NCBI GenBank assembly: GCA_948146395.1
Contig: OX411555.1
Location: forward strand, 43,447,225 to 43,511,224
Reading direction: 5' to 3'
DNA length: 64,000 nucleotides
Origin: Fragum whitleyi
Lineage: Eukaryota > Mollusca > Bivalvia > Cardiida > Cardiidae
Notes under the pieces: model-generated
The model's database searches: none
Seen by the model: only the letters and a program-made list of their open reading frames with translations
What the model was told of the DNA's origin: nothing
In this document: positions 1 through 64,000 of the stretch, in pieces
Layout: each line of letters starts with the position of its first letter
Numbering within the stretch: the first letter of the stretch is position 1
Made by a program: the position numbers and the translations under genes

Positions 1-602
1 GAGTCGGCAAGTTTCAGACCTTTTGCTTTAGTCAGATTTCATAATCTAAAGATTTTCATAATCTTCTTCACTTAACTTGTAAGTTACCATCAGTGATCGT
101 ATTGAGCAAGATCAGATCCATTTTCAGAAAGGTGTTGTTGACACAAGCGATTGTTTAATTATTCGAATCTTCGTCATATACATGTAGCTTATTATAATCT
201 AAACGACAAAAGGGTTATGAAACAATCAAATGTTATCCTTGAAAAATTATTGATTGAAGCTCACTATATTTCGAGTATATATATCCGAGTTCGGGTGGAA
301 AAGATTTTGTGACCTGAAAATCTTGTTTAAACTTTTGATTTTCTACACGATCCTTTTATGCGAAAAGTCACGTTTTTATGACGTCATTTACGAAACTATT
401 CTAATTTACACTTTCGCTTGTTTCAAGTACAAGGTGACTATTTTCAAATAAAAATCACAAATGACTAAGCTCCAAAAGTATTTGTTTTGTAATTTAAAAT
501 TAACGATGACTTGCCCTAGGCGTTTACGTGTAAAGAAATACACGGATACACAGATCTATGTGACAGATGGCTATAGTAAGGATTTAATCTGTGTATCTGA
601 TA

Positions 603-1038
603 CAGTTAATAACTTCTCGAAATTGACATTCGTCTCAATAAAAACCATTCTAAATCACTCATTCGGCGCCCCGTTCATTCATTCCAAACACTCACTCATA
701 CCATTCAAAAACGCTCAAACATATTGAAAAATGAGGATTCAACAATGTTATTCAAAATAAAGTTGGTTCGAGAAATATCGCGATTTAATTGAAATAATTC
801 AATTTTTAAGCGTCTAATAGGTTCTTGGAGAAATAGGAAGCTATCTATAGAACTTGTATGCATATTTTATTAAATGGAGGTAATAAAAATCGATAATTTG
901 TTCATCCTGAACAAAATTTGCAATATAGGATTACCTCCCATTTAATTCACTCAAATCTCGCTCCACACACTCATTCAATTTCATTCCTAAATCATTCCAA
1001 AATCATTCACTTGTCAATTTCATGATGTTGTTAACTGC
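603..1038. repeat. MITE family 1, copy 1
   Basis: About 430 bp, bounded by a left end like CAGTTAATAAC...GAAATTGAC and a right end like GTCAATTTCA...GTTAACTG. The centre is a palindrome with a GGAGGTAAT arm, an ATTTTGTTCA/TGAACAAAAT core and an ATTACCTCC arm. The same plan recurs many times in this window. No coding capacity, so a non-autonomous DNA transposon is inferred. Confidence 0.75.
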
Positions 1039-1149
1039 AGTATGTGTGGTCCGTCTAGCAAATATGTACCATCAATAAAGTCCGATGAGCGTTTATTCGT
1101 AACAGAAATTTGACAAAGCAGATGTTAACTAGATTTCACATTTGACAAG

Positions 1150-1443
1150 AAAAAATCCCTTAACGCGGATGGGACCGTCTGGAAACTCCAAAAGATAAAT
1201 ATTTGAAAAAGAAATTGGTTCTAGTACAGGTAAACCAGGGATAGCTTTTCAAAAAATATTTCACAGAAGCGGTTGATTGATCATTCTAGACTCAGAAATC
1301 AGTAAAGTGTGAAAGGTTTCGGTGCTAATAAGTCTGCGCAGTCCGCTCACTCTGACCAGGGTCGACACTTTACGCACAACACAGAGGGTAGTTTTCTCCT
1401 GACAGGGCGCGTTATTAGATATTAATGATTTTTCTGAAACCAT
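1150..1443. repeat. Copy of the GTGACCCGTCACGCG repeat family (inverted, diverged)
   Basis: This stretch contains an inverted, diverged version of the repeat at 3509-3752 and 6124-6370. It shares the AAACCAGGG, TCTAGACTCAGAA and GTCGACACTTTACGCAC blocks, which recur in opposite orientation in those copies. No coding potential is evident. Confidence 0.45.
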
Positions 1444-1890
1444 AAAATTTGGTTAATGTTATTTCTTTAATGCTTTTCGGTAGATTATCCAGAAATAACG
1501 GTGGATTATGATTTGATAAACTCACCGCATAACCAGTGAAATTATCCAAAAACTGATACCCCGCTCTCGTTCAATTCATTTGACGTTATCTAAGCGGAGC
1601 ATTATTAGTAACGTCATCACGAATGTTCATAAATGAGTCTGATTAGGTTCTTTAGTTTCATACTTTCATGAAAAGAACAAATTATCTCATCATACCTAAC
1701 AAAAACTATAATCATGATGCAAAGATGTAGATATTTTTCTTTAATAAAACATATTTCAAATGGGACTACTTTTTGCAGAAACTTACAAAGTTCTTTCTTG
1801 TTCTAAAAACATTTTTATTGAAAAATATTATCAATTTTCAAATTATCAGAATCAATACATGAACTTTGATGGAACCGAGTAATTAAATTA

Positions 1891-2325
1891 CAGTAACTTA
1901 GTTACATCGTGGAATTGACATTCATCTCAATCAAGATCATTCTTAGCAGCTCAATTTAGTCATTCAAAACACTCACTCAAACCAATCAAAAACGCTCAAA
2001 AATGACCTAAAATAAAAAAGATCAATAACTACATTCAAGATAAATATGGTATGGAGGGAAATCGTGATTTCACCGAATTAATTGAAATTGTAAGCGTCTG
2101 GTTGGTTCTTGGAAAAATATGAAGCTATACATAGCACGTTTATGCATTTGTTATTAAAGGGAGGTAATAAATATCTCCAATTTTGTTCATCTTGAACAAA
2201 ATTAGCGGTATTAGATTACCTCCCGTAATTTCACTTAAAACTCACTCAGCGTACTCATTCAATTTCATTCGGAAATCATTTCAAAATAATCCAACTTGTC
2301 AATTTCACGATAATGTTAACCGTTA
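1891..2325. repeat. MITE family 1, copy 2
   Basis: Same orientation and structure as copy 1. It has GGAATTGACATTCATCTC at the left, the GGGAGGTAATA / GATTACCTCCC palindromic core, and CAATTTCACGATAATGTTAAC at the right. Confidence 0.75.
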
Positions 2326-3508
2326 GAGTAAGAACAACCATACAGGCCTGTAGTATTTTGAAATCCTGCAAAGAGATAGTAAAATGCACTTTAAAACTCT
2401 AAAACCGCGTTGAAATAACATAAAAATCATGCAAAACTACAGGCAAATCACTGTTTAACACTTAAAACAGCTCTATCTGTGAGGGACTACATTTTCTTTA
2501 AGAACTACTTTTACCATACGATGACCCAAGGAAGTAGTTCTCACTGGGGTCCCTACTGTTCAAGTTCAATACTTCCAAAACGTTGAGGACCCATTACAGG
2601 TCCACTACCTTAAGTTTTTACGTGCAAATGTTAAATATCAGTTATAGCTCTATTACTACTTAAGCTTATACACTTATACTTAAGCACATACTTCTGTGAC
2701 CATAATATCAGCATCTAGACAACGATTCTTTTTTCTAGACTTCCATTTAATGGAATTTTCCAATGTCGATATTGCTTTGCTGTTACTATCCAGCACATGG
2801 GATAGTCTAGCCTCGCTGTACTCCGACAGCTCTTGTTAGGTAATTTGGATTCTGGTGGTACTTCGGTTATTTAATACGCTTGAAGAATAACACATTTTGC
2901 ACTTATTTTGACTTCCTCAAAAATTTGTATGTTAACCCTTTGCTGTTTAATCCCTGCTTTTTACGTGCCTGTGACAAGCAATTTCTTCTTTTTCCTCACT
3001 TTTTTCTACCCTACTGAATGGTTATTTTTCAAATTAATCCACTTTAAATTTTCGTCTGCAAAACCTTTGAATTTGGACAGGTCCAAAATTTTGTAAAACA
3101 GGAAAGGGTTAACTAAAGCCAGCAAAAAGACGCTTTGCTACCTAAAGACGTCCACCAAAAACTGATAATTCCTTTGGTGGATAAATGCACAAACATTAGA
3201 AAGTAGAAAAAATTGTTATCAACCTTTCGTTTCGGAGCTTTTTCAAAAGACCCGGAAGAAGTGCATACATGTATTGGATTACGCTTTATTTGACAAAGTG
3301 TTCATGACAAACCACAAAAAAATATAAAATCTTCTCGCTTCTTGTAATTTTAAGTAAGAATTAAGAGACGACATGATTACATAATATATGAATTATTTCC
3401 ATTGTAGTATGGAGCAAAAATCATAAGCTCGAAAGAAATACGAAAAATAATTTTATACATGCATAGAATGTAGTGTGGAGAGAATTTTATATTCATACAT
3501 AAATAAAT

Positions 3509-3752
3509 GTGACCCGTCACGCGAAAAGGGACGCTGGGTAGTGCGTAAGATGTCGACCCTAGTCAAACTGCGCGGTATGCGCAGACTGACTAGGGTCGAA
3601 ACTTTTCGCACTTTTCTGAATCTAGCATAATCAATTTACCTTCCTGTGAAAGAATAGCGACCTCTGGTTTGCCTGTTCCAGAACCAATCTCATTTCAAGT
3701 AATAGTTTACAGAGTTACCAGATGGGCCCTTTTCGCTTGAGGGATCACGAAT
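3509..3752. repeat. Palindromic repeat, GTGACCCGTCACGCG family
   Basis: Starts GTGACCCGTCACGCGAAAAG and ends with CCCTTTTCGCTTGAGGGATCAC, so the two ends are imperfect inverted repeats. The interior contains a hairpin around GTCGACCCTAGTCA / TGACTAGGGTCGA. Partial or full copies lie at 5681-5722, 5950-6120 and 6124-6370. It looks like a short non-coding DNA transposon. Confidence 0.6.
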
Positions 3753-4317
3753 TAAAACATACCTATGTACAGTGTTTAACATTTCGTTTCGAAATGTGTC
3801 CCAAAATCTTGTTTTCAAACGTTTGTAATTTACACCCCGATGTTAACGTGCAGGGTGGGAATCATTTTTTGTAATGTTTCGCGAACGTTTTTAAGATGAA
3901 CTCGAAGTCTTCATCATCAAGGCGGGTAATTCTAAAAACGATTTTTTAAGAATTCTGACTGACTATTATTTTTTTTAATTCCTGACAAAAAGCGCCAACA
4001 TTATTAACGGGTTCAAATACTGTTAAATTCTGCAATGCGAGAAGGTTCCTTTTCTGGTGACGTCTCACATTTACAAATGGATCCATTTAAATGTCGTCAG
4101 GTTTGCAGACATAATTAAATGGAATGAATCAAATCACGTGTATGCATAATTAATTGTACTTGTATAAATGAACGTCGGTTTATTCAACTTATACTTGTGA
4201 CTTTTCATACTGAAATTGACCCCCTCCAAACAGGCTTTGGTCACTTGAATTACTTTTGGTTCCCTTACCTTCTAAAAATCTGTAACTACATATGTGAAAA
4301 AAAAAACACAAAACATG

Positions 4318-4440
4318 TGGGCCCGATTGCATAACAAATGTTAAGTGGTTAACTCGGGGTTAACCGTTATATACATACGGTTAACCCCGATTTTACCCCT
4401 AAACTGGAATAATTCAACCGGGCCGTGCTGTGCATAACGC
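4318..4440. repeat. Inverted-repeat element
   Basis: Sequence beginning GGGCCCGATTGCATAAC contains GGTTAACTCGGGGTTAACCG followed by CGGTTAACCCCGATTTTACC and ends near CCGGGCCGTGCTGTGCATAAC. The arms can form a long hairpin. No coding capacity. Confidence 0.5.
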
Positions 4441-4618
4441 TAAGACTACATATATGTGTAGGCTATTTTTTGCCCACACATGCCAAGAAAAACAACAACA
4501 ACAAATTTTTCTGGTTTGGAATAACAAAGGTTCAAACAAAAGGTTTATTCTGATAGATTCCTACTTTGCTTATGGTTAGAGCAAAATACTATGTTGACTT
4601 GAGTAACTAGAGTAATGA

Positions 4619-4788
<170 letters not shown>

Positions 4789-5680
4789 AACGTACACAAA
4801 CGTTTGGGAAATTGAGAAATTGTAACCTGCTTTAAAGGTGAAGTTGGGGAACAATTTTTTAAATTTATTGCAAACGTTTTCATCTTGAACGCAGGGCTGG
4901 TTTACGAAAACATTTGACTGCCATTTATAAAAGAAACAATGCCTTTTATGGCCGGTTAAATGGAAAATTTTCAAGCCGATAGGATTCGTAAAGGCCGCTT
5001 TAAACTTAAACTTTATCAGAAAACATCAATTACCGTAAAAGGATCTAATTAATTCATTAACCACACAATTTCTCATATCACGACAATTGAATTAACAAAT
5101 AGGAAACAGTCAATTACGTGACAGGCAACGTATCTACATGAATTATAGCTTCATTTTTTTATGTCTGCATGTCTCAGAGCTACAGATAGAGGGGGTATTT
5201 TGTATTTAAGATCAAAATCTTTCAAAATCAATAATATAATCCCTTTGTTGTTGCTCTCATTGGAATCATGGGTCATGAATCATGGGTTTCATTGAGAAAT
5301 AAAAAGTCAAGCTTTACCCCTTCTAGTCTTGACCTCTTTATGCATAATCTCAAACTTAGAAACAAGCAATAGCCTGTATAGTATTGAAGGTAAAGTAAAG
5401 TCAAAATAAATTCATTTTAGTGAGTAGAAATTTTTTGGTCAGTCAATATATAATGGTTATAACATTTTTCCATTCTAAATTTCCTTTATATTTTGATACT
5501 CAAATTCAATTTTACAAGTTGACCTCCTATTGACACTGGTATTTATGACATCTGTGGTTAAGTATACAAAATGTATTGTCCGGCCCCTTTCAAACAGACT
5601 GCTACGTTACTTTACATGTATAAATCTACAATAAATCGACGAGATCTTTTTACGACCAGTATGATTAGTGAATTTCTTCT

Positions 5681-6120
5681 TAATGTGACCCGTCACGCGA
5701 AAGGGACAATCTTTGTTGTGCGTAGTAGGTTTATTCCAATTTGTTTTAGTTCGATTGCGACGAAAGCTTAAGCTTATATAATCGCTCTCGAACACTTTAT
5801 CCTGATGTTTTTACGTCCCTGAGAGAGAGGCAGTGGTTATAAATCCACAGCTACCCAATTTTACAGCTGGGTGAACCGGGGCTGGCTATTAAGTGTTTTG
5901 CCCATAAACACACCCCCGACAGTGGGGCCTATACCATGGACCTCCAGATCACGGATCGAGTGCATTTAATTGTGCGTAAAGTGCTGTCCCTATAGTCAGA
6001 CTGCGCGAATTGACCAGGATCGAAACTTTTCGCACTTTTCTCAATTCAGAATCATCAATCTATCTTTCTGTGGAAGACTTTTTGGAAAGAGACCTCTGTC
6101 CTTGTGCTTATCTTTTTCAT
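5681..6120. repeat. Interrupted copies of the GTGACCCGTCACGCG repeat
   Basis: The left end of the repeat appears at 5681-5722, followed by unrelated sequence. The middle and right parts, with the GACCAGGATCGAAACTTTTCGCAC block, appear at about 5950-6120. This reads as a copy broken by an insertion, or as two partial copies. Confidence 0.45.
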
Positions 6121-6123
6121 ATA

Positions 6124-6370
6124 TGTGACCCGTCACGCGAAAAGGGACCATCTGAGAAGTGCGTAAAGTGCCGTCCCTTGTCAGCCTGCGCGGACTGCCC
6201 AGACGGAATGCGGTCGAAACTTTACGCACATTACTAATTTTCTGAATCTAGAACTATCAATCTACCTTTCTGTGAAAGACCTTTTGAAATGCGACCTCTG
6301 GTTGACTTGAACTGGAAGCAATCTTGTTTCATATATTGATTTAACAGTTCCCAAATGGCCCCTTTCAAAT
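6124..6370. repeat. GTGACCCGTCACGCG repeat, further copy
   Basis: Begins GTGACCCGTCACGCGAAAAG and continues through TCGAAACTTTACGCAC and the CAATCTACCTTTCTGTGAAAG block to about ATGGCCCCTTTC. It closely matches the copy at 3509-3752. Confidence 0.55.
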
Positions 6371-6410
6371 GTATAGCATCAAGAGTTGTTTTTTTTATTT
6401 TAGTAGACCT

Positions 6411-6555
6411 GTAATAGTTCCGCAACAGTTCGTAACACATGATCTTTCACAATGTTGACCGAGGTTTCCTAATGGAAATCATTAGGAAGCCTTGGTTAAC
6501 ACTGTTAAAATTCATTAAAACCAAAACGTTACGGAACTTTTGCAGAACCTTACTT
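6411..6555. repeat. Short palindromic MITE (family 3), copy 1
   Basis: Arms GTAATAGTTCCGCAACAG and ACGGAACTTTTGCAG frame a centre with AACCGAGGTTTCC... and its near inverse TGGAAATCATTAGGAAGCC. Related copies occur at 38876-39025, 51252-51405 and 60215-60335. Non-coding. Confidence 0.55.
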
Positions 6556-6805
6556 TGGGCGAGTTATGAATGCTCACGGTACGTGCAAGTGTCCTTGATT
6601 TTAATCATATAAATGAATCAGTTCAATATGACTATAGCGAGAAGATGTTCCTCAATTCGATTTCATGCTACTGCCTAACTCGAGGGCTTGGCTTGATCTG
6701 ATAAATGTCTACACTGTTTGTTACCACCCTTATATGTTGTATTAATTGACCAATTTCAATTTCGTACGTTGCATATTCTGCTCAAGTGAATATGATATGA
6801 ATTTA

Positions 6806-7214
6806 CAGCTAACAATATCGTGAATTTGACGAGGTAAATGATTTTGGAACGATTTTCGAATTAAATTGAATTGGTGCGATGAATGAAACTAAAGGGAGAT
6901 CCAATATTTATTTGTTAATGAATATTTTTAATAATTGTTTATTACCTCCCTTTTATAAAATAAGCATATAAATTCTATTATTAGCTTCCATCCTCTCCAA
7001 GAACCAATAAGACACTAGTAATTTCGACGAGATCAGTGAAATCGTGATTTTTCTCCAGCTTTATTTCATTTGAATGAAGTTGGTGATCTTAGTAAATTTG
7101 GAGTGTTTTTGAATGGTTCGAGTGAATGCATGGAATGGATGGTTGGAGCGCTGAGCGAATGATTTTGAATGGATTTCGTCGCAATGGGTGTCAATTTCAC
7201 AATCTAATTAACCG
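6806..7214. repeat. MITE family 1, copy 3 (inverted)
   Basis: Opposite orientation to copies 1 and 2. Left end CAGCTAACAATATCGTGAATT, palindromic core with AATAATTGTTTATTACCTCCC, right end GTCAATTTCACAATCTAATTAACC. Confidence 0.7.
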
Positions 7215-7628
7215 TACCACAGATTATTGTTTACGATAAGTAGGCCAAATAAAGCAATGTCATATTAGCAAATCGACTGATTTTAGTGCAAAATTTTTTG
7301 CCATTGAAAGCTGATGCGTTATTTTTGTTGTTCAGCATATCTTTTTTAATGTCAAAGGACCTAAGCATGTTATCCACTGGGGTCATTTTTTCCTCCACAA
7401 AAACTAAATATTTTGAGAATATTAACGCAATTCAACGCTTTTTCATAGAGCGCTTTCTATTTGCAAGGTATATCCATTTATAGGAAGTGTAGGCTAGCGA
7501 TGCCTGAAGGGAGATGTCAGCGCATCTCACTAACACACTTATACATGTTACAGGTATAACACTGCTTTATAAGTAATCGATAAGATTGTTTACTATACCT
7601 GGAAAATGTATCAAGCTTGGATTTGAAC

Positions 7629-7697
7629 ATGGCGGCCAGATCGGCCGTGAGCATTTGGATTAAGTATGGATTGTTCTCACTAAATTTTCTTTTATTT
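7629..7697 (+). CDS. Tetraspanin gene A, exon 1 (start codon, first part of TM1)
   Basis: Codes for the first 23 residues of a TspanC8-like tetraspanin. The ATG is followed by a short cytoplasmic tail and a KYGLFSLNFLLF segment, the usual KY-x-LF-x-x-NF start of TM1. A GTAAGT donor follows directly after a complete codon (phase 0). The next exon in the gene (13188) begins in phase 0 and completes TM1, which supports the join. Gene A's seven coding exons give a protein of about 295 residues, normal for tetraspanins. Gene B has a matching 23-codon first exon at 43290. I saw no in-frame upstream ATG that would fit better with the family. Confidence 0.8.
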
Positions 7698-8827
7698 GTA
7701 AGTATTACATTAATCTGTAATTTTAACAAAAGACGTCGCATTAAAATGACGTTCGATTGTTTAGGAAACAACACCTCTCTCTATCATGCAATTATCGTTG
7801 AAATTATTGTTCTATTTAACCAGGAACGTTCAAAGGGTCCGTGATTTAACCCATGACATACTGAACCCGGAATATTCATGCTTTGGCTTGGGGTAGAGAT
7901 AAAGACCAGTCTTCACATATATGCAGTCTGATCTTCCTTTTACTACCAGCATCTTTCTTTTTACATATTTAATGCTATAGTTACGAAGTTAAGGTCTCCC
8001 AACGATGATATACATGCACAAGTAAGAATGCTTAAACAGTGAAAACCTGATCAGAACCTTAACTCGTAAGTGGAGAGTGTGTAAGTGAGTATTTTTTTTT
8101 CATCAAAATTATCATTGCAAAAAGAAAATCATATTATAATAAAAAATACGCTGCCCGTGGTCAAGTTAAGAGGCACATGCAATAAAGGGCATGGCACATT
8201 GTGTTGAAACTGAAAAGATATACCTAATGCACTGGTATTCGGGAAAAAACCCTAAAACTTGTAGGCGTCTATCAAACAGAGGTATATCGTAGGAACCATA
8301 TCGTAGAAAGAAACAGAATAAAATTGTTGATGTCTAATTCATAAGAACTAATGTATGTACGACTTTATTTTTTAGAATTTAATCCATTGTTAATTTCTAT
8401 ATGATTCCCTTTGATTATCTATTTTGTTAACCAAACCTTACAAAAAATGGCATGAAGAAATTTTACCAGCAAAAAGTTGTAATTGCCTATTAACATATAG
8501 ACAATTACATTTGTTTCACAATGGACCATCCGTGTCTACCGCTTTTGCTAGGAAAGATAGGGCGTGGCAGTAGTGTTGGTTGTTTGTAGAAATAAACTCG
8601 TGATATAGTAAACTTGATGACTAACGACGCTACAATTGTCGTCATAGCAACGGTTTTGATATATATAAATGTACAATAAATATTAGCAATGTAATTAGAT
8701 ATGAATGAATTGTCATATATACACCAGCCGTAGTTAATCTTGGTCATAAGAAAATGTGTATACATATTCAGTTTTGTTTAAATATGGTCTTACGCATGAA
8801 ATGCCATTAACGTTTTAAATCATTCTG

Positions 8828-8945
8828 CAGTCATTTTGCAGTGGCTGGAGTGCCAAACAATTGATTCCTTGTATTTCTTATACCAGTACTACAATTGCAT
8901 TTTTTTCTAACCATTCAGCTGCTATCCCGCATATGCCTACGATTT
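8828..8945 (-). repeat. SINE fragment
   Basis: Reverse-oriented, decayed piece of the tRNA-derived SINE body: GGCTGGAGTGCC, CTTATACCAGTACTAC and CAGCTGCTATCC blocks match fuller copies such as 10569-10838. The tRNA head is missing. Confidence 0.5.
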
Positions 8946-9002
8946 TTTGCTTCTTAACGGTTGACAAATGCCCAATGTTTCGAACCTATCTGTATGTTCA
9001 GT

Positions 9003-9175
9003 TAAGAAATTCGTGAAATTGACCAGTAGCTTGATTTTGGATTAATTTGAGATGCATTTGACTGAGTTTGGCGAGAAATCTTTGAATGAAAATTAATTGG
9101 ATAAACTAGTAGTTTTATTAATTTCGTTCATTTGAACAAAATTAGTTATTTTACAACATCCCCTCCCCATTCTAC
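9003..9175. repeat. MITE family 1, truncated copy
   Basis: Begins GTGAAATTGACCAG and runs to the central TTTCGTTCATTTGAACAAAATTAG region, then stops before the second half. A decayed half-element. Confidence 0.5.
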
Positions 9176-9496
9176 AGCGAAAAACTAATTTCTAGTGTAT
9201 GAAAAACGTTTATTTATTACTTTTAGGTGGATTATCGAGAAACAACGGTAGATAATCATTTGATAATTTCAACGTCAAACCAGTGTAATAACTAAAGAAT
9301 TACATCATACTCTGCTTGCACTCATTACACCCTTCTGAATGTTATCCGAGCGGTGCCAACTGAATAAATGACGTCATGACGTTTCATAGCAATCACGTGC
9401 AAAATAACGCGCTGCAAGAAAAGTTATTGCAAAATTTCCACATTTTGTCTCATTTTTGCATTAAATAAATAGAATAATCGTTTGTTTTCGAACAAG

Positions 9497-9590
9497 GTCG
9501 ATTGATATTTCATTTCGTTAACAATAAAAGCTATATTTTCACTCATGAAAATATAGCTTTTGTTGACAACTCGATGAAATATAAATCGAT
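9497..9590. repeat. Strong hairpin
   Basis: Near-perfect inverted repeat: GGTCGATTGATATTTCAT... on the left pairs with ...ATGAAATATAAATCGATC on the right, and AAAAGCTATATTTTC pairs with GAAAATATAGCTTTT across a very short loop. Long enough to extrude or to be a small palindromic transposon. Confidence 0.65.
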
Positions 9591-9749
9591 CTTACACCGT
9601 ATGCTTTTTCAAAGCACATTCAAACCCTTTCAAACACACCACAGGCTTTAAAAATCATAAAAAAATCGTTTTTAATCGAATTGTGGGTGTGTTTTTACCG
9701 AATTAGAGCATTCTTGAAAGATTTACGGATCGTTATGTATGATTTCTGT

Positions 9750-9842
9750 GAATGTAATAGGACAATAAACGAAGCGCTGGGCGAGCGATCTAGAATGGTA
9801 TTGAATTGGATATGTGTCAATTTCGTTATGTTATTGACTGTA
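9750..9842. repeat. MITE family 1, end fragment (inverted)
   Basis: GAAGCGCTGGGCGAGCGATCTAG through GTGTCAATTTCGTTATGTTATTGACTG is the right end of an inverted copy; the rest is absent. Confidence 0.5.
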
Positions 9843-10067
9843 TCGAAGTTATACATAGAAGTCGCTCTTTTCCTCCTGCGATACTCTTCACGAAAAAATC
9901 CCCACATTGACATAAAAATACCTTTCACAAAGAGGCACATGTAATGGTTATGAAAAAACGTAAGGTCCAAGTATAGGTAAGCCTTTTACCTACTTAGCTA
10001 CATTTACGTATTCGAGAAGATCTTATCGATTCGATACCCCTTGACTCGTGAAGATGCAAACCCACTG

Positions 10068-10388
10068 AAAAAGAAAGAATCAACAGCGTCATTCAAAATG
10101 AATAAAGCTACATGTATATAAAAATCGCGATTTCACTTAGATATTTCAAATTGTATGCGTTTGATAGGTAATTAAAGAAACACGAAGCTTTTAAAAGAAC
10201 TTTTATGAATATTTTATTAGAAGGGTGTAATTAATATAGATGATTTTGTTTATCCTGAACAAAATTATCGAAATTTGATTACCTCCCATTAAATTAAATC
10301 ACAACTCGCTCCACGCACTCATTCAATTTCATTCCAAAGTCATTCCAAATTCATTCACCATGTCAATTTCACGGTGTTTTTAACTGTA
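10068..10388. repeat. MITE family 1, 5'-truncated copy
   Basis: Starts within the element near CACTGAAAAAGAAAG. Contains the weakened palindromic core (TTTATCCTGAACAAAATTATCG) and ends GTCAATTTCACGGTGTTTTTAACTG. Confidence 0.6.
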
Positions 10389-10568
10389 ACCAGCATTATA
10401 GTTTGATCATGTAACAATACATGAACTAGAATGAAGTGATCACTTCAAACTTTGAAGTGATCTTTTCTCTCTAGTACATGTATAATTACATGTAAAACTT
10501 ATATCAGACAAACAATTTATATGAAGTGGCTTTAAAAGTTGCAGCTTAATAATGGTTGTCGTTAGATT

Positions 10569-10838
10569 TGCTTGTTTTGTTTGATTGGGGTTTAAAGCCG
10601 CTTTCATAATCATAATTATCGCGGCGGCTGGAGCACATAACAATTGATTTCTGGCATTTCTCACATCAGTACTACCATTGCACCCTTTCCTAGCCCCAAG
10701 CTGCTATCCAACAAAGGTTTACGATTATCGACCCATTGATGGGAGTCAAATAAAGAATGAGTGTCGTAGTTAAGGATCGAACCCGGGACCTTTCGATTGA
10801 CGGTCCGACGCTCTAACAACTGCGCTATGACGGCGGCT
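10569..10838 (-). repeat. tRNA-derived SINE, near full length
   Basis: On the minus strand it starts with a tRNA-like head: an A-box-like TAGCGCAGTTGTTAGAGCG and a B-box GGGTTCGATCC. A conserved body follows (TTTGACTCCCATCAATGGGT, GGATAGCAGCTTGGGGCTAG, CCAGCCGCCGCGATA) and an AAACAAAACAAG-type tail. Copies on both strands through the window identify it as a Pol III SINE. Confidence 0.75.
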
Positions 10839-11334
10839 ATTGTCGTTAGAACACGATAAATCTTATTTTCATACGTCACATATAAGGAATTGTTTGCCAG
10901 TCCATCAATCGGGACCATGAGTGATTGTGCCATAATCCATTTTTCGTCAAATGTATGTTAATTGATAACACATTATAAGACAAAGATAGCGTCATAGAAC
11001 ATTCGCCTGTAATCTGTTCGGCTGTTTGTCTGTTAGCCTATCCATTGTTTATTTCTCCTATAGATCCGGAAGACCATGGACTTTGCCTCATTTTAACTGA
11101 TTTCAATTGTGGATGTTGCCTTTTATAATTATTATTGAAATCTGTTACTGGATTCCTATTCCGACACTTCTGTCAAACTGTAATCGGTATGCCCATTTTT
11201 TGAGTACCTGCACCCTTTCTCTAGATACTAACATCGTATAATTGATAATTTTGGAATGATTTCGAAATGAAGTTGAACGAGCGAGAGGAGCGAGTTTTGA
11301 AAGAAAAGGGGGGGGGGTGTAATATGATATCGCT

Positions 11335-11690
11335 TATATCGAAATTTTCGATATCACATTTTATCTTATAACTATACAAATATTTGTGTGATAACATCCC
11401 AATTAATGTTTTTTATTGTATCACATAGTTATTTTAGAACAATAACGTAATGCGGTTATTTTCAGAAACTTGCATTTTTGTTAAAAAACATGTACGAAAA
11501 CAAGGCAAATAGAGGTTATAAGATAAATATAATACATACTAAGTGTATTGTATGAAAAATATCTAACTCAGTTGTGGGATTGATATTTGTCTCGGCAGAG
11601 CCTCGACAATGATCAATTCTCCAAACCTCGTTAGATATTTTTCTCATACAAAACACTAAGTACGTATTATATATACCCCTTTAACAAAAA
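11335..11690. repeat. Repeat family 2 (TATCTTATAAC ... GTCTCGGCAGAGCC), copy 1
   Basis: About 350 bp sharing TTTTATCTTATAACTATA, GTGTGATAACATC, TAATGCGGTTATTTT, AACTTGCATTTTTGTT and the small palindrome GTCTCGGCAGAGCCTCGACAA with copies at 47020-47405 and 55425-55745. It sits where the middle of a family-1 MITE should be (left half near 11230-11318, right half near 11770-11950), so it may be nested in it. Confidence 0.6.
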
Positions 11691-12107
11691 TACGTATTTT
11701 TTGTTTGTGAGCCTTTAACGAACCAACCATATTATTTTTAAACCACATCAACCAATAAAACGTAAAGATGATACAATCGTTTTGAAATAGGTTGCTGATG
11801 GGTTTGAACGGTTTTGAAGTGATTTCGAATGATCTCGGAGCGGGTTTGACCGATCTGAGTGAGTGTTTAGAATCATTAATGCAGTGCTGAGTGAATGATT
11901 TGGAATGGGTTTGATCGCAATGAGTGTCAATTTCACGATGTTTTTCCAGGAATGAGATTGTTTTCCTTTACAATGAGGCATCAACTGACAATCTTATCAC
12001 CCTGTATGAATACTAAGATGTAATTCATACCAATGTTAGAAGTTCGTTCTATTCATACCTCCATGAAAAATGTTCCCCTTAGTTTTTATAATAAGCAAAA
12101 ATTGACT

Positions 12108-12186
12108 GTTTGTTTAAATGGGGTTTTACGTCGCTCTCAACAATCTTTCAATTATATAGCGGCGACTGGAGCAACTTACTATTGAA
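12108..12186 (-). repeat. SINE 3'-end fragment
   Basis: GTTTGTTTAAATGGGGTTTTACG followed by a diverged GCGGCGACTGGAGC block. This matches the tail end of the SINE in reverse orientation. Confidence 0.5.
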
Positions 12187-12732
12187 CCGAAATTAAAAAA
12201 AAGAGTATGAATGTTTAAGATTGTTTTCTTTATAGTTGCTTGGAGTTATGAATAAATCTACGCGTTCAATCAACTTTTTTTTCTTTTCCATATGTTTTGC
12301 GAAGCAGGTTTGGCTCTGTAGCGTAGGAGTTATGGGCCTTGGACTTTGAACAGCTAGGCAACGTTGCCGTGGCCGCGGGGGTTCAAACCCCATTAGAGCC
12401 AGTAATGTAATTTCTCCATTATGGTTGAAAAAGCCAGTAGAGGCTTCCACCAATGAGAGATTTGAATAGAAGCCCGTGCGAGAGGTTCCCAATAATTTCA
12501 TATATGCACATAGCAAAAGCTCTTACCAGCCTGTGCATCCGCACAGACTGATCAGAGTCTTCACTCTGCATTTTGTAGTTAGACAAGGTCTCAAAGTACT
12601 TGTACACCATCAGGTAGCTTTATATTTACAGTAGTTGTCTGTCTACGCTTTTCAATGTTTGCATCTCCCGCACATTTCAAATTGCTTGAAATGTCACGCA
12701 CAGGCTCATATCATAACTGTAACTTAATATTT

Positions 12733-13173
12733 ACAGTTTAAAACATTCTGAAATTGACAATAAGATTGATTTTGAAATTATCTTGGAATGAAATTGAATG
12801 AGTGTGTGGAGCGAGTTTTGAGTGAAATTAAAGGGAGGTAATCCAATGTCGATAATTTTGTTCATGATGAACAAGATAAGCGACGTGCATTACCTCCCTT
12901 TAATTAAATATGCATAAAGTTCTGTAAATTGCTTCCTATTTAATCAAGAACCAATCAGACGCTTACAGTTCAATTATTTCAGTGAAATCACGATTTTTTT
13001 TCCATTCATATTTATTTTGAATGTAGCTGTTGATTGTATACTTTTTACTTATTTTGGAGCGTTTTTGATCGATATGAGTAAATGTTTGGAATGAGGGAAT
13101 GGGGCATTGAGTGAGTGATTTAGAATGGTTTTGATTGACACGACATGTCAATTTCACGATGTAACTAACCGTT
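12733..13173. repeat. MITE family 1, copy ending 14 bp before exon 2 of gene A
   Basis: Inverted-orientation copy with core AAAGGGAGGTAATCC ... GCATTACCTCCCTTTAAT and right end GTCAATTTCACGATGTAACTAACCG. Its end abuts the TACTTTTAATTTCAG splice acceptor at 13187. Confidence 0.8.
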
Positions 13174-13187
13174 ACTTTTAATTTCAG

Positions 13188-13376
13188 CTTGCCAGCGGCG
13201 CCATGACGGGCCTGATGATCTGGGTGTTGGTAGAGAAAGAAAAGACGGTGAACAACGCCTATGACTTTTTCCTTGACCCCGTCTGTGACCTCTGCCTGGG
13301 AGGCTCGGTGGCCGTGTTTGTGTCCTTCTTTGGCTGGTTCGGATCTCTACGGGAAAATACATTTGCTCTTAAAATA
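13188..13376 (+). CDS. Tetraspanin gene A, exon 2 (TM1 end, small loop, TM2)
   Basis: A 63-codon phase-0 exon between a TTTAATTTCAG acceptor and a GTAAGT donor. It completes TM1 (LASGAMTGLMIWVLV), encodes the short first extracellular loop, and then TM2. It ends with GWFGSLREN, the conserved G-x-x-G-(A/S)-x-R-EN signature at the end of TM2; the arginine form is typical of the Tspan5/14/15/17/33 group. The matching gene B exon at 48298 has the same length and GWIGALREN. Codon usage is richer in GC than its intron surroundings, as expected for real coding sequence. Confidence 0.9.
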
Positions 13377-14768
13377 GTAAGTGAATTAATGAATATGGGA
13401 ATGTAACGTCGTTAGTATAACAAAACCTAGTAATAACAGCTAGCTTGAATAAGTAGGATTTACTATTTATTTGTTTATTTTATTTTTTTTATCGCCCTTA
13501 AATGGTAAATATATGAAAATTTAGTTGGTGCTCAAACTGGAAATATTGCCGGGTAAAAATATGTATTTTAAGTGTATTTTTATAAATTATACAATTAAAC
13601 CACTTAGTTTCAGTACGTATTTGTCTATAATTAAGTAAAATCATCTCACAACCCTTGTCACTGGTGCGAATGTTTGCTTTACATCCGTAAATAGCCTCGC
13701 TCATCAAACAACAAACCGGCTGTTTACTTACACCGCAAGTTTAGCAACAGTTCATTGGCTTTACCCCTAGAGTGCATACCCATTTGTACACCTGGGCTGA
13801 GAGCCCGAAACTTATTGTTACCTTTTGATCAGAAAAATTCAGTCGAATCCAGACCATTTTTCGTAACATGGGACACGTCTATCTCGATTCCCGAGTCTTA
13901 CTACTTTGTCTCGGGTACCGAGGACTTTCATGTGTTAGGAATAAAGTCAGCCAAGAAACCACGATGAAAAAAGACGGAATGATATGAAATATTTCCTATG
14001 TGCAAACTTTAATTTGATCCACCTGAATGATAAAGTATCTTTTTCAGTATCGTTGTCCTAATGTGATATAATTTACAACCTTAACGATCATCCCGGTAGT
14101 TATGTAAAGAATGAATTTGCAAATGAAGTAATTCTCAAAAAACAGCCACATATATTTCTTCTGAAAATTGAAGATAAACATGTGTACAATTATCGAGCCT
14201 TGTTAGATCGAATGTCACTAGGTTCTATTTTGCATTCTTTGGCTCTATTTAAACCTCCTTTATATTCAGATGTCGTTGGTTCGTAGTTCATAGTTTCATG
14301 TACAATGTGCTGTTACAGATAATAACGTTGTGAAACTAACAAGATGAATGATTTTGAATGAAATTGAATGAGTATGTGGAGCGAGTTTTGGGTGAAATTA
14401 AAGGGAGGTAATCCAATATCACTAATTTTGTTCAAGATGAACAAAATTAGCGACATTTATTACCTCCCTTTAATAAAATATGCACACTAGTTCTGTACAA
14501 AGCTTTCTATCTCTTCAAGGACAAATCAGACGCTTACCATTTCAATTATGTTAGCAAAATCGCGATTTGTCTCTTGTATTATTAATTTTGAATGTAGTTG
14601 TTGAACTTATTTTTAGTCATTTTGGGGCGTTTTTGAATGGTTTAAGTGAGTGTTTGATCGGAATGAATGGAGCGCTGAGTGAGCGATCTAGAGTGGTTTC
14701 GATCGAGATGAATATCAATTTCACGATGTAACTAACTGTGCCAATGTCATTTCCTTGTTCTATTTCAG
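13377..14768. other. Intron 2 of tetraspanin gene A
   Basis: GTAAGT donor and CTATTTCAG acceptor. Its 3' part is a full family-1 MITE (14316-14739). The remainder shows no exon, RNA gene or recognisable repeat, apart from short AT-rich runs. Confidence 0.7.
14316..14739. repeat. MITE family 1, copy ending 29 bp before exon 3 of gene A
   Basis: Left end CAGATAATAACGTTGTGAAAC, strong core GGGAGGTAATCC / TTACCTCCCTTTAAT around TTTTGTTCAAGATGAACAAAA, right end ATCAATTTCACGATGTAACTAACTG. Same orientation as the copies before exons 2 and 4. Confidence 0.8.
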
Positions 14769-14957
14769 TACCGCTATTCCATGCTGTTCCTATTCCTGAT
14801 CGAGATAGTATTCATCATCCTCATATTTGTGGTAGTTTATGTACCTAACTCACGTGAACAGCTAAATATATACCCAGAAGATAGTTTAAAAGAAGCCATT
14901 GTTAAATATAGAGACGATGATGATATGCAAAATTTGATAGATGGCATACAATTACAG
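14769..14957 (+). CDS. Tetraspanin gene A, exon 3 (TM3, start of large loop)
   Basis: A 63-codon phase-0 exon. It encodes a hydrophobic TM3 (MLFLFLIEIVFIILIFVVVY) and the first helix of the large extracellular loop, ending just before the CCG motif. A GTACGA donor follows. Its length equals gene B exon 3 (49643), and both keep an AIV(K/R)YRD stretch. This is the dimer-forming helical part of the loop in tetraspanins. Confidence 0.9.
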
Positions 14958-15034
14958 GTACGATGTTGTTGTGGTTATTCTTGTTTCGTTGAGTTAAATG
15001 TGTCTTCCTTGCTGATAAGCAGATCTTTGTGACA

Positions 15035-15127
15035 CAGGCAATTGTTTCAAAATCTAATTTTTCACAAAGGTTATTATATGAGGTAATAACATATAAGACA
15101 AAATCAGATTATGAAACAATTGCCTGA
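15035..15127. repeat. Hairpin element
   Basis: Arms CAGGCAATTGTTTCA and TGAAACAATTGCCTG lie about 65 bp apart, with further inner pairing (AATCTAATTTT / AAAATCAGATT). Non-coding. Confidence 0.6.
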
Positions 15128-15192
15128 GGTTGTTAACCAATAACGTTCTTGTAGAACACTCGAAATACTCGTCTAGAGTTATAATATTTCAT

Positions 15193-15266
15193 TGATTTTC
15201 GAAAGCGGTAAAGATTAACAAACGCATGCGGTTGTTAATCTTTACCGCTTTTGAAAAGCAATCAAA
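15193..15266. repeat. Hairpin element
   Basis: GATTTTCGAAAGCGGTAAAG...AACAA, a short CGCATGCG loop and TTGTTAATCTTTACCGCTTTTG form a nearly perfect stem of over 25 bp. Confidence 0.65.
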
Positions 15267-16133
15267 ATATTCAAATTTGTGATATTTTATCATTTTGATA
15301 GTGTGCAAGAAGAAAACAGAATTTAATTACGATTTTGATAGTTACATGTTCGCAGTTCTTTTTTTCCCCTACCAAAGTCCTTAGGCATAAACAAGAAGAC
15401 TTAACCGAAGAAAACAAAGCTTGAAGCTTTGTCTTTTGTGAAAATAATCTTCTAATAGCGACAAATTGAGATATTTCCCGTATAAACTGTACCTCTTACA
15501 ATAAATGAATGAGGTTGAGTACATAGGAATCTCATTGGGAGACAGCGAAACCAGAAGGATATTCATTACCCGTTTGCTCTATTATAATCATACTGTCATT
15601 TACCATGAAAGTAGTTGGTTAAAATATAAAAGCGTTTGGGAATCCTTAAGAAAGCCTTGTTTATACAGCGGTCATAAAAATCAAAAACCAAAAACACCTG
15701 AGTTTTGTAGAAAACCTGAAGTAGCTTCCGGGCTAAGAGCATAGATGTAGCATAGATGTAGTATTTGCCTATACAGTGAATAGAACATTCTCGGTTTTTG
15801 ATCTTAAAGGCCTCGATATGCAAGGTTCATTTACTATATCGGGGTGGTAGACAAAGACAACTTTCCTTGGAAAAGGAATCAAGGAATCGTACTTACTTTT
15901 TGGCTTGCGTTAGCTATCCTCGACCGATGCCTGTTGTAGATCCGGAGCCGTAATATGATTGCCTAGGCTGGGAATCTGAAGCATTTCCAGCCATTATGAA
16001 AAAGACACTATCCGAGAAAACACGAGTTATGCCGATTTCAAAATGTTTCATTAATGGTGGATGGCCAAAAGTAAAGTGTAGAGTAGGTTCTTCTTTTAAA
16101 GGCAAATTAGAGCAGCGATCATCGTCTACAGTA

Positions 16134-16513
16134 CAGTTAGCAACGTCGTGAAATTGACAGGGTGTTTGGTTTTGAAATGACTTTGGAATAAAATTGAATG
16201 AGTGTGTGGGGTGAGTTTTGATTGAAATTTAAGGGGGGTAATGAAATATTGCTAATTTTGTTCAGGATGAACAAAATTAATGATATTTATGACCTCCATT
16301 TAATAAAATATGACCACAAGTTCTATAAATAGCCTCGTATTTAAGACGCTTGCAATTTCAATTATTTCGGTGAAATCGCGATTTTTTAGTCATTTTGGAG
16401 CGTTTATGAGTGGTTTGAGTGAATGTTTTGAATGAATGAATGGAGCGCTGAATGAGCGATTTAGAATGATTTTGATTGGGATGGATGTCAATTTCACGAT
16501 TTAACTTACTGTA
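16134..16513. repeat. MITE family 1, copy ending 31 bp before exon 4 of gene A
   Basis: Left end CAGTTAGCAACGTCGTGAAA, core GGGGGGTAATG ... ATTTATGACCTCC, right end GTCAATTTCACGATTTAACTTACTG. It is internally shortened, lacking about 40 bp between the core and the right half. Confidence 0.75.
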
Positions 16514-16544
16514 CCTCTAGAAAATCACTTTGTTTAAATTTCAG

Positions 16545-16688
16545 TTGGACTGTTGTGGAACATCAAATGACGATGAAGGTTACAAGGATTGGTCTAAAAA
16601 TCCGTATTTTAACTGTAGTGGTGGAACGAATACACAAAACTTTGGAGAGTTCTGTTCTGTTCCGTTCTCTTGTTGTATAGGCCAAGAC
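16545..16688 (+). CDS. Tetraspanin gene A, exon 4 (CCG core of large loop)
   Basis: A 48-codon phase-0 exon with LDCCG at its start, the tetraspanin hallmark. It continues with an invariant-type YKDW and the VPFSCC motif. It supplies six of the eight loop cysteines (protein residues 152, 153, 173, 186, 192 and 193). With C205 and C228 from exons 5 and 6 the total is eight, the pattern of the TspanC8 group whose known members escort the ADAM10 protease. A GTAAGT donor follows. Confidence 0.92.
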
Positions 16689-17773
16689 GTAAGTACATCA
16701 TGTTGCCCTCCAAATAAATTGGATACGTTTGAGAGTTTTAGATAGCTACTAGCAAAATTCAAAAATAAGATCGAATTGAGTACAGGTCGACAAGAGTTAA
16801 TATTACAAAATGCAATGTATTGTGAACAATAGTGAAGTTCTTTGATTAAACAAATATACCAACAGCAGCAGATTTCCACCTTGTTTAGACTGTAAATTTT
16901 ACCAGGGTCGATACTTTTCCCCTTCCTATATCGTCCCTTTTTCGTGTGTTGGATATTTGTTTGATTTAAATCATTATTCTTTAAAAAAGAACGTTATCTT
17001 ACTGAATGAGGAAAGTTGAAAGCTATTTCGTATGGCTTAATTTTTCTAAACAATAATAGATTTTTACAAATAAAATAAAACGACCACATTTTTCTAAACA
17101 ATAATAGATTTTTACAAATAAAATAAAACGTGAAATAAACATATGTTTCCTACATTTTGAATTAAAGGAGCTCAAGAATGTATAGATCACAAGCATTTTC
17201 AAGGAAAAGCATTCAAATTTGATCATGTAGGCCTAATACATGTTCGTAGTCACCAATGGGTTGATAATCGTAGACCTAAATGAGATAGCAGCTGGAGGCT
17301 ACGAAAGGATGTAATGGTAGTACTGGTGTGAGAAATACAAGAAATCCATTGTTAGCTGCTCCAGCCGCCGCGATATAACTGAAAGATTGTCGAAAGCGGC
17401 GTAATACACCATTCAAACAAACAAACAAACAAATACGTTCGTAGTTGTGGAGGGACAAAGAAGTTATTTATAACGATTGCTCGTTCGCTAGAGGATATAT
17501 TTCATTCTTTTGTATTGTTGAAACATATAAATAGATCGATGGAGAAAAAAGTTCTTTCAGCTTAGATTAATCCTTATCGATCTAGTTCTTAGACAATTCA
17601 TATGCAATCGCGTCGTGTGTGTGATTCAATGAAAAAATCAAGAAAGACGACTGCTTTCGGGGTTAGAAACTTTTGGTCTAGTGATCAATGCTCTACCGAT
17701 TTATCACGGACACAATCATCGGTCATTCTTCATGCAGACGTGTTCATAAAAGGTGTTTGTATTTGCATTTCAG
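16689..17773. other. Intron 4 of tetraspanin gene A
   Basis: GTAAGT donor, TTTGCATTTCAG acceptor. Holds a direct repeat (17041-17080 repeated at 17095-17134, with the ACAATAATAGATTTTTACAA block) and a 5'-truncated SINE at 17241-17433. No exon seen. Confidence 0.65.
17241..17433 (+). repeat. SINE, 5'-truncated
   Basis: Starts in the body (GTCACCAATGGGTTGATAATC) and runs through GGATGTAATGG and CCAGCCGCCGCGATATAAC to a CATTCAAACAAACAAACAAAC tail. The tRNA head is missing. Confidence 0.75.
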
Positions 17774-17824
17774 GATGGCTTAAGAAACTTTCTGTGTGGT
17801 AAAGATATGCAAAGTACTGATACG
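17774..17824 (+). CDS. Tetraspanin gene A, exon 5 (short loop exon)
   Basis: A 17-codon phase-0 exon carrying one loop cysteine (the C in NFLCGKD). TTTGCATTTCAG precedes it and GTATGT follows. Gene B has an exon of exactly 51 bp at 52012 with the cysteine in the same place (NILCGQG), which strongly supports such a tiny exon. The Polinton lies in the intron that begins here. Confidence 0.85.
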
Positions 17825-17842
17825 GTATGTATGAGTTTGTAC

Positions 17843-17965
17843 TTGCCCTGCGTTCAGGATGACAAATCGGTGCAAACTGTTTTCCGATAATACCAAGATT
17901 TGCATGTATTTGACTGCAAAGCGGGATATAACTGGCAAACTGTATGCACCGTTTTGTCATACTGA
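17843..17965. repeat. Palindromic repeat (CCTGCGTTCAGGATGACAAA family), copy 1
   Basis: Arms CCTGCGTTCAGGATGACAAA... and ...TTTTGTCATACTGAACGCATGG flank a GC-poor centre with GCAAAGCGGG. A second copy is at 47757-47868. Non-coding. Confidence 0.6.
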
Positions 17966-18446
17966 ACGCATGGCTGTTTTAATACTCTTTACAATCGACT
18001 GTCTGTGTTTGATGGAATGCCATCTAAAAATCCTCGTCTCAATATTTGATTTGATTGGTCAGTTTATTTTAGGTAAAAAAGTAACAGGAATACGTCATCA
18101 TCACTTTTCACCGGTTTTCTTTCTTTGTGTCTAGTAACATGAAAAGCAAGCATTTTCGTATTTTTTTTAATGAGTAGAGTGGTATTTTCAAAAGCGAACC
18201 AACACAGTATTTTGAAAGTCGGAGGTTATTTTGGAAATAAAAAAGCGCTATTGTCACCACACTGGTGCCGTTGGCGATTGATTTAGTGACGTAACAAAGT
18301 TTAATATTGGTTATGTCTATGTTAACACTGAAACTATTTACTCCAATGTTGTTGAGTGTGTTCGTTATAACAACAACAATCCCTACATTCAAGGGAAACA
18401 ACTCTAGAAGCAATTTAATATACAATTATTTGAAAAAGAAATAGAT

Positions 18447-18644
18447 ATGTCACATTTCAACGAAATTAAAGTTGACATTTCAAAGATAGATAATAATGCC
18501 GAAGTGTGTTCTTTGGAGCAAGATTCTAAAGATTTCAATCAAGTGTTTTTAGATAAAGCGTTTGATAGAGCGAGATTTTTAAGCTGCAAAATAAGAATCT
18601 TAAGAAATCCAAATGAAAAAAAAACGAAGCTTGCTCTGCGTTAG
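18447..18644 (+). other. Open frame of 65 codons just left of the Polinton (doubtful)
   Basis: An ATG-started frame outside the transposon, inside intron 5 of gene A. It encodes a Lys/Asp-rich peptide without recognisable motifs. There is no partner splice site or promoter that I can see. It may be a chance frame or a remnant of an older inserted element. Confidence 0.15.
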
Positions 18645-18836
18645 CTTAAACGAGTAATCTTGATGAAGTCGAAAGTTTTTACTCAATTTATCGACAATCA
18701 ATCATTATGTCGTCTTAAAAAATATTTAGCTAGATCTTTTAGCTTACTCTAACGAATGCAACTCTTAAGTTGAAAAATCTGCCAATAAGTGTATGTCCTG
18801 CGTTAGTTGTAGTGTCTAGCTAGGTTCGACCCTTTG

Positions 18837-18842
18837 AACATT
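18837..18842. repeat. Target-site duplication, left (AACATT)
   Basis: AACATT directly before the left terminus is repeated at 37265-37270 directly after the right terminus. Six-bp duplications are the rule for Polinton integrase. Confidence 0.92.
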
Positions 18843-18851
18843 AGTAGTAAT

Positions 18852-18889
18852 GGACGTGAGTTTGGCACCCTTGTGCCAACCTCACGTCC
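18852..18889. repeat. Subterminal palindrome, left
   Basis: An 18-bp arm beginning GGACGTGAGTTTGGCACC, a 2-bp centre, then the inverse arm with two mismatches. It lies 9 bp inside the terminus. The right copy (37218-37255) is perfect. The position suggests a role in replication initiation or integrase binding (inference). Confidence 0.9.
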
Positions 18890-18916
18890 AGATTTTTGGT
18901 AGGCTATTTGTGCAGT

Positions 18917-19134
18917 TGGACTTAGTCTTTTCACAGAAATGCGAACTTAGGCTTGTGGGGAATATGAGTGTGGACTTAGTCTTTTGTACAAAACATGTGA
19001 ACTTAGGTTTGTGGGGAATATGCGTGTAGACTTAGTCTTTTTTAGGAGAAATGCGGGTTGGTTTGTGAGTAATGTGCATGTGGACTTAGTCCTTATCTTA
19101 CCGTCCAAAGACGGAAAGATAGGGACTTAGTATA
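18917..19134. repeat. Tandem units within the left inverted repeat
   Basis: Units start TGGACTTAGTC at 18917, 18971, 19027 (as TAGAC) and 19081, a period of 54-56 bp, each followed by an AACTTAGG/TTGTGGGGAATATG half. They are mirrored in the right inverted repeat. They may be protein binding sites, but nothing in the sequence says which. Confidence 0.85.
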
Positions 19135-19222
19135 GGGACTTTGTCTTTGAAATAAGTGGTTGAATGTATTGTTAAAGTGAGGAATGCAAAAGGACTTTGA
19201 CAATTTGCGAAAGAAAATGAAT

Positions 19223-19231
19223 TCTTTCTTG
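19223..19231 (-). promoter_or_regulatory. Histone downstream element-like box, left
   Basis: On the minus strand this reads CAAGAAAGA, identical to the classical purine-rich element that pairs with U7 snRNA in histone pre-mRNA (sea urchin type). It starts 10 nt beyond the stem-loop at 19241-19256. Confidence 0.7.
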
Positions 19232-19240
19232 GTGTTGGGT

Positions 19241-19256
19241 GGTCCTAAAAAGGACC
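19241..19256 (-). terminator. Histone-type 3' stem-loop after the left terminal gene
   Basis: Minus strand GGTCCT-TTTT-AGGACC: a 6-bp stem and 4-nt loop, preceded by an A-rich stretch and followed by ACCCA. It begins 30 nt after the stop codon of the gene at 19286-19633. It fits the histone mRNA consensus GGYYCT-UUUN-AGRRCC, with a U in the last loop position. Confidence 0.75.
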
Positions 19257-19285
19257 GTTTTTGTTGGTTGATAGTTATGATCTCT

Positions 19286-19633
19286 TTAGTAGTGGCTGCA
19301 TCCAAATCGTGCATTGCAAATTGGACAATGTCTCCTCATTCTTTTCTTTATGACCAATGATTCTCCACTCCATACCACTCTTCTCCTAAATTGAGTACCC
19401 ATGTAGATGACATCAGGTAGTGCTCTGTTTAGTTGTTCTGTTGTCCTACCCAAGATGGGTCTATCCAAGTAAATGACATCTTGCAGATTATTCGTTGGTG
19501 TCTGCTCAATGGCATTTTCGTGTGGAGAAATGATTTGAGTATCTCTAATCATTCCCTGCACGCGATACAGTCGCTCAGCAATGTTCAGCAATTCCTTTGC
19601 TATATCGGTGAGTTCTCTACGAATCGGTTCCAT
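19286..19633 (-). CDS. Unknown small Polinton protein, outward-facing at left end
   Basis: 115 residues, family not recognised. Residues 1-35 form a charged helix likely to be a coiled coil (heptad-like Leu/Ile). A central part is rich in Asp-Val-Ile-Tyr (VIYLDRPILGR and VIYMGTQF look like two related turns). The C-terminus is basic and ends CPICNARFGCSH, a possible one-zinc site (C-x2-C-x6-C-x-H). It has a TATA box 38 bp upstream (19671-19677), a shared promoter box at 19686-19708, and a histone-type stem-loop 30 nt after the stop, inside the terminal repeat. No lesion is seen. A regulatory or accessory role is possible but not shown. Confidence 0.7.
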   Translation of the reverse strand: MEPIRRELTDIAKELLNIAERLYRVQGMIRDTQIISPHENAIEQTPTNNLQDVIYLDRPILGRTTEQLNRALPDVIYMGTQFRRRVVWSGESLVIKKRMRRHCPICNARFGCSHY

Positions 19634-19670
19634 GATCTAGAATGTTAAAGAGTGGAAAATCTGCTATGCA

Positions 19671-19677
19671 TTTATAT
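19671..19677 (-). promoter_or_regulatory. TATA box for the gene at 19286-19633
   Basis: Minus strand TATAAAT, 38 bp upstream of the ATG and 9 bp below the conserved promoter box (19686-19708). Spacing suits a short 5' leader. Confidence 0.65.
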
Positions 19678-19685
19678 TGACGACG

Positions 19686-19758
19686 CGGACCTTGCTGGAA
19701 GCACCTCTACTTTGAATTGAAGAAATGGATGCCGAGATTGAAATTTGTGTTTTCTCCA
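19686..19758 (-). promoter_or_regulatory. Subterminal inverted repeat with promoter box, left
   Basis: This 73-bp stretch matches 36029-36099 in inverse orientation, outside the terminal repeats and separated from them by unrelated coding genes. Shared blocks include GAGAAAACACAAATT, ATCTCG, CAAAGTA and the most conserved part AGGTGCTT...CAAGGTCCGCG (19686-19708, 20 of 23 positions identical). In both places it lies just upstream of a TATA box and an outward-facing gene, so it is most likely promoter sequence. A related box is at 35046-35068. Confidence 0.75.
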
Positions 19759-19886
19759 AGCATGAAAATACGATATTACTCATTATTCTTTATCATGAAT
19801 CCGATTCTTTTACCTTTATCATGAACAATCATGAGAAGGATGGAATATTAAACGACAACAAACACAAATATTTACATTTTCTATAT

Positions 19887-19892
19887 TTTATT
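19887..19892 (-). terminator. Poly(A) signal for the capsid/protease gene block
   Basis: Minus strand AATAAA about 77 nt downstream of the protease stop codon. It is the first such signal after the capsid-protease cluster, implying conventional polyadenylation of those messages. Confidence 0.6.
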
Positions 19893-19969
19893 GAACAATG
19901 AACTGTGAACTAAGAACAAAAATGAACAATCATGAACATATTTACAATCAATTTTATATTACAAAATGT

Positions 19970-20437
19970 CTATACAATTCTGCTAAATGTCTGTATGAAC
20001 CACGATGTGACTACTCTGTCATTTTTGTGTAAGTTCCTTGTGCTGAATGTCTTTCTTAGAAGTTTTTTTAAGTTGTATCCTCTTGCTACCCCATCCAAGG
20101 CAAAAATACAATAGTGTCCACAAACTTTTCCAAGGATGCTTTGAATAGGTTGGTTATCATAAGTCCATGAACGTGAATTATTTTGGATAAAATGAGATAT
20201 TTCCCTATGAAGTGGTGGAAGACCGTATGAGTCAAAGTACACTACTTTACCATTTGGATAGAATATAACTGCTACCCAATGTTCTCCTGAGTTGTATGAA
20301 TCTGCTGTATTGATGATATAAGCCTTCACATGTGAAGGTTTTCGCTTTGGTAATAAATCCTTTGCACACACTCTTCCATTGAGATTTTTAATCCACACTC
20401 CACGATCCAAGATATGTTGAATTTCACTGGTGTACAT
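19970..20437 (-). CDS. Polinton cysteine protease (adenain-like, capsid maturation)
   Basis: 155 residues from the ATG at 20437, which overlaps the stop of the upstream gene as TAATG. A TTG four codons earlier is an unlikely start. It has the adenovirus-type/ULP1-type protease arrangement: catalytic His in GEHWVAV (H53), Asp in YFDSYG (D69), the oxyanion Gln in NQPIQSIL (Q99) and the nucleophile in VCGHYC (C106). The Gln-Cys spacing of 7 is that of the adenoviral enzyme. In relatives this protease cleaves virion precursors. It is intact here. It lies at the 3' end of a tightly packed block with the capsid genes and is followed by an AATAAA signal. Confidence 0.92.
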   Translation of the reverse strand: MYTSEIQHILDRGVWIKNLNGRVCAKDLLPKRKPSHVKAYIINTADSYNSGEHWVAVIFYPNGKVVYFDSYGLPPLHREISHFIQNNSRSWTYDNQPIQSILGKVCGHYCIFALDGVARGYNLKKLLRKTFSTRNLHKNDRVVTSWFIQTFSRIV

Positions 20438-20889
20438 TATTGATCCCAAGACTGCTTTACTTTCTCACTCCAACGTTCTAGCCATGTATATGTGAATCCG
20501 CACAAAATGTTCTTTTTTATACTTTGCCATAGTCGATAGGCTTCTACTGATTCTTGTTCGTTTAGTTTTAATTCTTCAAGTTGTGGATACCATGCCTGCA
20601 TTATTTTGTATGGATTTACTTTAAGCATTGCTTGCTCAATGAACAAGTCTGTATGTTCTTCTCTACTCATGAATAAGCAAACAGGATGTTCTATCTGACT
20701 CGGATGATCTATTTGACACCCGTTACAATTGTTATGAACTTCTTCATTGATAAGTTCTTGCAGTTGATCCACCATACACTTTTGAAAACTGTTGTGAATG
20801 TCATTTTTACGAACTGATTCAATGTTTGACGAATATTTCACTTTCTCTGCTTCTTCTCTAAGTTTTATGGCGTACTGGTATCCAAGCAT
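20437..20889 (-). CDS. Unknown Polinton protein between capsid and protease
   Basis: 150 residues, not recognised. N-terminal half helical and charged; a cluster NNCNGCQIDHPSQIEHPVC (near residues 54-71) resembles a zinc-binding site; the C-terminal half is helical and Trp/Leu-rich. It starts 5 nt after the capsid stop and shares one base with the protease start, so it is probably co-expressed with both and may be a virion or assembly protein (inference from position only). Confidence 0.75.
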   Translation of the reverse strand: MLGYQYAIKLREEAEKVKYSSNIESVRKNDIHNSFQKCMVDQLQELINEEVHNNCNGCQIDHPSQIEHPVCLFMSREEHTDLFIEQAMLKVNPYKIMQAWYPQLEELKLNEQESVEAYRLWQSIKKNILCGFTYTWLERWSEKVKQSWDQ

Positions 20890-20894
20890 GATTT

Positions 20895-22205
20895 TTAGTA
20901 ATCAGTGATAACTTCTCTAAGACTGTTGATTTCGATTTGATTATCGAATTCAGCGAAAACAATAACGTTGATGACTCTAGCAAGGTTAGATCCAAACTGA
21001 AGTTCTATTCTCAAGCCTCCAGTTTTTATAGGATGCAACTGTCCTTCTTCACTACCTTGATCTGCTGTGAGGTCAAAACCCCAAAGAGCGAAACCAGCAT
21101 CATATTCCTCTTTTGTTATACTAAATGGTTTGTCAGCACCAATGGATTTTGTGGCATTGAACAAAGACAGATATGATCTCAGTGTTAGTCCATTTGTGAA
21201 GTCAGGTTCAAATGGTTTACCATGAATACTGTGTCCATTGCATGATACGGCTATTTTTCTTACGTTGAAATGAGAAAAGTTGAATGGGTTTGATGTATGA
21301 GATCCATTGAAGGCTCCATTTGTTACCATTCCAATAAAAACACGTTTTGGTAACTGGCCTTGGAACAAATGATCTTCCACTTTTGATAGAGTACCATTAG
21401 TGATTGAAAATGTTTTGACTTCTACTCTACGAATAGGGATTTTCATATTATTCTGTGCAATGAGTTGGTTTAGATTATTTTCAACTACTGGTGACAATTC
21501 AACATTTCTAACATGGAAACTTACTGATTCAAACTGAATTTTAACTTTGGGTTCACCTGCATGTTGAATAATGTAAAATTCTGGACGTGACTTATTTAAT
21601 CTTAGTCTGATTTCCACTCCATTTGGAAGATATTTTTCCTGGAGAAAAACATCTAGATGAAGACGTCCAAATAATTCCACTGTCTTACTTGCTGCAATAG
21701 CCGCTATTCGTTGTTTAATCCCTTCGTTATTTCCGGCGGTTTGAGCATCGTTCATATGCCCTTCTGTGTCTTTAATCCAGAGTTCTCCTGCTCTCAAATG
21801 AGTTTTCTTACTTTCTTGACTATATGACAAAAGGTTTTCAATGTAGGCTCTGTATGGATATTTATTTGATCCACTGGTTATCAGTTTGTTATTCAGGTAT
21901 AGATCTATGTTACTGAACATACTATGTAAGAAATTATTCACTGGTGCAATGTTAGCACCATCTGCTAAAGCTGATTCATCTGCTGCTTGGATAATTTTAA
22001 ATTTTACATACAGAAAGGACTGTGATAAATCCGTCCAAAACTCTGTTTGAGGTGGTATCATAAATTCTATTGGTGAATCATTTGCAATTGATGCAACAGG
22101 AAAATGCTCAACCCACTGAGATTCCTGCATGCTTGTCATGGTAGGAGGTACTGATAATACATCTAGCTCAGTTTTACTACACTCACATGATCCACTTTGC
22201 ATCAT
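20895..22205 (-). CDS. Polinton major capsid protein (double jelly-roll)
   Basis: 436 residues, intact. It resembles the widespread Polinton major capsid family, first annotated in animal genomes as uncharacterised F54H12.2-like proteins. Supporting segments are the TEFWTDLSQSFLYVKFKI strand region near the N-terminus, FSNIDLYLNNKLI, the NGLTLRSYLSLF segment and a final GGLRIELQFGSNL...VIVFAEFDN strand pair. Double-jelly-roll proteins of this type form the hexagonal capsomers of adenovirus-like particles. The neighbours fit a virion morphogenesis cluster: a penton-like gene and a basic minor protein upstream, a protease downstream. The start is the first of two ATGs in tandem. Confidence 0.9.
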   Translation of the reverse strand: MMQSGSCECSKTELDVLSVPPTMTSMQESQWVEHFPVASIANDSPIEFMIPPQTEFWTDLSQSFLYVKFKIIQAADESALADGANIAPVNNFLHSMFSNIDLYLNNKLITSGSNKYPYRAYIENLLSYSQESKKTHLRAGELWIKDTEGHMNDAQTAGNNEGIKQRIAAIAASKTVELFGRLHLDVFLQEKYLPNGVEIRLRLNKSRPEFYIIQHAGEPKVKIQFESVSFHVRNVELSPVVENNLNQLIAQNNMKIPIRRVEVKTFSITNGTLSKVEDHLFQGQLPKRVFIGMVTNGAFNGSHTSNPFNFSHFNVRKIAVSCNGHSIHGKPFEPDFTNGLTLRSYLSLFNATKSIGADKPFSITKEEYDAGFALWGFDLTADQGSEEGQLHPIKTGGLRIELQFGSNLARVINVIVFAEFDNQIEINSLREVITDY

Positions 22206-22229
22206 CTTTTTGGACTTTTTACAAAAATG

Positions 22230-22610
22230 TTAATCAAATATGTCTAATGGTCTGGCTGACCTTTTGTTAGTTCGATGTTTCTTTGACGTGATCTTACCAC
22301 GACGAGATCGAGAATGAGAATGATGTGCTTTGCTTGATTTCTTTTCATTTATACTCGATAACAACTTGTTAGTCAAATGTTTCAAGGATTGTTTTCCCCG
22401 TGACATGAGAACTTTCTTTGGCTTTTTACGATGTACTAAAATGTCTTGTGCTAGTCCTAATCCTTGTTTAATACCTTCATCTTTTATTGCATGCAGTCCT
22501 GATTTCAGCATAGGTTTTATTAGTGGTGTTACTGATCTTAATGCAGATTTAAACAAAGACCCTAAGCCAAAACCATATTGATGTTGAACACCTCTATAAA
22601 CAGGCACCAT
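22230..22610 (-). CDS. Basic minor virion-like protein
   Basis: 126 residues. The N-terminal part has a glycine-bounded amphipathic stretch (YGFGLGSLFKSALRSVTPLI, then KPMLKSGLHAIKDEGIKQGL). The C-terminal 70 residues are rich in Lys, Arg, Ser and His. Small proteins of this shape next to capsid genes in Polintons and adenoviruses act as membrane-active or DNA-binding internal capsid proteins; no specific homology can be proven by eye. It lies between penton and capsid genes with gaps of 10 and 24 nt. Confidence 0.75.
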   Translation of the reverse strand: MVPVYRGVQHQYGFGLGSLFKSALRSVTPLIKPMLKSGLHAIKDEGIKQGLGLAQDILVHRKKPKKVLMSRGKQSLKHLTNKLLSSINEKKSSKAHHSHSRSRRGKITSKKHRTNKRSARPLDIFD

Positions 22611-22619
22611 GTTTTTTTT

Positions 22620-22625
22620 TTTATT
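22620..22625 (-). terminator. Possible poly(A) signal at the penton stop
   Basis: Minus strand AATAAA overlapping the TAA stop of the penton-like gene, followed by a run of A. It could end penton transcripts early; use is unproven. Confidence 0.35.
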
Positions 22626-23532
22626 TTTGATTTTCTTTGCGCTTACGAAAATGCAACTTTACTATTGTCTTGCCAATGACAAACTGAATAGGATGACCAG
22701 AATCACCTGTTATATTAATGTGAATGGAATCAAAATCTGATTTTGAAACTGGGAAATAATGTGGAGCAATAATTTCATGATTGATATGTTGACTTTCATT
22801 ATCATTTTCAATGGAATTAGATGTTTTAAATGGTACAACTCGAAGTATTGGAACTAATGTATCACCAACAATGGAATATTCAACAATGTCTGAATATACA
22901 AATAAATGATTATATCCTGCATCAATGTTTGGTGAATATTTAAACATTTCAAAAACACATCGACCTTTGTAAATTGTTTTTCCATCAAACAAAGGATCAC
23001 CACCAAGTTTTTGAAATAAAGATTTATTGAATTTAATTCCTGTTTTGTTAATATTTTTGAATTCAAACTTTGTACGTTTTGATGATTCAGAATATCCAAC
23101 GTGAATAGTTGCACTACTATCATGAAGCACTTTTCCAATTTCATCATCAATGCATTCATTGACTACATCTAACACATGAGATGGCGAGATGTAAGACCCA
23201 GGTGTGAAACGAAATTTGATTACCCATTTTACATCATGTCCTGTTGAATTGAATTTAAGGGCAGTGATTTCTAATGGATTAGGTTTTCTCTTATTTTCAT
23301 CAAATATCTTTTTGTAGATACCAGTATCTGCCGTGATGATATCAAACCTGGCTTCTTCTTCACTTATATTTAGGAATTGACTTGGTGTTATCAATTGTGC
23401 AAGTCCAACTTCCCAATCTTCCTTATCAATTTGAACAGTTTTAGGTAATTTAACTTTAAAACAACATTGTGTGTTTGTAGGAAAATAGTTCAAAGAACTA
23501 TCACTAGGCAAAGTTATGTAGAAGGAATTCAT
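22621..23532 (-). CDS. Polinton penton-like minor capsid protein
   Basis: 303 residues, intact. It begins MNSFYITLPSDSSLNYFPTN and contains DWEVGLAQLITPSQF and LFVYSDIVEYSIVGDTLVP. This pattern (a strand-rich domain with a conserved YSDIVE..IVGD..VP segment) is characteristic of the Polinton protein assigned as the single-jelly-roll penton. It would occupy capsid vertices. The ATG overlaps the stop of the upstream membrane-protein gene by 4 nt (ATGA), implying coupled expression. Confidence 0.85.
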   Translation of the reverse strand: MNSFYITLPSDSSLNYFPTNTQCCFKVKLPKTVQIDKEDWEVGLAQLITPSQFLNISEEEARFDIITADTGIYKKIFDENKRKPNPLEITALKFNSTGHDVKWVIKFRFTPGSYISPSHVLDVVNECIDDEIGKVLHDSSATIHVGYSESSKRTKFEFKNINKTGIKFNKSLFQKLGGDPLFDGKTIYKGRCVFEMFKYSPNIDAGYNHLFVYSDIVEYSIVGDTLVPILRVVPFKTSNSIENDNESQHINHEIIAPHYFPVSKSDFDSIHINITGDSGHPIQFVIGKTIVKLHFRKRKENQK

Positions 23533-23816
23533 TTTTTGCCATCAATGAAATCAAATGCTGAATGTTTATTCTGTTTTGTGAATTTTAATCCGGGTGATGG
23601 TAAAATGAAGCCTAAAGAACTACTGAGAAGAATTAACCACAATTCACGATTATCACTTTGAATACTAAGATGTACTATAGATGTAGCAATAATGGCATAA
23701 ATGACTATTATTTGTGATACATAAGTGAACTGATTTTTAGGGACACGATTTCCAAAACATGTGAAAGGAGTTGACTGACTGACACTGTCACCTCCAGATT
23801 CCAACTGAGATTGCAT
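23529..23816 (-). CDS. Small two-helix membrane protein
   Basis: 95 residues. Two hydrophobic segments, about residues 32-52 (VSQIIVIYAIIATSIVHLSI) and 59-76 (LWLILLSSSLGFILPSPG), are joined by a short polar turn. The N-terminus is Ser/Gln-rich and the C-terminus basic. No signal peptide. It overlaps the penton start. Small membrane proteins at this place recur in Polintons; an entry, exit or inner-membrane role is conceivable but unsupported. Confidence 0.7.
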   Translation of the reverse strand: MQSQLESGGDSVSQSTPFTCFGNRVPKNQFTYVSQIIVIYAIIATSIVHLSIQSDNRELWLILLSSSLGFILPSPGLKFTKQNKHSAFDFIDGKK

Positions 23817-23850
23817 GATAATTACTTATGTTTTTATAAGTTTTTTCAAA

Positions 23851-24969
23851 TCACGTTAAGTATGATTCTGGTATCCAACTCTGAAATTTTTTAGGATAAC
23901 CTTTCCAACTGACTTTAATTTCTTTGATTATTTTTTTACCTTCACGTCTTGTTCGCTTATCAAGAACTGAATCTATATCATAAACTTCATCATCTTTTAT
24001 AAGTTGCAATTCTTGTTCATAAAATGACCCAAGGATAGGTTCATTTGCTAAATCTTTAATTTTATATGTGATTGGAGATGTTTTTGAATTTACATGAGTG
24101 ATTTCAAATAATTCTTGTGTCCAATTTGGAAGATATCCTTTCTCAAATGTATGTTTTGTTTTATTGATACGAACACGATCACCTTTCTTAAATTTTGGTT
24201 TCTTTTTTATCTTCTTAATCACTTTTGTTTCACTTTTTGCATATAAGTTCTCTGAAATTTTTGCTTCATTAGAATGATTAACATCTGATGGATTTGCTTT
24301 TATGCTCCTGTGAAAAGTATTGTTATAATTATTCACAAAGTTTTGAAGAACATCAATGTATCTTCGTGTTTTTTCATGAGTGAAATATTTCCACATTCTA
24401 GTTTTCAACGTACGTTGAAATCTTTCCACAATACTTGCTTTAGTCTCTGGATTATCTGTAGTGAAATAATGGATCTTTTTCTTTTTCAAAAACGTTTGAA
24501 AGTCTTTGTTTTTGAACTCACTTCCTTTATCTGTTTGTAATGATAGAGGTTTTCGTGATTTAAGGATGGACTGAAATGCAATTATCAATGTTTTTCCCAT
24601 CTTATTCTTGATAGGTACTACCCATGCAAATTTTGAAAAGACATCAATAACACAAAGTAAATATCTAAACCCATTATTTTGATTTGAAAATTGTTGCATG
24701 TCTGCTAAATCAGCTTGCCATTGGTGATCGATTCCTGCAACAATTGTTTTACGTCTTTGAAATTTTCTTCGAATAGGTTTATGTAAGGTGTATGTTGATT
24801 CCCCTTGTAACCATTTTTTAACATCTTGATATGATATGGTTTTCAAAGTGGACTTCGCTGCTTTGTATAATTCTTTTATGCTTGAATATGCAACTTTATT
24901 TTTGTTTAATCCATAATATAATTTTCTTAGCAGTGCTTCTTTGGACTTACGCTTCAGTATGCCTCCCAT
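23851..24969 (-). CDS. Polinton integrase with C-terminal chromodomain
   Basis: 372 residues, intact. Retroviral-type (rve) integrase: catalytic D87 (QADLADM), D147 (LQTDKGSEF) and E182 (IVERFQRTL), with 34 residues between the last two, the DD35E form. An N-terminal helical region precedes the core; an HHCC zinc finger is not evident. A basic SH3-like segment follows (FKKGDRVRI, near 258-285). Residues about 328-372 form a chromodomain (YDIDSVLD...IKVSWKGYPKKFQSWIPES). It inserts the linear element and makes the 6-bp duplication seen at the ends. The chromodomain could bias integration to marked chromatin. The start overlaps the upstream gene by 23 nt. Confidence 0.95.
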   Translation of the reverse strand: MGGILKRKSKEALLRKLYYGLNKNKVAYSSIKELYKAAKSTLKTISYQDVKKWLQGESTYTLHKPIRRKFQRRKTIVAGIDHQWQADLADMQQFSNQNNGFRYLLCVIDVFSKFAWVVPIKNKMGKTLIIAFQSILKSRKPLSLQTDKGSEFKNKDFQTFLKKKKIHYFTTDNPETKASIVERFQRTLKTRMWKYFTHEKTRRYIDVLQNFVNNYNNTFHRSIKANPSDVNHSNEAKISENLYAKSETKVIKKIKKKPKFKKGDRVRINKTKHTFEKGYLPNWTQELFEITHVNSKTSPITYKIKDLANEPILGSFYEQELQLIKDDEVYDIDSVLDKRTRREGKKIIKEIKVSWKGYPKKFQSWIPESYLT

Positions 24970-25807
24970 GACTGAAGACTTTTAGAAATTGACTCTTTTT
25001 TATAGGACTTAAAAGTTGTTGAGTGTAAAGATCTTTTCTTTTTTCTTTTTCATGAGTCGTGGCATATGGTGAGATTTTTCTTAGGTGGCTTAAGGTTCTC
25101 TTCTTTATGGTTTTCATTTTGGTTGGAGATCTTACTAAACTTCTGGCGGGGGTTTTAAAGGGTGTACTAGAACTTATTTCTGATTCACTAGATTCACTTT
25201 CAGGCAGATATTTTTGCATCCATTGCCATCTTGACATGTTTCCGACTACTTCTTGTGGAACATTGCTTTCATGTAAAGCTTTAGAGAATACTTCCCAACC
25301 TCTAGGTTCAATTCTTTTTCTCTTACGTAATGAATCATTTATGAGATCAATGAAATTTGAACCTGGGATAGGTTTTCCTTTATATGTTACCATACCTTGA
25401 TTATCCCATGATATGTTATCATTATCTCTAAGAATATTTAACAGAAGCTTAGCTTTTCTCTGCATGGTTTTAGGTACACTTTCTAAGATACGATCATGTA
25501 ATGAAACATTTATTGATTCTGTTCTTGAATCCGCTTCTTGATTTTTTGAAGATTGGGGTAACGTTGGATTTTTCACTCTTTCAAATGAATTTTGTAGTTT
25601 GAACAATGTTTCTCCATACGTTTGTGCTTTGTCTGTTTCAGAAATATCAGTTCTTTCTAATGTATTTTTCATATCCTTATAAAGGTGGGAAACATTGGTT
25701 ACTTGTGGATTTTGTGGTAGAATAGGTTTATGACTTTGTTCATCTCTCCATTGCTTCAAATCATTCAGTACTTGGACAGGAACAATGACCATTTTTCTTA
25801 CTGACAT
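24947..25807 (-). CDS. Unknown conserved-looking Polinton protein upstream of integrase
   Basis: 286 residues. The middle (about 100-200) is a compact helical domain with the phrases KAKLLLNILRD, ISWDNQG, KPIPGSNFIDLINDSLRKRK and NVPQEVVGNMSRWQWMQKYLP; similar phrases are familiar from animal Polintons, but I know of no assigned function. The C-terminal 80 residues are Ser/Pro- and Lys-rich with several S/T-P sites (TPFKTPAR, RSPTK, SPIKK). It overlaps the integrase start by 23 nt. Candidate roles are DNA-bound core or scaffold protein. Open and apparently intact. Confidence 0.75.
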   Translation of the reverse strand: MSVRKMVIVPVQVLNDLKQWRDEQSHKPILPQNPQVTNVSHLYKDMKNTLERTDISETDKAQTYGETLFKLQNSFERVKNPTLPQSSKNQEADSRTESINVSLHDRILESVPKTMQRKAKLLLNILRDNDNISWDNQGMVTYKGKPIPGSNFIDLINDSLRKRKRIEPRGWEVFSKALHESNVPQEVVGNMSRWQWMQKYLPESESSESEISSSTPFKTPARSLVRSPTKMKTIKKRTLSHLRKISPYATTHEKEKRKDLYTQQLLSPIKKSQFLKVFSHGRHTEA

Positions 25808-25821
25808 TTTTTATCTTATGA

Positions 25822-26145
25822 TTATAAAGCTTTAATTGCACCACCAATCCCTCCTATGACAGCTTTACATAATAATGGTATTAATGCAGACCCTAACAAT
25901 GGGAGAAATCCACCCTTCTGATTCAAAATGCGTTTCTTCTTTTTTACAGACACTGATTTTGAAGCAAGATTTCGAAGATGTTGACGGTTTGAATACAACT
26001 TCTTCTTCTGAGCATCTGTTAGGTGTACATTGCCTTTTAAAACATTGTGACAACATTCTGATATACATCTTATCACTGGAGATGATAATTCTTTTACTAA
26101 TTTTTTTCTTAGCTTCGGTGAAGATTTCATTAATGCCATAACCAT
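25822..26145 (-). CDS. Small basic GGFL-type virion-like protein
   Basis: 107 residues. Helical basic N-terminus, a Cys pair (ISECCHNVL), then KKKKRILNQKGGFLPLLG and a hydrophobic, glycine-rich tail (SALIPLLCKAVIGGIGGAIKA). The basic-QKGGFL-hydrophobic layout is common in Polinton and adenovirus-like minor virion proteins proposed to bind DNA or disrupt membranes. The N-terminal half aligns with the N-terminus of the next gene (26253-27185), so the two are probably old paralogues. Confidence 0.75.
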   Translation of the reverse strand: MVMALMKSSPKLRKKLVKELSSPVIRCISECCHNVLKGNVHLTDAQKKKLYSNRQHLRNLASKSVSVKKKKRILNQKGGFLPLLGSALIPLLCKAVIGGIGGAIKAL

Positions 26146-26248
26146 ATGACCATGTTTCCTAATTAAAGGAACTTTTCTTATTTTTTCACCATGTTACCAC
26201 TTCTTCAGATAAATCATAAATGATAAAGAGCGTGTAATATCAAAAGTA

Positions 26249-26254
26249 TTTATT
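26249..26254 (-). terminator. Poly(A) signal after the SPKK-protein gene
   Basis: Minus strand AATAAA overlapping the stop codon region of the gene at 26253-27185. It would give a very short 3' UTR. Confidence 0.4.
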
Positions 26255-27185
26255 AGGTAGAAATTTTTTCTCGTAATGCTGTAAGAGCTATTCTACCTGG
26301 AGAAGATATAGTTCTCATATCCAAAGTTGTTAAGGGTGAAAAGGGTGCAATTCTATATTTTCTGTTTCTAAGTTTCTGCTGACTTGATTTTGGTATACGT
26401 TGTGGTGTAATGAAATCACTGTCATAACTTGAATCAGAGGTTGAACTTGAGATTGGGGTTGAAAAACGGGCAGATAAATTCGGAGACATAGAACTTGATA
26501 AGAATGAAGGTGGAGATATATGCATCGGTGTTTGTGGTGAATGAATTGATGAAATGGGGGAAACATTTGGTGTAACATTTGTTGATGACATTTTAGAAAA
26601 AGGTCTATGTGATCTTCTCATTGTAATGAATCTTTCATCAATCGAGAATTTGTTTTTTGATTTCTTTGGAGAATTTTTCTTAGGAGATTTTCTTTTCCCA
26701 ACTTTTTTCTTTGGAGATTTTCTTTTCACAGATTTTTTCTTAGGAGATTTTCTTTTTACAACTTTTTTCTTTGGAGATTTTCTTTTAACAGAATTTTTCT
26801 TCTTAGGAGATTTTCTTTTATCAGATTTTTTATCATTTCTTTCTCCATCCCATCTAAGGAGACTTCTAATTATTACACCACCAAGAAAACCACCACCACC
26901 TGGTTTAAATATGATTTTACGTTTTACTTGTTCATTAATGTTTGGATCTGCAAGCTTAGCTACATCATCTCTATGTTTATTCATATATGTAACAGTTTGC
27001 TTTGGTAGCTTGATTCTATTTTCAATGATATTTTGTGCTGCCAAAGAAAACCATTTCAATATTTCCTTTAAACCAGCATTCAATAACGCTTCTCTTTCAT
27101 ACTTGTTTGTCTGTCGACTTAAGTTCTGTAAAAATGAATCACTGATGTAGATGTTCTTGGTAAGGCCATGTTCACTCAATGACAT
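26253..27185 (-). CDS. SPKK-repeat basic protein (probable core/DNA-packing protein)
   Basis: 310 residues. Residues 1-115 share the helical layout and the KRKIIF..GGGGFLGG motif of the neighbouring 107-residue protein. Residues about 117-178 consist of five or six near-identical 10-residue repeats of type KRKSPKKKxV. SPKK units bind the minor groove of AT-rich DNA and occur in sperm histone and H1 tails. The remaining half is Ser/Pro/Thr-rich, with multiple S/T-P sites. A chromatin-like core protein that packs the genome in the capsid is the best inference. TATA-like TATAAAT lies 40 bp upstream (27225-27231). Confidence 0.8.
   Translation of the reverse strand: MSLSEHGLTKNIYISDSFLQNLSRQTNKYEREALLNAGLKEILKWFSLAAQNIIENRIKLPKQTVTYMNKHRDDVAKLADPNINEQVKRKIIFKPGGGGFLGGVIIRSLLRWDGERNDKKSDKRKSPKKKNSVKRKSPKKKVVKRKSPKKKSVKRKSPKKKVGKRKSPKKNSPKKSKNKFSIDERFITMRRSHRPFSKMSSTNVTPNVSPISSIHSPQTPMHISPPSFLSSSMSPNLSARFSTPISSSTSDSSYDSDFITPQRIPKSSQQKLRNRKYRIAPFSPLTTLDMRTISSPGRIALTALREKIST
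26650..26840. repeat. In-gene 30-bp tandem repeats (SPKK units)
   Basis: On the + strand the unit reads about GGAGATTTTCTTTT...TTTTTTCTT, repeated five to six times with little divergence. It codes the Lys/Ser/Pro decapeptides. Low divergence suggests recent expansion or homogenisation. Confidence 0.85.
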
Positions 27186-27224
27186 AGATCAAAAGACTGG
27201 ACTTGAATGATCACAAGTTCACCC

Positions 27225-27231
27225 ATTTATA
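27225..27231 (-). promoter_or_regulatory. TATA box for the SPKK-protein gene
   Basis: Minus strand TATAAAT about 40 bp upstream of the ATG at 27185, overlapping the end of the ATPase gene. Confidence 0.5.
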
Positions 27232-27892
27232 CAGGTGAATAAATAATTGGACCTTGATCTTCATTCTTTGTATACCATCTATGAAATATATCAGTTCTTA
27301 ATCTCAATACTTTTTGAGTTCGAGAATGAAAATCAATGACCAAATAACCATGAGGCAAGGATGTTGCATCATTGTACGCAGGAATCAAGTGTGGGGCTTG
27401 CATTTGATTTGCTAGAGTCTTTATTTGGTTATTATCACGTTCATTGCGAAAAAGTATCATGTTTCTTAAATTCAATCTAATGGTTCTACTTGATTTTGAC
27501 TGTGAAAACATGTTTTGTGTTATATAGATGACACTTGCATTACGATGATGACCTTTTCTAGTAAACCATAATTTAATTTTCTCTTCATCTTTTTCACCTA
27601 ACATATCATCAAATATTACCAAATGTGGTATAGATGTATCACTTACAATTTCATTTTCATCTTCAGGTATTCCGTCAATGAAAGTAATGAAATCAATTTT
27701 TTCTTTCATGATACTGTATGCATTTTGCCATTCTTTATAACACCAAGTAATTCATTTTGGTGCAATGTCAAATAAGTCTTCACGATAATCAATCAGTTTG
27801 TGAACGAATTCTGTTTTACCACATCCACTTGGACCAGAAATGAAAATATTACAAGGATGGTTAAACAAGAGGGAGAGAATATCTACATCCAT
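27227..27892 (-). pseudogene. Polinton packaging ATPase, interrupted by one stop codon
   Basis: About 220 codons from an ATG at 27892. The Walker A motif GPSGCGKT lies near the start, the Walker B HLVIFDDM in the second half, followed by the sensor-like SVIYITQN; this is the FtsK/HerA (A32-like) genome-packaging family. A TGA at 27752-27754 interrupts the frame between Walker A and Walker B; the rest of the frame is open in the same register, so a single substitution accounts for the break. Family length is normal otherwise. The enzyme would pump DNA into the procapsid; this copy should be inactive unless the stop is read through. A TATA box lies at 27947-27953. Confidence 0.88.
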
Positions 27893-27946
27893 TTCTTTCG
27901 TCCTTACCATTCAATGGATAGAAATAAAATGACAAAGATATATTCA

Positions 27947-27953
27947 TTTTATA
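27947..27953 (-). promoter_or_regulatory. TATA box for the ATPase gene
   Basis: Minus strand TATAAAA 55 bp upstream of the ATPase ATG. Confidence 0.5.
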
Positions 27954-28184
27954 ACTTTTATTCTTTAACATTTTTGAAACATCATAAAACATTCTTTTAC
28001 AACATTTTTTACAATAACATATTTACAATTTCATTTTTTATTTTTAAAAAACATCTTTTTAAAATATTTTTAAAAGATATTTTGAAAAAATATTTTTTCA
28101 AAAATATTTTCAAAAAAGTTTTCTGAAAATTCACAACTTTCATTTTTTAAAAACAAAATCATCAACAAGTTTTTAAACAGTTCT
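27954..28184. other. AT-rich, self-complementary spacer
   Basis: Very A/T-rich, with repeated AAAATATTTT-type blocks around 28030-28120 (TTTTTAAAATATTTTTAAAAG, GAAAAAATATTTTTTC). It separates the ATPase promoter from the next gene. It contains an AATAAA on the minus strand near 27957. No gene. Confidence 0.6.
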
Positions 28185-28712
28185 TTAGTTATGATTAAAT
28201 CCACCTTTAAGTCCACTTATCCATGTCCAATAATGATTCAATATTGATTCGGATACTATAATACTTGTCTTTCCTACTTCACGATTTCCTAATTCAAATG
28301 GAAAGAAGAATGCATTACTATCCGGTTTGTAATTCACTTCATTGACAGGAAGCACTATACAGGATGAAACTGTGGAGGACACTAGTTCTTTGCTAACATC
28401 CCTGTCAAATATGATGAATCCCTCTATTGCTTCAACTTCTTCAACAGTAGTTGGAGTAGTTCGATAATTCACATGATCAATCCATGTCTTTTTATACATC
28501 ATGTAAAAGTTAAATTGCTTAGCTTTTCTTTTGAGTTTCTCAACGAAATCACTACATGTTCTCCCATTCAGCATTGGTGTTTTTAATGTCCACTGATATG
28601 TATCTCTATCCCTCCAAAAGTAGAAGTTATTAAGTAAGACACTTGTCAACACTTTTATTTCACTATCGTCGAACTGTGTATCGTTTATCATCTCCTGTAT
28701 ATATTCTCTCAT
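28185..28712 (-). CDS. Unknown Polinton protein
   Basis: About 175 residues from the ATG at 28712 (a TTG three codons upstream is an unlikely start). Mixed charged helices first, then a hydrophobic beta-rich part (EGFIIFDRDV, SSCIVLPVNEV, NAFFFPFELG) and the C-terminus WISGLKGGFNHN. No motif recognised. It lies between the ATPase and a tiny gene upstream, with an AT-rich spacer downstream. Open frame with no obvious break. Confidence 0.6.
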   Translation of the reverse strand: MREYIQEMINDTQFDDSEIKVLTSVLLNNFYFWRDRDTYQWTLKTPMLNGRTCSDFVEKLKRKAKQFNFYMMYKKTWIDHVNYRTTPTTVEEVEAIEGFIIFDRDVSKELVSSTVSSCIVLPVNEVNYKPDSNAFFFPFELGNREVGKTSIIVSESILNHYWTWISGLKGGFNHN

Positions 28713-28748
28713 TTTAAACAATTCTATTGCAGGCTGTCCTCTCGTGAT

Positions 28749-28949
28749 TCATTTTTTTATCTTTCGAATCCACATTGATATACAAACAACTTTCATTCTT
28801 TCTTGCATATCTTTATCCATTGTATGATATCCGATGAATATCTTGTAGATCTTTTCACGTAACTCAATTGGCAGTGGAAGTTGATAAGGCAACATTTTGA
28901 AATTTACTGTAGATAAATAGTAAATAATAGATGCCAGAAATGTTATCAT
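28749..28949 (-). CDS. Unknown 66-residue protein
   Basis: Starts with a hydrophobic segment (ITFLASIIYYLSTV) and continues LPYQLPLPIELREKIYKIF, which faintly resembles an F-box-like LP-x-E-L-x-x-x-I pattern, then a helical basic tail. Too short for a secure call. It may be a real small gene between polymerase and the 175-residue gene, or a remnant. Confidence 0.4.
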   Translation of the reverse strand: MITFLASIIYYLSTVNFKMLPYQLPLPIELREKIYKIFIGYHTMDKDMQERMKVVCISMWIRKIKK

Positions 28950-29084
28950 CTTACAATTCTTTAATCATGTGTTAAGTACAATACCAAATGAACTAAAACA
29001 AACATTGTTTTCTAAGAGACAAAATCAATATCTTAATGTACAGTGTTCAGCTTGTTCACAAGAAATGATATCCCTCTAAAAGTT

Positions 29085-29090
29085 TTTATT
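29085..29090 (-). terminator. Poly(A) signal after DNA polymerase
   Basis: Minus strand AATAAA 5 nt past the polymerase stop codon. Confidence 0.5.
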
Positions 29091-29094
29091 GTTT

Positions 29095-32000
29095 TTATAC
29101 CCTAATACTTTCATGTCCAAATGGGACAGTATCTATATCATTGACCATTACTCTCTTTGTATATACTGATCTAAATGTTTTTGTTTGTGCTTCACTAGTG
29201 ACTTTTCTATCTCTATGTCTCCTGATTCTGCAGTCATAGGTTATCTTAATTTCAGTACTTCGATCCTGCATACATTTTGTGAATGCATCAAAATTGACCA
29301 ACTTGCAAGTTTTGTAGTCTAAGGTTATACCCTTGACTTTACTTTTACTTTCAATATCACCATCTTTGGTAACCAATTGATATGCATAGTTTTTTGGACC
29401 CAACCCTCTGAACTTAACAATTTTTGAGTTGGGTTCTTCATCGGTCCATTTCCCCAATCTACTATTGATAATAGGTGGATTCCATAACTGTGGGTCATGA
29501 ATGTACATGCAACTATCAGTGTCAATGTACAACACTCTATCATTCAGTTTTTAGTTTATAATTCAAGTCTAGCATAGGCCGTAACATATGATCCGACAAT
29601 GACATTGGCTGTTCCATGGGTCTCAACATGATCCAGCTTTGATTCATAGTTGACCAGAATGAATGGACATTCTTCATTGAATATTTCTACATGTTTAATA
29701 ATGTAGTTAGGGTTGTTGACAAGTTCAAAGTATTTTGATGGTTTTGATATATATTCTGATTGGGTCAATACCTCTCTTTGGGCAAGTTTTCCCCATAGCA
29801 AATTTAACATTATCTTTGCAAATGCCCTTCTTCCTTTGTTCTTTTTAATCATTGTAGGATACAGACTGATTCCTTCATCTGATTCATATTCCCGAATAAA
29901 TGTATCTTTGTCAGCTTGGGTTTTACACCATTCAGGATAACCACTGGCTTCTTGTTTGATTTTCAAAAAGTTGTCAACATACCCCCTAAAGAAATTATTG
30001 GAGAGAGATTCAAAGTGCCAAACTTCAAAGACATGAAGTAATCTGTAGCCACAGTCCAAAGCCTTGAACAATTCAACTGTGACCCATGTTCCTATCAACG
30101 CTCTCTCGTTTTCATTGTGAGAGCAAGTCTGTGAACTTTCTTCCGCACATGTTCTACATAGTGGAAACATCATTTTGTTATTACAATGTACGGGTAAAAT
30201 AGGGTGAAGCAAATCATCAGGTGGCAACACCTTACATTTGACATGACCTTCATACTGCCTAATGTTTTGGATGTCAATGCTTTCGCTTGTCAGGACTTTT
30301 GGGTGTCCAACAGGGTAGGATTTATACTTGCATACATAAGAATACAAAGAGCAAATGTCAATGTACTTAATTTCTTTTTCACTTGATTCGTCTATCTCAT
30401 GAGCAATCTTGACTGCATTACAACGCCCGCCATACAGTCCGTCCCTTGGATCTATTGGGTCAGAGTATGGGAATAAACCATTGATTACTTCACGATAATC
30501 TTTGTCTTTTTTTACTCTTGCATCGAACTCATGTTCCCAAATGTATTCAACTTTATAGCCTAACCTATTTAGATATTGTAGACGGGCCATTGTACCGTTA
30601 TACAAAGTTTGCATTGTAAAACCATTGATTGGGTTGGTTTGTAAACGGTTTGGGTAGCAGACTGGACAACCGTGCCATAGATCACCAAGAAATTCGTACA
30701 CTGTGTTGGTTTCTGCATGAAATCCATCAACAGATAAAGACTTGATCTCAAATTCCCCCAAATTCCGGGCATGCTGGATAAAGATGCCATTTTCATTTGC
30801 AATACTTTGGAGCCAACGAATGGCTTTCATAGAGAAACGACGCCTGGAGGAATCCTTACTTGAAATAATTGCAATTTGACCTTTAGGCAAATATCTACTT
30901 CTCCAGACCTTGTTACATGCATCAGCTATTGTTATAGCTTCCAGTAATGGATCAATACCTCCGTACTCAATAAACACTTTCCTGAAATGACCACACCCCC
31001 TTCTGAGGATATCAACATCTGAACGACAATATGACTCCATTTCTTTTTGAAAATTGAAAGTTTCTTTGTTTGTAACCTTTTCATTATACCATTTCATGAA
31101 CTCTTTTCTTAATTCTGGGGACATAGAGTCACACATGTAATAGGAGGTATCAAGATATGGACCATCATAGTCCCAAAACTGATCAGTGTTGGCAAGATGA
31201 GGAAAGAACCCCTTTTTCATTTCTTCCAGACCAAACGTATCAGGGAATTTACCAAGACGAAAGTTCATGAAGTTATAGGAGTCGATCAAACGAACTCCAT
31301 TCAACTCCAATTTCATGATATTGTTACCATTCATGATAAGAGATGGGGGTTGATTCCCAATTCTTATTATTTCATTCAAGATAAATTGGGCATCGTATCC
31401 TTTTGCATTGTGAGCTATAGCAGTCATACCCTTATGCTGCTTGGAGAAAAGCCAATTACAAAAATCAGTCAGAGTGCTATCACCTTGAAATATAACCTCC
31501 CTTCCTTCGGCAAACTCACTGCATGTTGAACAGTGATAATCAAGTGACTTATCTATGCATTCATCACAAGCTCTCTGTGCAATGCAATAATTTGGAATAT
31601 GTAGACCAGTATCTTGTTTGCATTCAAAATCATAGAAAATAAACAATGGTTTATTCTTTATATCACCTACATCATCATCATCCACATCATCATCACTTTG
31701 ACCATCCTTGCAAGACTTTTTTTTCTTTTTTAAATTCTCTATCACCATTGTCGCCTTTCTGTATCTTACTTTCGTAAGGCTGAATATGACAACGATGATC
31801 AGAATTAGTAACCTTTTTGCAGTAACGACACCTTTTCATACCTTTGCAAACATGATTATTTGTTCTAACATTGTATTGTTGCTTGCATTTACTGCAAAGT
31901 TTTACCAGATTACATATGGATTTCTTCTTTTTACCTTCAATTCTTCTATGATTATCAAAACATTCTTGTCCAAAAAACTTTCTTTTGCAACCATGACAGT

Positions 32001-33198
32001 AAAATTCTATGTTGTAAATATCACAACGTTGGGATGTGAAACAAGCTGAACAAATGTACTCACAGTAATGCTACTCTCTATGATCATATCCAACATCACA
32101 AAATTCACAATAATAGCAACAGGATAGAAACCCTGTCATACTTGTGATAAAGTCATAATGTCCTTGATGGTAATACAAATGTATCACTTTGCTATCCTGG
32201 TACACTACTGGATGTTGAAATGTCATTTCCACTTTAGAATGTTGTTGATGGACTTTGATCACATATTTCTGTTCGTACAAATAGGTCTGGACCAGCTTGT
32301 ACTCATCAACTCCACATGGTTTGTTAGGAGAAATTCCTACTTCCATCAGTAAACGTTCAGCTTCATCCTTTTGCATCGTCTTGTTTGATTGTCTAATAAG
32401 GTGCCATTTTCTTTTCCATTCATCACTATCATCTCGGTTAACATAATGTTTTCCAACGACAACTGCCCTTGCAAAACACATACTGTCTTCTGCATTTTTA
32501 ATTTCAACGATTGATTTTTTCTTCTTTGCAAAAACTTTCGTATCAAGTTCAGTTACCTATCGCTTACTCCCACCTAAGGGTAATCGTGTGTGTGTAATAT
32601 CTAATTTCATCTCACCATCATCTACCTTAAATTCAGTATTTGACTGCATGACTTTTTCAATTTCACTTAAGAATATTTCACCATTTAAATCACGCACATC
32701 CATGAAAGGTATATGTATCCCCATATCTAAAGCGGGGTGGCTGATGGTAACTCTGATTTTGTCATCTGGTTCAGTATCAAGTGTCTCGCTGAGTTGGGTT
32801 GTAATATCATCAAACAAGGTTTCAAGTTGTTGAGGTGAAATTTTATCAAATTCTTTAAATGTCACTGACACAACATGTGAGTCAGTTCTAAATAACCTGG
32901 ACTTCTTATTCATTACTTTGGACAGCTTGTACTTTTCTCTCATAGATCCGGACGTTTTTTCTTCTTCTACTTCATCATCCGATTCAATAGGTTTCACCTT
33001 TTTCTTTTTTGGTATCCAAAATTCATCATCAGATGAATCAGTATCATCTTGCATCGAAACATCTTTTTCCGATTCACTTCCTTTGTTTGACTCATTAGAC
33101 TCTGAGTCACTGTAGTCCAAAAGTTTAATTCTTTTCCACTTACGTTTATGAAGTGGAATCCATTCATCATTATCATCTTCCCTTTTTCGTTTTGACAT
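29095..33198 (-). pseudogene. Polinton protein-primed DNA polymerase B, broken
   Basis: About 4.1 kb, equivalent to some 1360 codons. The N-terminal part (33198-32557) has a basic/acidic head and a GIHIPFM...QSNTEF segment typical of Polinton polymerases. A Cys/His-rich region with many C-x2-C pairs follows (32100-31760). The catalytic part holds exonuclease motifs DFEC, AHNAKGYD and YCRSD (residues 40, 114-119 and 240-244 of the 31748-29556 frame), a VYEFLGDLWHGCP segment (349-361), palm motif A DICSLY, motif B KIMLNLLWGK, and motif C YIDTDS at 29529-29512. Lesions: TAG at 32557-32559, TAG at 32071-32073 (minus strand), a frameshift near the A-rich run at about 31715-31770, and a frameshift at about 29540-29558 just before motif C. 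It cannot make a full enzyme. Confidence 0.93.
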
Positions 33199-33356
33199 GA
33201 TTTCTCTTTCGGGTGTTCACAAAGAACTAATATCGAAATGAAACAAACCACAGCTTTTATAGGGTATTCATGACTCACCAGTTCGTAACTGTATAAATAC
33301 CACGTAGCTTTCGTGGTATTTCATCATTCACTCACAAATCTTTGTAGAGAGAAGAC
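33199..33356. promoter_or_regulatory. Divergent promoter between polymerase and zinc-knuckle genes
   Basis: Two TATA boxes face opposite ways: TATAAAA on the minus strand at 33255-33261 (57 bp before the polymerase ATG) and TATAAATA on the plus strand at 33292-33299 (58 bp before the zinc-knuckle ATG). A short palindrome, ATACCACG...CGTGGTAT, sits at about 33297-33321. Confidence 0.65.
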
Positions 33357-34279
33357 ATGTCTGAATTGGCTAAGAACATGAATTGTTATGACATTGTGTC
33401 AGAAGTTGTGAAAAAGATAAAGAACAGAAAACGTATGAAGGTGTACGTTAACCCATACACCCATGAATACGAAATAACCAACATACCAGCAGACTACCAA
33501 ATTCAGCATATTGGACCATACGTTGGTATGTTCATGTCTTATCAGTTCAGCAATGATGAATATCGGATTACAAAACAGAATGTATTTGATACACTTACCA
33601 TAGATGAGATATATGCTCCGGGGATGAAACGACCTGAATTTTGTTTCATCTGTCACGAGAAGGGTCACTTTGCGAAAGATTGTCCTGAGAAGACGAGAAA
33701 GGAGTCTTACTATGCTTTCGTCTTACTTTGCTTTATGTGAATCCAATAACCCACGATGTCATGATCTCAAGAAGAAACGATCGAACACCAGATTTGGACA
33801 ATATGGAATACGTTCGCGCATTCCTATCACACTGTAATGAACACAACAGATACTGTTTAAGGGTTGATAGAAAAAACACAGTGCAAAAGTTCGGGCCAAC
33901 AAATACACTAAAAAACAAATGTTCAGTGGAAACTCAAACTACTCATGTTCAACAGGACATTAATAACCATGAAGTAAATGATACTCAGAAAAATGACGGT
34001 CAGACTATAGACAATGTGAAAAACGAAACAGAGAGTCAGACTTAGAAAATCTGTTCTCAGGAAAAAGTGACAAGTGAAGAGACATCAAACCTAAAAGATA
34101 TCAAAACGGACACTGTCATCATGGACGAGGAGAATCAAAACTGTTTCTTCTGTAAGACCAGCGATCACCCGGAGAAAGACATTTGTCCTACACTAGTGAT
34201 TGACGAAACAAAGAAATCAAGAAAGAGAAAGACAAAAACTGAATCTGGCATCCCAAAGAAGAAAAGGAAACAAAACTAA
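33357..34279 (+). pseudogene. CCHC zinc-knuckle protein with two repeated modules, broken
   Basis: Three open pieces in order: 33357-33740, then a shifted frame to 34045, then the same frame from 34067 to 34279 after a TAG at 34043-34045. The first piece has a YVNPYTHEYEI segment and a zinc knuckle CFICHEKGHFAKDC (C-x2-C-x4-H-x4-C). The second piece repeats the YVNP-x-TH segment right at the frame change. The third has a second knuckle, CFFCKTSDHPEKDIC, and a basic KKKRK tail. So the ancestral gene probably held two copies of a YVNP + knuckle module. CCHC knuckles bind single-stranded nucleic acid, as in retroviral nucleocapsids. One frameshift (about 33670-33740) and one nonsense codon break this copy. 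AATAAA follows at 34413. Confidence 0.65.
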
Positions 34280-34412
34280 ATACTTAAACAAATAGACATT
34301 TTAAAGACATTGTTAAGTAGAGACATTTAAATGTACATAGACATTTTTGTTCTTGTAATGATTAAATAATGATTGTTTGTCATATGTTCATGTTTCATTT
34401 ATTTTGTATTTG

Positions 34413-34418
34413 AATAAA
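34413..34418 (+). terminator. Poly(A) signal after the zinc-knuckle gene
   Basis: AATAAA in an A/T-rich stretch 134 nt after the last stop. A conventional signal, unlike the stem-loop that ends the converging gene at 34547-34915. Confidence 0.55.
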
Positions 34419-34483
34419 ATTTTTAAAAACATTGTCTCTTTTTTATTTTTCACCATCCATCCCGATTTGCAGAAAAGTTAAAA

Positions 34484-34492
34484 ACTTTCAAG
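34484..34492 (-). promoter_or_regulatory. Histone downstream element-like box, diverged
   Basis: Minus strand CTTGAAAGT, sharing the GAAAG core with CAAGAAAGA at the same distance (10 nt) past a histone-type stem-loop. Six of nine positions match. Confidence 0.4.
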
Positions 34493-34502
34493 ACAATTGG
34501 AT

Positions 34503-34518
34503 GGTCCTTAAAAGGACC
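34503..34518 (-). terminator. Histone-type 3' stem-loop after the YPxL-repeat gene
   Basis: Minus strand GGTCCT-TTTA-AGGACC: perfect 6-bp stem, loop UUUA, preceded by TCAAAA and followed by ATCCA. It starts 29 nt after the stop codon of the gene at 34547-34915 and lies far inside the element, so it is not explained by the terminal repeats. Confidence 0.75.
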
Positions 34519-34546
34519 TTTTGATTTCTCCAAGTTCAACATCATT

Positions 34547-34915
34547 TCAATGAAAAGAAGTTAAACTTGGATATAATTGTACCATCCCCCTTTTCCATTC
34601 ACTACATTCAGTTGGTGGCATGAACTCTGAAAGATCAGGGTACATATCCCTATCTTTCACATGAAAGGAAGGCATGCCTGGGTACAACTCCATCATTCTT
34701 TCTTTCCATCCGGAATGTTCAGTTGGTGGTTTGAAGGTTGAAAGATCAGGATATAAATTTCCCGTCTTCACTAACTTCTTCTTCGTATAGAAATTATATC
34801 CACGCCGCAACATAAATTCATACAAAGCCTGGTTTCTTTGCTTCAGTTCATCATCGACTTTCTCTTTCTTCATTTTCTTAAAGATGCGTCGAAAGAAATC
34901 AAATACAGAATTCAT
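34547..34915 (-). CDS. Small protein with tandem YPxL motifs
   Basis: 122 residues. The N-terminus is a basic amphipathic helix (FDFFRRIFKKMKK). The C-terminal 70 residues are two copies of a roughly 34-residue repeat of pattern YPDLS-x-F-x-PPTE-x-S-x-W...LYP-x-x-x-SFH. Together they give four YP motifs: YPDL, YPGM, YPDL and YPSL. Three match the YPxL core recognised by the ESCRT adaptor ALIX, a late-domain motif used by many viruses to leave cells. Whether it works that way here is inference. Open and intact. It ends with a histone-type stem-loop; a TATTTAAA sequence at 34949-34956 could be its TATA box. Confidence 0.7.
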   Translation of the reverse strand: MNSVFDFFRRIFKKMKKEKVDDELKQRNQALYEFMLRRGYNFYTKKKLVKTGNLYPDLSTFKPPTEHSGWKERMMELYPGMPSFHVKDRDMYPDLSEFMPPTECSEWKRGMVQLYPSLTSFH

Positions 34916-35045
34916 CTTACAAGATGAAAAAATGTATGGAAAACTGCATTTAAATACCGTTTGAGATTACCTACTAACCTACTGACCCACTGACCTATAT
35001 AGATAAAACGAACATAATAACCTTCAAATGACTTTGAGAGAATTC

Positions 35046-35089
35046 AAGTGCTTCCTCCCGGGTACGCGCTCTATTTAGGGTATAAAAAG
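35046..35089 (+). promoter_or_regulatory. Promoter of the 78-residue gene: shared box plus TATA
   Basis: Box at 35046-35068 begins AAGTGCTTCC and ends GGTACGCG, matching 17 of 23 positions of the box at 36077-36099. TATAAAAAG follows at 35081-35089, 41 bp before the ATG at 35130. Confidence 0.65.
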
Positions 35090-35129
35090 ACGTCAGTTCC
35101 ATAAGAAATTCATTCTCTGGAACTCAAAC

Positions 35130-35366
35130 ATGGACTCTGAAAACATACGATCATTTGCCGTGATCTACATCAGGCACCCACCACCCTCGCAGGTTTTGCT
35201 TCTTGAGCAAATCCGGTATACCGCTAGGAAGGGGCCATGTGCTTGGACGCCGAAGATGACAGATGACTGGGTGTGGAATGAATTTATGGCACCCATTGGA
35301 CAGCCAAGGAGAGAGAGAGTTCACCCAAACATTCCTGATATTTACAGGGAAGAATACTGGGATTAG
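35130..35366 (+). CDS. Unknown 78-residue Polinton protein
   Basis: Not recognised. Contains PPPSQVLLLEQIRY, a GPCAWTPKMTDDWVWNEF segment rich in Trp, and an acidic/aromatic C-terminus (YREEYWD). No membrane segment. It has its own clear promoter (shared box and TATA box) and a histone-like stem-loop starting 24 nt after the stop, so it is very probably expressed despite its size. It is divergent from the YPxL gene. Confidence 0.65.
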   Translation: MDSENIRSFAVIYIRHPPPSQVLLLEQIRYTARKGPCAWTPKMTDDWVWNEFMAPIGQPRRERVHPNIPDIYREEYWD

Positions 35367-35389
35367 AATCTCTTTCCTCTAGAATAAAC

Positions 35390-35405
35390 GACCCTTTTCA
35401 AGGCC
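35390..35405 (+). terminator. Degenerate histone-type stem-loop after the 78-residue gene
   Basis: GACCCT-TTTC-AAGGCC: four of six stem pairs form, loop UUUC, followed by AACCA. Exactly 10 nt later comes CAAGAATGC (35416-35424), like the CAAGAAAGA element. Position and spacing match the other three stem-loops, so it is likely the same signal with two mutated stem positions. Confidence 0.5.
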
Positions 35406-36028
35406 AACCATATTGCAAGAATGCATCCATTTCTCAAATTGTCACATTTAAAATACACCGAACATAACCCGTATAAAGTATTCAGAATGTAGTTACAAGA
35501 TTTCATAGACCCAATATCGCATTTTCAAATAAATTCAACAATACGCTAAGTCAAGTAAAACAATGCTTCACTTGCGAGTTTAATCCACCCATCTACATTA
35601 AATATCGATTTTTATCTGACATGTACACCGATACCCGTTTCATATCGGAGTTTTACATTTTAAAGCGATAGCGAACCGGTTTTAAATCAGCGTGTTTCAA
35701 AAAGTCGCGTTAAGAGTGAATAATGATAAGATTTCAACTCTTTTCAGTCGAAAATGATAAAAATGACAAGTAATACATCTCAGCTAACATTACCAGTCAT
35801 CAAAATAAAATCAGTTTCAAGTAGAAAACAAAGGAAAAGACATTGGATCTACAGCAGAAATTCACCGTCAATTTCAAAAGTTTTTGCGAATTTATTCCTC
35901 ACGTTCAATAACTGTGCGAAGAACTTGATAAAAGAAATGATAAAAGAATAGGTTGACAAAACGTTTGAGATAGAAAATATTTACATTTTCTTCATCATGA
36001 AGAAGAAATTTGAGAAAAATCATCACTG
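35406..36028. other. Spacer within the Polinton right arm
   Basis: About 600 bp without a convincing gene. A 65-codon frame at 35754-35951 encodes a basic peptide (KSVSSRKQRKRHW...) but lacks a promoter or 3' signal, so I do not call it. Confidence 0.5.
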
Positions 36029-36099
36029 AGAAAACACAAATTCCCATCTCGACGTCCATTTTACTTGTCAAAGTAAAGGTGCTTTCGCCAAGGTCCGCG
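36029..36099 (+). promoter_or_regulatory. Subterminal inverted repeat with promoter box, right
   Basis: Inverse match to 19686-19758. Contains GAGAAAACACAAATT, ATCTCG, TCAAAGTA and the conserved box at 36077-36099 (AGGTGCTT...CAAGGTCCGCG). It lies 24 bp upstream of TATAAAA at 36123-36129. Confidence 0.75.
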
Positions 36100-36122
36100 C
36101 GCCCTACACTGTAGGCTAACAG

Positions 36123-36129
36123 TATAAAA
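36123..36129 (+). promoter_or_regulatory. TATA box for the right terminal gene
   Basis: TATAAAA 45 bp upstream of the ATG at 36174, below the conserved promoter box. Confidence 0.7.
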
Positions 36130-36173
36130 CTTCATCAGTCGTTCGTCAACCTCCGAAGCGAACACACGCAAAA

Positions 36174-36815
36174 ATGAATTCAGATTTCAATTTACAAGAA
36201 ATCATGTCTCAGGCAAATATCACACACGATGATTTGCTAGCATCAGCCATGGATTCAACATTTGGATCGAAGAGTTGTCAGATACTTGGACCTCAGGAGA
36301 ATTTATCATCAATCCAACAGAATTTCCAATCAGTGAGTACAAATGATGTTGTTCTTCAAAACATCCTCGCTGAATTGAAAACCATGAATTCGCGACAAGA
36401 AGCTATCATGATAAAAATCATTGCGGAGCTGAATACCTTCAACAAATCGTTTTTGGATTTCAAGACACTGACGGAGAGGATACAAATTCTTAACCAAAAT
36501 GTTCAAAAATTGTGTCAACAATCATCATCTCCAGTCACATTCAGACCAACACCGCTGAAGATTCCAGTTGAATTTGACTTTGAACAAACGAACTTTCACA
36601 AACTCGTAGACAGTATTATGACTGTGATGAAAAAGAAACAATCGTCACACACTTCATCGACCAAAAGATCATCATCTTCATCAGAAAGTGTTCGTCCAAG
36701 TAAAAGACATTGTTCAGAAAAAGAGAGGGGATACAAAATTCCTACAATGACAGGGATAGGTGCCTACGGCAAGAACATCGATAACTTCAAGAAACCAAAG
36801 ACCAAAAAGAAGTGA
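36174..36815 (+). CDS. Coiled-coil protein, outward-facing at right end
   Basis: 213 residues, not recognised. Residues about 58-115 form a long heptad-rich helix (LQNILAELKTMN...LTERIQILNQNVQKL), a likely coiled coil. A short conserved-looking domain follows (FDFEQTNFHKLVDSIM), then a Ser/Lys/Arg-rich tail (TKRSSSSSESVRPSKRH) that could be a nuclear localisation signal, and a basic end. TATA box, conserved promoter box and a histone-type stem-loop 36 nt after the stop make it a well-delimited gene. Open and intact. Confidence 0.75.
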   Translation: MNSDFNLQEIMSQANITHDDLLASAMDSTFGSKSCQILGPQENLSSIQQNFQSVSTNDVVLQNILAELKTMNSRQEAIMIKIIAELNTFNKSFLDFKTLTERIQILNQNVQKLCQQSSSPVTFRPTPLKIPVEFDFEQTNFHKLVDSIMTVMKKKQSSHTSSTKRSSSSSESVRPSKRHCSEKERGYKIPTMTGIGAYGKNIDNFKKPKTKKK

Positions 36816-36850
36816 TGAAATGAATAGTAGAACTATCAATCAACAAAAAC

Positions 36851-36866
36851 GGTCCTTTTCAGGACC
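36851..36866 (+). terminator. Histone-type 3' stem-loop after the right terminal gene
   Basis: GGTCCTTTTCAGGACC, an exact fit to the animal histone mRNA consensus GGYYCTTTTCAGRRCC, preceded by CAACAAAAAC and followed by ACCCA, also as in histone messages. It starts 36 nt after the stop of the gene at 36174-36815. Confidence 0.85.
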
Positions 36867-36875
36867 ACCCAACAC

Positions 36876-36884
36876 CAAGAAAGA
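36876..36884 (+). promoter_or_regulatory. Histone downstream element-like box, right
   Basis: CAAGAAAGA, identical to the classical purine-rich element of histone pre-mRNA, beginning 10 nt beyond the stem-loop. Confidence 0.75.
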
Positions 36885-37217
36885 ATTCATTTTCTTTCGC
36901 AAATTGTCAAAGTCCTTTTGCATTCCTCACTTTCACAATACATTCAACCACTTATTTCAAAGACAAAATCCCTATGACAAGTCCCTATCTTTCCGTCTTT
37001 GGACGGTAAGATAAGGACTAAGTCCACATGCACATTACTCACAAACCAACCCGCATTTCTCCTAAAAAAGACTAAGTCCACACGCATATTCCCCACAAAC
37101 CTAAGTTCACATGTTTTGTACAAAAGACTAAGTCCACACTCATATTCCCCACAAGCCTAAGTTCGCATTTCTGTGAAAAGATTAAGTCCAAATGCACAAA
37201 TAGCCTACCAAAAATCT

Positions 37218-37255
37218 GGACGTGAGTTTGGCACCAGGGTGCCAAACTCACGTCC
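37218..37255. repeat. Subterminal palindrome, right
   Basis: Perfect 18-bp arms (GGACGTGAGTTTGGCACC and its inverse) around a 2-bp centre, 9 bp inside the terminus. Confidence 0.92.
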
Positions 37256-37264
37256 ATTACTACT

Positions 37265-37270
37265 AACATT
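37265..37270. repeat. Target-site duplication, right (AACATT)
   Basis: Second copy of the 6-bp host sequence at 18837-18842. Confidence 0.92.
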
Positions 37271-37321
37271 TCCAATGTGTCTTTGCTTTCAGGAGCATGT
37301 TTGATCGTTTAGATACCACTA

Positions 37322-37747
37322 AAGTTATTAACATCGTGAAATTTACAATCATTCCGATCGAAACCGTTCCAAATCGCTCACTCAGCGCTCCATTCGTTCA
37401 TTCCAAACAGTCACTTAATTCAATAACGCTTCAAACTTATCAAAAATGTTAAGATAAAAATACTTCATTCAAAATAAGAATCGCTAGGAAAAAACGTGAT
37501 TTCACTGACTTTATTGAAGCGCATAAGCGAATGATAGGTTCTTGATGACATAAAGGCTATTTATAGGACCGGAATGAATATTTTATAAAGGAGAAGTGAT
37601 TATTATCGATTTGTTGTTCATCCTGAACAAAATTTGCGATATTGGATTATCTCCCATTACATTCACTTAAAACTCGCTCCACACACTCATTCAATGTCAT
37701 TCCAAAATCATCCCAAAATCTTTCATCTTGTCAATTTCACGATGTAT
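37322..37747. repeat. MITE family 1 copy next to the Polinton
   Basis: Begins AACATCGTGAAATTTACAATC 58 bp right of the Polinton and ends GTCAATTTCACGATGTATG, 120 bp before exon 6 of gene A. Core AGAAGTGATTATT ... GGATTATCTCCC. Confidence 0.75.
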
Positions 37748-37865
37748 GTCGAAACTAGAGCTTTGATGAGATTGTTGCTATCACATTTTGGTCTCCCAAC
37801 GACAAAATGAATCTAACATGAAATTCCGTAGTATTTCTTAATATGTCATTTTAATTAAATTTCAG

Positions 37866-37985
37866 GACCCTATTGTTAGATCCAACACTATACACACAAG
37901 AGGGTGTTTTAAAGCCATCACCGCTATTTTAGAAGACAACGTTTTAGTTGTGGGTGGTGTTATTATAGGAATTTTATTACCACAG
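37866..37985 (+). CDS. Tetraspanin gene A, exon 6 (loop end, TM4)
   Basis: A 40-codon phase-0 exon after TTAAATTTCAG and before GTAAGT. The last loop cysteine is in HTRGCFKAI, followed by a TM4 segment (VLVVGGVIIGILLPQ). The gene B exon at 54513 matches in length and in its IHTKGCF phrase. This exon lies 20 kb from exon 5 because of the Polinton, so splicing must span the element. Confidence 0.9.
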
Positions 37986-38875
37986 GTAAGTTTCAAACTC
38001 CTTTTTACTTTTTACTTTAAAAAAAATAGAAGCGAAAACGGCAAGTGAATCACTACTTCAAACTGAATCAGGACCTGAGATTAGATACCTATGCACCCAC
38101 ATCGGTATGATCGGGGAAATATTGATACAAATTTGCTTGTCCTTCTATCTGTCTGTCTTCGCCGTCTGTCTCCGAAACTTCAACCAAAAAACTTAACATT
38201 GTAAATAACTCAGACAATTTCAGACACAACGCTGATATTTGGTTCGACGAAAGATCTCATTGATATACAACTACTGATACCAAGGTCAATGTCATATGAT
38301 AAGGTCAAGGTCACCTAACTATGTCAAACTCATTTATAATTCAGTTTCGGTGTTAGCGTTTCTTAAAAAAACATCTGGGTTGTTATGTTTTTCTAAATCA
38401 ACAGAGAGTTTTCCAAATCTCCAAATGAATAAATGTTTTAATTCTACTGTAGCTATAAATTTAATGTTGAAAGAAGCAATTCACAAATATGGATTTATTT
38501 GCGTACATTTTTAAGTTTCTCAGCAGAAATACAGAATTTACATAGAGTTGAGGTATGATTAAATTCTTTATTGTGCAAAAAAAGTTTTATAATATCAGGC
38601 TCTTAAATCAAAGTGAAGATGTTTCTACGATGTCTCCAAAATATTCTTTATCGCCGGTGGTCATTTGAAATAGCAGTCTAAACGTCTATTGAAGCTCGTG
38701 TAACAACATTTCGATTGCTCATCGATGATTGGATCTTGTATATAAAATTTCAAATAATTTCATGTTTGCAAAGTAACTTGTAAAATTCGGATCGGACTGT
38801 GCATGAACCTATTCTAGATATTCTTCACTGTGTACAACATGTACAATACTGAAACAGATATAGTAATCAGACTTA

Positions 38876-39025
38876 AGGTAGTGAATCCGTAATGGATCTT
38901 AAACATTTCGGAAATCATGATCTTTTTCAGTGGTAATCCAGGTTTCCAAATGAAACCATTAGGAAACCTCGGTTATCACTGTTAAATTTCACGACTTGCG
39001 AAATTTGCGGAACTATTACAGGGCC
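38876..39025. repeat. Short palindromic MITE (family 3), copy 2
   Basis: AAGGTAGTGAATCCGTAATGG... with AGGTTTCCAAATGAAACC inside and GCGGAACTATTACAGGGCC at the right; inverse arms as in the copy at 51252-51405. Confidence 0.55.
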
Positions 39026-39185
39026 TTTTACTTAAAATCATTGTAAAGAGAGGTAATCCATTTGTATTTATCAGACTTTTGTCATCAGAGAATATTGAGT
39101 TATTTCCCTTTTCAATCTCAATAAAAAGACCTAATGAGAAAGAGTTACGTGAAGTGCACATGGTGAAACTGAATACTGGTCAAGA

Positions 39186-39435
39186 CGGCAAGCATTGTGC
39201 AGTCGACAAGGTTTCAAGTTAACCCATGTCTCGGGTTCGATCCCCGGACGGCGGTACTCATCCTTTCCGACTATTTGTCTCCCATCAATGGGTTGAAAAT
39301 CGTAGACCTATGTGGGATAGCAGCTGGAGGCTAGGAAAGAATGTAATGGTTGAACGGGTGTTAAAAACACCGGGAAACTATTTTAGGTACTCCACTAGCC
39401 GTGTTATAAGATTGTTATTCAAAAAAACAAACAAA
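39186..39435 (+). repeat. SINE, diverged tRNA head
   Basis: B box region GGGTTCGATCCCCGG is clear, the A box decayed. Body CAATGGGTTGAAAATCGTAG and a tail of AAACAAACAAA type. Confidence 0.65.
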
Positions 39436-39574
39436 TGCAATTTAACTTTTTTTCTGTTGAATTTTTGTTTGATCGTTGTCTGAACCAAATTATGTCCCTA
39501 AAAGTATTTCCATCGTGCACACTTGAAATTGTTAGAAAAGTAACGCACATGATCAAAAGCTTTCTTTTTTTCAG

Positions 39575-39700
39575 ATGGTATTAACCGGTATGACGGGCAA
39601 CCTTATCTTTCAAATCAAAACTCAGTGGGCGAAATATGAACGCATGCAGCAACAACAACAACAGGCTCAGAGATTGGAGCAAAGACAGAGACGTTATTAA
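39575..39700 (+). CDS. Tetraspanin gene A, exon 7 (TM4 end, cytoplasmic tail, stop)
   Basis: 42 codons including TAA. It completes TM4 (MVLTGMTGNLIF) and encodes a Gln/Arg-rich tail with a CAG/CAA-coded glutamine run (MQQQQQQA). Acceptor TTTTTTTCAG. The tail differs fully from gene B, as expected for fast-evolving tetraspanin C-termini. A possible poly(A) signal AATAAA lies at 40342-40347. Confidence 0.85.
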   Translation: MVLTGMTGNLIFQIKTQWAKYERMQQQQQQAQRLEQRQRRY

Positions 39701-40341
39701 AACTATTGGTGCCTTTATTGTATTATGGAATCGTCCAAATATACACGAGATTATTCCATTTATTGTGTTTTAGGTGATAATTTTCTAAAATCGTAAAAGT
39801 GTGGAGTTTAAGGAAAATGTATTGATGCATGTGAGCAAAAAAAGTTGAAAATTTCCTTTTTCTTTATTCAAGACTTAATTGCAAGATGTTGCGAACTCCA
39901 AGATGCACTTACTATTTTTCTAATTCCCCCGAAAATCTTCTGGTGCCTGTTTTACTAAACATCTTACGATCAATTTTTGCGTAAGTCAAAACTTAAAGTT
40001 GCTTCTACAGAAGTAACTAAATATGGCATTCTGCCACACATCATCTCATTGGAATCGTCTTCTTAAGGCGATTTTAATGAAATATTGCAAGACAGAATCT
40101 AACAATGAATGAAATCATCAAGTACGCTTTGTGATTTTGACTTACGATTATTCTTTTAGTAAGATGTTTAGTAAACTATGCCCCTGGTCCGAATTAGATA
40201 TGAAATATCATAAACCTAAACTATTTATTGAAGATGAATCTCAGTATTTTCACCATTGCCCCGAAAAAATAACATGCCTGTGGATCATATACGATGAGAA
40301 AAATGTTCAATCTAATCAGATTTGCTATTATGATATCTGAA

Positions 40342-40347
40342 AATAAA
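40342..40347 (+). terminator. Possible poly(A) signal of tetraspanin gene A
   Basis: AATAAA 642 nt past the stop codon, the first clean hexamer noticed in that 3' flank. Confidence 0.3.
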
Positions 40348-43289
40348 CTTACCAGAAAAACACCTTATGTCATTGTTCCCTATTATTTGTTTGTTTTCGC
40401 AAATTACTATACTACGAATATAATATCACTTTGTTTTTTTTTATTGGACGCACGGCACTGCTCAACTTGATACAGTAATGTGATATTTGAACTTTTATCA
40501 TGTGTTCATTATCAAGGGGAATAACCTACATTTTTATTTGTGCAAAAAGTTGCGATTTTATTATTTTTCACCTTTTTTTCTGAAAAAAAGAAAAAGATAT
40601 TCTCACCTATTCTCGTCCCTTTTCGGCATTTTTGTACATGTGATAATTAATAATTAGCAAAAAAACGGAACGTTAGGTCAAATAAACAGATTGCTGTTGT
40701 CAATAAGAATCGATTGGCCAATTAAAACATGATTATGAAATGACTATTGAAATATAAAATTTTTCGTCCTTTGTTTCATACATTTTCATCGTAGGGCGAT
40801 AAACAGTTTACAACATCATGAACTTGACAAAGTGACTGATGTTTTAATTAATTCAGATTGAAATTAAATGAGCGCAATGAGTGAGTTCTGAATGTAATTT
40901 AGGGGAGGTAATCCAATATCGCTTATTTTGTTCAAGATGAACAAAATTATTTATATTTATTACCTCCCTTGAATAAAACATACATTCGAGTTCTTTTGAT
41001 AGCTTTCTATGTCTTCACGAACCAGTTATACGATAACCACATTCAATTAAGTCAGTGGAATAGTTGATAATTTCTGACATTTTTTTTTTTTCTTTTATCT
41101 AGTTGTTGACTTTTATTCTTCTTATTGATTTGAAGCGTTTTTGAATGATTTAAGCGAGTGTTTGGAATTAATAGATGGAACGCTGAGTGAGCGATTTAAA
41201 TGATTTTGATCAGATGGAATGTTAATTTAACGATGTTACTAACTGTAAAAGTCTTTACTACTTCTTCGAAAGCTGAAGTGGAGAGGTCTAGGTCACTATA
41301 AACACGATTTGCTCTTTTTTCATGCACATATCTATAAACTTTGCAGATAAAGAACGTTTATTTTTCTTGAGGCTATGCCATGCCGAATGTCAAATTGACT
41401 GATCTCTTACAACATTTCCTTATAGGGAGCCGCAGATTGCACTAAAAGAAGTTTGTGTTAAAAAAAGTTAAAAGTTGACGTAGGGATAGATCAATAAAAC
41501 CCCAGGTTGGAGTATAATTCTCGCAACAGCAGCTTAAATCATCTATAGTTTCAATTTTTTGTCACAAAAAGACAAATAAGCTGAAATAAAAATGAGCCTT
41601 TGCATGACCTTTCCAACAATATGAAAAGTGCACCAAGCAAAGATTCTGGCCAGCCTATGCATCTGCACAGTCTGACCAGAATCTTCGCTTTTCACTTTAC
41701 AGATAGGCCAGGTCTATAAGTGTCTTCAGACAGACAGTCAATCTTCCTGTTGTGCTGTGGAACTGTCTACGCTGCTAGATGATTCAAGTCACGCATGTTT
41801 AAAATTGTTGGAAATGTCACGCACAAGCTCAAATAAAAAAATAAAAAAGACATTGTTGCATTTACGGAGTTAATAAGTTTTTTGATTGGACCATCGATTT
41901 CGATTGACAGCGCCTGTAAATGTTTGCTATTATATGAGCTTGTGTGTGACATTTCCAACAATTTCATATGTGCGTGATATACAGACGTTGAGCGGCATAG
42001 AAAACTACAAATTACAATAAGAATTCATGCTGGCCACCTGAAAAGCCATTAAACCATATCTATCTAAATAGCGCATAGTGAAGACTCTGGTCAGACTGTT
42101 CGGCTGCACAGGCTGATCTGAATCTTAATATTGCGCTCATGTGAAATTGTTTGAAATGTCACACACTGGCTCATATGATCTTTGAAAAGTATTGCCAATC
42201 AAAAAAATGAACATGTGTATGCCTTGCGAGCAAACTTTGTATTGAAATATGTTTCGTCGTTTTTGTAAATGTTCTATGTAAAAATAAAGAAATCCGGGTT
42301 TATATATTATTACATATATGTTTTGTTTTGTTCTTAGAGTTACTCAGTGGCAGATCAAGGATTCCTGTAAAGAAGATTCGAACATACATAAAGGGGGTTC
42401 GAACATACACAAAGGGGGTTCGAACATACTCAAAGGGGTTTGTTTCCCTAGTCTCATTCCAACCTTTATCCCGCTGAATATAAATATTTTTTTTAAACAA
42501 ATTCCTATTTATGTTTTATATATCAACCAGATTGCTCCAGGATTTTTACCACAAAAATCAAGTAGAAGGCAGAGAGTATTTGCTAAGATCAGATTGCACA
42601 ATTGTGCAGACTAATTTTAGTCTATAATGTCTTTCAAATCCTTTTTCCAACAGAAATTTTCCGTGAACAGCAGGAAAAGGGTTAATTGAAATAAAACATA
42701 ATAATCAATTATTTGAGCTTCAGGAGGGGGTTCGATCGAACCCCCTCAAATCCCCTCTGGATCGGCCAATGTTGCTCCCTTTCTATTTAAAAGAATCAGT
42801 AATTATTAGTTAATCAATCAGGAGGTATGATATCAAGGCATGAAATTGTAAAACTTTTCTCGTTCTCAAATCAAAATTTATTCAAATTTCAAATTGAGAT
42901 TAGAGCTATGATTCTATAATAATACTGAAAAAAAAATAACAAATTCAAAAGATAATATTGATTTGTTGTTATACATAGGCAACTTATTAATATCATCTTT
43001 AATGTTCATTCATTTATTCGAATTTTAAGTTTGAGACAATTCTCAGTTAAGTTTGAGACAATTCTCAGTTAAGACTGAGAAAAGTTTTATAACCTCGTTC
43101 CCTGTTCGTAATAGCATAAATACAAATGGTGTAATACGCTCCTTATATCGATTCGTGGCGTAACGTATCCACTACAGTAAATGTACCCGTTTTAGAAAAT
43201 CAGTGGACCGCATTGAGATTCAATACTGAACATACACTTTTGAATAAAGACTTAAATATAAACTTATTTGAATGGGGGATTATTACAAA
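40348..43289. other. Intergenic DNA between tetraspanin genes A and B
   Basis: About 3 kb with one family-1 MITE (40804-41247) and, around 41630-42180, several related short segments with TCTGACCAGAATCTTCGCTTTT and GGAAATGTCACGCAC(A)AG phrases; similar ones lie at 12500-12720 and 57450-57715. A triplicated GGGTTCGAACATACA unit is at 42370-42440. No gene. Confidence 0.6.
40804..41247. repeat. MITE family 1, intergenic copy
   Basis: Left end CAGTTTACAACATCATGAAC, strong core GGGAGGTAATCC...TTATTACCTCCC, right end GTTAATTTAACGATGTTACTAACTG. Confidence 0.75.
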
Positions 43290-43358
43290 ATGGCAGAAAA
43301 AAGTGCTGTTAATTTGTTTGGAAAATATACATTGTTCTTTTCAACATTTCTACTATTT
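43290..43358 (+). CDS. Tetraspanin gene B, exon 1 (start codon, first part of TM1)
   Basis: 23 codons from the ATG (MAEKSAVN...), ending GKYTLFFSTFLLF followed directly by GTAAGT, exactly parallel to gene A exon 1 in length and phase. The protein built from the seven coding exons is about 287 residues with eight loop cysteines. Confidence 0.82.
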
Positions 43359-43708
43359 GTAAGTGACATTTAAGAATAATGTATTACTTGTTTTTGCCAA
43401 TATTAACAATAATTTTTAATCAATAAACTGATCGCTTAGCCTGTAAATAAGAGGTTAATCAATGCAATTTTCCAGTTGTTGACCTAATTGTAATTTATAC
43501 ATCCTAGTTGGTCGATCGAATACTCGTAAATACAGTTATTCAAAATGAAGCTACAAGGTTTCGGTCGAGTATTTACGATATGTTGCCGGTTGGGGGATAA
43601 ACAGACCGATTAACCTGTCACATCTACGCTACCCTCCGTCGTGTCTTAGACTTAAAAAAAGTATAATAACTGTAGAGATCGACAGCGGGTAGACTCATGA
43701 CCAGTTTC

Positions 43709-43800
43709 CCACCTAGCTCAGTTGGTAGACCGCCGAGCTGGTGTTCCGGGGGTCGTGGGTTCGAGTGCCATGTCAGACACAACTTTTCCTCCTTCATTTA
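43709..43800 (+). repeat. tRNA-like SINE head, copy 1
   Basis: CACCTAGCTCAGTTGGTAGA (A box) and GTGGGTTCGAGTGCCA (B box) with an intervening arm, then CACAACTTTTCCTCC. The same layout follows about 220 bp later. Base pairing of the acceptor stem is poor, so this is a SINE head or tRNA pseudogene rather than a functional tRNA. Confidence 0.55.
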
Positions 43801-43924
43801 CTTTAATGGCGTCAGAAGTAAACGAAAACGCCGGGTTCGGCCATTTTGGAGCGGTATAGGACCGGCTCCAATTGGTTAAAAGTGGGAGAAGTGAAGTGAT
43901 CGATATAGGGTAGGCTAATGACCA

Positions 43925-44010
43925 GGTTCCCGGCTAGCGCAGTTGATAGAGCACCATGCTATTGTTCCAGAGGTCGTGGGTTCGGGTCCCGTGTCGGGCA
44001 CAACTTTTCC
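43925..44010 (+). repeat. tRNA-like SINE head, copy 2
   Basis: CGGCTAGCGCAGTTGATAGA (A box), GTGGGTTCGGGTCCC (B box), then CACAACTTTTCCTCC as in copy 1. The 220-bp spacing suggests a dimeric or tandem element. Confidence 0.55.
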
Positions 44011-44343
44011 TCCTTAATTTGCTTTTAAGCGGTCGATCTTGCTCGAGCGACCACGTCTATTAAGCGTTCAACTTGATTCTGCTACCGTTTTTATAATGCC
44101 ATGTCTTAAAATAAAACTATATTAAAAAGAAGATATATGGGTTTGAAAGTTTTTGTAATCTAATCCTATGGTGGTTAAACCAAATTGATTGTCTCATTAA
44201 GACGAATCTAATGAGTGCCTACAACTTAGGCATATTTCGCATCAATTCAAAAATTAATGCAATCAAAATATTGTATCTTATTTGTAAACGAAATGCGCAA
44301 TTTGCGACCAGTTTCTTTAACTTCCGCTTTTTGTGGTCGCTTA

Positions 44344-44750
44344 CTGTTAACAACGTCGTGAAATTGACTAAAATTTCGATCAAAACAATTTCAAATCACT
44401 CGCTCAGCGCTCCATTCAATAATTTCAAACACTCACTCAAATCATTCAAAAACGCCCCTAACTCACTGAAAAAGATCTCATAGACATACATTGGTAATTG
44501 AAAGTGTAAGCTTCTGATAGGTTCTCGAAGAGATAGGAAGCTACTTATAGAACTTGTGTTGCACGTTTTATATTAAGGGGGGGGGGGGGTAATAAATATC
44601 GATAATTTTGTTCAGGATGATCAAAATTAGCGGTGTTGGATTACCTTTCTTTATATTCAATCAAATCTCACTCATTTAATTTCATTAAAATTCATTTCAA
44701 AATCATTCCAAAATTATTCACCTTTTTTAATTTCACGAAGTTGTTAACTG
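44344..44750. repeat. MITE family 1 copy with poly-G interruption
   Basis: CTGTTAACAACGTCGTGAAATTG at the left. The GGGAGGTAATA arm is replaced by an 11-15 bp G run near 44577. Right end AATTTCACGAAGTTGTTAACTG. Confidence 0.7.
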
Positions 44751-44876
44751 TAATAGAAAACAAGAAATATTTAGTTTGATTCCAATGAAGCCGTGGAGTT
44801 TTCTGAAAGATTCTCTCGGCCTCGTCGTAATAAAACTCTCTACCTCGACCACATTACATTGATCGCTTGTTTGAGT

Positions 44877-45140
44877 CGCCGCCATAGCGCAGTTGATAGC
44901 GCGTCGGACTGTCAGTTCGAACCTCGACGGCGGCACTCTTTCTTTCCGACTAATTGTCTCCAAACTATTGGTCGATAATCGTAGACCTATGTGGGATAGC
45001 AGCTTGAGGCTAGGAAACGATGTAATGGTTGTACTGGCGTTAGAAATACCAGAAATCCATTGTTAGGTGCTCCAGCCTCTGAGATATAACTGAAAAAACG
45101 TTGAAAGCGTCGTAAAACCCCATTCAAACAAACAATAATC
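44877..45140 (+). repeat. tRNA-derived SINE, near full length
   Basis: Head CGCCGCCATAGCGCAGTTG with A box, B box GTTCGAACCTCGACGGCGGC, body with CGTAGACCTATGTGGGATAG and CCTCTGAGATATAAC, tail CATTCAAACAAACAA. Confidence 0.75.
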
Positions 45141-45536
45141 GCTTATTTGGGAAATAAGTATCTTTCATAGGAATTAATAGTAATTAAATATCCTGAAATA
45201 AGGTGGGTAGTCTAGGGGCTTCTCTCCCCTCCACAGCTTGTCATGTCCTTACGAATACGCCTTTGTTATGTTAAAAAGTAGAAACTGTCGTAAAAAAGTC
45301 GCAAAGGGGTGATTGTTCCGCACTACCCGGGTTTTAAAAATTTGACGTGGAATGATCACGAGTTAAAATAAAGGGTGTTTCTTTTTAAGGACAGGCAGTA
45401 AACAATATGTGAATATAAATACGCATGAAAATATCAATATTCGTAAATAATTAAACTACCAGGAAGTCTGAAAAATTATAATGCCACCGCTTATTTCCAA
45501 TTTCTAAATGTTATGGCTTGTAAAGTAACTGTAAAT

Positions 45537-45812
45537 TGGGGCGGCTTTCAAAGTCGCTGGTAGCGCGTCGGACTGTCAATCTAGAGGTCCCGGGTTCGAG
45601 CCCCGACGGCGGCACTCATTCTTTCCGACTATTTGTCTCTCACCAATGGGTTGATAATCGTAGACCTATGTGAGATAGCAGCTGGAGGCTAGGAAAGAAT
45701 GTGATGGCTGTACTGGTGAGAGAAATACCAGGAATCCATTGTTAGGTGCTCCAGCCGCCGCGATATTACTGAAATAGTGTTGAAAGCGGCGTTAAACTCC
45801 ATTCAATCAATT
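45537..45812 (+). repeat. tRNA-derived SINE, near full length
   Basis: GCGCGTCGGACTGTCAATCT anticodon-arm region, B box GGGTTCGAGCCCCGACG, conserved body, and a CATTCAATCAATTAATCAAT tail. Confidence 0.78.
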
Positions 45813-45864
45813 AATCAATTCAAAGTCGCTGTTTTTTATGCTTATCTTAAATTACGATTGATTG

Positions 45865-46246
45865 TGCAATTTCAATGAGTACGATGAGTGGGTTTGGAGT
45901 GAAATTAGCGAGGGGTAATCGCATATCGCTAGTATTGTTCAGGATGAATAAAATTGGCGATATTTATTACATTCCTTTAAAGAATATGCATATACGTTCT
46001 GTAAATAGCTTTCTCTTTCTCCAGGAACCACTCAGACGGTTAAAATTGCAGTCAATTCGGTGATATCACGATTTTCCTCTTACAACATTTATCTTGAGTT
46101 GTTGATGTTATTTATTTCTGGTCATTTTTTTAGCCTTTTTGAAAGGTTTGAGTTGGTGTTTGGTATAAATGAATTGAGCGCTGATCGAACGATGAAGCAT
46201 GATCTTAATTGAGATGAATCTAAATTCCACGATGTAACTTACTGTA
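45865..46246. repeat. MITE family 1, 5'-truncated copy
   Basis: GCAATTTCAATGAGTACGATG start, core GGGGTAATCGC ... ATTTATTACATTCC, right end AAATTCCACGATGTAACTTACTG. Confidence 0.6.
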
Positions 46247-47019
46247 TGACAATAAAGGTTCATGCACATTACATAACGTGAATACCTTTGTCCATTTATA
46301 GTACACCTATCATAAGAGAGGTTCTGCTGGCGGCTCTGCACACCAGGGGTGCGTTTTCCTAATCGTCTTACGAAAAAATTAATTGAAAGTCAAAATAACC
46401 AAACGTACGTAATGTTTTCATTCTTAATTAGATTCTGCAATGTAAAATCTCAGTGGCATCGTCTTTAGATGACGATTTCAATGAGTTGATGCATGCTAAA
46501 ATTCATATATCAATACTACTGTAGAGGCAACTTTAATTTTTGACGTACGTTTAAATTGTCGCAAGATGTTTAGAAGTCTGGTCTTCGTCTATACTACCAG
46601 GGAAATGTATTGTATTTTCCGTGCACTGCATCAGGAGGGTTAAATCACTTCTGAGATGCATATTGATTTAATATAGAGAATTGTACTATGTTTCAAATTT
46701 AAACATCTCGGTTCAGTGATTTACCTTATTAATCGACTGCAGTTACACAAAATCGGTATTTTCACATGTGCCGTATTATAAACTCTAATGCATATAGATT
46801 TGAGCCTCTTCAAATAGTTCATTCAATTTCGCTTTTGTCAAAAGACATTTGAAATTCTAGACATCTGCACTTAAGAGATCGAGATTACATCGATTCATTT
46901 TAATTGTTGTGTACACAACAAAAAACTTATCACACATATGAAATGGACATTTTTTATTTATTTTTCTTATTATTTCATACATAATTTCTACTGGGGATTT
47001 ACTTTCATACCTCAACGAA

Positions 47020-47405
47020 TATTATATTTTTATCTTATAATTTAACACCGTTCAAATAAAAATACATTTTTATCTTATAACTATATAAATACCCGTGTGA
47101 TAACATCTCGTATGATAATTTTTATGATATCACATGGTTATTTTTAGAACAATAATATAATGCGGTTATTTTTAGAAACTTGCATTTCTGTTAGAAACAT
47201 CGACGAAAACAAGACAAATATTGGTTATAAGATAAAAATGATACATTCTTATTTTGTTGTATGAAAAAAATATCTAACTCGGTTGTGAGAATTGACAATT
47301 GTCTCGGCAGAGCCTCGACAATGATCAATTCTCCCAACCTGGTTAGATATTTTTTCTCATACAAAACACTAAGTTCGTATTTTATATTTACCATAACGAG
47401 ACAAA
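47020..47405. repeat. Repeat family 2, copy 2
   Basis: Shares TTTTTATCTTATAACTATAT, GTGTGATAACATC, AATGCGGTTATTTTTAGAAA and GTCTCGGCAGAGCCTCGACA with 11335-11690. Ends near CTCATACAAAACACTAAG. Confidence 0.65.
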
Positions 47406-47437
47406 TTTCACTCGGAATTACTTCGTTTGGTATTTTG

Positions 47438-47720
47438 GTTTGTTTGTTTGAATGGGGTTTTACGCCCCTTTTTACATTATTTCAGTCATATCGCGGCGGC
47501 TGGAGCACCTAACAATGGATTCCTAACATTTCTCACACCAGTACTACCATCACATCCTTTCCTAGCCTCAAGCTGCTTTCCCACATATACATGTATAGGT
47601 CTACGATTATCAACCCATTGGTGGTAGACAAATAGTCGGAAAGGATGGGTGTCGCCGTCAGGGATCGAACCCGGGAATAGATTGAAAGTCCGATGCGCTA
47701 CCAACTGTTCTAGAACGACG
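47438..47720 (-). repeat. tRNA-derived SINE, near full length (minus)
   Basis: Reverse orientation: TTGTTTGTTTGAATGGGG tail first, then TATCGCGGCGGCTGGAGCAC, then the head with GGATCGAACCCGGGA (B box). Confidence 0.75.
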
Positions 47721-47756
47721 ATTTTTTTTTATATATATTTTGGGGTACCTTAATTT

Positions 47757-47868
47757 CCCTGCGTTCAGGATGACAAAACGGTGCAAACATTTTCCGCATG
47801 TTAACGTGCAAAGCGGGTTATAATTGGAAAACTGTTTGCACCTTTTTGTCATCCTGTACGCAGGGCTT
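47757..47868. repeat. Palindromic repeat (CCTGCGTTCAGGATGACAAA family), copy 2
   Basis: CCTGCGTTCAGGATGACAAA ... TTTTTGTCATCCTGTACGCAGG, with GTGCAAACATTTTCCGCATG and its counterpart GGAAAACTGTTTGCAC inside. Better preserved than the copy at 17843. Confidence 0.65.
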
Positions 47869-48297
47869 ATATTCATATACGCCCATTCTTGCTAGAAGTA
47901 AACTACAGGGTGGCAAAATCTCAATGATACGCCCCCCACTTTGCTGGATGTCCAAGTATGAAAATCAACAAAGGAAAATAAATCGAAATTTTCCAGGTAT
48001 AGTAACGGTTCTTGTGTCGTTACCACACTCCATTACCCTGAGAGGAATATAACTGTCAACTTTCAAGTCAATCGGATATGAGGTGATACAGAAAGGCTCC
48101 GGGCAAAGAAGTGAACGAAGCCCTCGCCCCCACCACCCCCGACCCCACCCGCCCGGACCGAAAACCCTGCCAGATGCCACAGAGTAGCAATCACCGGATC
48201 ATATCGTCTTTCGACGAGAATTCTAAAAGAATTAAAAAGTAGCAATATTAACTGCGCGTCAAAAGAAAGTAGAAATTTTTTCTCTATCTATTTTCAG

Positions 48298-48486
48298 CTA
48301 TTGACCGGCGCTGCAGTAGGCGTGTCCGCCTATGCCATCACACTCCGAGAAAGACCCATCGAGTCCTTTTTCGAGTTTATTTCGGACTCGCCATGTGTTA
48401 TATGTTTGTTGTCGTCGTGCATGTGTCTCATGTCTCTGGCAGGATGGATAGGGGCGTTACGGGAAAACACTTGCTGTCTTTTAATT
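48298..48486 (+). CDS. Tetraspanin gene B, exon 2 (TM1 end, small loop, TM2)
   Basis: 63 codons, phase 0. Completes TM1 (LLTGAAVGVSAYAITL), encodes the small loop and a Cys-rich TM2 (CVICLLSSCMCLMSLAGWIGALREN). The juxtamembrane cysteines are likely palmitoylation sites, as in other tetraspanins. CTATTTTCAG acceptor, GTAAGT donor. Confidence 0.9.
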
Positions 48487-48536
48487 GTAAGTAAAGCACG
48501 AAGCAATGGAGATCCTTTTACACGTACTGTTTCTTA

Positions 48537-48931
48537 CATCGGAAATCGACATCCAACTTAATCAAAACTATTCTAAATCGCAAACACTCACTCAAACCAT
48601 TCAAAACGCTCTAAACTCACTGAAAAGGAAAGTATCTTCAACGCCATTCAAATTGAATAAAGCTAGAATAAAAACGCGGTTTCACTGACATGTTTGAAAA
48701 AGTAAGCGTTTGATATATTCTTGAGATAGGTTGCTATTTATAGAAATTGTGTGCACATTTTATAAACGGAAGGTAATAAATATCGCTAATTTTGTTTAGG
48801 ATGTACAAATTAGGATTTGGTGTTGGATTACCTCCGATTAAATTCACTCAAAACTCGCTCCACACACTAATTCAACCTCATTCCATAATCATTCCAAAAT
48901 CATTGGACAATTTCACGATGTTGTTAGCTGT
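48537..48931. repeat. MITE family 1 copy starting about 50 bp after exon 2 of gene B
   Basis: Diverged left part (CATCCAACTTAATCAAAAC), core GGAAGGTAATAAATATC ... GGATTACCTCCG, right end GACAATTTCACGATGTTGTTAGCTG. Confidence 0.65.
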
Positions 48932-49315
48932 ACATGTACATTAACATTTACAGTTAGCGGTTTTTTACTACTTGTTGATTTAGGAGCTTATTTCACTACA
49001 CGTAGCCATTGCTTAACAAACCACAATTGTTGCCGTTGTCGTCGTAAATATAATAAAAGTGTCTCATTGTAAGAATGTATAGATACAAAAGAGAGTGATC
49101 AAAGGTCAAATTTGTCTATTCAGGTTTAGGCAAAATTGACCCTTGATACCCTTGGTACCCTTGATAACTCATTTAAAATCATGTATCTTTATTTTCCGAT
49201 TGAATAAAACAATATTAATAAGTACATATAAGTTTAATTAATTGTAGAGATTTAAACTAAATTCATAACCGTAACCACAATCATACATTGAGGAAAGTTG
49301 GCGTTTGATGTATGA

Positions 49316-49316
<1 letters not shown>

Positions 49317-49402
<86 letters not shown>
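49317..49402. repeat. (TTA)n microsatellite
   Basis: About 28 uninterrupted TTA/ATT units. Confidence 0.97.
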
Positions 49403-49403
<1 letters not shown>

Positions 49404-49510
49404 GTGAAATTGGTAACGTTTTTTTTCCTCGCTTAAAGTCCAGTACCCGAGAGTATGAAACGATGTAATTTTTATATTGATTAGAATATTATACAGCTAC
49501 TTTAAAGACG

Positions 49511-49607
49511 CAAAAACGTTTGCAAATGTTTGAAAATGAAACTCCGCTTTGCACGTTTATCAACGTGCAAAGCGGTGTTACATTTATTAAACGTTTACAA
49601 ACGTTTT
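49511..49607. repeat. Hairpin 35 bp upstream of exon 3 of gene B
   Basis: AAAAACGTTTGCAAATGTTT pairs with AAACGTTTACAAACGTTTTT, and CCGCTTTGCACGTT pairs with AACGTGCAAAGCGG across a 4-bp loop. A compact palindromic element next to a splice acceptor. Confidence 0.7.
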
Positions 49608-49642
49608 TGCTTTCTGAACACCGAGCTAGTTTCTTCTTTCAG

Positions 49643-49831
49643 TTTGGGGTGATGGTGGTCTTACTAGTTTTCATAGAGATGGCGATAATTATCCTCGTAT
49701 TTCTGCTGGTATACGAGCCCGGTGTACTGAATTACGTCTATGATGAAGACACATATCAACTAGCCATTGTTCGATACAGAGATCCAGCCTTTGAGAGTCT
49801 GCAGGAACTAATAGATAATGCTCAAAGAGAT
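49643..49831 (+). CDS. Tetraspanin gene B, exon 3 (TM3, start of large loop)
   Basis: 63 codons, phase 0. TM3 MVVLLVFIEMAIIILVFLLVY, then the helical part of the loop with the AIVRYRD segment shared with gene A. TTCTTTCAG acceptor; GTAGGT donor, which is slightly off consensus. Confidence 0.88.
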
Positions 49832-49908
49832 GTAGGTCTTTATGATCTATACTTGTGTTACGTACGAACTGTCCTCAACCGAAGTATAGCTGAAAAATAT
49901 CCGACCTG

Positions 49909-49997
49909 AGCCGGTGTCGAACCCACGCGGACAACAATATTCAAATATTTGGATTACAAGTCCAATGCGCTAACCAAAAAAGATCTTCCCTGGCGCA
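49909..49997 (-). repeat. tRNA-Thr-like sequence (pseudogene or SINE head)
   Basis: Minus strand has GGTTAGCGCATTGG (A-box region), the anticodon arm TTGGA-CTTGTAA-TCCAA (anticodon TGT), a long insertion in the variable region, and GTGGGTTCGACACC (B box). The expanded variable loop argues against a working tRNA. Confidence 0.5.
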
Positions 49998-50385
49998 GGT
50001 GTCAGACATTGTATTTAAACCAACAAAGCTACGCAGGAAAGTGATGAGAGTGGTCGCCCATAACACTTGCAAAAACATAAAATCTATTGCATTTTTTTCA
50101 GTTGTTCTTCTGTTACTATTTTGTAAACGGTTATCATTAGCAATACTTATTTTCAAATCATTTAATTTCATAATTGCTCGTAATTATCACATTCATTGTA
50201 CCTGTATTTTGTAAAATTCATAAGATCTGCATATATAGTGCACTTTTAAATACGCTTGTATATTCGGCTTTCACTGATTTATTTGTGTTGAAAACACGAA
50301 TAGTCTTCCTTTATCGTATGAAATGAAGCTATTCATTTCTTTTATTCGAATTTCGTTGCGATTTGTACTTGTGTATTACCTTAAT

Positions 50386-50448
50386 TGGTTGAAAAAGGGT
50401 ATAACGCCACTTTTTACATTTTTTTTCAGTGATATCGCGGTGGCTGTT
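50386..50448 (-). repeat. SINE 3' fragment
   Basis: TTGGTTGAAAAAGGGTATAACGC...GATATCGCGGTGGCTG matches the SINE tail end in reverse; the remainder is absent. Confidence 0.4.
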
Positions 50449-50615
50449 ATGGTTCGGTGAGCTTCCGACTGCGATATGACGACCTCTCTTGATATTTAAC
50501 AAAATTTTGAAATGAAAAAGTACATTTATTCGTAGTCATATGATTGTAAATGCAAACTTGTTTCGAAATAATTACCGTCAATTGAGGGGTATATGTAATC
50601 ACTGGTATATTTCAG

Positions 50616-50753
50616 TGGGAATGTTGTGGGGTCAGTAACGACGAAGAAGGATATAAAGACTGGACTGTTAACGAATACTTTAATTGTACGCCTGGGATAG
50701 AAATACAGTTTGAGTTCTGCTCTGTTCCACATACATGTTGTAAAGTAAACGAT
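50616..50753 (+). CDS. Tetraspanin gene B, exon 4 (CCG core of large loop)
   Basis: 46 codons, phase 0. WECCG start, YKDW, and VPHTCC near the end, giving six of eight loop cysteines. It is two codons shorter than gene A exon 4 between the third and fourth cysteines. ATATTTCAG acceptor, GTAAGT donor. Its 3' two-thirds plus the donor is repeated downstream in decayed form. Confidence 0.9.
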
Positions 50754-50759
50754 GTAAGT

Positions 50760-51112
50760 AACGAATATTTCGAATGTACGCCTTGGATAGAAATCCAGTT
50801 TAAAGTTTTTCTGTTTCCCATACATGTTGAAAATAACGATGTAAGTCAAGAATATTGCAATTGTACGACTATGATAGAAGGCCTACAGTTAGAACGTTTT
50901 TTTCTGTTTCAAACACGTCTTGTCAAGTAAACAATGTAAGTAAAGAATATTCCATCTGTACGCTTATGATGGAACTACATTTTTATAGCCTTTCTGTTCC
51001 CATACGTCTTGTAATGTAAACGATGCAAGCAAAGCATACTTCACCTGTTCGCCTGGAATACACATCCAATTTGAGATTTGTGTTGTACCCCATTCATGTT
51101 GTTAAGCAGAAA
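50760..51112 (+). pseudogene. Array of decayed partial copies of exon 4 of gene B
   Basis: Four tandem units of about 87-95 bp, each resembling the last 84 nt of exon 4 plus its donor: (A)ACGAATAYTT...TGTACGCCT...ATAGAAAT...CAGTTT...TCTGTT...CATACATGTTG...GATGTAAGT. Donor-like GTAAGT recurs at 50841 and 50936 and is decayed at 51025. The copies lack an acceptor and contain stops and shifts, so they are non-coding. Two further remnants can be recognised around 51838-51985. Confidence 0.8.
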
Positions 51113-51251
51113 ATGTTTGTGACGTATTTTCAACTGAACCAGAATTGGGGTATTAAGCATCTTCACGAGTCAAGGGGTATCGAATCAATAGCTTCTTCTC
51201 GAATAAGATAAGTAAAACGTTCGAAACCCTTGGTTCGACAAGATGGGTAAG

Positions 51252-51405
51252 AAGGTAGTGGACCCGTAATAGTTCGGTAACTTTTCAGAAGTAATGAACC
51301 TTAACAATGTTGACCTAGGTTTCCAAATGATTTTCGTTAGGAAATCTTGGTCATTATTGTGAAAGATTCGATATGTTACGAAACTATTACGGGTCCACTA
51401 CATAA
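51252..51405. repeat. Short palindromic MITE (family 3), copy 3
   Basis: GTAGTGGACCCGTAATAGTTC at the left and GAAACTATTACGGGTCCACTAC at the right are inverse arms; the centre has GACCTAGGTTTCC and GGAAATCTTGGTC. The clearest copy of the family. Confidence 0.75.
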
Positions 51406-51837
51406 ATGATCCGTTACCGGGTGAAACTGCCCAAATAACTTCACATGGTAATTCCAGCTGCCTTACACAAATTATACGGGACAAACACTATTAGACTAAT
51501 CCGAATAGATAGCATTTCAATCGCGTAATCTTTGTGAAAATTAAAAGAGACAATAAATAGAAAATAATCCATACTTTGAAGGGTCTAGATACTCAATCAA
51601 TTTCGTTCGAAACCAGATTTACCGACTTTTCAAACTTTGTGTATTTTTTGTAATGACCCCTTACGCAGTTAAATAAATATCACATGTCTTTAAATCTTTG
51701 GTTTCCATACGAACCATCCCATTTTGTGGACATTTGAATTATCTGCACTTTGGTACCAGATTTGTTTAGGTTTAGGTCATTTAGATGCCTTCAAAAATCT
51801 CCAAAATGCAATGCCTAATTTCTTTTGCGTTTGCGTA

Positions 51838-51985
51838 TATAAGTAAAATTATACCATTTTTACTCCTGCATAGGATGAAACTCAGTTTTAGTTGTGCTCT
51901 GTAACTTTAACATGTTGCAAGTAAATAATTAGATTAAAGAATATGTCAATTTACATCTTGGTTGAATACAATTTCTTAGTTCAGT
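51838..51985 (+). pseudogene. Remote remnants of exon 4 copies
   Basis: CTCCTGCATAGGATGAAACTCAGTTTTAG TTGTGCTCTGT...CATGTTGCAAGTAAAT, then AAAGAATATGTCAATTTACATC...GTTCAGTTCTTG, follow the same order of blocks as the array at 50760-51112. Weak but consistent. Confidence 0.4.
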
Positions 51986-52011
51986 TCTTGTTTGGTTTTC
52001 TATATTTTCAG

Positions 52012-52062
52012 GGAGACATCGTAAACATACTGTGTGGACAAGGAATGGCTGATCCTGATTTG
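52012..52062 (+). CDS. Tetraspanin gene B, exon 5 (short loop exon)
   Basis: 17 codons, phase 0, with loop cysteine in NILCGQG. CTATATTTTCAG acceptor, GTAAGT donor. Same size as gene A exon 5. Confidence 0.85.
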
Positions 52063-52529
52063 GTAAGTACTATCTCAATATTCAGACGAATGGAGACCAT
52101 TTAATAAGTGCAAACAGTGTCTATCGTTGCCAGACTGCTCGGTCTGAACAGGCTGACCAGGTTCGAAACTGTTTTCTGATTCTGAATTTTTATTTTACCA
52201 TAGTTCTAATTTAGTGTTAAAAAGCGTCATTCGGTTTGCCTTTGCGGGTATCAATATCTTTTTTCTACAATTGTGCGAATTTATTTAAATTTTGAATTAC
52301 GATGTATTAAAAATAATTCATATCCGCACTCTTACAAAACACTTTTATAGAAGTACATTTTTTCATCTTTGTAGTTATTAGGTTGAGTGCGAAAAAAGTC
52401 TTTTTAGCTCGCCCTGGACCAAAGTCTCGGAAGAGCTATTGTCATACCCTCGGATGTCGGCGTCGGTGTCAGCGTCGGTGAAGGCGTCCGCATTAGTTTA
52501 GAGTTTTTTATTTCTATGAATATTAAGGC

Positions 52530-53700
52530 TTTCATTTAAGACAAGCACCCATGTCAGAATGACCTTGAGATAGTGACCTTGACCATTTAAAAAAAACTCT
52601 TACCAAAAACTTTAACCGAAAAAACTTAACCAAAAGTCTTTAACTTTGCTTATATTTTCTAAATGCTACATAGGGACATCATTACTTCCTATACACACTT
52701 ACCAGGCGATAGGCTTTCATCAGAGACCAAGTGCCTGGACGTTTTGACCTTGATCTTTAACGGACTTAGAAATTTTTTAACTAAAAACTTTAACCAAAAG
52801 ACAAAAAACTTTAACCTCGCTTTTAGTTTCTGAATGCTTTTACCTAGGGACATCATAGCTTCATATATGCACTCACTAGGTGATATGCTTACACCAGAGA
52901 CCGAGTGCCTTGACATTTTTATCTTGACCTTGACCTTTTATGGCCTTAGAAAACTTTAACCAAAAGCTTATACCGAATAAACTTTAACCTTGCTTATATT
53001 TTTTGAATGATTTTACCTAGGGACATCATTACTTCATATACACAGGCTTTCACTGGTTTCCAAGGTCCTTGACTTTTGACTTTAAACTTGAACATTTATG
53101 GACTTGGAAAGTCTTTAACCAAAAACTCTAACCAAAAAACTTTAACCTTGCTCATTTTTTCTGATTGTTTTACTTAGGGACATAATTACCTCATATACTC
53201 ACTCACTAGGAGATGCGCTTTCACCAGAGACCAAGCTTCTTGACATTTTGACCTTGACCTTGACTTTTTTAAACTTAAAAAACTTCAACCCAAAACTTTA
53301 ACCTTCCTAATTTTTTCTGAGTGATTTTACCTGGGGGCTTCATAACCTCATACACAAACTCATCAGGTGATAGGTTTTCACCAATAACCAAGGTCCATGA
53401 ATTTTTTTGTACTTATAAAAACTTTAACAAAAAAACTTTAACCTTACTTGTATTTTCTGAGTGCTTATACCTATGGTCATTATCCCTGATATCCTTACTC
53501 AACAGGTGAGATAGGCTTTTCCTGTGATCAAATCCCTTGACTCTGTGACCTTGACTTTTGAATCTTTAGCATATTGCTTTAAAACTTGCATATTTTTTTA
53601 ATGCCTACAGCTAGAACAGTTATACTTCATAGATAAGATGATTAGATGATCAACCTTTTATTTAATAAAATGAAATTCCAAATTTGTAACTTCACCAGGC
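52530..53700. repeat. Degenerate tandem repeat in intron 5 of gene B
   Basis: A unit of about 140-175 bp with the phrases ACCTTGACCTTTT, AAAACTTTAACC, CTTATATTTTCTGAATG, TTTTACCTAGGGACATCAT and CACTCACTAGGTGATA. Landmark GGGACATCAT occurs at about 52672, 52846 and 53020, with variants at about 53177 and 53333. At least six units, decaying to the right. Confidence 0.75.
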
Positions 53701-53974
53701 TATATGCTTTATTTTACCTAACCTTTTACGCGTAGCTGAAACACTAAAAAAAGTTATTATATTTCTTTCTTACTTTTACGTCAGACTGATATATATTGGA
53801 TCATGGACTTAAACGTAAAAAAATACCTTGAACTTAGATCTTTGGTCAAGTGCTGTTTATTACAAGCAGCAGTTTGGGAGAGCTACGTAGTACGCGGACA
53901 ACTCTAGGACACTAGGTCGCCACTATTAATATTGATAAATGATCAACCCATTTACGTATATGTTTCAAATTAGC

Positions 53975-54075
53975 TTCGGAGTCGCTTTTAAAAAAACACT
54001 TCAATTATATAACGGAGGCTGGAGCACCACACAATAAATTTCTGGTATTTCTCACACCAGGACTACAATTGAATA
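53975..54075 (-). repeat. SINE fragment
   Basis: CAATTATATAACGGAGGCTGGAGCACC and TCTCACACCAGGACTAC match the SINE body in reverse orientation. Confidence 0.45.
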
Positions 54076-54512
54076 TATTCACATGTAATACTCATAATGT
54101 ACTGTAAATAATAATGATAAATATTTAGAACAATAGAAATGGTCAATTATCTGACACGTACTCGTAGAGTGACATTCATGTAGGTTTTTATCTTCAAAAT
54201 TATTGCCCGTTATTGGTTAAACAATTCTCCGATATTTTTTTCAGTTTTCCTGTTCTGATTGATCTCTTATTTGAATTGGAATCAAATTCCACACATTCGT
54301 GATAAAATAACAAAACTAGTCCTTGCATTTTCAATTATCGTAAAAAATATAATAGTTTGTCTCTCCGTTTTTTTTTTCTTTTTTCTTAAATTCATTTCTT
54401 TACTTTACATTTATGTTTATGTTGATGGCCCAGAGTAAAAGATTTGTCACTGCCTATAAAGATATAGGTAGTTACAGCTATTTCGCGCTGAGCTTTCGAT
54501 GTTCTTTAACAG

Positions 54513-54632
54513 GACGCCGCAACCAGAAGTGCCAATATACACACAAAAGGATGTTTCCTTGCCTTTAGAGAAAGACTTCAGAAAAATATTCTGTGGATCG
54601 GAATAGTTGCAATATGTGTTATTATCCCAGAG
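54513..54632 (+). CDS. Tetraspanin gene B, exon 6 (loop end, TM4)
   Basis: 40 codons, phase 0. IHTKGCFLAF gives the eighth loop cysteine, and ILWIGIVAICVIIPE is most of TM4. GTTCTTTAACAG acceptor, GTACGT donor. Confidence 0.9.
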
Positions 54633-54639
54633 GTACGTT

Positions 54640-55065
54640 ATACAGCATCTTGAAATTGACATTGTGAATGATTTTGGAAAGAGTAAAGACTGAAATTGAA
54701 TGTTGGGCAGGAGCGAGTTTCAAATGAAATTAAAGGAAGCTATAATAATATCGGTAATTTCTCCAATTTGGCGAAATTATCGATAGTTTTTTACCTCCTT
54801 TTTTTTTATAAAATATACGTAATTTCCTGTTCTGTTTCTTAACGAACCATTCTGAATCTTCAAAGTCCATACCGGCCAATGAGATTGCCGAATGATTTGA
54901 TCGATTTTGACGAAATGTAGTTCGGTTTAAACGATTTCCAAGTTTTTTTTACATTAAGGGGGCGTTTTGGCGTAATGAGAGAGAGTGCTGCAATATTTTG
55001 AATGGAGCGCTGAGCAAATGGCTTAGAATGGTTTGAATGAAGGTCAATTTCATTATGTAACTAAT
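54640..55065. repeat. MITE family 1 copy starting about 10 bp after exon 6 of gene B
   Basis: CATCTTGAAATTGACATTGTG at the left, a diverged core (AAAGGAAGCTATAAT ... TTTTTTACCTCC) and GGTCAATTTCATTATGTAAC at the right. Confidence 0.65.
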
Positions 55066-55424
55066 TCGAATTATTTTATATACATGATGTATACATATAT
55101 GTAAACGCCTGATGTTAGGAAATAGTTTCTGTTCTTTAAATAGAATAGTCTCTTATTATAATATTTTAAATGGTCATGCAGTTATATATTTGTAAATGTT
55201 TAAATGTATTCTTATATTGTATGTACATGAATGAGGCTTACATAAACAATAAACCTTTTTAAATCCGTAATTACATGTAATTATATGTATTCAATTATGA
55301 TTTAGCTTATTAAGAAATTAAAAAAAAAAAACGCGTATCTCAAGAGAAAGCGTTATTTGGCGTTAAAACGGATCCGAGTCAAAAATGAAACTTTTTTGTT
55401 CCATTAGAATGAAAATTAATTTTT

Positions 55425-55745
55425 ATCTTAAAAATATATAAATATCCATGTGATAACATTCCATTTGCTTTTTATTATAATTATATCACATCGATATTTT
55501 TAGAACAAAGACATAATGCGTTTATTTTTAGAAACTTGTATTTCTGTTAGAACATCGACGAAAATAAAGCAAAAAGAGGTTATAAGATAAATATAATGCG
55601 CATTTAATGTATTGTATGAAAAAAAAAATATCTAACTCGGTCGTGGAAATCGTTAATTCCCCCAACCTCTTTAGTCATTTTTTTCTTCTTTTTGGAAACG
55701 GGGGGGGGGGGGGGGGGGGGAGGTGTTCATACAAAATGTATAACG
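55425..55745. repeat. Repeat family 2, copy 3
   Basis: TTTTTATCTTAAAAATATATAAATATCCATGTGATAACATTCC... through CTAACTCGGTCGTGG, lacking the GTCTCGGCAGAGCC palindrome, with a G run of about 18 near the end (55700-55720). Confidence 0.6.
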
Positions 55746-55924
55746 TATAATATATCACGACAATGGAAAGAGGGTACGATTTAAAGAAACCATTCTACGT
55801 TATAAAGAAAAGTTTAGGGGCAAAAAGAAAGGTTGCTAGTTACAAAATATTTTCTTTTTGTACAAATCACAGGGGTATAAAATCAGGGATTTAAAGATGA
55901 ACACCCAATCTGTTTTATTTTCAG

Positions 55925-56032
55925 CTATTCCTCCTAAAATTGAGTAGTGATCTGCGACATGGAATTGCAATACAGCTGGCGAGACAACTAAGGACCCAAC
56001 AATATGTGGACAGAGTTATCGGTGCTAGATGA
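55925..56032 (+). CDS. Tetraspanin gene B, exon 7 (TM4 end, tail, stop)
   Basis: 36 codons including TGA. Finishes TM4 (LFLLKL) and encodes a basic tail (RQLRTQQYVDRVIGAR). TTATTTTCAG acceptor. No obvious AATAAA close by. Confidence 0.82.
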   Translation, partial: LFLLKLSSDLRHGIAIQLARQLRTQQYVDRVIGAR

Positions 56033-56182
56033 AACTAGCTGAAAAAAACCCACTACACGTAATCAAAATATGAATCATCAATGCACGACTCCAGGGTCAT
56101 TTCTCAGGAGTTGGTGTTCCAACCGAAAATATTATTGTCTTACAAAAGGTCACACTTTGTGAGCAAAATGTCTTAATTACAG

Positions 56183-56281
56183 ATTTATGCAAGCCTAAGA
56201 TACGATATTTTGCTCGCCCTCATTCCAATATTTCTTACATATTTATTCATGATTACCATCCTCGCTGAATTCAAGGGGAAG
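56183..56281 (+). CDS. Candidate extra exon, hydrophobic (uncertain)
   Basis: A 99-nt open stretch in phase 0 between TCTTAATTACAG and GTAAGG. It would encode RYDILLALIPIFLTYLFM and a short polar tail ending EFKGK. It lies 150 bp beyond the stop of gene B. It might be an alternative 3' exon or the first recognised exon of a following gene; no partner exon was found to its right. It could also be chance. Confidence 0.3.
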
Positions 56282-59200
56282 GTAAGGTTTAAACTTGATG
56301 CTCGGTCCCTTTCTTTGTACATCGCATGAATCACCGATAGTTTCATCCTAGAACACAAATTGAGCTTGCGTTTTTAATTCCTTAAGCGAGTACTTCCCCT
56401 TAAGGTAGCAATGGACACATGGCGTCATTTTTTTCCGCCCAATGATTTTTTTTCTTGTTCACATATGTTGTAGATTAACATTGTCTAGTCATTATATCAA
56501 ATTTTGAAGGTACCTTTCCACGCTCGTTTTCATGCTAGAGTTATCTGCCCTTGAGTGGTATAGGCCATTTTTCAGTAAAACGGTTATATTCCTTTAAAGT
56601 CTAGTTTAAAGCCTGTACTAAGTTATAGCTATAAAACACATACATTTAGATAGGCCTTATACACGTACACAATGGCTATTGACAAGAAATTTTCTCTTCG
56701 ATCAATTGCATTTGAACAATTTGCTTTCAAAAGTTAAAAATGCACTATTTTTTGTAATTTTACTAGGTAAAAATGCCACAAAAACCTATTTTTTGAAGAA
56801 ATTACCCAATGAATTTTTCTTATTTTCCGATATGTTTATAATCCATATCTTTACTTGATTTGGTAAAAAAATCAGCATACCTTTCCATGCAAATAAGAAA
56901 GTTTTTCGTTATTTTTCAGTGTTTCCACCTAATCGAATGACGGTTTTAACGCATTTTTATACTTAAATTTAATGATTCGGTCATTCAATTAATATCAAAT
57001 GTTGAAAGGAAGCTAAATTATGAAGTTTTACCATCATTATTCTACGTTATTTCCATAAGTAGAATCTTACGAAAACCGGTCTTTTTAAACAACGCGCAAA
57101 AAGAGCCGTAAAATAAACGAAAACCCACTTCCGGTTTATAGAGTCGGGAGGCCGCTGTCCATTGCCACCTTAAGTAAAAAAAACATGAGATCGACATGAC
57201 TCGTACTTTCTGAGTTTTTTTTTATCTCTGAGATTGCTAGCGGAAGATAATGACATAGCATCTTCGTCATTAATTACGTCATAGCAGTTCTCAAATGTCG
57301 CAAGCGCATAGGCACTTACGACATTTAAGTACTGCTTCGACGATGACGTAAAACAGAAATGTTTGGTTAAACCGATATATGACGATATCTTCTAAAGTTT
57401 CCCGACAACAAGCCGATTTTAACATTTTTCGTTAAGGGTGGACTATATAAATAATGGATACCACATGACCATATGAGCCTATGCGTGACATTTCCAACAA
57501 TTTGAAATGTTCGTGAGGTGCAATCATTGAGAAGCATTGACAACCACAAATTTCAAATTTAAATTTACTTGATGGTCTACAGATACTTGGAGACCATTTC
57601 TATGTATTAAGTGGGCAGTGAAGACTCTGGACAGACTGTGCGGATGCACAGACTGGTCAGAGTCTTTTCTGTGCACATATTTGAAATTGTTGAAATCTCA
57701 CGCACAGGCTTATATCATTCCATATCACCACTTATTTCCTACAAAAGTTTTCATGAACGTAGGTAATGATGCAATTCGCTGGGCACATACCTCATCTTAC
57801 ACAATTTCATGCTTAATTTCGCTTCCTAATATTTCAAAATCTGATTTAGAAATACATTAAAAATGCATTGTAACATAAGTATACTTAGCTCCAAAAGAAA
57901 GTGTGCACTTTTAAAATTTAAATATCTTAGAAGTTCTACTTCTTACCGTCACAATATTTGCATGACAAACAGACTTTTGACCATCGAAAGTTTAAAAAAA
58001 TAAAGCACCTGACACTAGAAGATTTCGGCTAGAAAAGGATCTCAAATTCTGAGCGATTTGCTTGTAAACCCTATTGTTGATGAAGAATTATTCTGGAAAA
58101 ACGTGCAGTTCAATTCTTATGCCCTACCTTGCAATTGATTTACATATGAATGACAATTGTACACTGTAATTTGACCAACAAATTTTGTTGTTAGGCAAAA
58201 ATAAACCCCGTGCGAAGAAAACGCTCAACAAAATTAAATAAGCATTCATGTTCAAATAAAATCTTATTTATCCACTTGCGAAACCCCTTTTGAGTACCAA
58301 ATGATAATGCAAAAGGCCATTGCACTGTCTGGTCTGACGTTACTTGCCAATCAACGTAGAGATTTCTAACGTTGACGCAGATGTAATGTCTATTTGTAAA
58401 TTGAAACTTCTGTTTGGAACTGTTAGGGAGTCTCTTGTCAAATTCGGAAATTAAGTAAAGAAATATACGAAACACCAGTTGTGCTAACCATGCGTCCGCA
58501 GTATTAGCATCTTATCGAAATCGGATTTTATACCTCGTTTCTAAGGGATCAAATTAAGAATATGCAAATAATTTGACAACCAAGAGTTTCTCAAACTTTT
58601 AGAAAAGATACGGAAATACCAAAAGAGAAAGTTCACACTCTCTCTTGAAACTCAGCATAAAAAACAGGGCAATATTGAAACGTCGAGTATTTTGCTTTAT
58701 GCATTTTTTTCTAAAAATCTGTTAGATTACCTTGCATACTTAGCAACGTTTTATTGCAAATCCTACTCCAAAATGGTTTTATTTTATATGCTAAGACATT
58801 GTTGAATACATTGTTCATGAACATATTGTTACGTTACATTTTTTACTGTTCGTCTCTATTCTCACACCATGTGATACAAGGTATTTATATAAAACGATAT
58901 GCGAATAAAAAAAAATTTTCTTGCTTTGTATGAAAGTTCCTTTGGTGGGTACATGTACCTTTTGATATTTTTTCAAAATGACATTTTGTTGTCACTGATT
59001 ATATATATAGTAATAAATCCAAAGACTTTTAGATGATCAAACACATTTTACTTTACAAATTTGTTTCATGAGGTGTAAATATGCACCTCACTCTTCAGAA
59101 GTAAAACACTTACTCACATAAACAGTAATCACAATGTATATGTATCAGAGGCTCCTGATAAGGGTGTTGCATTTTTGCTTCGCTTGAAATAGATAAATAA

Positions 59201-59329
59201 ATGATGTGATTCGTGTGCTGAGTTGTTGGTACTCATTGGGGTCGTCCTACCGGACTATTTCCTACGTGTACCCGCAGAGATGAGATAAGGCCAATAGCTA
59301 AATTCAAAATAGATATAGCTATAAAAAGT

Positions 59330-59590
59330 GCGATTTCTCTTATATAATTGAAATTATGAGCTTCTGGTGGGTTCTTGGAAAGTTATTAAGCTATTTATTG
59401 AACATATATTATTATTGTATTAAAGGTATGGTAAACAGAATAAATAATTTTGTTCGTCTTGAACGAAATTAGCTATTTTAGATTACCTCCCTTGAATTTC
59501 ACTCAAAACTCTCTCCATGCACTCATTCAATTTCATACCAAGAACATTATTCAATAATTCATCCTGTCAATTTTATGATGTTCTTAACTA
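59330..59590. repeat. MITE family 1, 5'-truncated copy
   Basis: From GTGCGATTTCTCTTATATAATTG through core TTTTGTTCGTCTTGAACGAAATTAG / GATTACCTCCC to GTCAATTTTATGATGTTC. Confidence 0.65.
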
Positions 59591-59789
59591 ATTTTTTTTC
59601 ATGAATTCCTGAGATGTCCATTTTGGGAGCCCAGACACAAAGCATTACGTTACTCTGTTAAATGTACGGAACCGACCGACGCTGAGTTGTCGGGAATGAG
59701 AGGGGACCGGACCCTTAGAGCCCTATCGCTGGATTAGCGCATTTTAAGGTAATGGACTCGTAAAAGTTCTGCAATGTTTCGGAGGTAAT

Positions 59790-60216
59790 CAGTCAAGAAC
59801 GACGTAAAATTGACCAGATGATTGATATTGGAATTATTCTAAAATGAAAAGGAATGAGTGTGTGGGGCGAGTTTTGGATGAAATTAGAGGGAGGTAATCC
59901 AATAACGCTAATTTTGTTCAAGATAAACAAAATTAGCGACATTATTACCTCTCTTTGATAAAATGTATGTACTTTTCTGTTTGTGTGTCTTCGTGGACCA
60001 AGCAGACAATTTAAAATTTAAACCAGCCAATAAAGTCGTACAATTATTTGATCGATTTGAATTAAATTTTGACGATTTGGAAATGTTTCCTAATTAATTC
60101 GGGGCGTTTTTGGTCGATTTGAGTGAGTGTAATGAATGAATGAATGGAGCGTTGATTGAATGATTTAGAATGATTTTGATCGGAATGAGTGTCAATTTAA
60201 CGATGTTGTTAAATGT
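59790..60216. repeat. MITE family 1, near-complete copy
   Basis: CAGTCAAGAACGACGTAAAATTG ... GAGGGAGGTAATCC / ATTATTACCTCTC ... GTCAATTTAACGATGTTGTTAAATG. Confidence 0.75.
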
Positions 60217-60335
60217 AATGAACAGTGTTAACCGAGGTTTGCTTATGATTTTCATTAGGAAACCTCGGTCAACATTGTGAAAGTTCATGAGGTCCGAAAT
60301 GTTGCGGAACTATTACGGGCCCACTACCTTAATTT
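60215..60335. repeat. Short palindromic MITE (family 3), copy 4
   Basis: GTGTTAACCGAGGTTTGC, then GGAAACCTCGGTCAACATTG and TGCGGAACTATTACGGGCCCAC; abuts the preceding family-1 MITE. Confidence 0.6.
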
Positions 60336-60675
60336 CGTCGATATAGTATAGGCTTATAAAGGATTTTGATTGTATTAAACTAATTTTAAAATTTAGACTG
60401 CTGTACAGTCGGTCTTGCTAGAGCGACCACGTCTTTGAAGCAACCATTTTTATCAAGCGACCATTTTCAAAATCCCCTTCTTTAAATCAAAGTACATTTA
60501 TGTCGAAAAGTGGGTATAGTCGGCTCAACAATTATTGATAATGAATCCTATGTTGTTAAATCTCACCAGAACCGTCTCAATTAGACGATTCTATTGAGTT
60601 TTTACAACACAGAATTCTTGAGAATGTCATAATAATATGCATATTCAATCAAAAAGTATGTTACGTAATACACTT

Positions 60676-60860
60676 AATGACATCGTGAAATTGACATTTA
60701 ACTCAATCTAAACCATTCTAAATTGCCCACTCAGCCCTCCATTCATTCATTGCAGACACTTACTCAAACCATTCAAAAACGCTCCGAACTCACTGAAAAA
60801 CATATAACAACAACTTTGTTTAAAATAAAAAAAGCTGGGAAAAAACATGATAAAAAAAAT
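60676..60860. repeat. MITE family 1, left-half fragment
   Basis: AATGACATCGTGAAATTGACATTTAACTC to GGGAAAAAACATGAT; the palindromic core and right half are missing. Confidence 0.6.
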
Positions 60861-60944
60861 GTCCAGCAGAATACTAAAATATTCCCCTCGTAAGAAAATA
60901 TCGTTCTTTGGGGAAGATATTTTATCATTCTTAGGGGAAATGCC

Positions 60945-61218
60945 GCCACCTTAGCGCAGTTGGTAAGGTATTAGACTTCCAATCTGAAAGTCGTTGGTTC
61001 GATCCCCGGTGGCGGCAAATATCCTTTCCGACGTTTGTCTCTCACCAATGGGTAGATAATCGTAAACCTAAGTGAGATAGCAGTCGGAGGCTAGTAAAGG
61101 GTGTAATGGTAGTACAGGTGAAAGAAATACCGGGAATCCATTGTTAGGTGCTCCGGCCGCCGCGATATAACTGCAACATTGTTGAAAGCGGCGTTAAACC
61201 CATTCAAACAAACAAAAC
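60945..61218 (+). repeat. tRNA-derived SINE, near full length
   Basis: Head GCCACCTTAGCGCAGTTGGT (A box), anticodon arm TTAGACTTCCAATCTGAAAG, B box GTTGGTTCGATCCCCGG, body, tail CATTCAAACAAACAAA. The best-preserved tRNA head in the window. Confidence 0.8.
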
Positions 61219-61219
61219 T

Positions 61220-62270
61220 CTTAGGGGAAATGTAATGCAGCGGGGAATTTTTTTATCATGCTAGAGTGTTTTTTTTTTTATCATGCTGCGGAGATTATAT
61301 AATTTTGCAACCTGGTAAATTTTTTTCTTATGCAGCATGATACAAATTTGTTCACCAAAATGATTAAAAATTCTTATATGATGAGAAAAAAACATTAAAA
61401 AAAATACCGGCAGCATGATAAAATATTCCACGCCCCATGAATCAAAAATTTTCCTGCAGCTTGATTAAAAAAATCCCCACAGCATGCTAGCATGACAACA
61501 AAATATCAATGCAGTATTTTTTTTATAGCAGCACAAACAAAAACGTCGCAGCATAAGAAAAAACCCCGAGGCATGATACAAATATTTTTCTGTTCTGTCC
61601 TTGCAACATGGTATCATTTTTCCTTGCAGCATAAGAAATATGATAATATTTTTAGGGTACATGATAAAAACAAAATTTCTCTCCATCATGTTGGAAAAAA
61701 TTTCCTACAGTACTTTGCAACGTGATGAAAGATTTTCCCTGCAAGATGATAGAAAAAATTATAAATTTGCTTACAATTTTTTGCTCATGCTTTAGGGAAT
61801 ATTCTCATTATGTTGCAGGGAAAAGTTGTTATCTTGATGTAAGGTGAAAAATATCTTGCCCCAACGACAATTTTTCTATTAAGCTGCAGGGAAAATATTA
61901 AAATGACATTTTTTCATATTGCACAGGTATTCGAAACTATATTTTTCAACCTGCATGAAAATTGTGTATCATGCTGTTGGGAATATCTTTTATCACGATT
62001 TGAGGAATTTTTCTTATCAGATCTATTCTGATGGACAAAATTTTTGTCGACGTGCAGGGAAAATTTGTCATCATGTCGCGGTGAATTTTCCTTTAGCGTG
62101 ATTAAACAAAAAAATCGTGCGTCAAGTAAATTTTTATCATGCCGCAGACAATCTCTATCATCATGCTTTTCTTAATTGTCGGCGTTTTTTTAACCATGCT
62201 GCGAGTCAAATTATCCAACATTCTATAAGAAATTATTTTCATGCTGTAGAGAAATTTTTTTAACAATGCT
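61220..62270. repeat. Irregular AT-rich repeat tract
   Basis: About 1 kb made of recurrent short phrases such as GCAGCATGATAAAA, TTTTTCTGCAGC, AGGGAAAAT and ATCATGC on both strands, at irregular 30-60 bp spacing. No single clear period. The open frames here are by-products. Confidence 0.6.
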
Positions 62271-62274
62271 GGGG

Positions 62275-62405
62275 CCTGTTTCATCAATAAATGTGCTAGG
62301 ATGTGTCTTAAAAGTGTCGTAGGACATATCCTAGGATGTTCTTAAGTCAGTTTCATCAAAACATCCTAAAAAGTTCCTAGGGCGTAAATTCGCGTTTCAT
62401 CAAAA
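62275..62405. repeat. Palindromic repeat with TTTCATCAA units
   Basis: GGGCCTGTTTCATCAATAAATG, AGTTTCATCAAAACATCC and GCGTTTCATCAAAATG units with AGGACATATCCTAGGATGTTC between them, giving several inverted and direct matches. Likely an old MITE. Confidence 0.5.
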
Positions 62406-63802
62406 TGTGTCTTATTATTACTATGCTCGATTGAAAAGCCCCAAAACGCACGTGATAAAATCACGTGTAAGCTAATTATAGCAATGTGGATTAATTTCCC
62501 TCCAAATTTGAAGCAATCAATAAAGAAAAACTATTTAAGATAATCGAACTGGAGAAAATAAAGTTCTACCCTCAAATGTCTACAAAAGAGGTTTTAAGAT
62601 TTCACCATTCCTCACCAAGGGCAAAGAGGAGAAGTTACCATCACCTCTTTCTTTAAGACATATTAGAAAAGAGAATGAACTGAGCCAACTAAGTATTTCA
62701 TAATTAAGTTTGGGAAAAAATCTGTTCATTGTCTTGACCAAAAATAAGATTGGCCAGATAAATGTAATTTTAATATTTTCCTTTTTTAAGAATTCTTTTT
62801 GCTATTAATACATTTTCTTATATTAATTTCGGGTTATTATGTAGTTAGAATTTCACTTTTTCTTTCTTTCTTTCTTCAAGTTAACTTTCTTACTTTTTTC
62901 CTACACCTTTTTTCTCGATAATGTTAATTGCCTTTTTTATTTCTTCGATATAATTTCACTTAAAAACATATTATTTTTCTTCTCTTGTAGTTTCTGATAA
63001 TTTTCATTCAAGAGCTATACATTTCAAATCACTTTCATTAAAGTACATACTTTCCAACGCACTAAAGTAATTGAGAAAGGGAATCTTTACGATGTGTAGG
63101 TTACTTGGGTGACGCTGTAACATTTCGTTGCTTTTCGAAAATATTATGACTATTATTTCACAAAATCAAAGACAAAAAAGAAATGTTCGACAAAAAGCGT
63201 AATATTACAGCGTCATCCACGGAATAATGACATCGTGCTGATTAAAAGACTCTCAAGCATTTGGACTTCTCAAGCACTTCTCAAAACAATGGAGGTACCA
63301 CTTTTCTAGCTGTACTGACTGTAGGTCAGAAGAGCTGTAGAGATGGCGTGTTTGCCGTCCGTGCGTGAGTCCTCAATAAGTCTACTGTTTTCGAGATACA
63401 GCTCACAGTTTTCATCCAATTTGCTTCAAACTCTCACGAATTTAATTGAATCATAAGAATGGTTCCTTTAGAAAATGGGTCAGGTCCGACAAATATATGG
63501 AAATAAGGGACAAATGAAATTTTATTAATATATCCTCATTGTCACTTTAGACATCCACGATTGTCATCCGATTTACTCCTTTTTTAAAGAATGATTAAAA
63601 AAAACCTTTCTTTTGAAATTTGGTCAGGTCCGTCAAGTATCACGGGTAAAGGGGCCTTCTTGATAGTTGATTAAGATATCCATATGGCGATGAATTAAGT
63701 AGTTTCGTCCGATTTGCTTCAAATTTTCAGAGAATAATTACAGAGAATAACATACGGTATGGTCCTTTTGAAAATGGGCCAGGGTCTCTAACTATCAAAA
63801 GA

Positions 63803-63822
63803 GGGGGGGGGGGGGGGGGGGG
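63803..63822. repeat. Poly-G run
   Basis: About 20 consecutive G residues after GAGG. Length is prone to assembly and sequencing error. Confidence 0.85.
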
Positions 63823-64000
63823 GTGGCTTATGCGAAATTTATTAAATTACTGTATTTTCCTTTACTTTACTTTAAATGCCTCTAGTGGTAGGTTTTTCCT
63901 TAAATACTCTCAAATAACACGTAATTATGTCTTACACAGACGTGTTATGCCATAGGTTTTCAAGGGAGTAAGTAGAACGTAACAGTCACTCGAGGACCTC

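Follow-up and report, generated by a model that had tools for sequence, protein, structure and literature searches.

A bivalve Polinton carries near its ends four small accessory genes that are built like the replication-dependent histone genes of the host, and they are likely to be working genes of the histone type. Their anatomy, the spacing of their parts and the match to host sequences follow the histone pattern, the arrangement recurs in copies of the element and in a distant family, and stem pairs were found changed on both sides. The histone motifs in promoters and 3' ends of the Polinton suggest an expression of the accessory genes that is timed to DNA replication. To our knowledge, histone-type 3' ends are held to be a nearly private mark of histone mRNAs. 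A full-text search, with subscription papers mostly outside its range, yielded no paper joining Polintons and SLBP, and histone-type 3' ends or promoters of Polintons or Mavericks did not come up among the papers listed. The papers retrieved by full-text search for the histone stem-loop or SLBP together with transposons were unrelated, as judged from their titles and the beginnings of their abstracts.

The Polinton covers 18,422 bp (18843-37264) of the window, the whole 64-kb stretch of DNA that was analysed. Its extent follows from the ends AGTAGTAATG...CATTACTACT, which are bordered by the 6-bp target site duplication AACATT at 18837-18842 on the left and 37265-37270 on the right; termini and duplication were read directly. 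The terminal inverted repeats (TIRs) have arms of about 434-436 nt that are 97 % alike (left 18843-19276, right 36831-37264), and each arm holds a stem-loop. Near each element end, within the TIRs, lies a 40-nt palindrome (37217-37256 and 18851-18890). On the minus strand, DNA polymerase B (29556-31748; Pfam PF03175, E=1.5e-40) and an rve integrase (23851-24969; PF00665, E=3.8e-13) scored above the Pfam cut-offs. The integrase chromodomain (PF00385) reached 24.6 bits, slightly under the cut-off of 25.1, and an adenovirus-type protease (19970-20437, minus strand) with AATAAA 78 nt past its stop reached 21.2 bits for PF00770 against a cut-off of 21.3. Pieces of a P-loop ATPase were recognised by eye. 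We infer a major capsid protein from the 436-aa product of 20895-22205 (minus strand); neither this putative capsid protein nor a 303-aa protein had a match in Pfam or PHROG. The putative capsid protein has 815 relatives, 120 of them listed, and among the matches listed those with an organism name belonged to Mercenaria, Saccostrea, Crassostrea, Ostrea and one bacterial MAG, names that point to a bivalve as host.

Behind the terminal gene at 36174-36815, the stem-loop GGTCCTTTTCAGGACC is located at 36851-36866 on the plus strand with 35 nt between stop and stem-loop, which confirms the sequence-only reading that had called a histone-mRNA-type 3' end at this place. The flanks are as described there, CAACAAAAAC before and ACCCA after the hairpin, as is the purine element CAAGAAAGA, which occupies 36876-36884 and starts at the 10th nt past the stem. 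With the Rfam model RF00032 (Histone3), three window sites exceeded the gathering score of 34 with 37.5, 36.4 and 34.6 bits, the spans of the two further sites being 19215-19261 and 34479-34523, both on the minus strand; a fourth window site at 35390-35405 (plus strand) was below this cut-off. The stem-loops passing the model consist of a 6-bp stem with a GG/CC base and a pyrimidine-rich 4-nt loop. In RNA folding, three window stem-loops formed the 6-bp stem, and the decayed site at 35390-35405 did not. A search with the consensus, allowing up to two mismatches, found five sites in the window, where shuffled sequence would give 0.23. Four of these are inside the Polinton, in sense orientation and separated from a stop codon by 23-35 nt, and the fifth is outside the element. 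Counted to the first nucleotide of the stem-loop, the distances past the stop are 36, 30, 29 and 24 nt for genes of 213, 115, 122 and 78 aa, respectively, all in sense. Among 19 other Polinton ORFs examined, none had a stem-loop within 250 nt past the stop. The sequence-only reading had noticed one of these four genes, the 213-aa gene, and its placement at the right end was too narrow, as each TIR contains a stem-loop and two internal genes have one as well. Reading outward, the 115-aa and the 213-aa gene lead into the TIRs, and their stem-loops are accordingly TIR copies of one another; the flanks of the stem-loops at the 122-aa and 78-aa genes are unlike the TIR flanks.

The right terminal gene codes on the plus strand for a 213-aa protein without homologue among 57 candidates. 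It is preceded by a histone-promoter motif, here called motif A, at 36079-36102 (plus; 5 of 24 positions mismatched to the host H2B promoter motif) and by a TATA box at 36123-36129 (plus), 51 nt before the ATG. Its stem-loop is the one with 37.5 bits, the purine box CAAGAAAGA on the plus strand corresponds to the histone downstream element and is by analogy a putative U7 target, and a TTGTC box follows at 36904-36908 (plus), at +38 after the stem-loop as in host H2A and H2B. The left terminal gene (19286-19633, minus) encodes 115 aa ending in RRHCPICNARFGCSHY. It has motif A at 19681-19704 (minus) with 7/24 mismatches, the stem-loop GGTCCTTTTTAGGACC at 19241-19256 (minus; RF00032, 36.4 bits), the purine box CAAGAAAGA at 19223-19231 (minus) and a TTGTC box at 19199-19203. 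The 122-aa gene at 34547-34915 (minus), with two internal repeats recognised by eye, ends in the stem-loop GGTCCTTTTAAGGACC at 34503-34518 (minus; 34.6 bits), which is outside the TIR and differently flanked. Its purine-rich box CTTGAAAG at 34485-34492 (minus) is looser than the TIR box, and TTGTC is found at +7, not at the usual place. The promoter common to the 122-aa and 78-aa genes contains the H4-promoter motif B AGGTCAGTGGGTCAGTAGGTTA at 34975-34996 (minus), with one mismatch in 22 positions to the host H4 promoter. The 78-aa gene (35130-35366, plus) has its own motif A at 35048-35071 (plus; 6/24 mismatches). The stem-loop behind it at 35390-35405 (plus) is decayed in this copy (GACCCTTTTCAAGGCC, 4 of 6 pairs) and intact in sister copies; it is accompanied by the purine-rich box CAAGAA, again looser than the TIR box, and by TTGTC at 35439-35443, +34 after the stem-loop. 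A TATA-like box precedes the ATG by 41-51 nt in all four stem-loop genes.

Polyadenylation signals are distributed unevenly over these genes. Neither AATAAA nor ATTAAA was present within 250 nt of the 213-aa and 115-aa terminal genes. AATAAA was found 100 nt past the stop of the 122-aa gene and, ahead of the stem-loop, 17 nt past the stop of the 78-aa gene. The 19 other ORFs had a TATA-like box within 150 nt in 11 cases and AATAAA or ATTAAA within 250 nt in nine. The TATA-like box and the missing poly(A) signal were therefore rejected as marks of stem-loop genes, being shared by 11/19 and 10/19 other ORFs. The AATAAA signals behind the two internal genes would fit mixed 3' ends, with a stem-loop that stabilises or regulates mRNAs mostly polyadenylated downstream. 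This is quite unlikely: the terminal genes are devoid of both signals, although 10 of the 19 other ORFs are so too, and the purine and TTGTC boxes of the TIR genes are those of host H2A and H2B.

Host histone genes offered a direct standard for the 3' ends. Tandem clusters contain H4, H2B and H2A genes (named by eye) with the stem-loops GGCCCTTCTAAGGGCC, GGCCCTTCTCAGGGCC and GGCCCTTTTAAGGGCC, 30-37 nt past the stop. Four genes agree in the positions of two boxes behind the stem, with AGAAA at +12 and TTGTC at +38: host H2A, host H2B and the two TIR genes of the Polinton. Host H4 has TTGTC at +35, no AGAAA and no purine box. As background, 2.2 % of random window stretches have a TTGTC in the range 25-42. 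A TTGTC about 34-38 nt past the stem-loop is common to host H2A, H2B and H4 (loci L016, L022) and to three of the four Polinton stem-loop genes; we know of no described function for this box. The Polinton 3' end matches those of host H2A and H2B in its stem and loop, in the flanks, in the purine box and in the spacing of these parts, so the histone-type reading is supported at the level of sequence. Histone mRNAs of the bivalve Lucina pectinata are described with stem-loops and in some cases with purine-rich elements nearby (PMC6210712). The U7 model of Rfam (RF00066) had no match in the host genome and none in the control genomes either, hence it is uninformative here.

Gap-free comparison of the 60 nt past the stem gave a graded result. 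The TIR flank shared 30 positions with H2B (reached by 0.0004 of shuffles), 25 with H2A (0.015) and 16 with H4 (0.70). For the flank of the 122-aa gene the identities were 25 to H2B (0.008), 20 to H4 (0.22) and 16 to H2A (0.55), and for the 78-aa gene 24 to H4 (0.08), 20 to H2B (0.27) and 23 to H2A (0.08). Three of the nine comparisons stand out, TIR with H2B, TIR with H2A and 122-aa flank with H2B, and six do not.

The promoters share motifs with those of host H2B, H4 and H1, the last likewise named by eye. A pattern of GTGCTT, 4-14 nt and SCGC matched three times in the window, at the 213-aa, 115-aa and 78-aa genes; it was written after viewing these promoters and matches there by construction, which does not apply to its absence elsewhere in the window. 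In the host it also matches promoters of histone genes, those of H2B and H1 in L016 and that of H1 in L022. At five loci of other stem-loop genes it matched once (L061), away from the gene start. The host versions of motif A read GTGCTTCCGTGGAGGTCCGCGCTC at H2B and GTGCTTCCGTCCGGGTCCGCGCTC at H1. Three of 15 histone loci fetched were scanned with up to 8 of 24 mismatches to the H2B motif; all three have motif A at H1 and two have it at H2B, and it was absent at H2A and H4 of these three loci. At the same limit, the window matched at three stem-loop genes and at site 44913, an Rfam tRNA, and five Markov controls gave 0, 0, 0, 0 and 2 matches. Motif B agrees in 21 of 22 positions with a host H4 promoter sequence that is present in two of the three histone loci scanned. 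With up to six mismatches it had three matches in the window, two of them overlapping in the promoter of the 122-aa and 78-aa genes, against 0, 0, 0, 1 and 1 in the controls. The Markov controls serve as a guide only, since the limits on mismatches were set when the motifs were already known.

Genome-wide counts were made in the host assembly (1.22 Gb, 38 contigs). The exact stem-loop GGTCCTTTTNAGGACC occurred 496 times, the reversed pattern not once; the GGCCC form, which includes histone genes, gave 461 against 0. For the putative capsid protein, 96 matches were scored in the genome from 322 candidates, with identities of at least 95 % and without internal stop in 88 of the 96. The first 100 stem-loops listed cover C1 and the part of C2 up to 95.7 Mb; 23 of the 96 capsid copies lie in this range, and the stem-loop positions were compared with them. 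In 22 of these 23 copies the left stem-loop is located 1263-1649 nt past the capsid stop, and in 18 of the 23 three exact stem-loops are present in the expected orientations. Among the first 100 stem-loops listed, 36 were not near a listed capsid copy. On C1, the GGCCC form of the fourth stem-loop accompanies 11 of the 14 capsid copies, with offsets between -9.4 and -20.6 kb. A hairpin of 16 nt is short and could in principle arise by coincidence; against the excess over shuffles in the window, the counts of 496 to 0 and 461 to 0 and the left stem-loop in 22 of 23 capsid copies, the probability of a chance resemblance is negligible.

Comparison of the copies showed how far the signal is maintained. 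All six stem pairs, G-U counted, were kept in 29/30 TIR, 20/22 78-aa, 11/11 122-aa and 4/4 132-aa stem-loops, in counts for which many loci were chosen for having a stem-loop and from which L068 and L071, both overlapping L067, and the separate copy L056 were left out. The 23 capsid copies were chosen independently of the stem-loop and are free of that selection bias, as are the partner stem-loops on the same copies. For the fourth stem-loop, sister copies present two intact forms, GGCCC/GGGCC and GGTCC/GGACC, a two-sided change at one pair; in the copy L003 one pair is broken. Much of the stem variation of the TIR stem-loop concerns one pair, seen as T-A and T-G. The 6 nt preceding the stem-loop never vary among recent copies. 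The mean deviation per column was 0.042 in the TIR stem-loop and 0.040 downstream (30 sequences, recent copies), and 0.034 versus 0.006 for the 78-aa gene (11 sequences, recent copies). The stem-loop of the 122-aa gene was invariant, 0 against 0.011 downstream (11 sequences), and is the sole one less variable than its surroundings. An older copy, L055, is 80 % identical over 802 aligned positions; it shows no difference in a 24-nt stretch at the stem-loop and a 23-nt stretch at the purine box, and reads TTATC where others have TTGTC. This copy, an interrupted older version of the 213-aa gene, is the one locus read from a stretch at C2:7336172-7380803, where five stem-loops follow one another at intervals of about 10.3 kb and two others are nearby. 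The sequence-only reading had named a loss of stem pairing or purine box in related Polintons as the outcome that would speak against it; within this genome, pairing and box have persisted. The stem-loop is kept in sister copies, in the 80 %-identical older copy and in the distant Polinton-like family, with changes on both sides at one stem pair. Beyond the host, four contigs with a capsid relative (MAGs, taken as animal contamination) contained neither a strict hairpin nor an RF00032 match at E values up to 1, a result that is not decisive, as these contigs have no recognisable TIRs either. Viral contigs contained no related locus by capsid protein, capsid alignment or two stem-loop patterns.

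The copies also bear on the origin of the signal. The identity of the TIR 3' flank to host H2B (30/60, gap-free) makes a capture of histone-gene flanks plausible, and TIR and 78-aa stem-loops are no less variable than the neighbouring sequence among recent copies, as expected if the TIR merely transports the stem-loop as a passive remnant. A remnant is nevertheless unlikely in view of its presence at four genes, two with flanks unlike the TIR, always 23-35 nt past the stop and in sense, of the two-sided stem changes, of the distant Polinton-like family and of the promoter motifs at the same genes. The hairpin might alternatively act as DNA, in protein-primed replication or transposase recognition, as two of the four stem-loops are in the TIR, which also has the 40-nt palindrome near each element end. 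We regard a function as DNA as very improbable: the other two stem-loops are outside the TIR behind internal genes, and the match extends to the letters of the loop, the A-rich and ACC flanks, the purine box and the host spacing, none of which would be required of a DNA hairpin.

The distant family was reached via other stem-loop matches. Its 132-aa gene, with the stem-loop 41 nt past the stop, is in L068 the outermost gene seen (9151-9549), beside an integrase and a capsid-like protein, on account of which L068 is termed Polinton-like. The capsid-like protein is 28 % identical to that of the window over 441 positions, a part of the integrase 38 % over 248 positions. The integrase is split over two frames, with rve below the cut-off in each piece and the chromodomain above; an ATPase-like protein had Pfam matches below the cut-off. 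No PolB-like ORF was noticed, no TIR was found in the pieces fetched, and the adjoining 10 kb had no ORF of at least 90 aa starting from ATG, so the L068 element may be incomplete. At the 132-aa stem-loop, L072 reads GGTCC/GGACC and three other copies GGCCC/GGGCC, a two-sided stem change. The 132-aa gene of L068 has eight relatives, 41-43 % identical, in other sequenced contigs.

Several non-histone genes dispersed over this genome carry the stem-loop signal. Twenty further stem-loop loci picked from the listings comprised the 78-aa gene (11), the 213-aa gene (1), the 132-aa gene (2), KptA-like genes (4) and a repeat without clear ORF (2). Genes or gene pieces similar to KptA/Tpt1, an RNA 2'-phosphotransferase, end in histone-type stem-loops at L012, L015, L069, L079, L087, L088 and L089; two L012 pieces match PF01885 slightly under the cut-off, and the remaining loci were assigned by likeness. 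A family of small genes for 112-195 aa, not recognisably in a Polinton, also has histone-type stem-loops and purine-rich boxes (L059 9467-9805, L060 6645-6983, L061 217-597 and 5875-6462). Three genes of this family were scanned without a Pfam match. Two small stem-loop proteins of L061 were compared by BLASTP with two accessory proteins of the Polinton, and the two pairs revealed no relation. Among five dispersed repeats without clear ORF (L062, L063, L064, L090, L091), three show two stem-loops about 100 nt apart; one of the two in L090 is imperfect, and L064 and L091 have one each in the stretch fetched. In L002, near 1501, a single stem-loop GGCCCTTTTAAGGGCC without a TTGTC box is located behind a short ORF.

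In the histone pathway, the stem-loop is the binding site of SLBP and the purine box the pairing site of the U7 snRNP; the mRNA that results from cleavage is poly(A)-minus and regulated with the S phase. By analogy to this pathway, the messages of the stem-loop genes are most likely non-polyadenylated S-phase mRNAs of the histone type. The gene plan starts with a histone promoter motif and a TATA-like box, followed by a short leader and one uninterrupted ORF. It closes with a 6-bp stem and 4-nt loop and a purine-rich box, to which three of the four genes add a TTGTC box. SLBP is expected in the host, since its histone genes carry the stem-loop, and would bind the stem-loops of the Polinton. 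The U7 snRNP would pair with the purine box of the transcripts, and cleavage past the stem would leave mRNAs without poly(A) that are made and kept in the S phase, so that their proteins would appear at host DNA replication. Expression at this time may benefit the element. Since the stem-loop is absent from the 19 other ORFs examined, the Polinton would possess two expression classes. Taken as a whole, it seems rather probable that the Polintons of this bivalve took over the histone expression programme, promoter and 3' end, for accessory genes, with SLBP-type poly(A)-minus S-phase messages as the outcome. With the distant Polinton-like family and other dispersed multicopy genes bearing such a 3' end too, histone-type ends would be common property among the mobile elements of the host. 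If true, the case of a virus-like element that copies promoter motifs and a 3' end would show how a DNA parasite can lock its expression to host DNA replication and escape poly(A)-dependent controls. The timing of Polinton activity becomes directly testable, and the 496 exact stem-loops of one form are natural copies for reading the sequence rules of bivalve histone 3' ends, including the TTGTC box.

Polintons or Mavericks generally consist of PolB, rve integrase, adenain-like protease, ATPase, TIRs and a 6-bp target site duplication. Compared with these adintovirus-like elements, the element in the window likewise has PolB, rve integrase, TIRs and the 6-bp duplication, together with an adenain-like protease slightly under the cut-off and P-loop ATPase pieces recognised by eye. 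With replication-dependent histone genes, represented by RF00032 and host H2A, H2B and H4, the Polinton genes share the stem, the loop, the A-rich and ACC flanks, the purine box, the TTGTC box, the short distance between stop and stem-loop and the promoter motifs. The third stem pair is often T-A in the Polinton, whereas the stem-loops read at H2A, H2B and H4 of the host have C-G there. In contrast to histone genes, the stem-loop genes described here encode no histones and reside in a mobile virus-like element.
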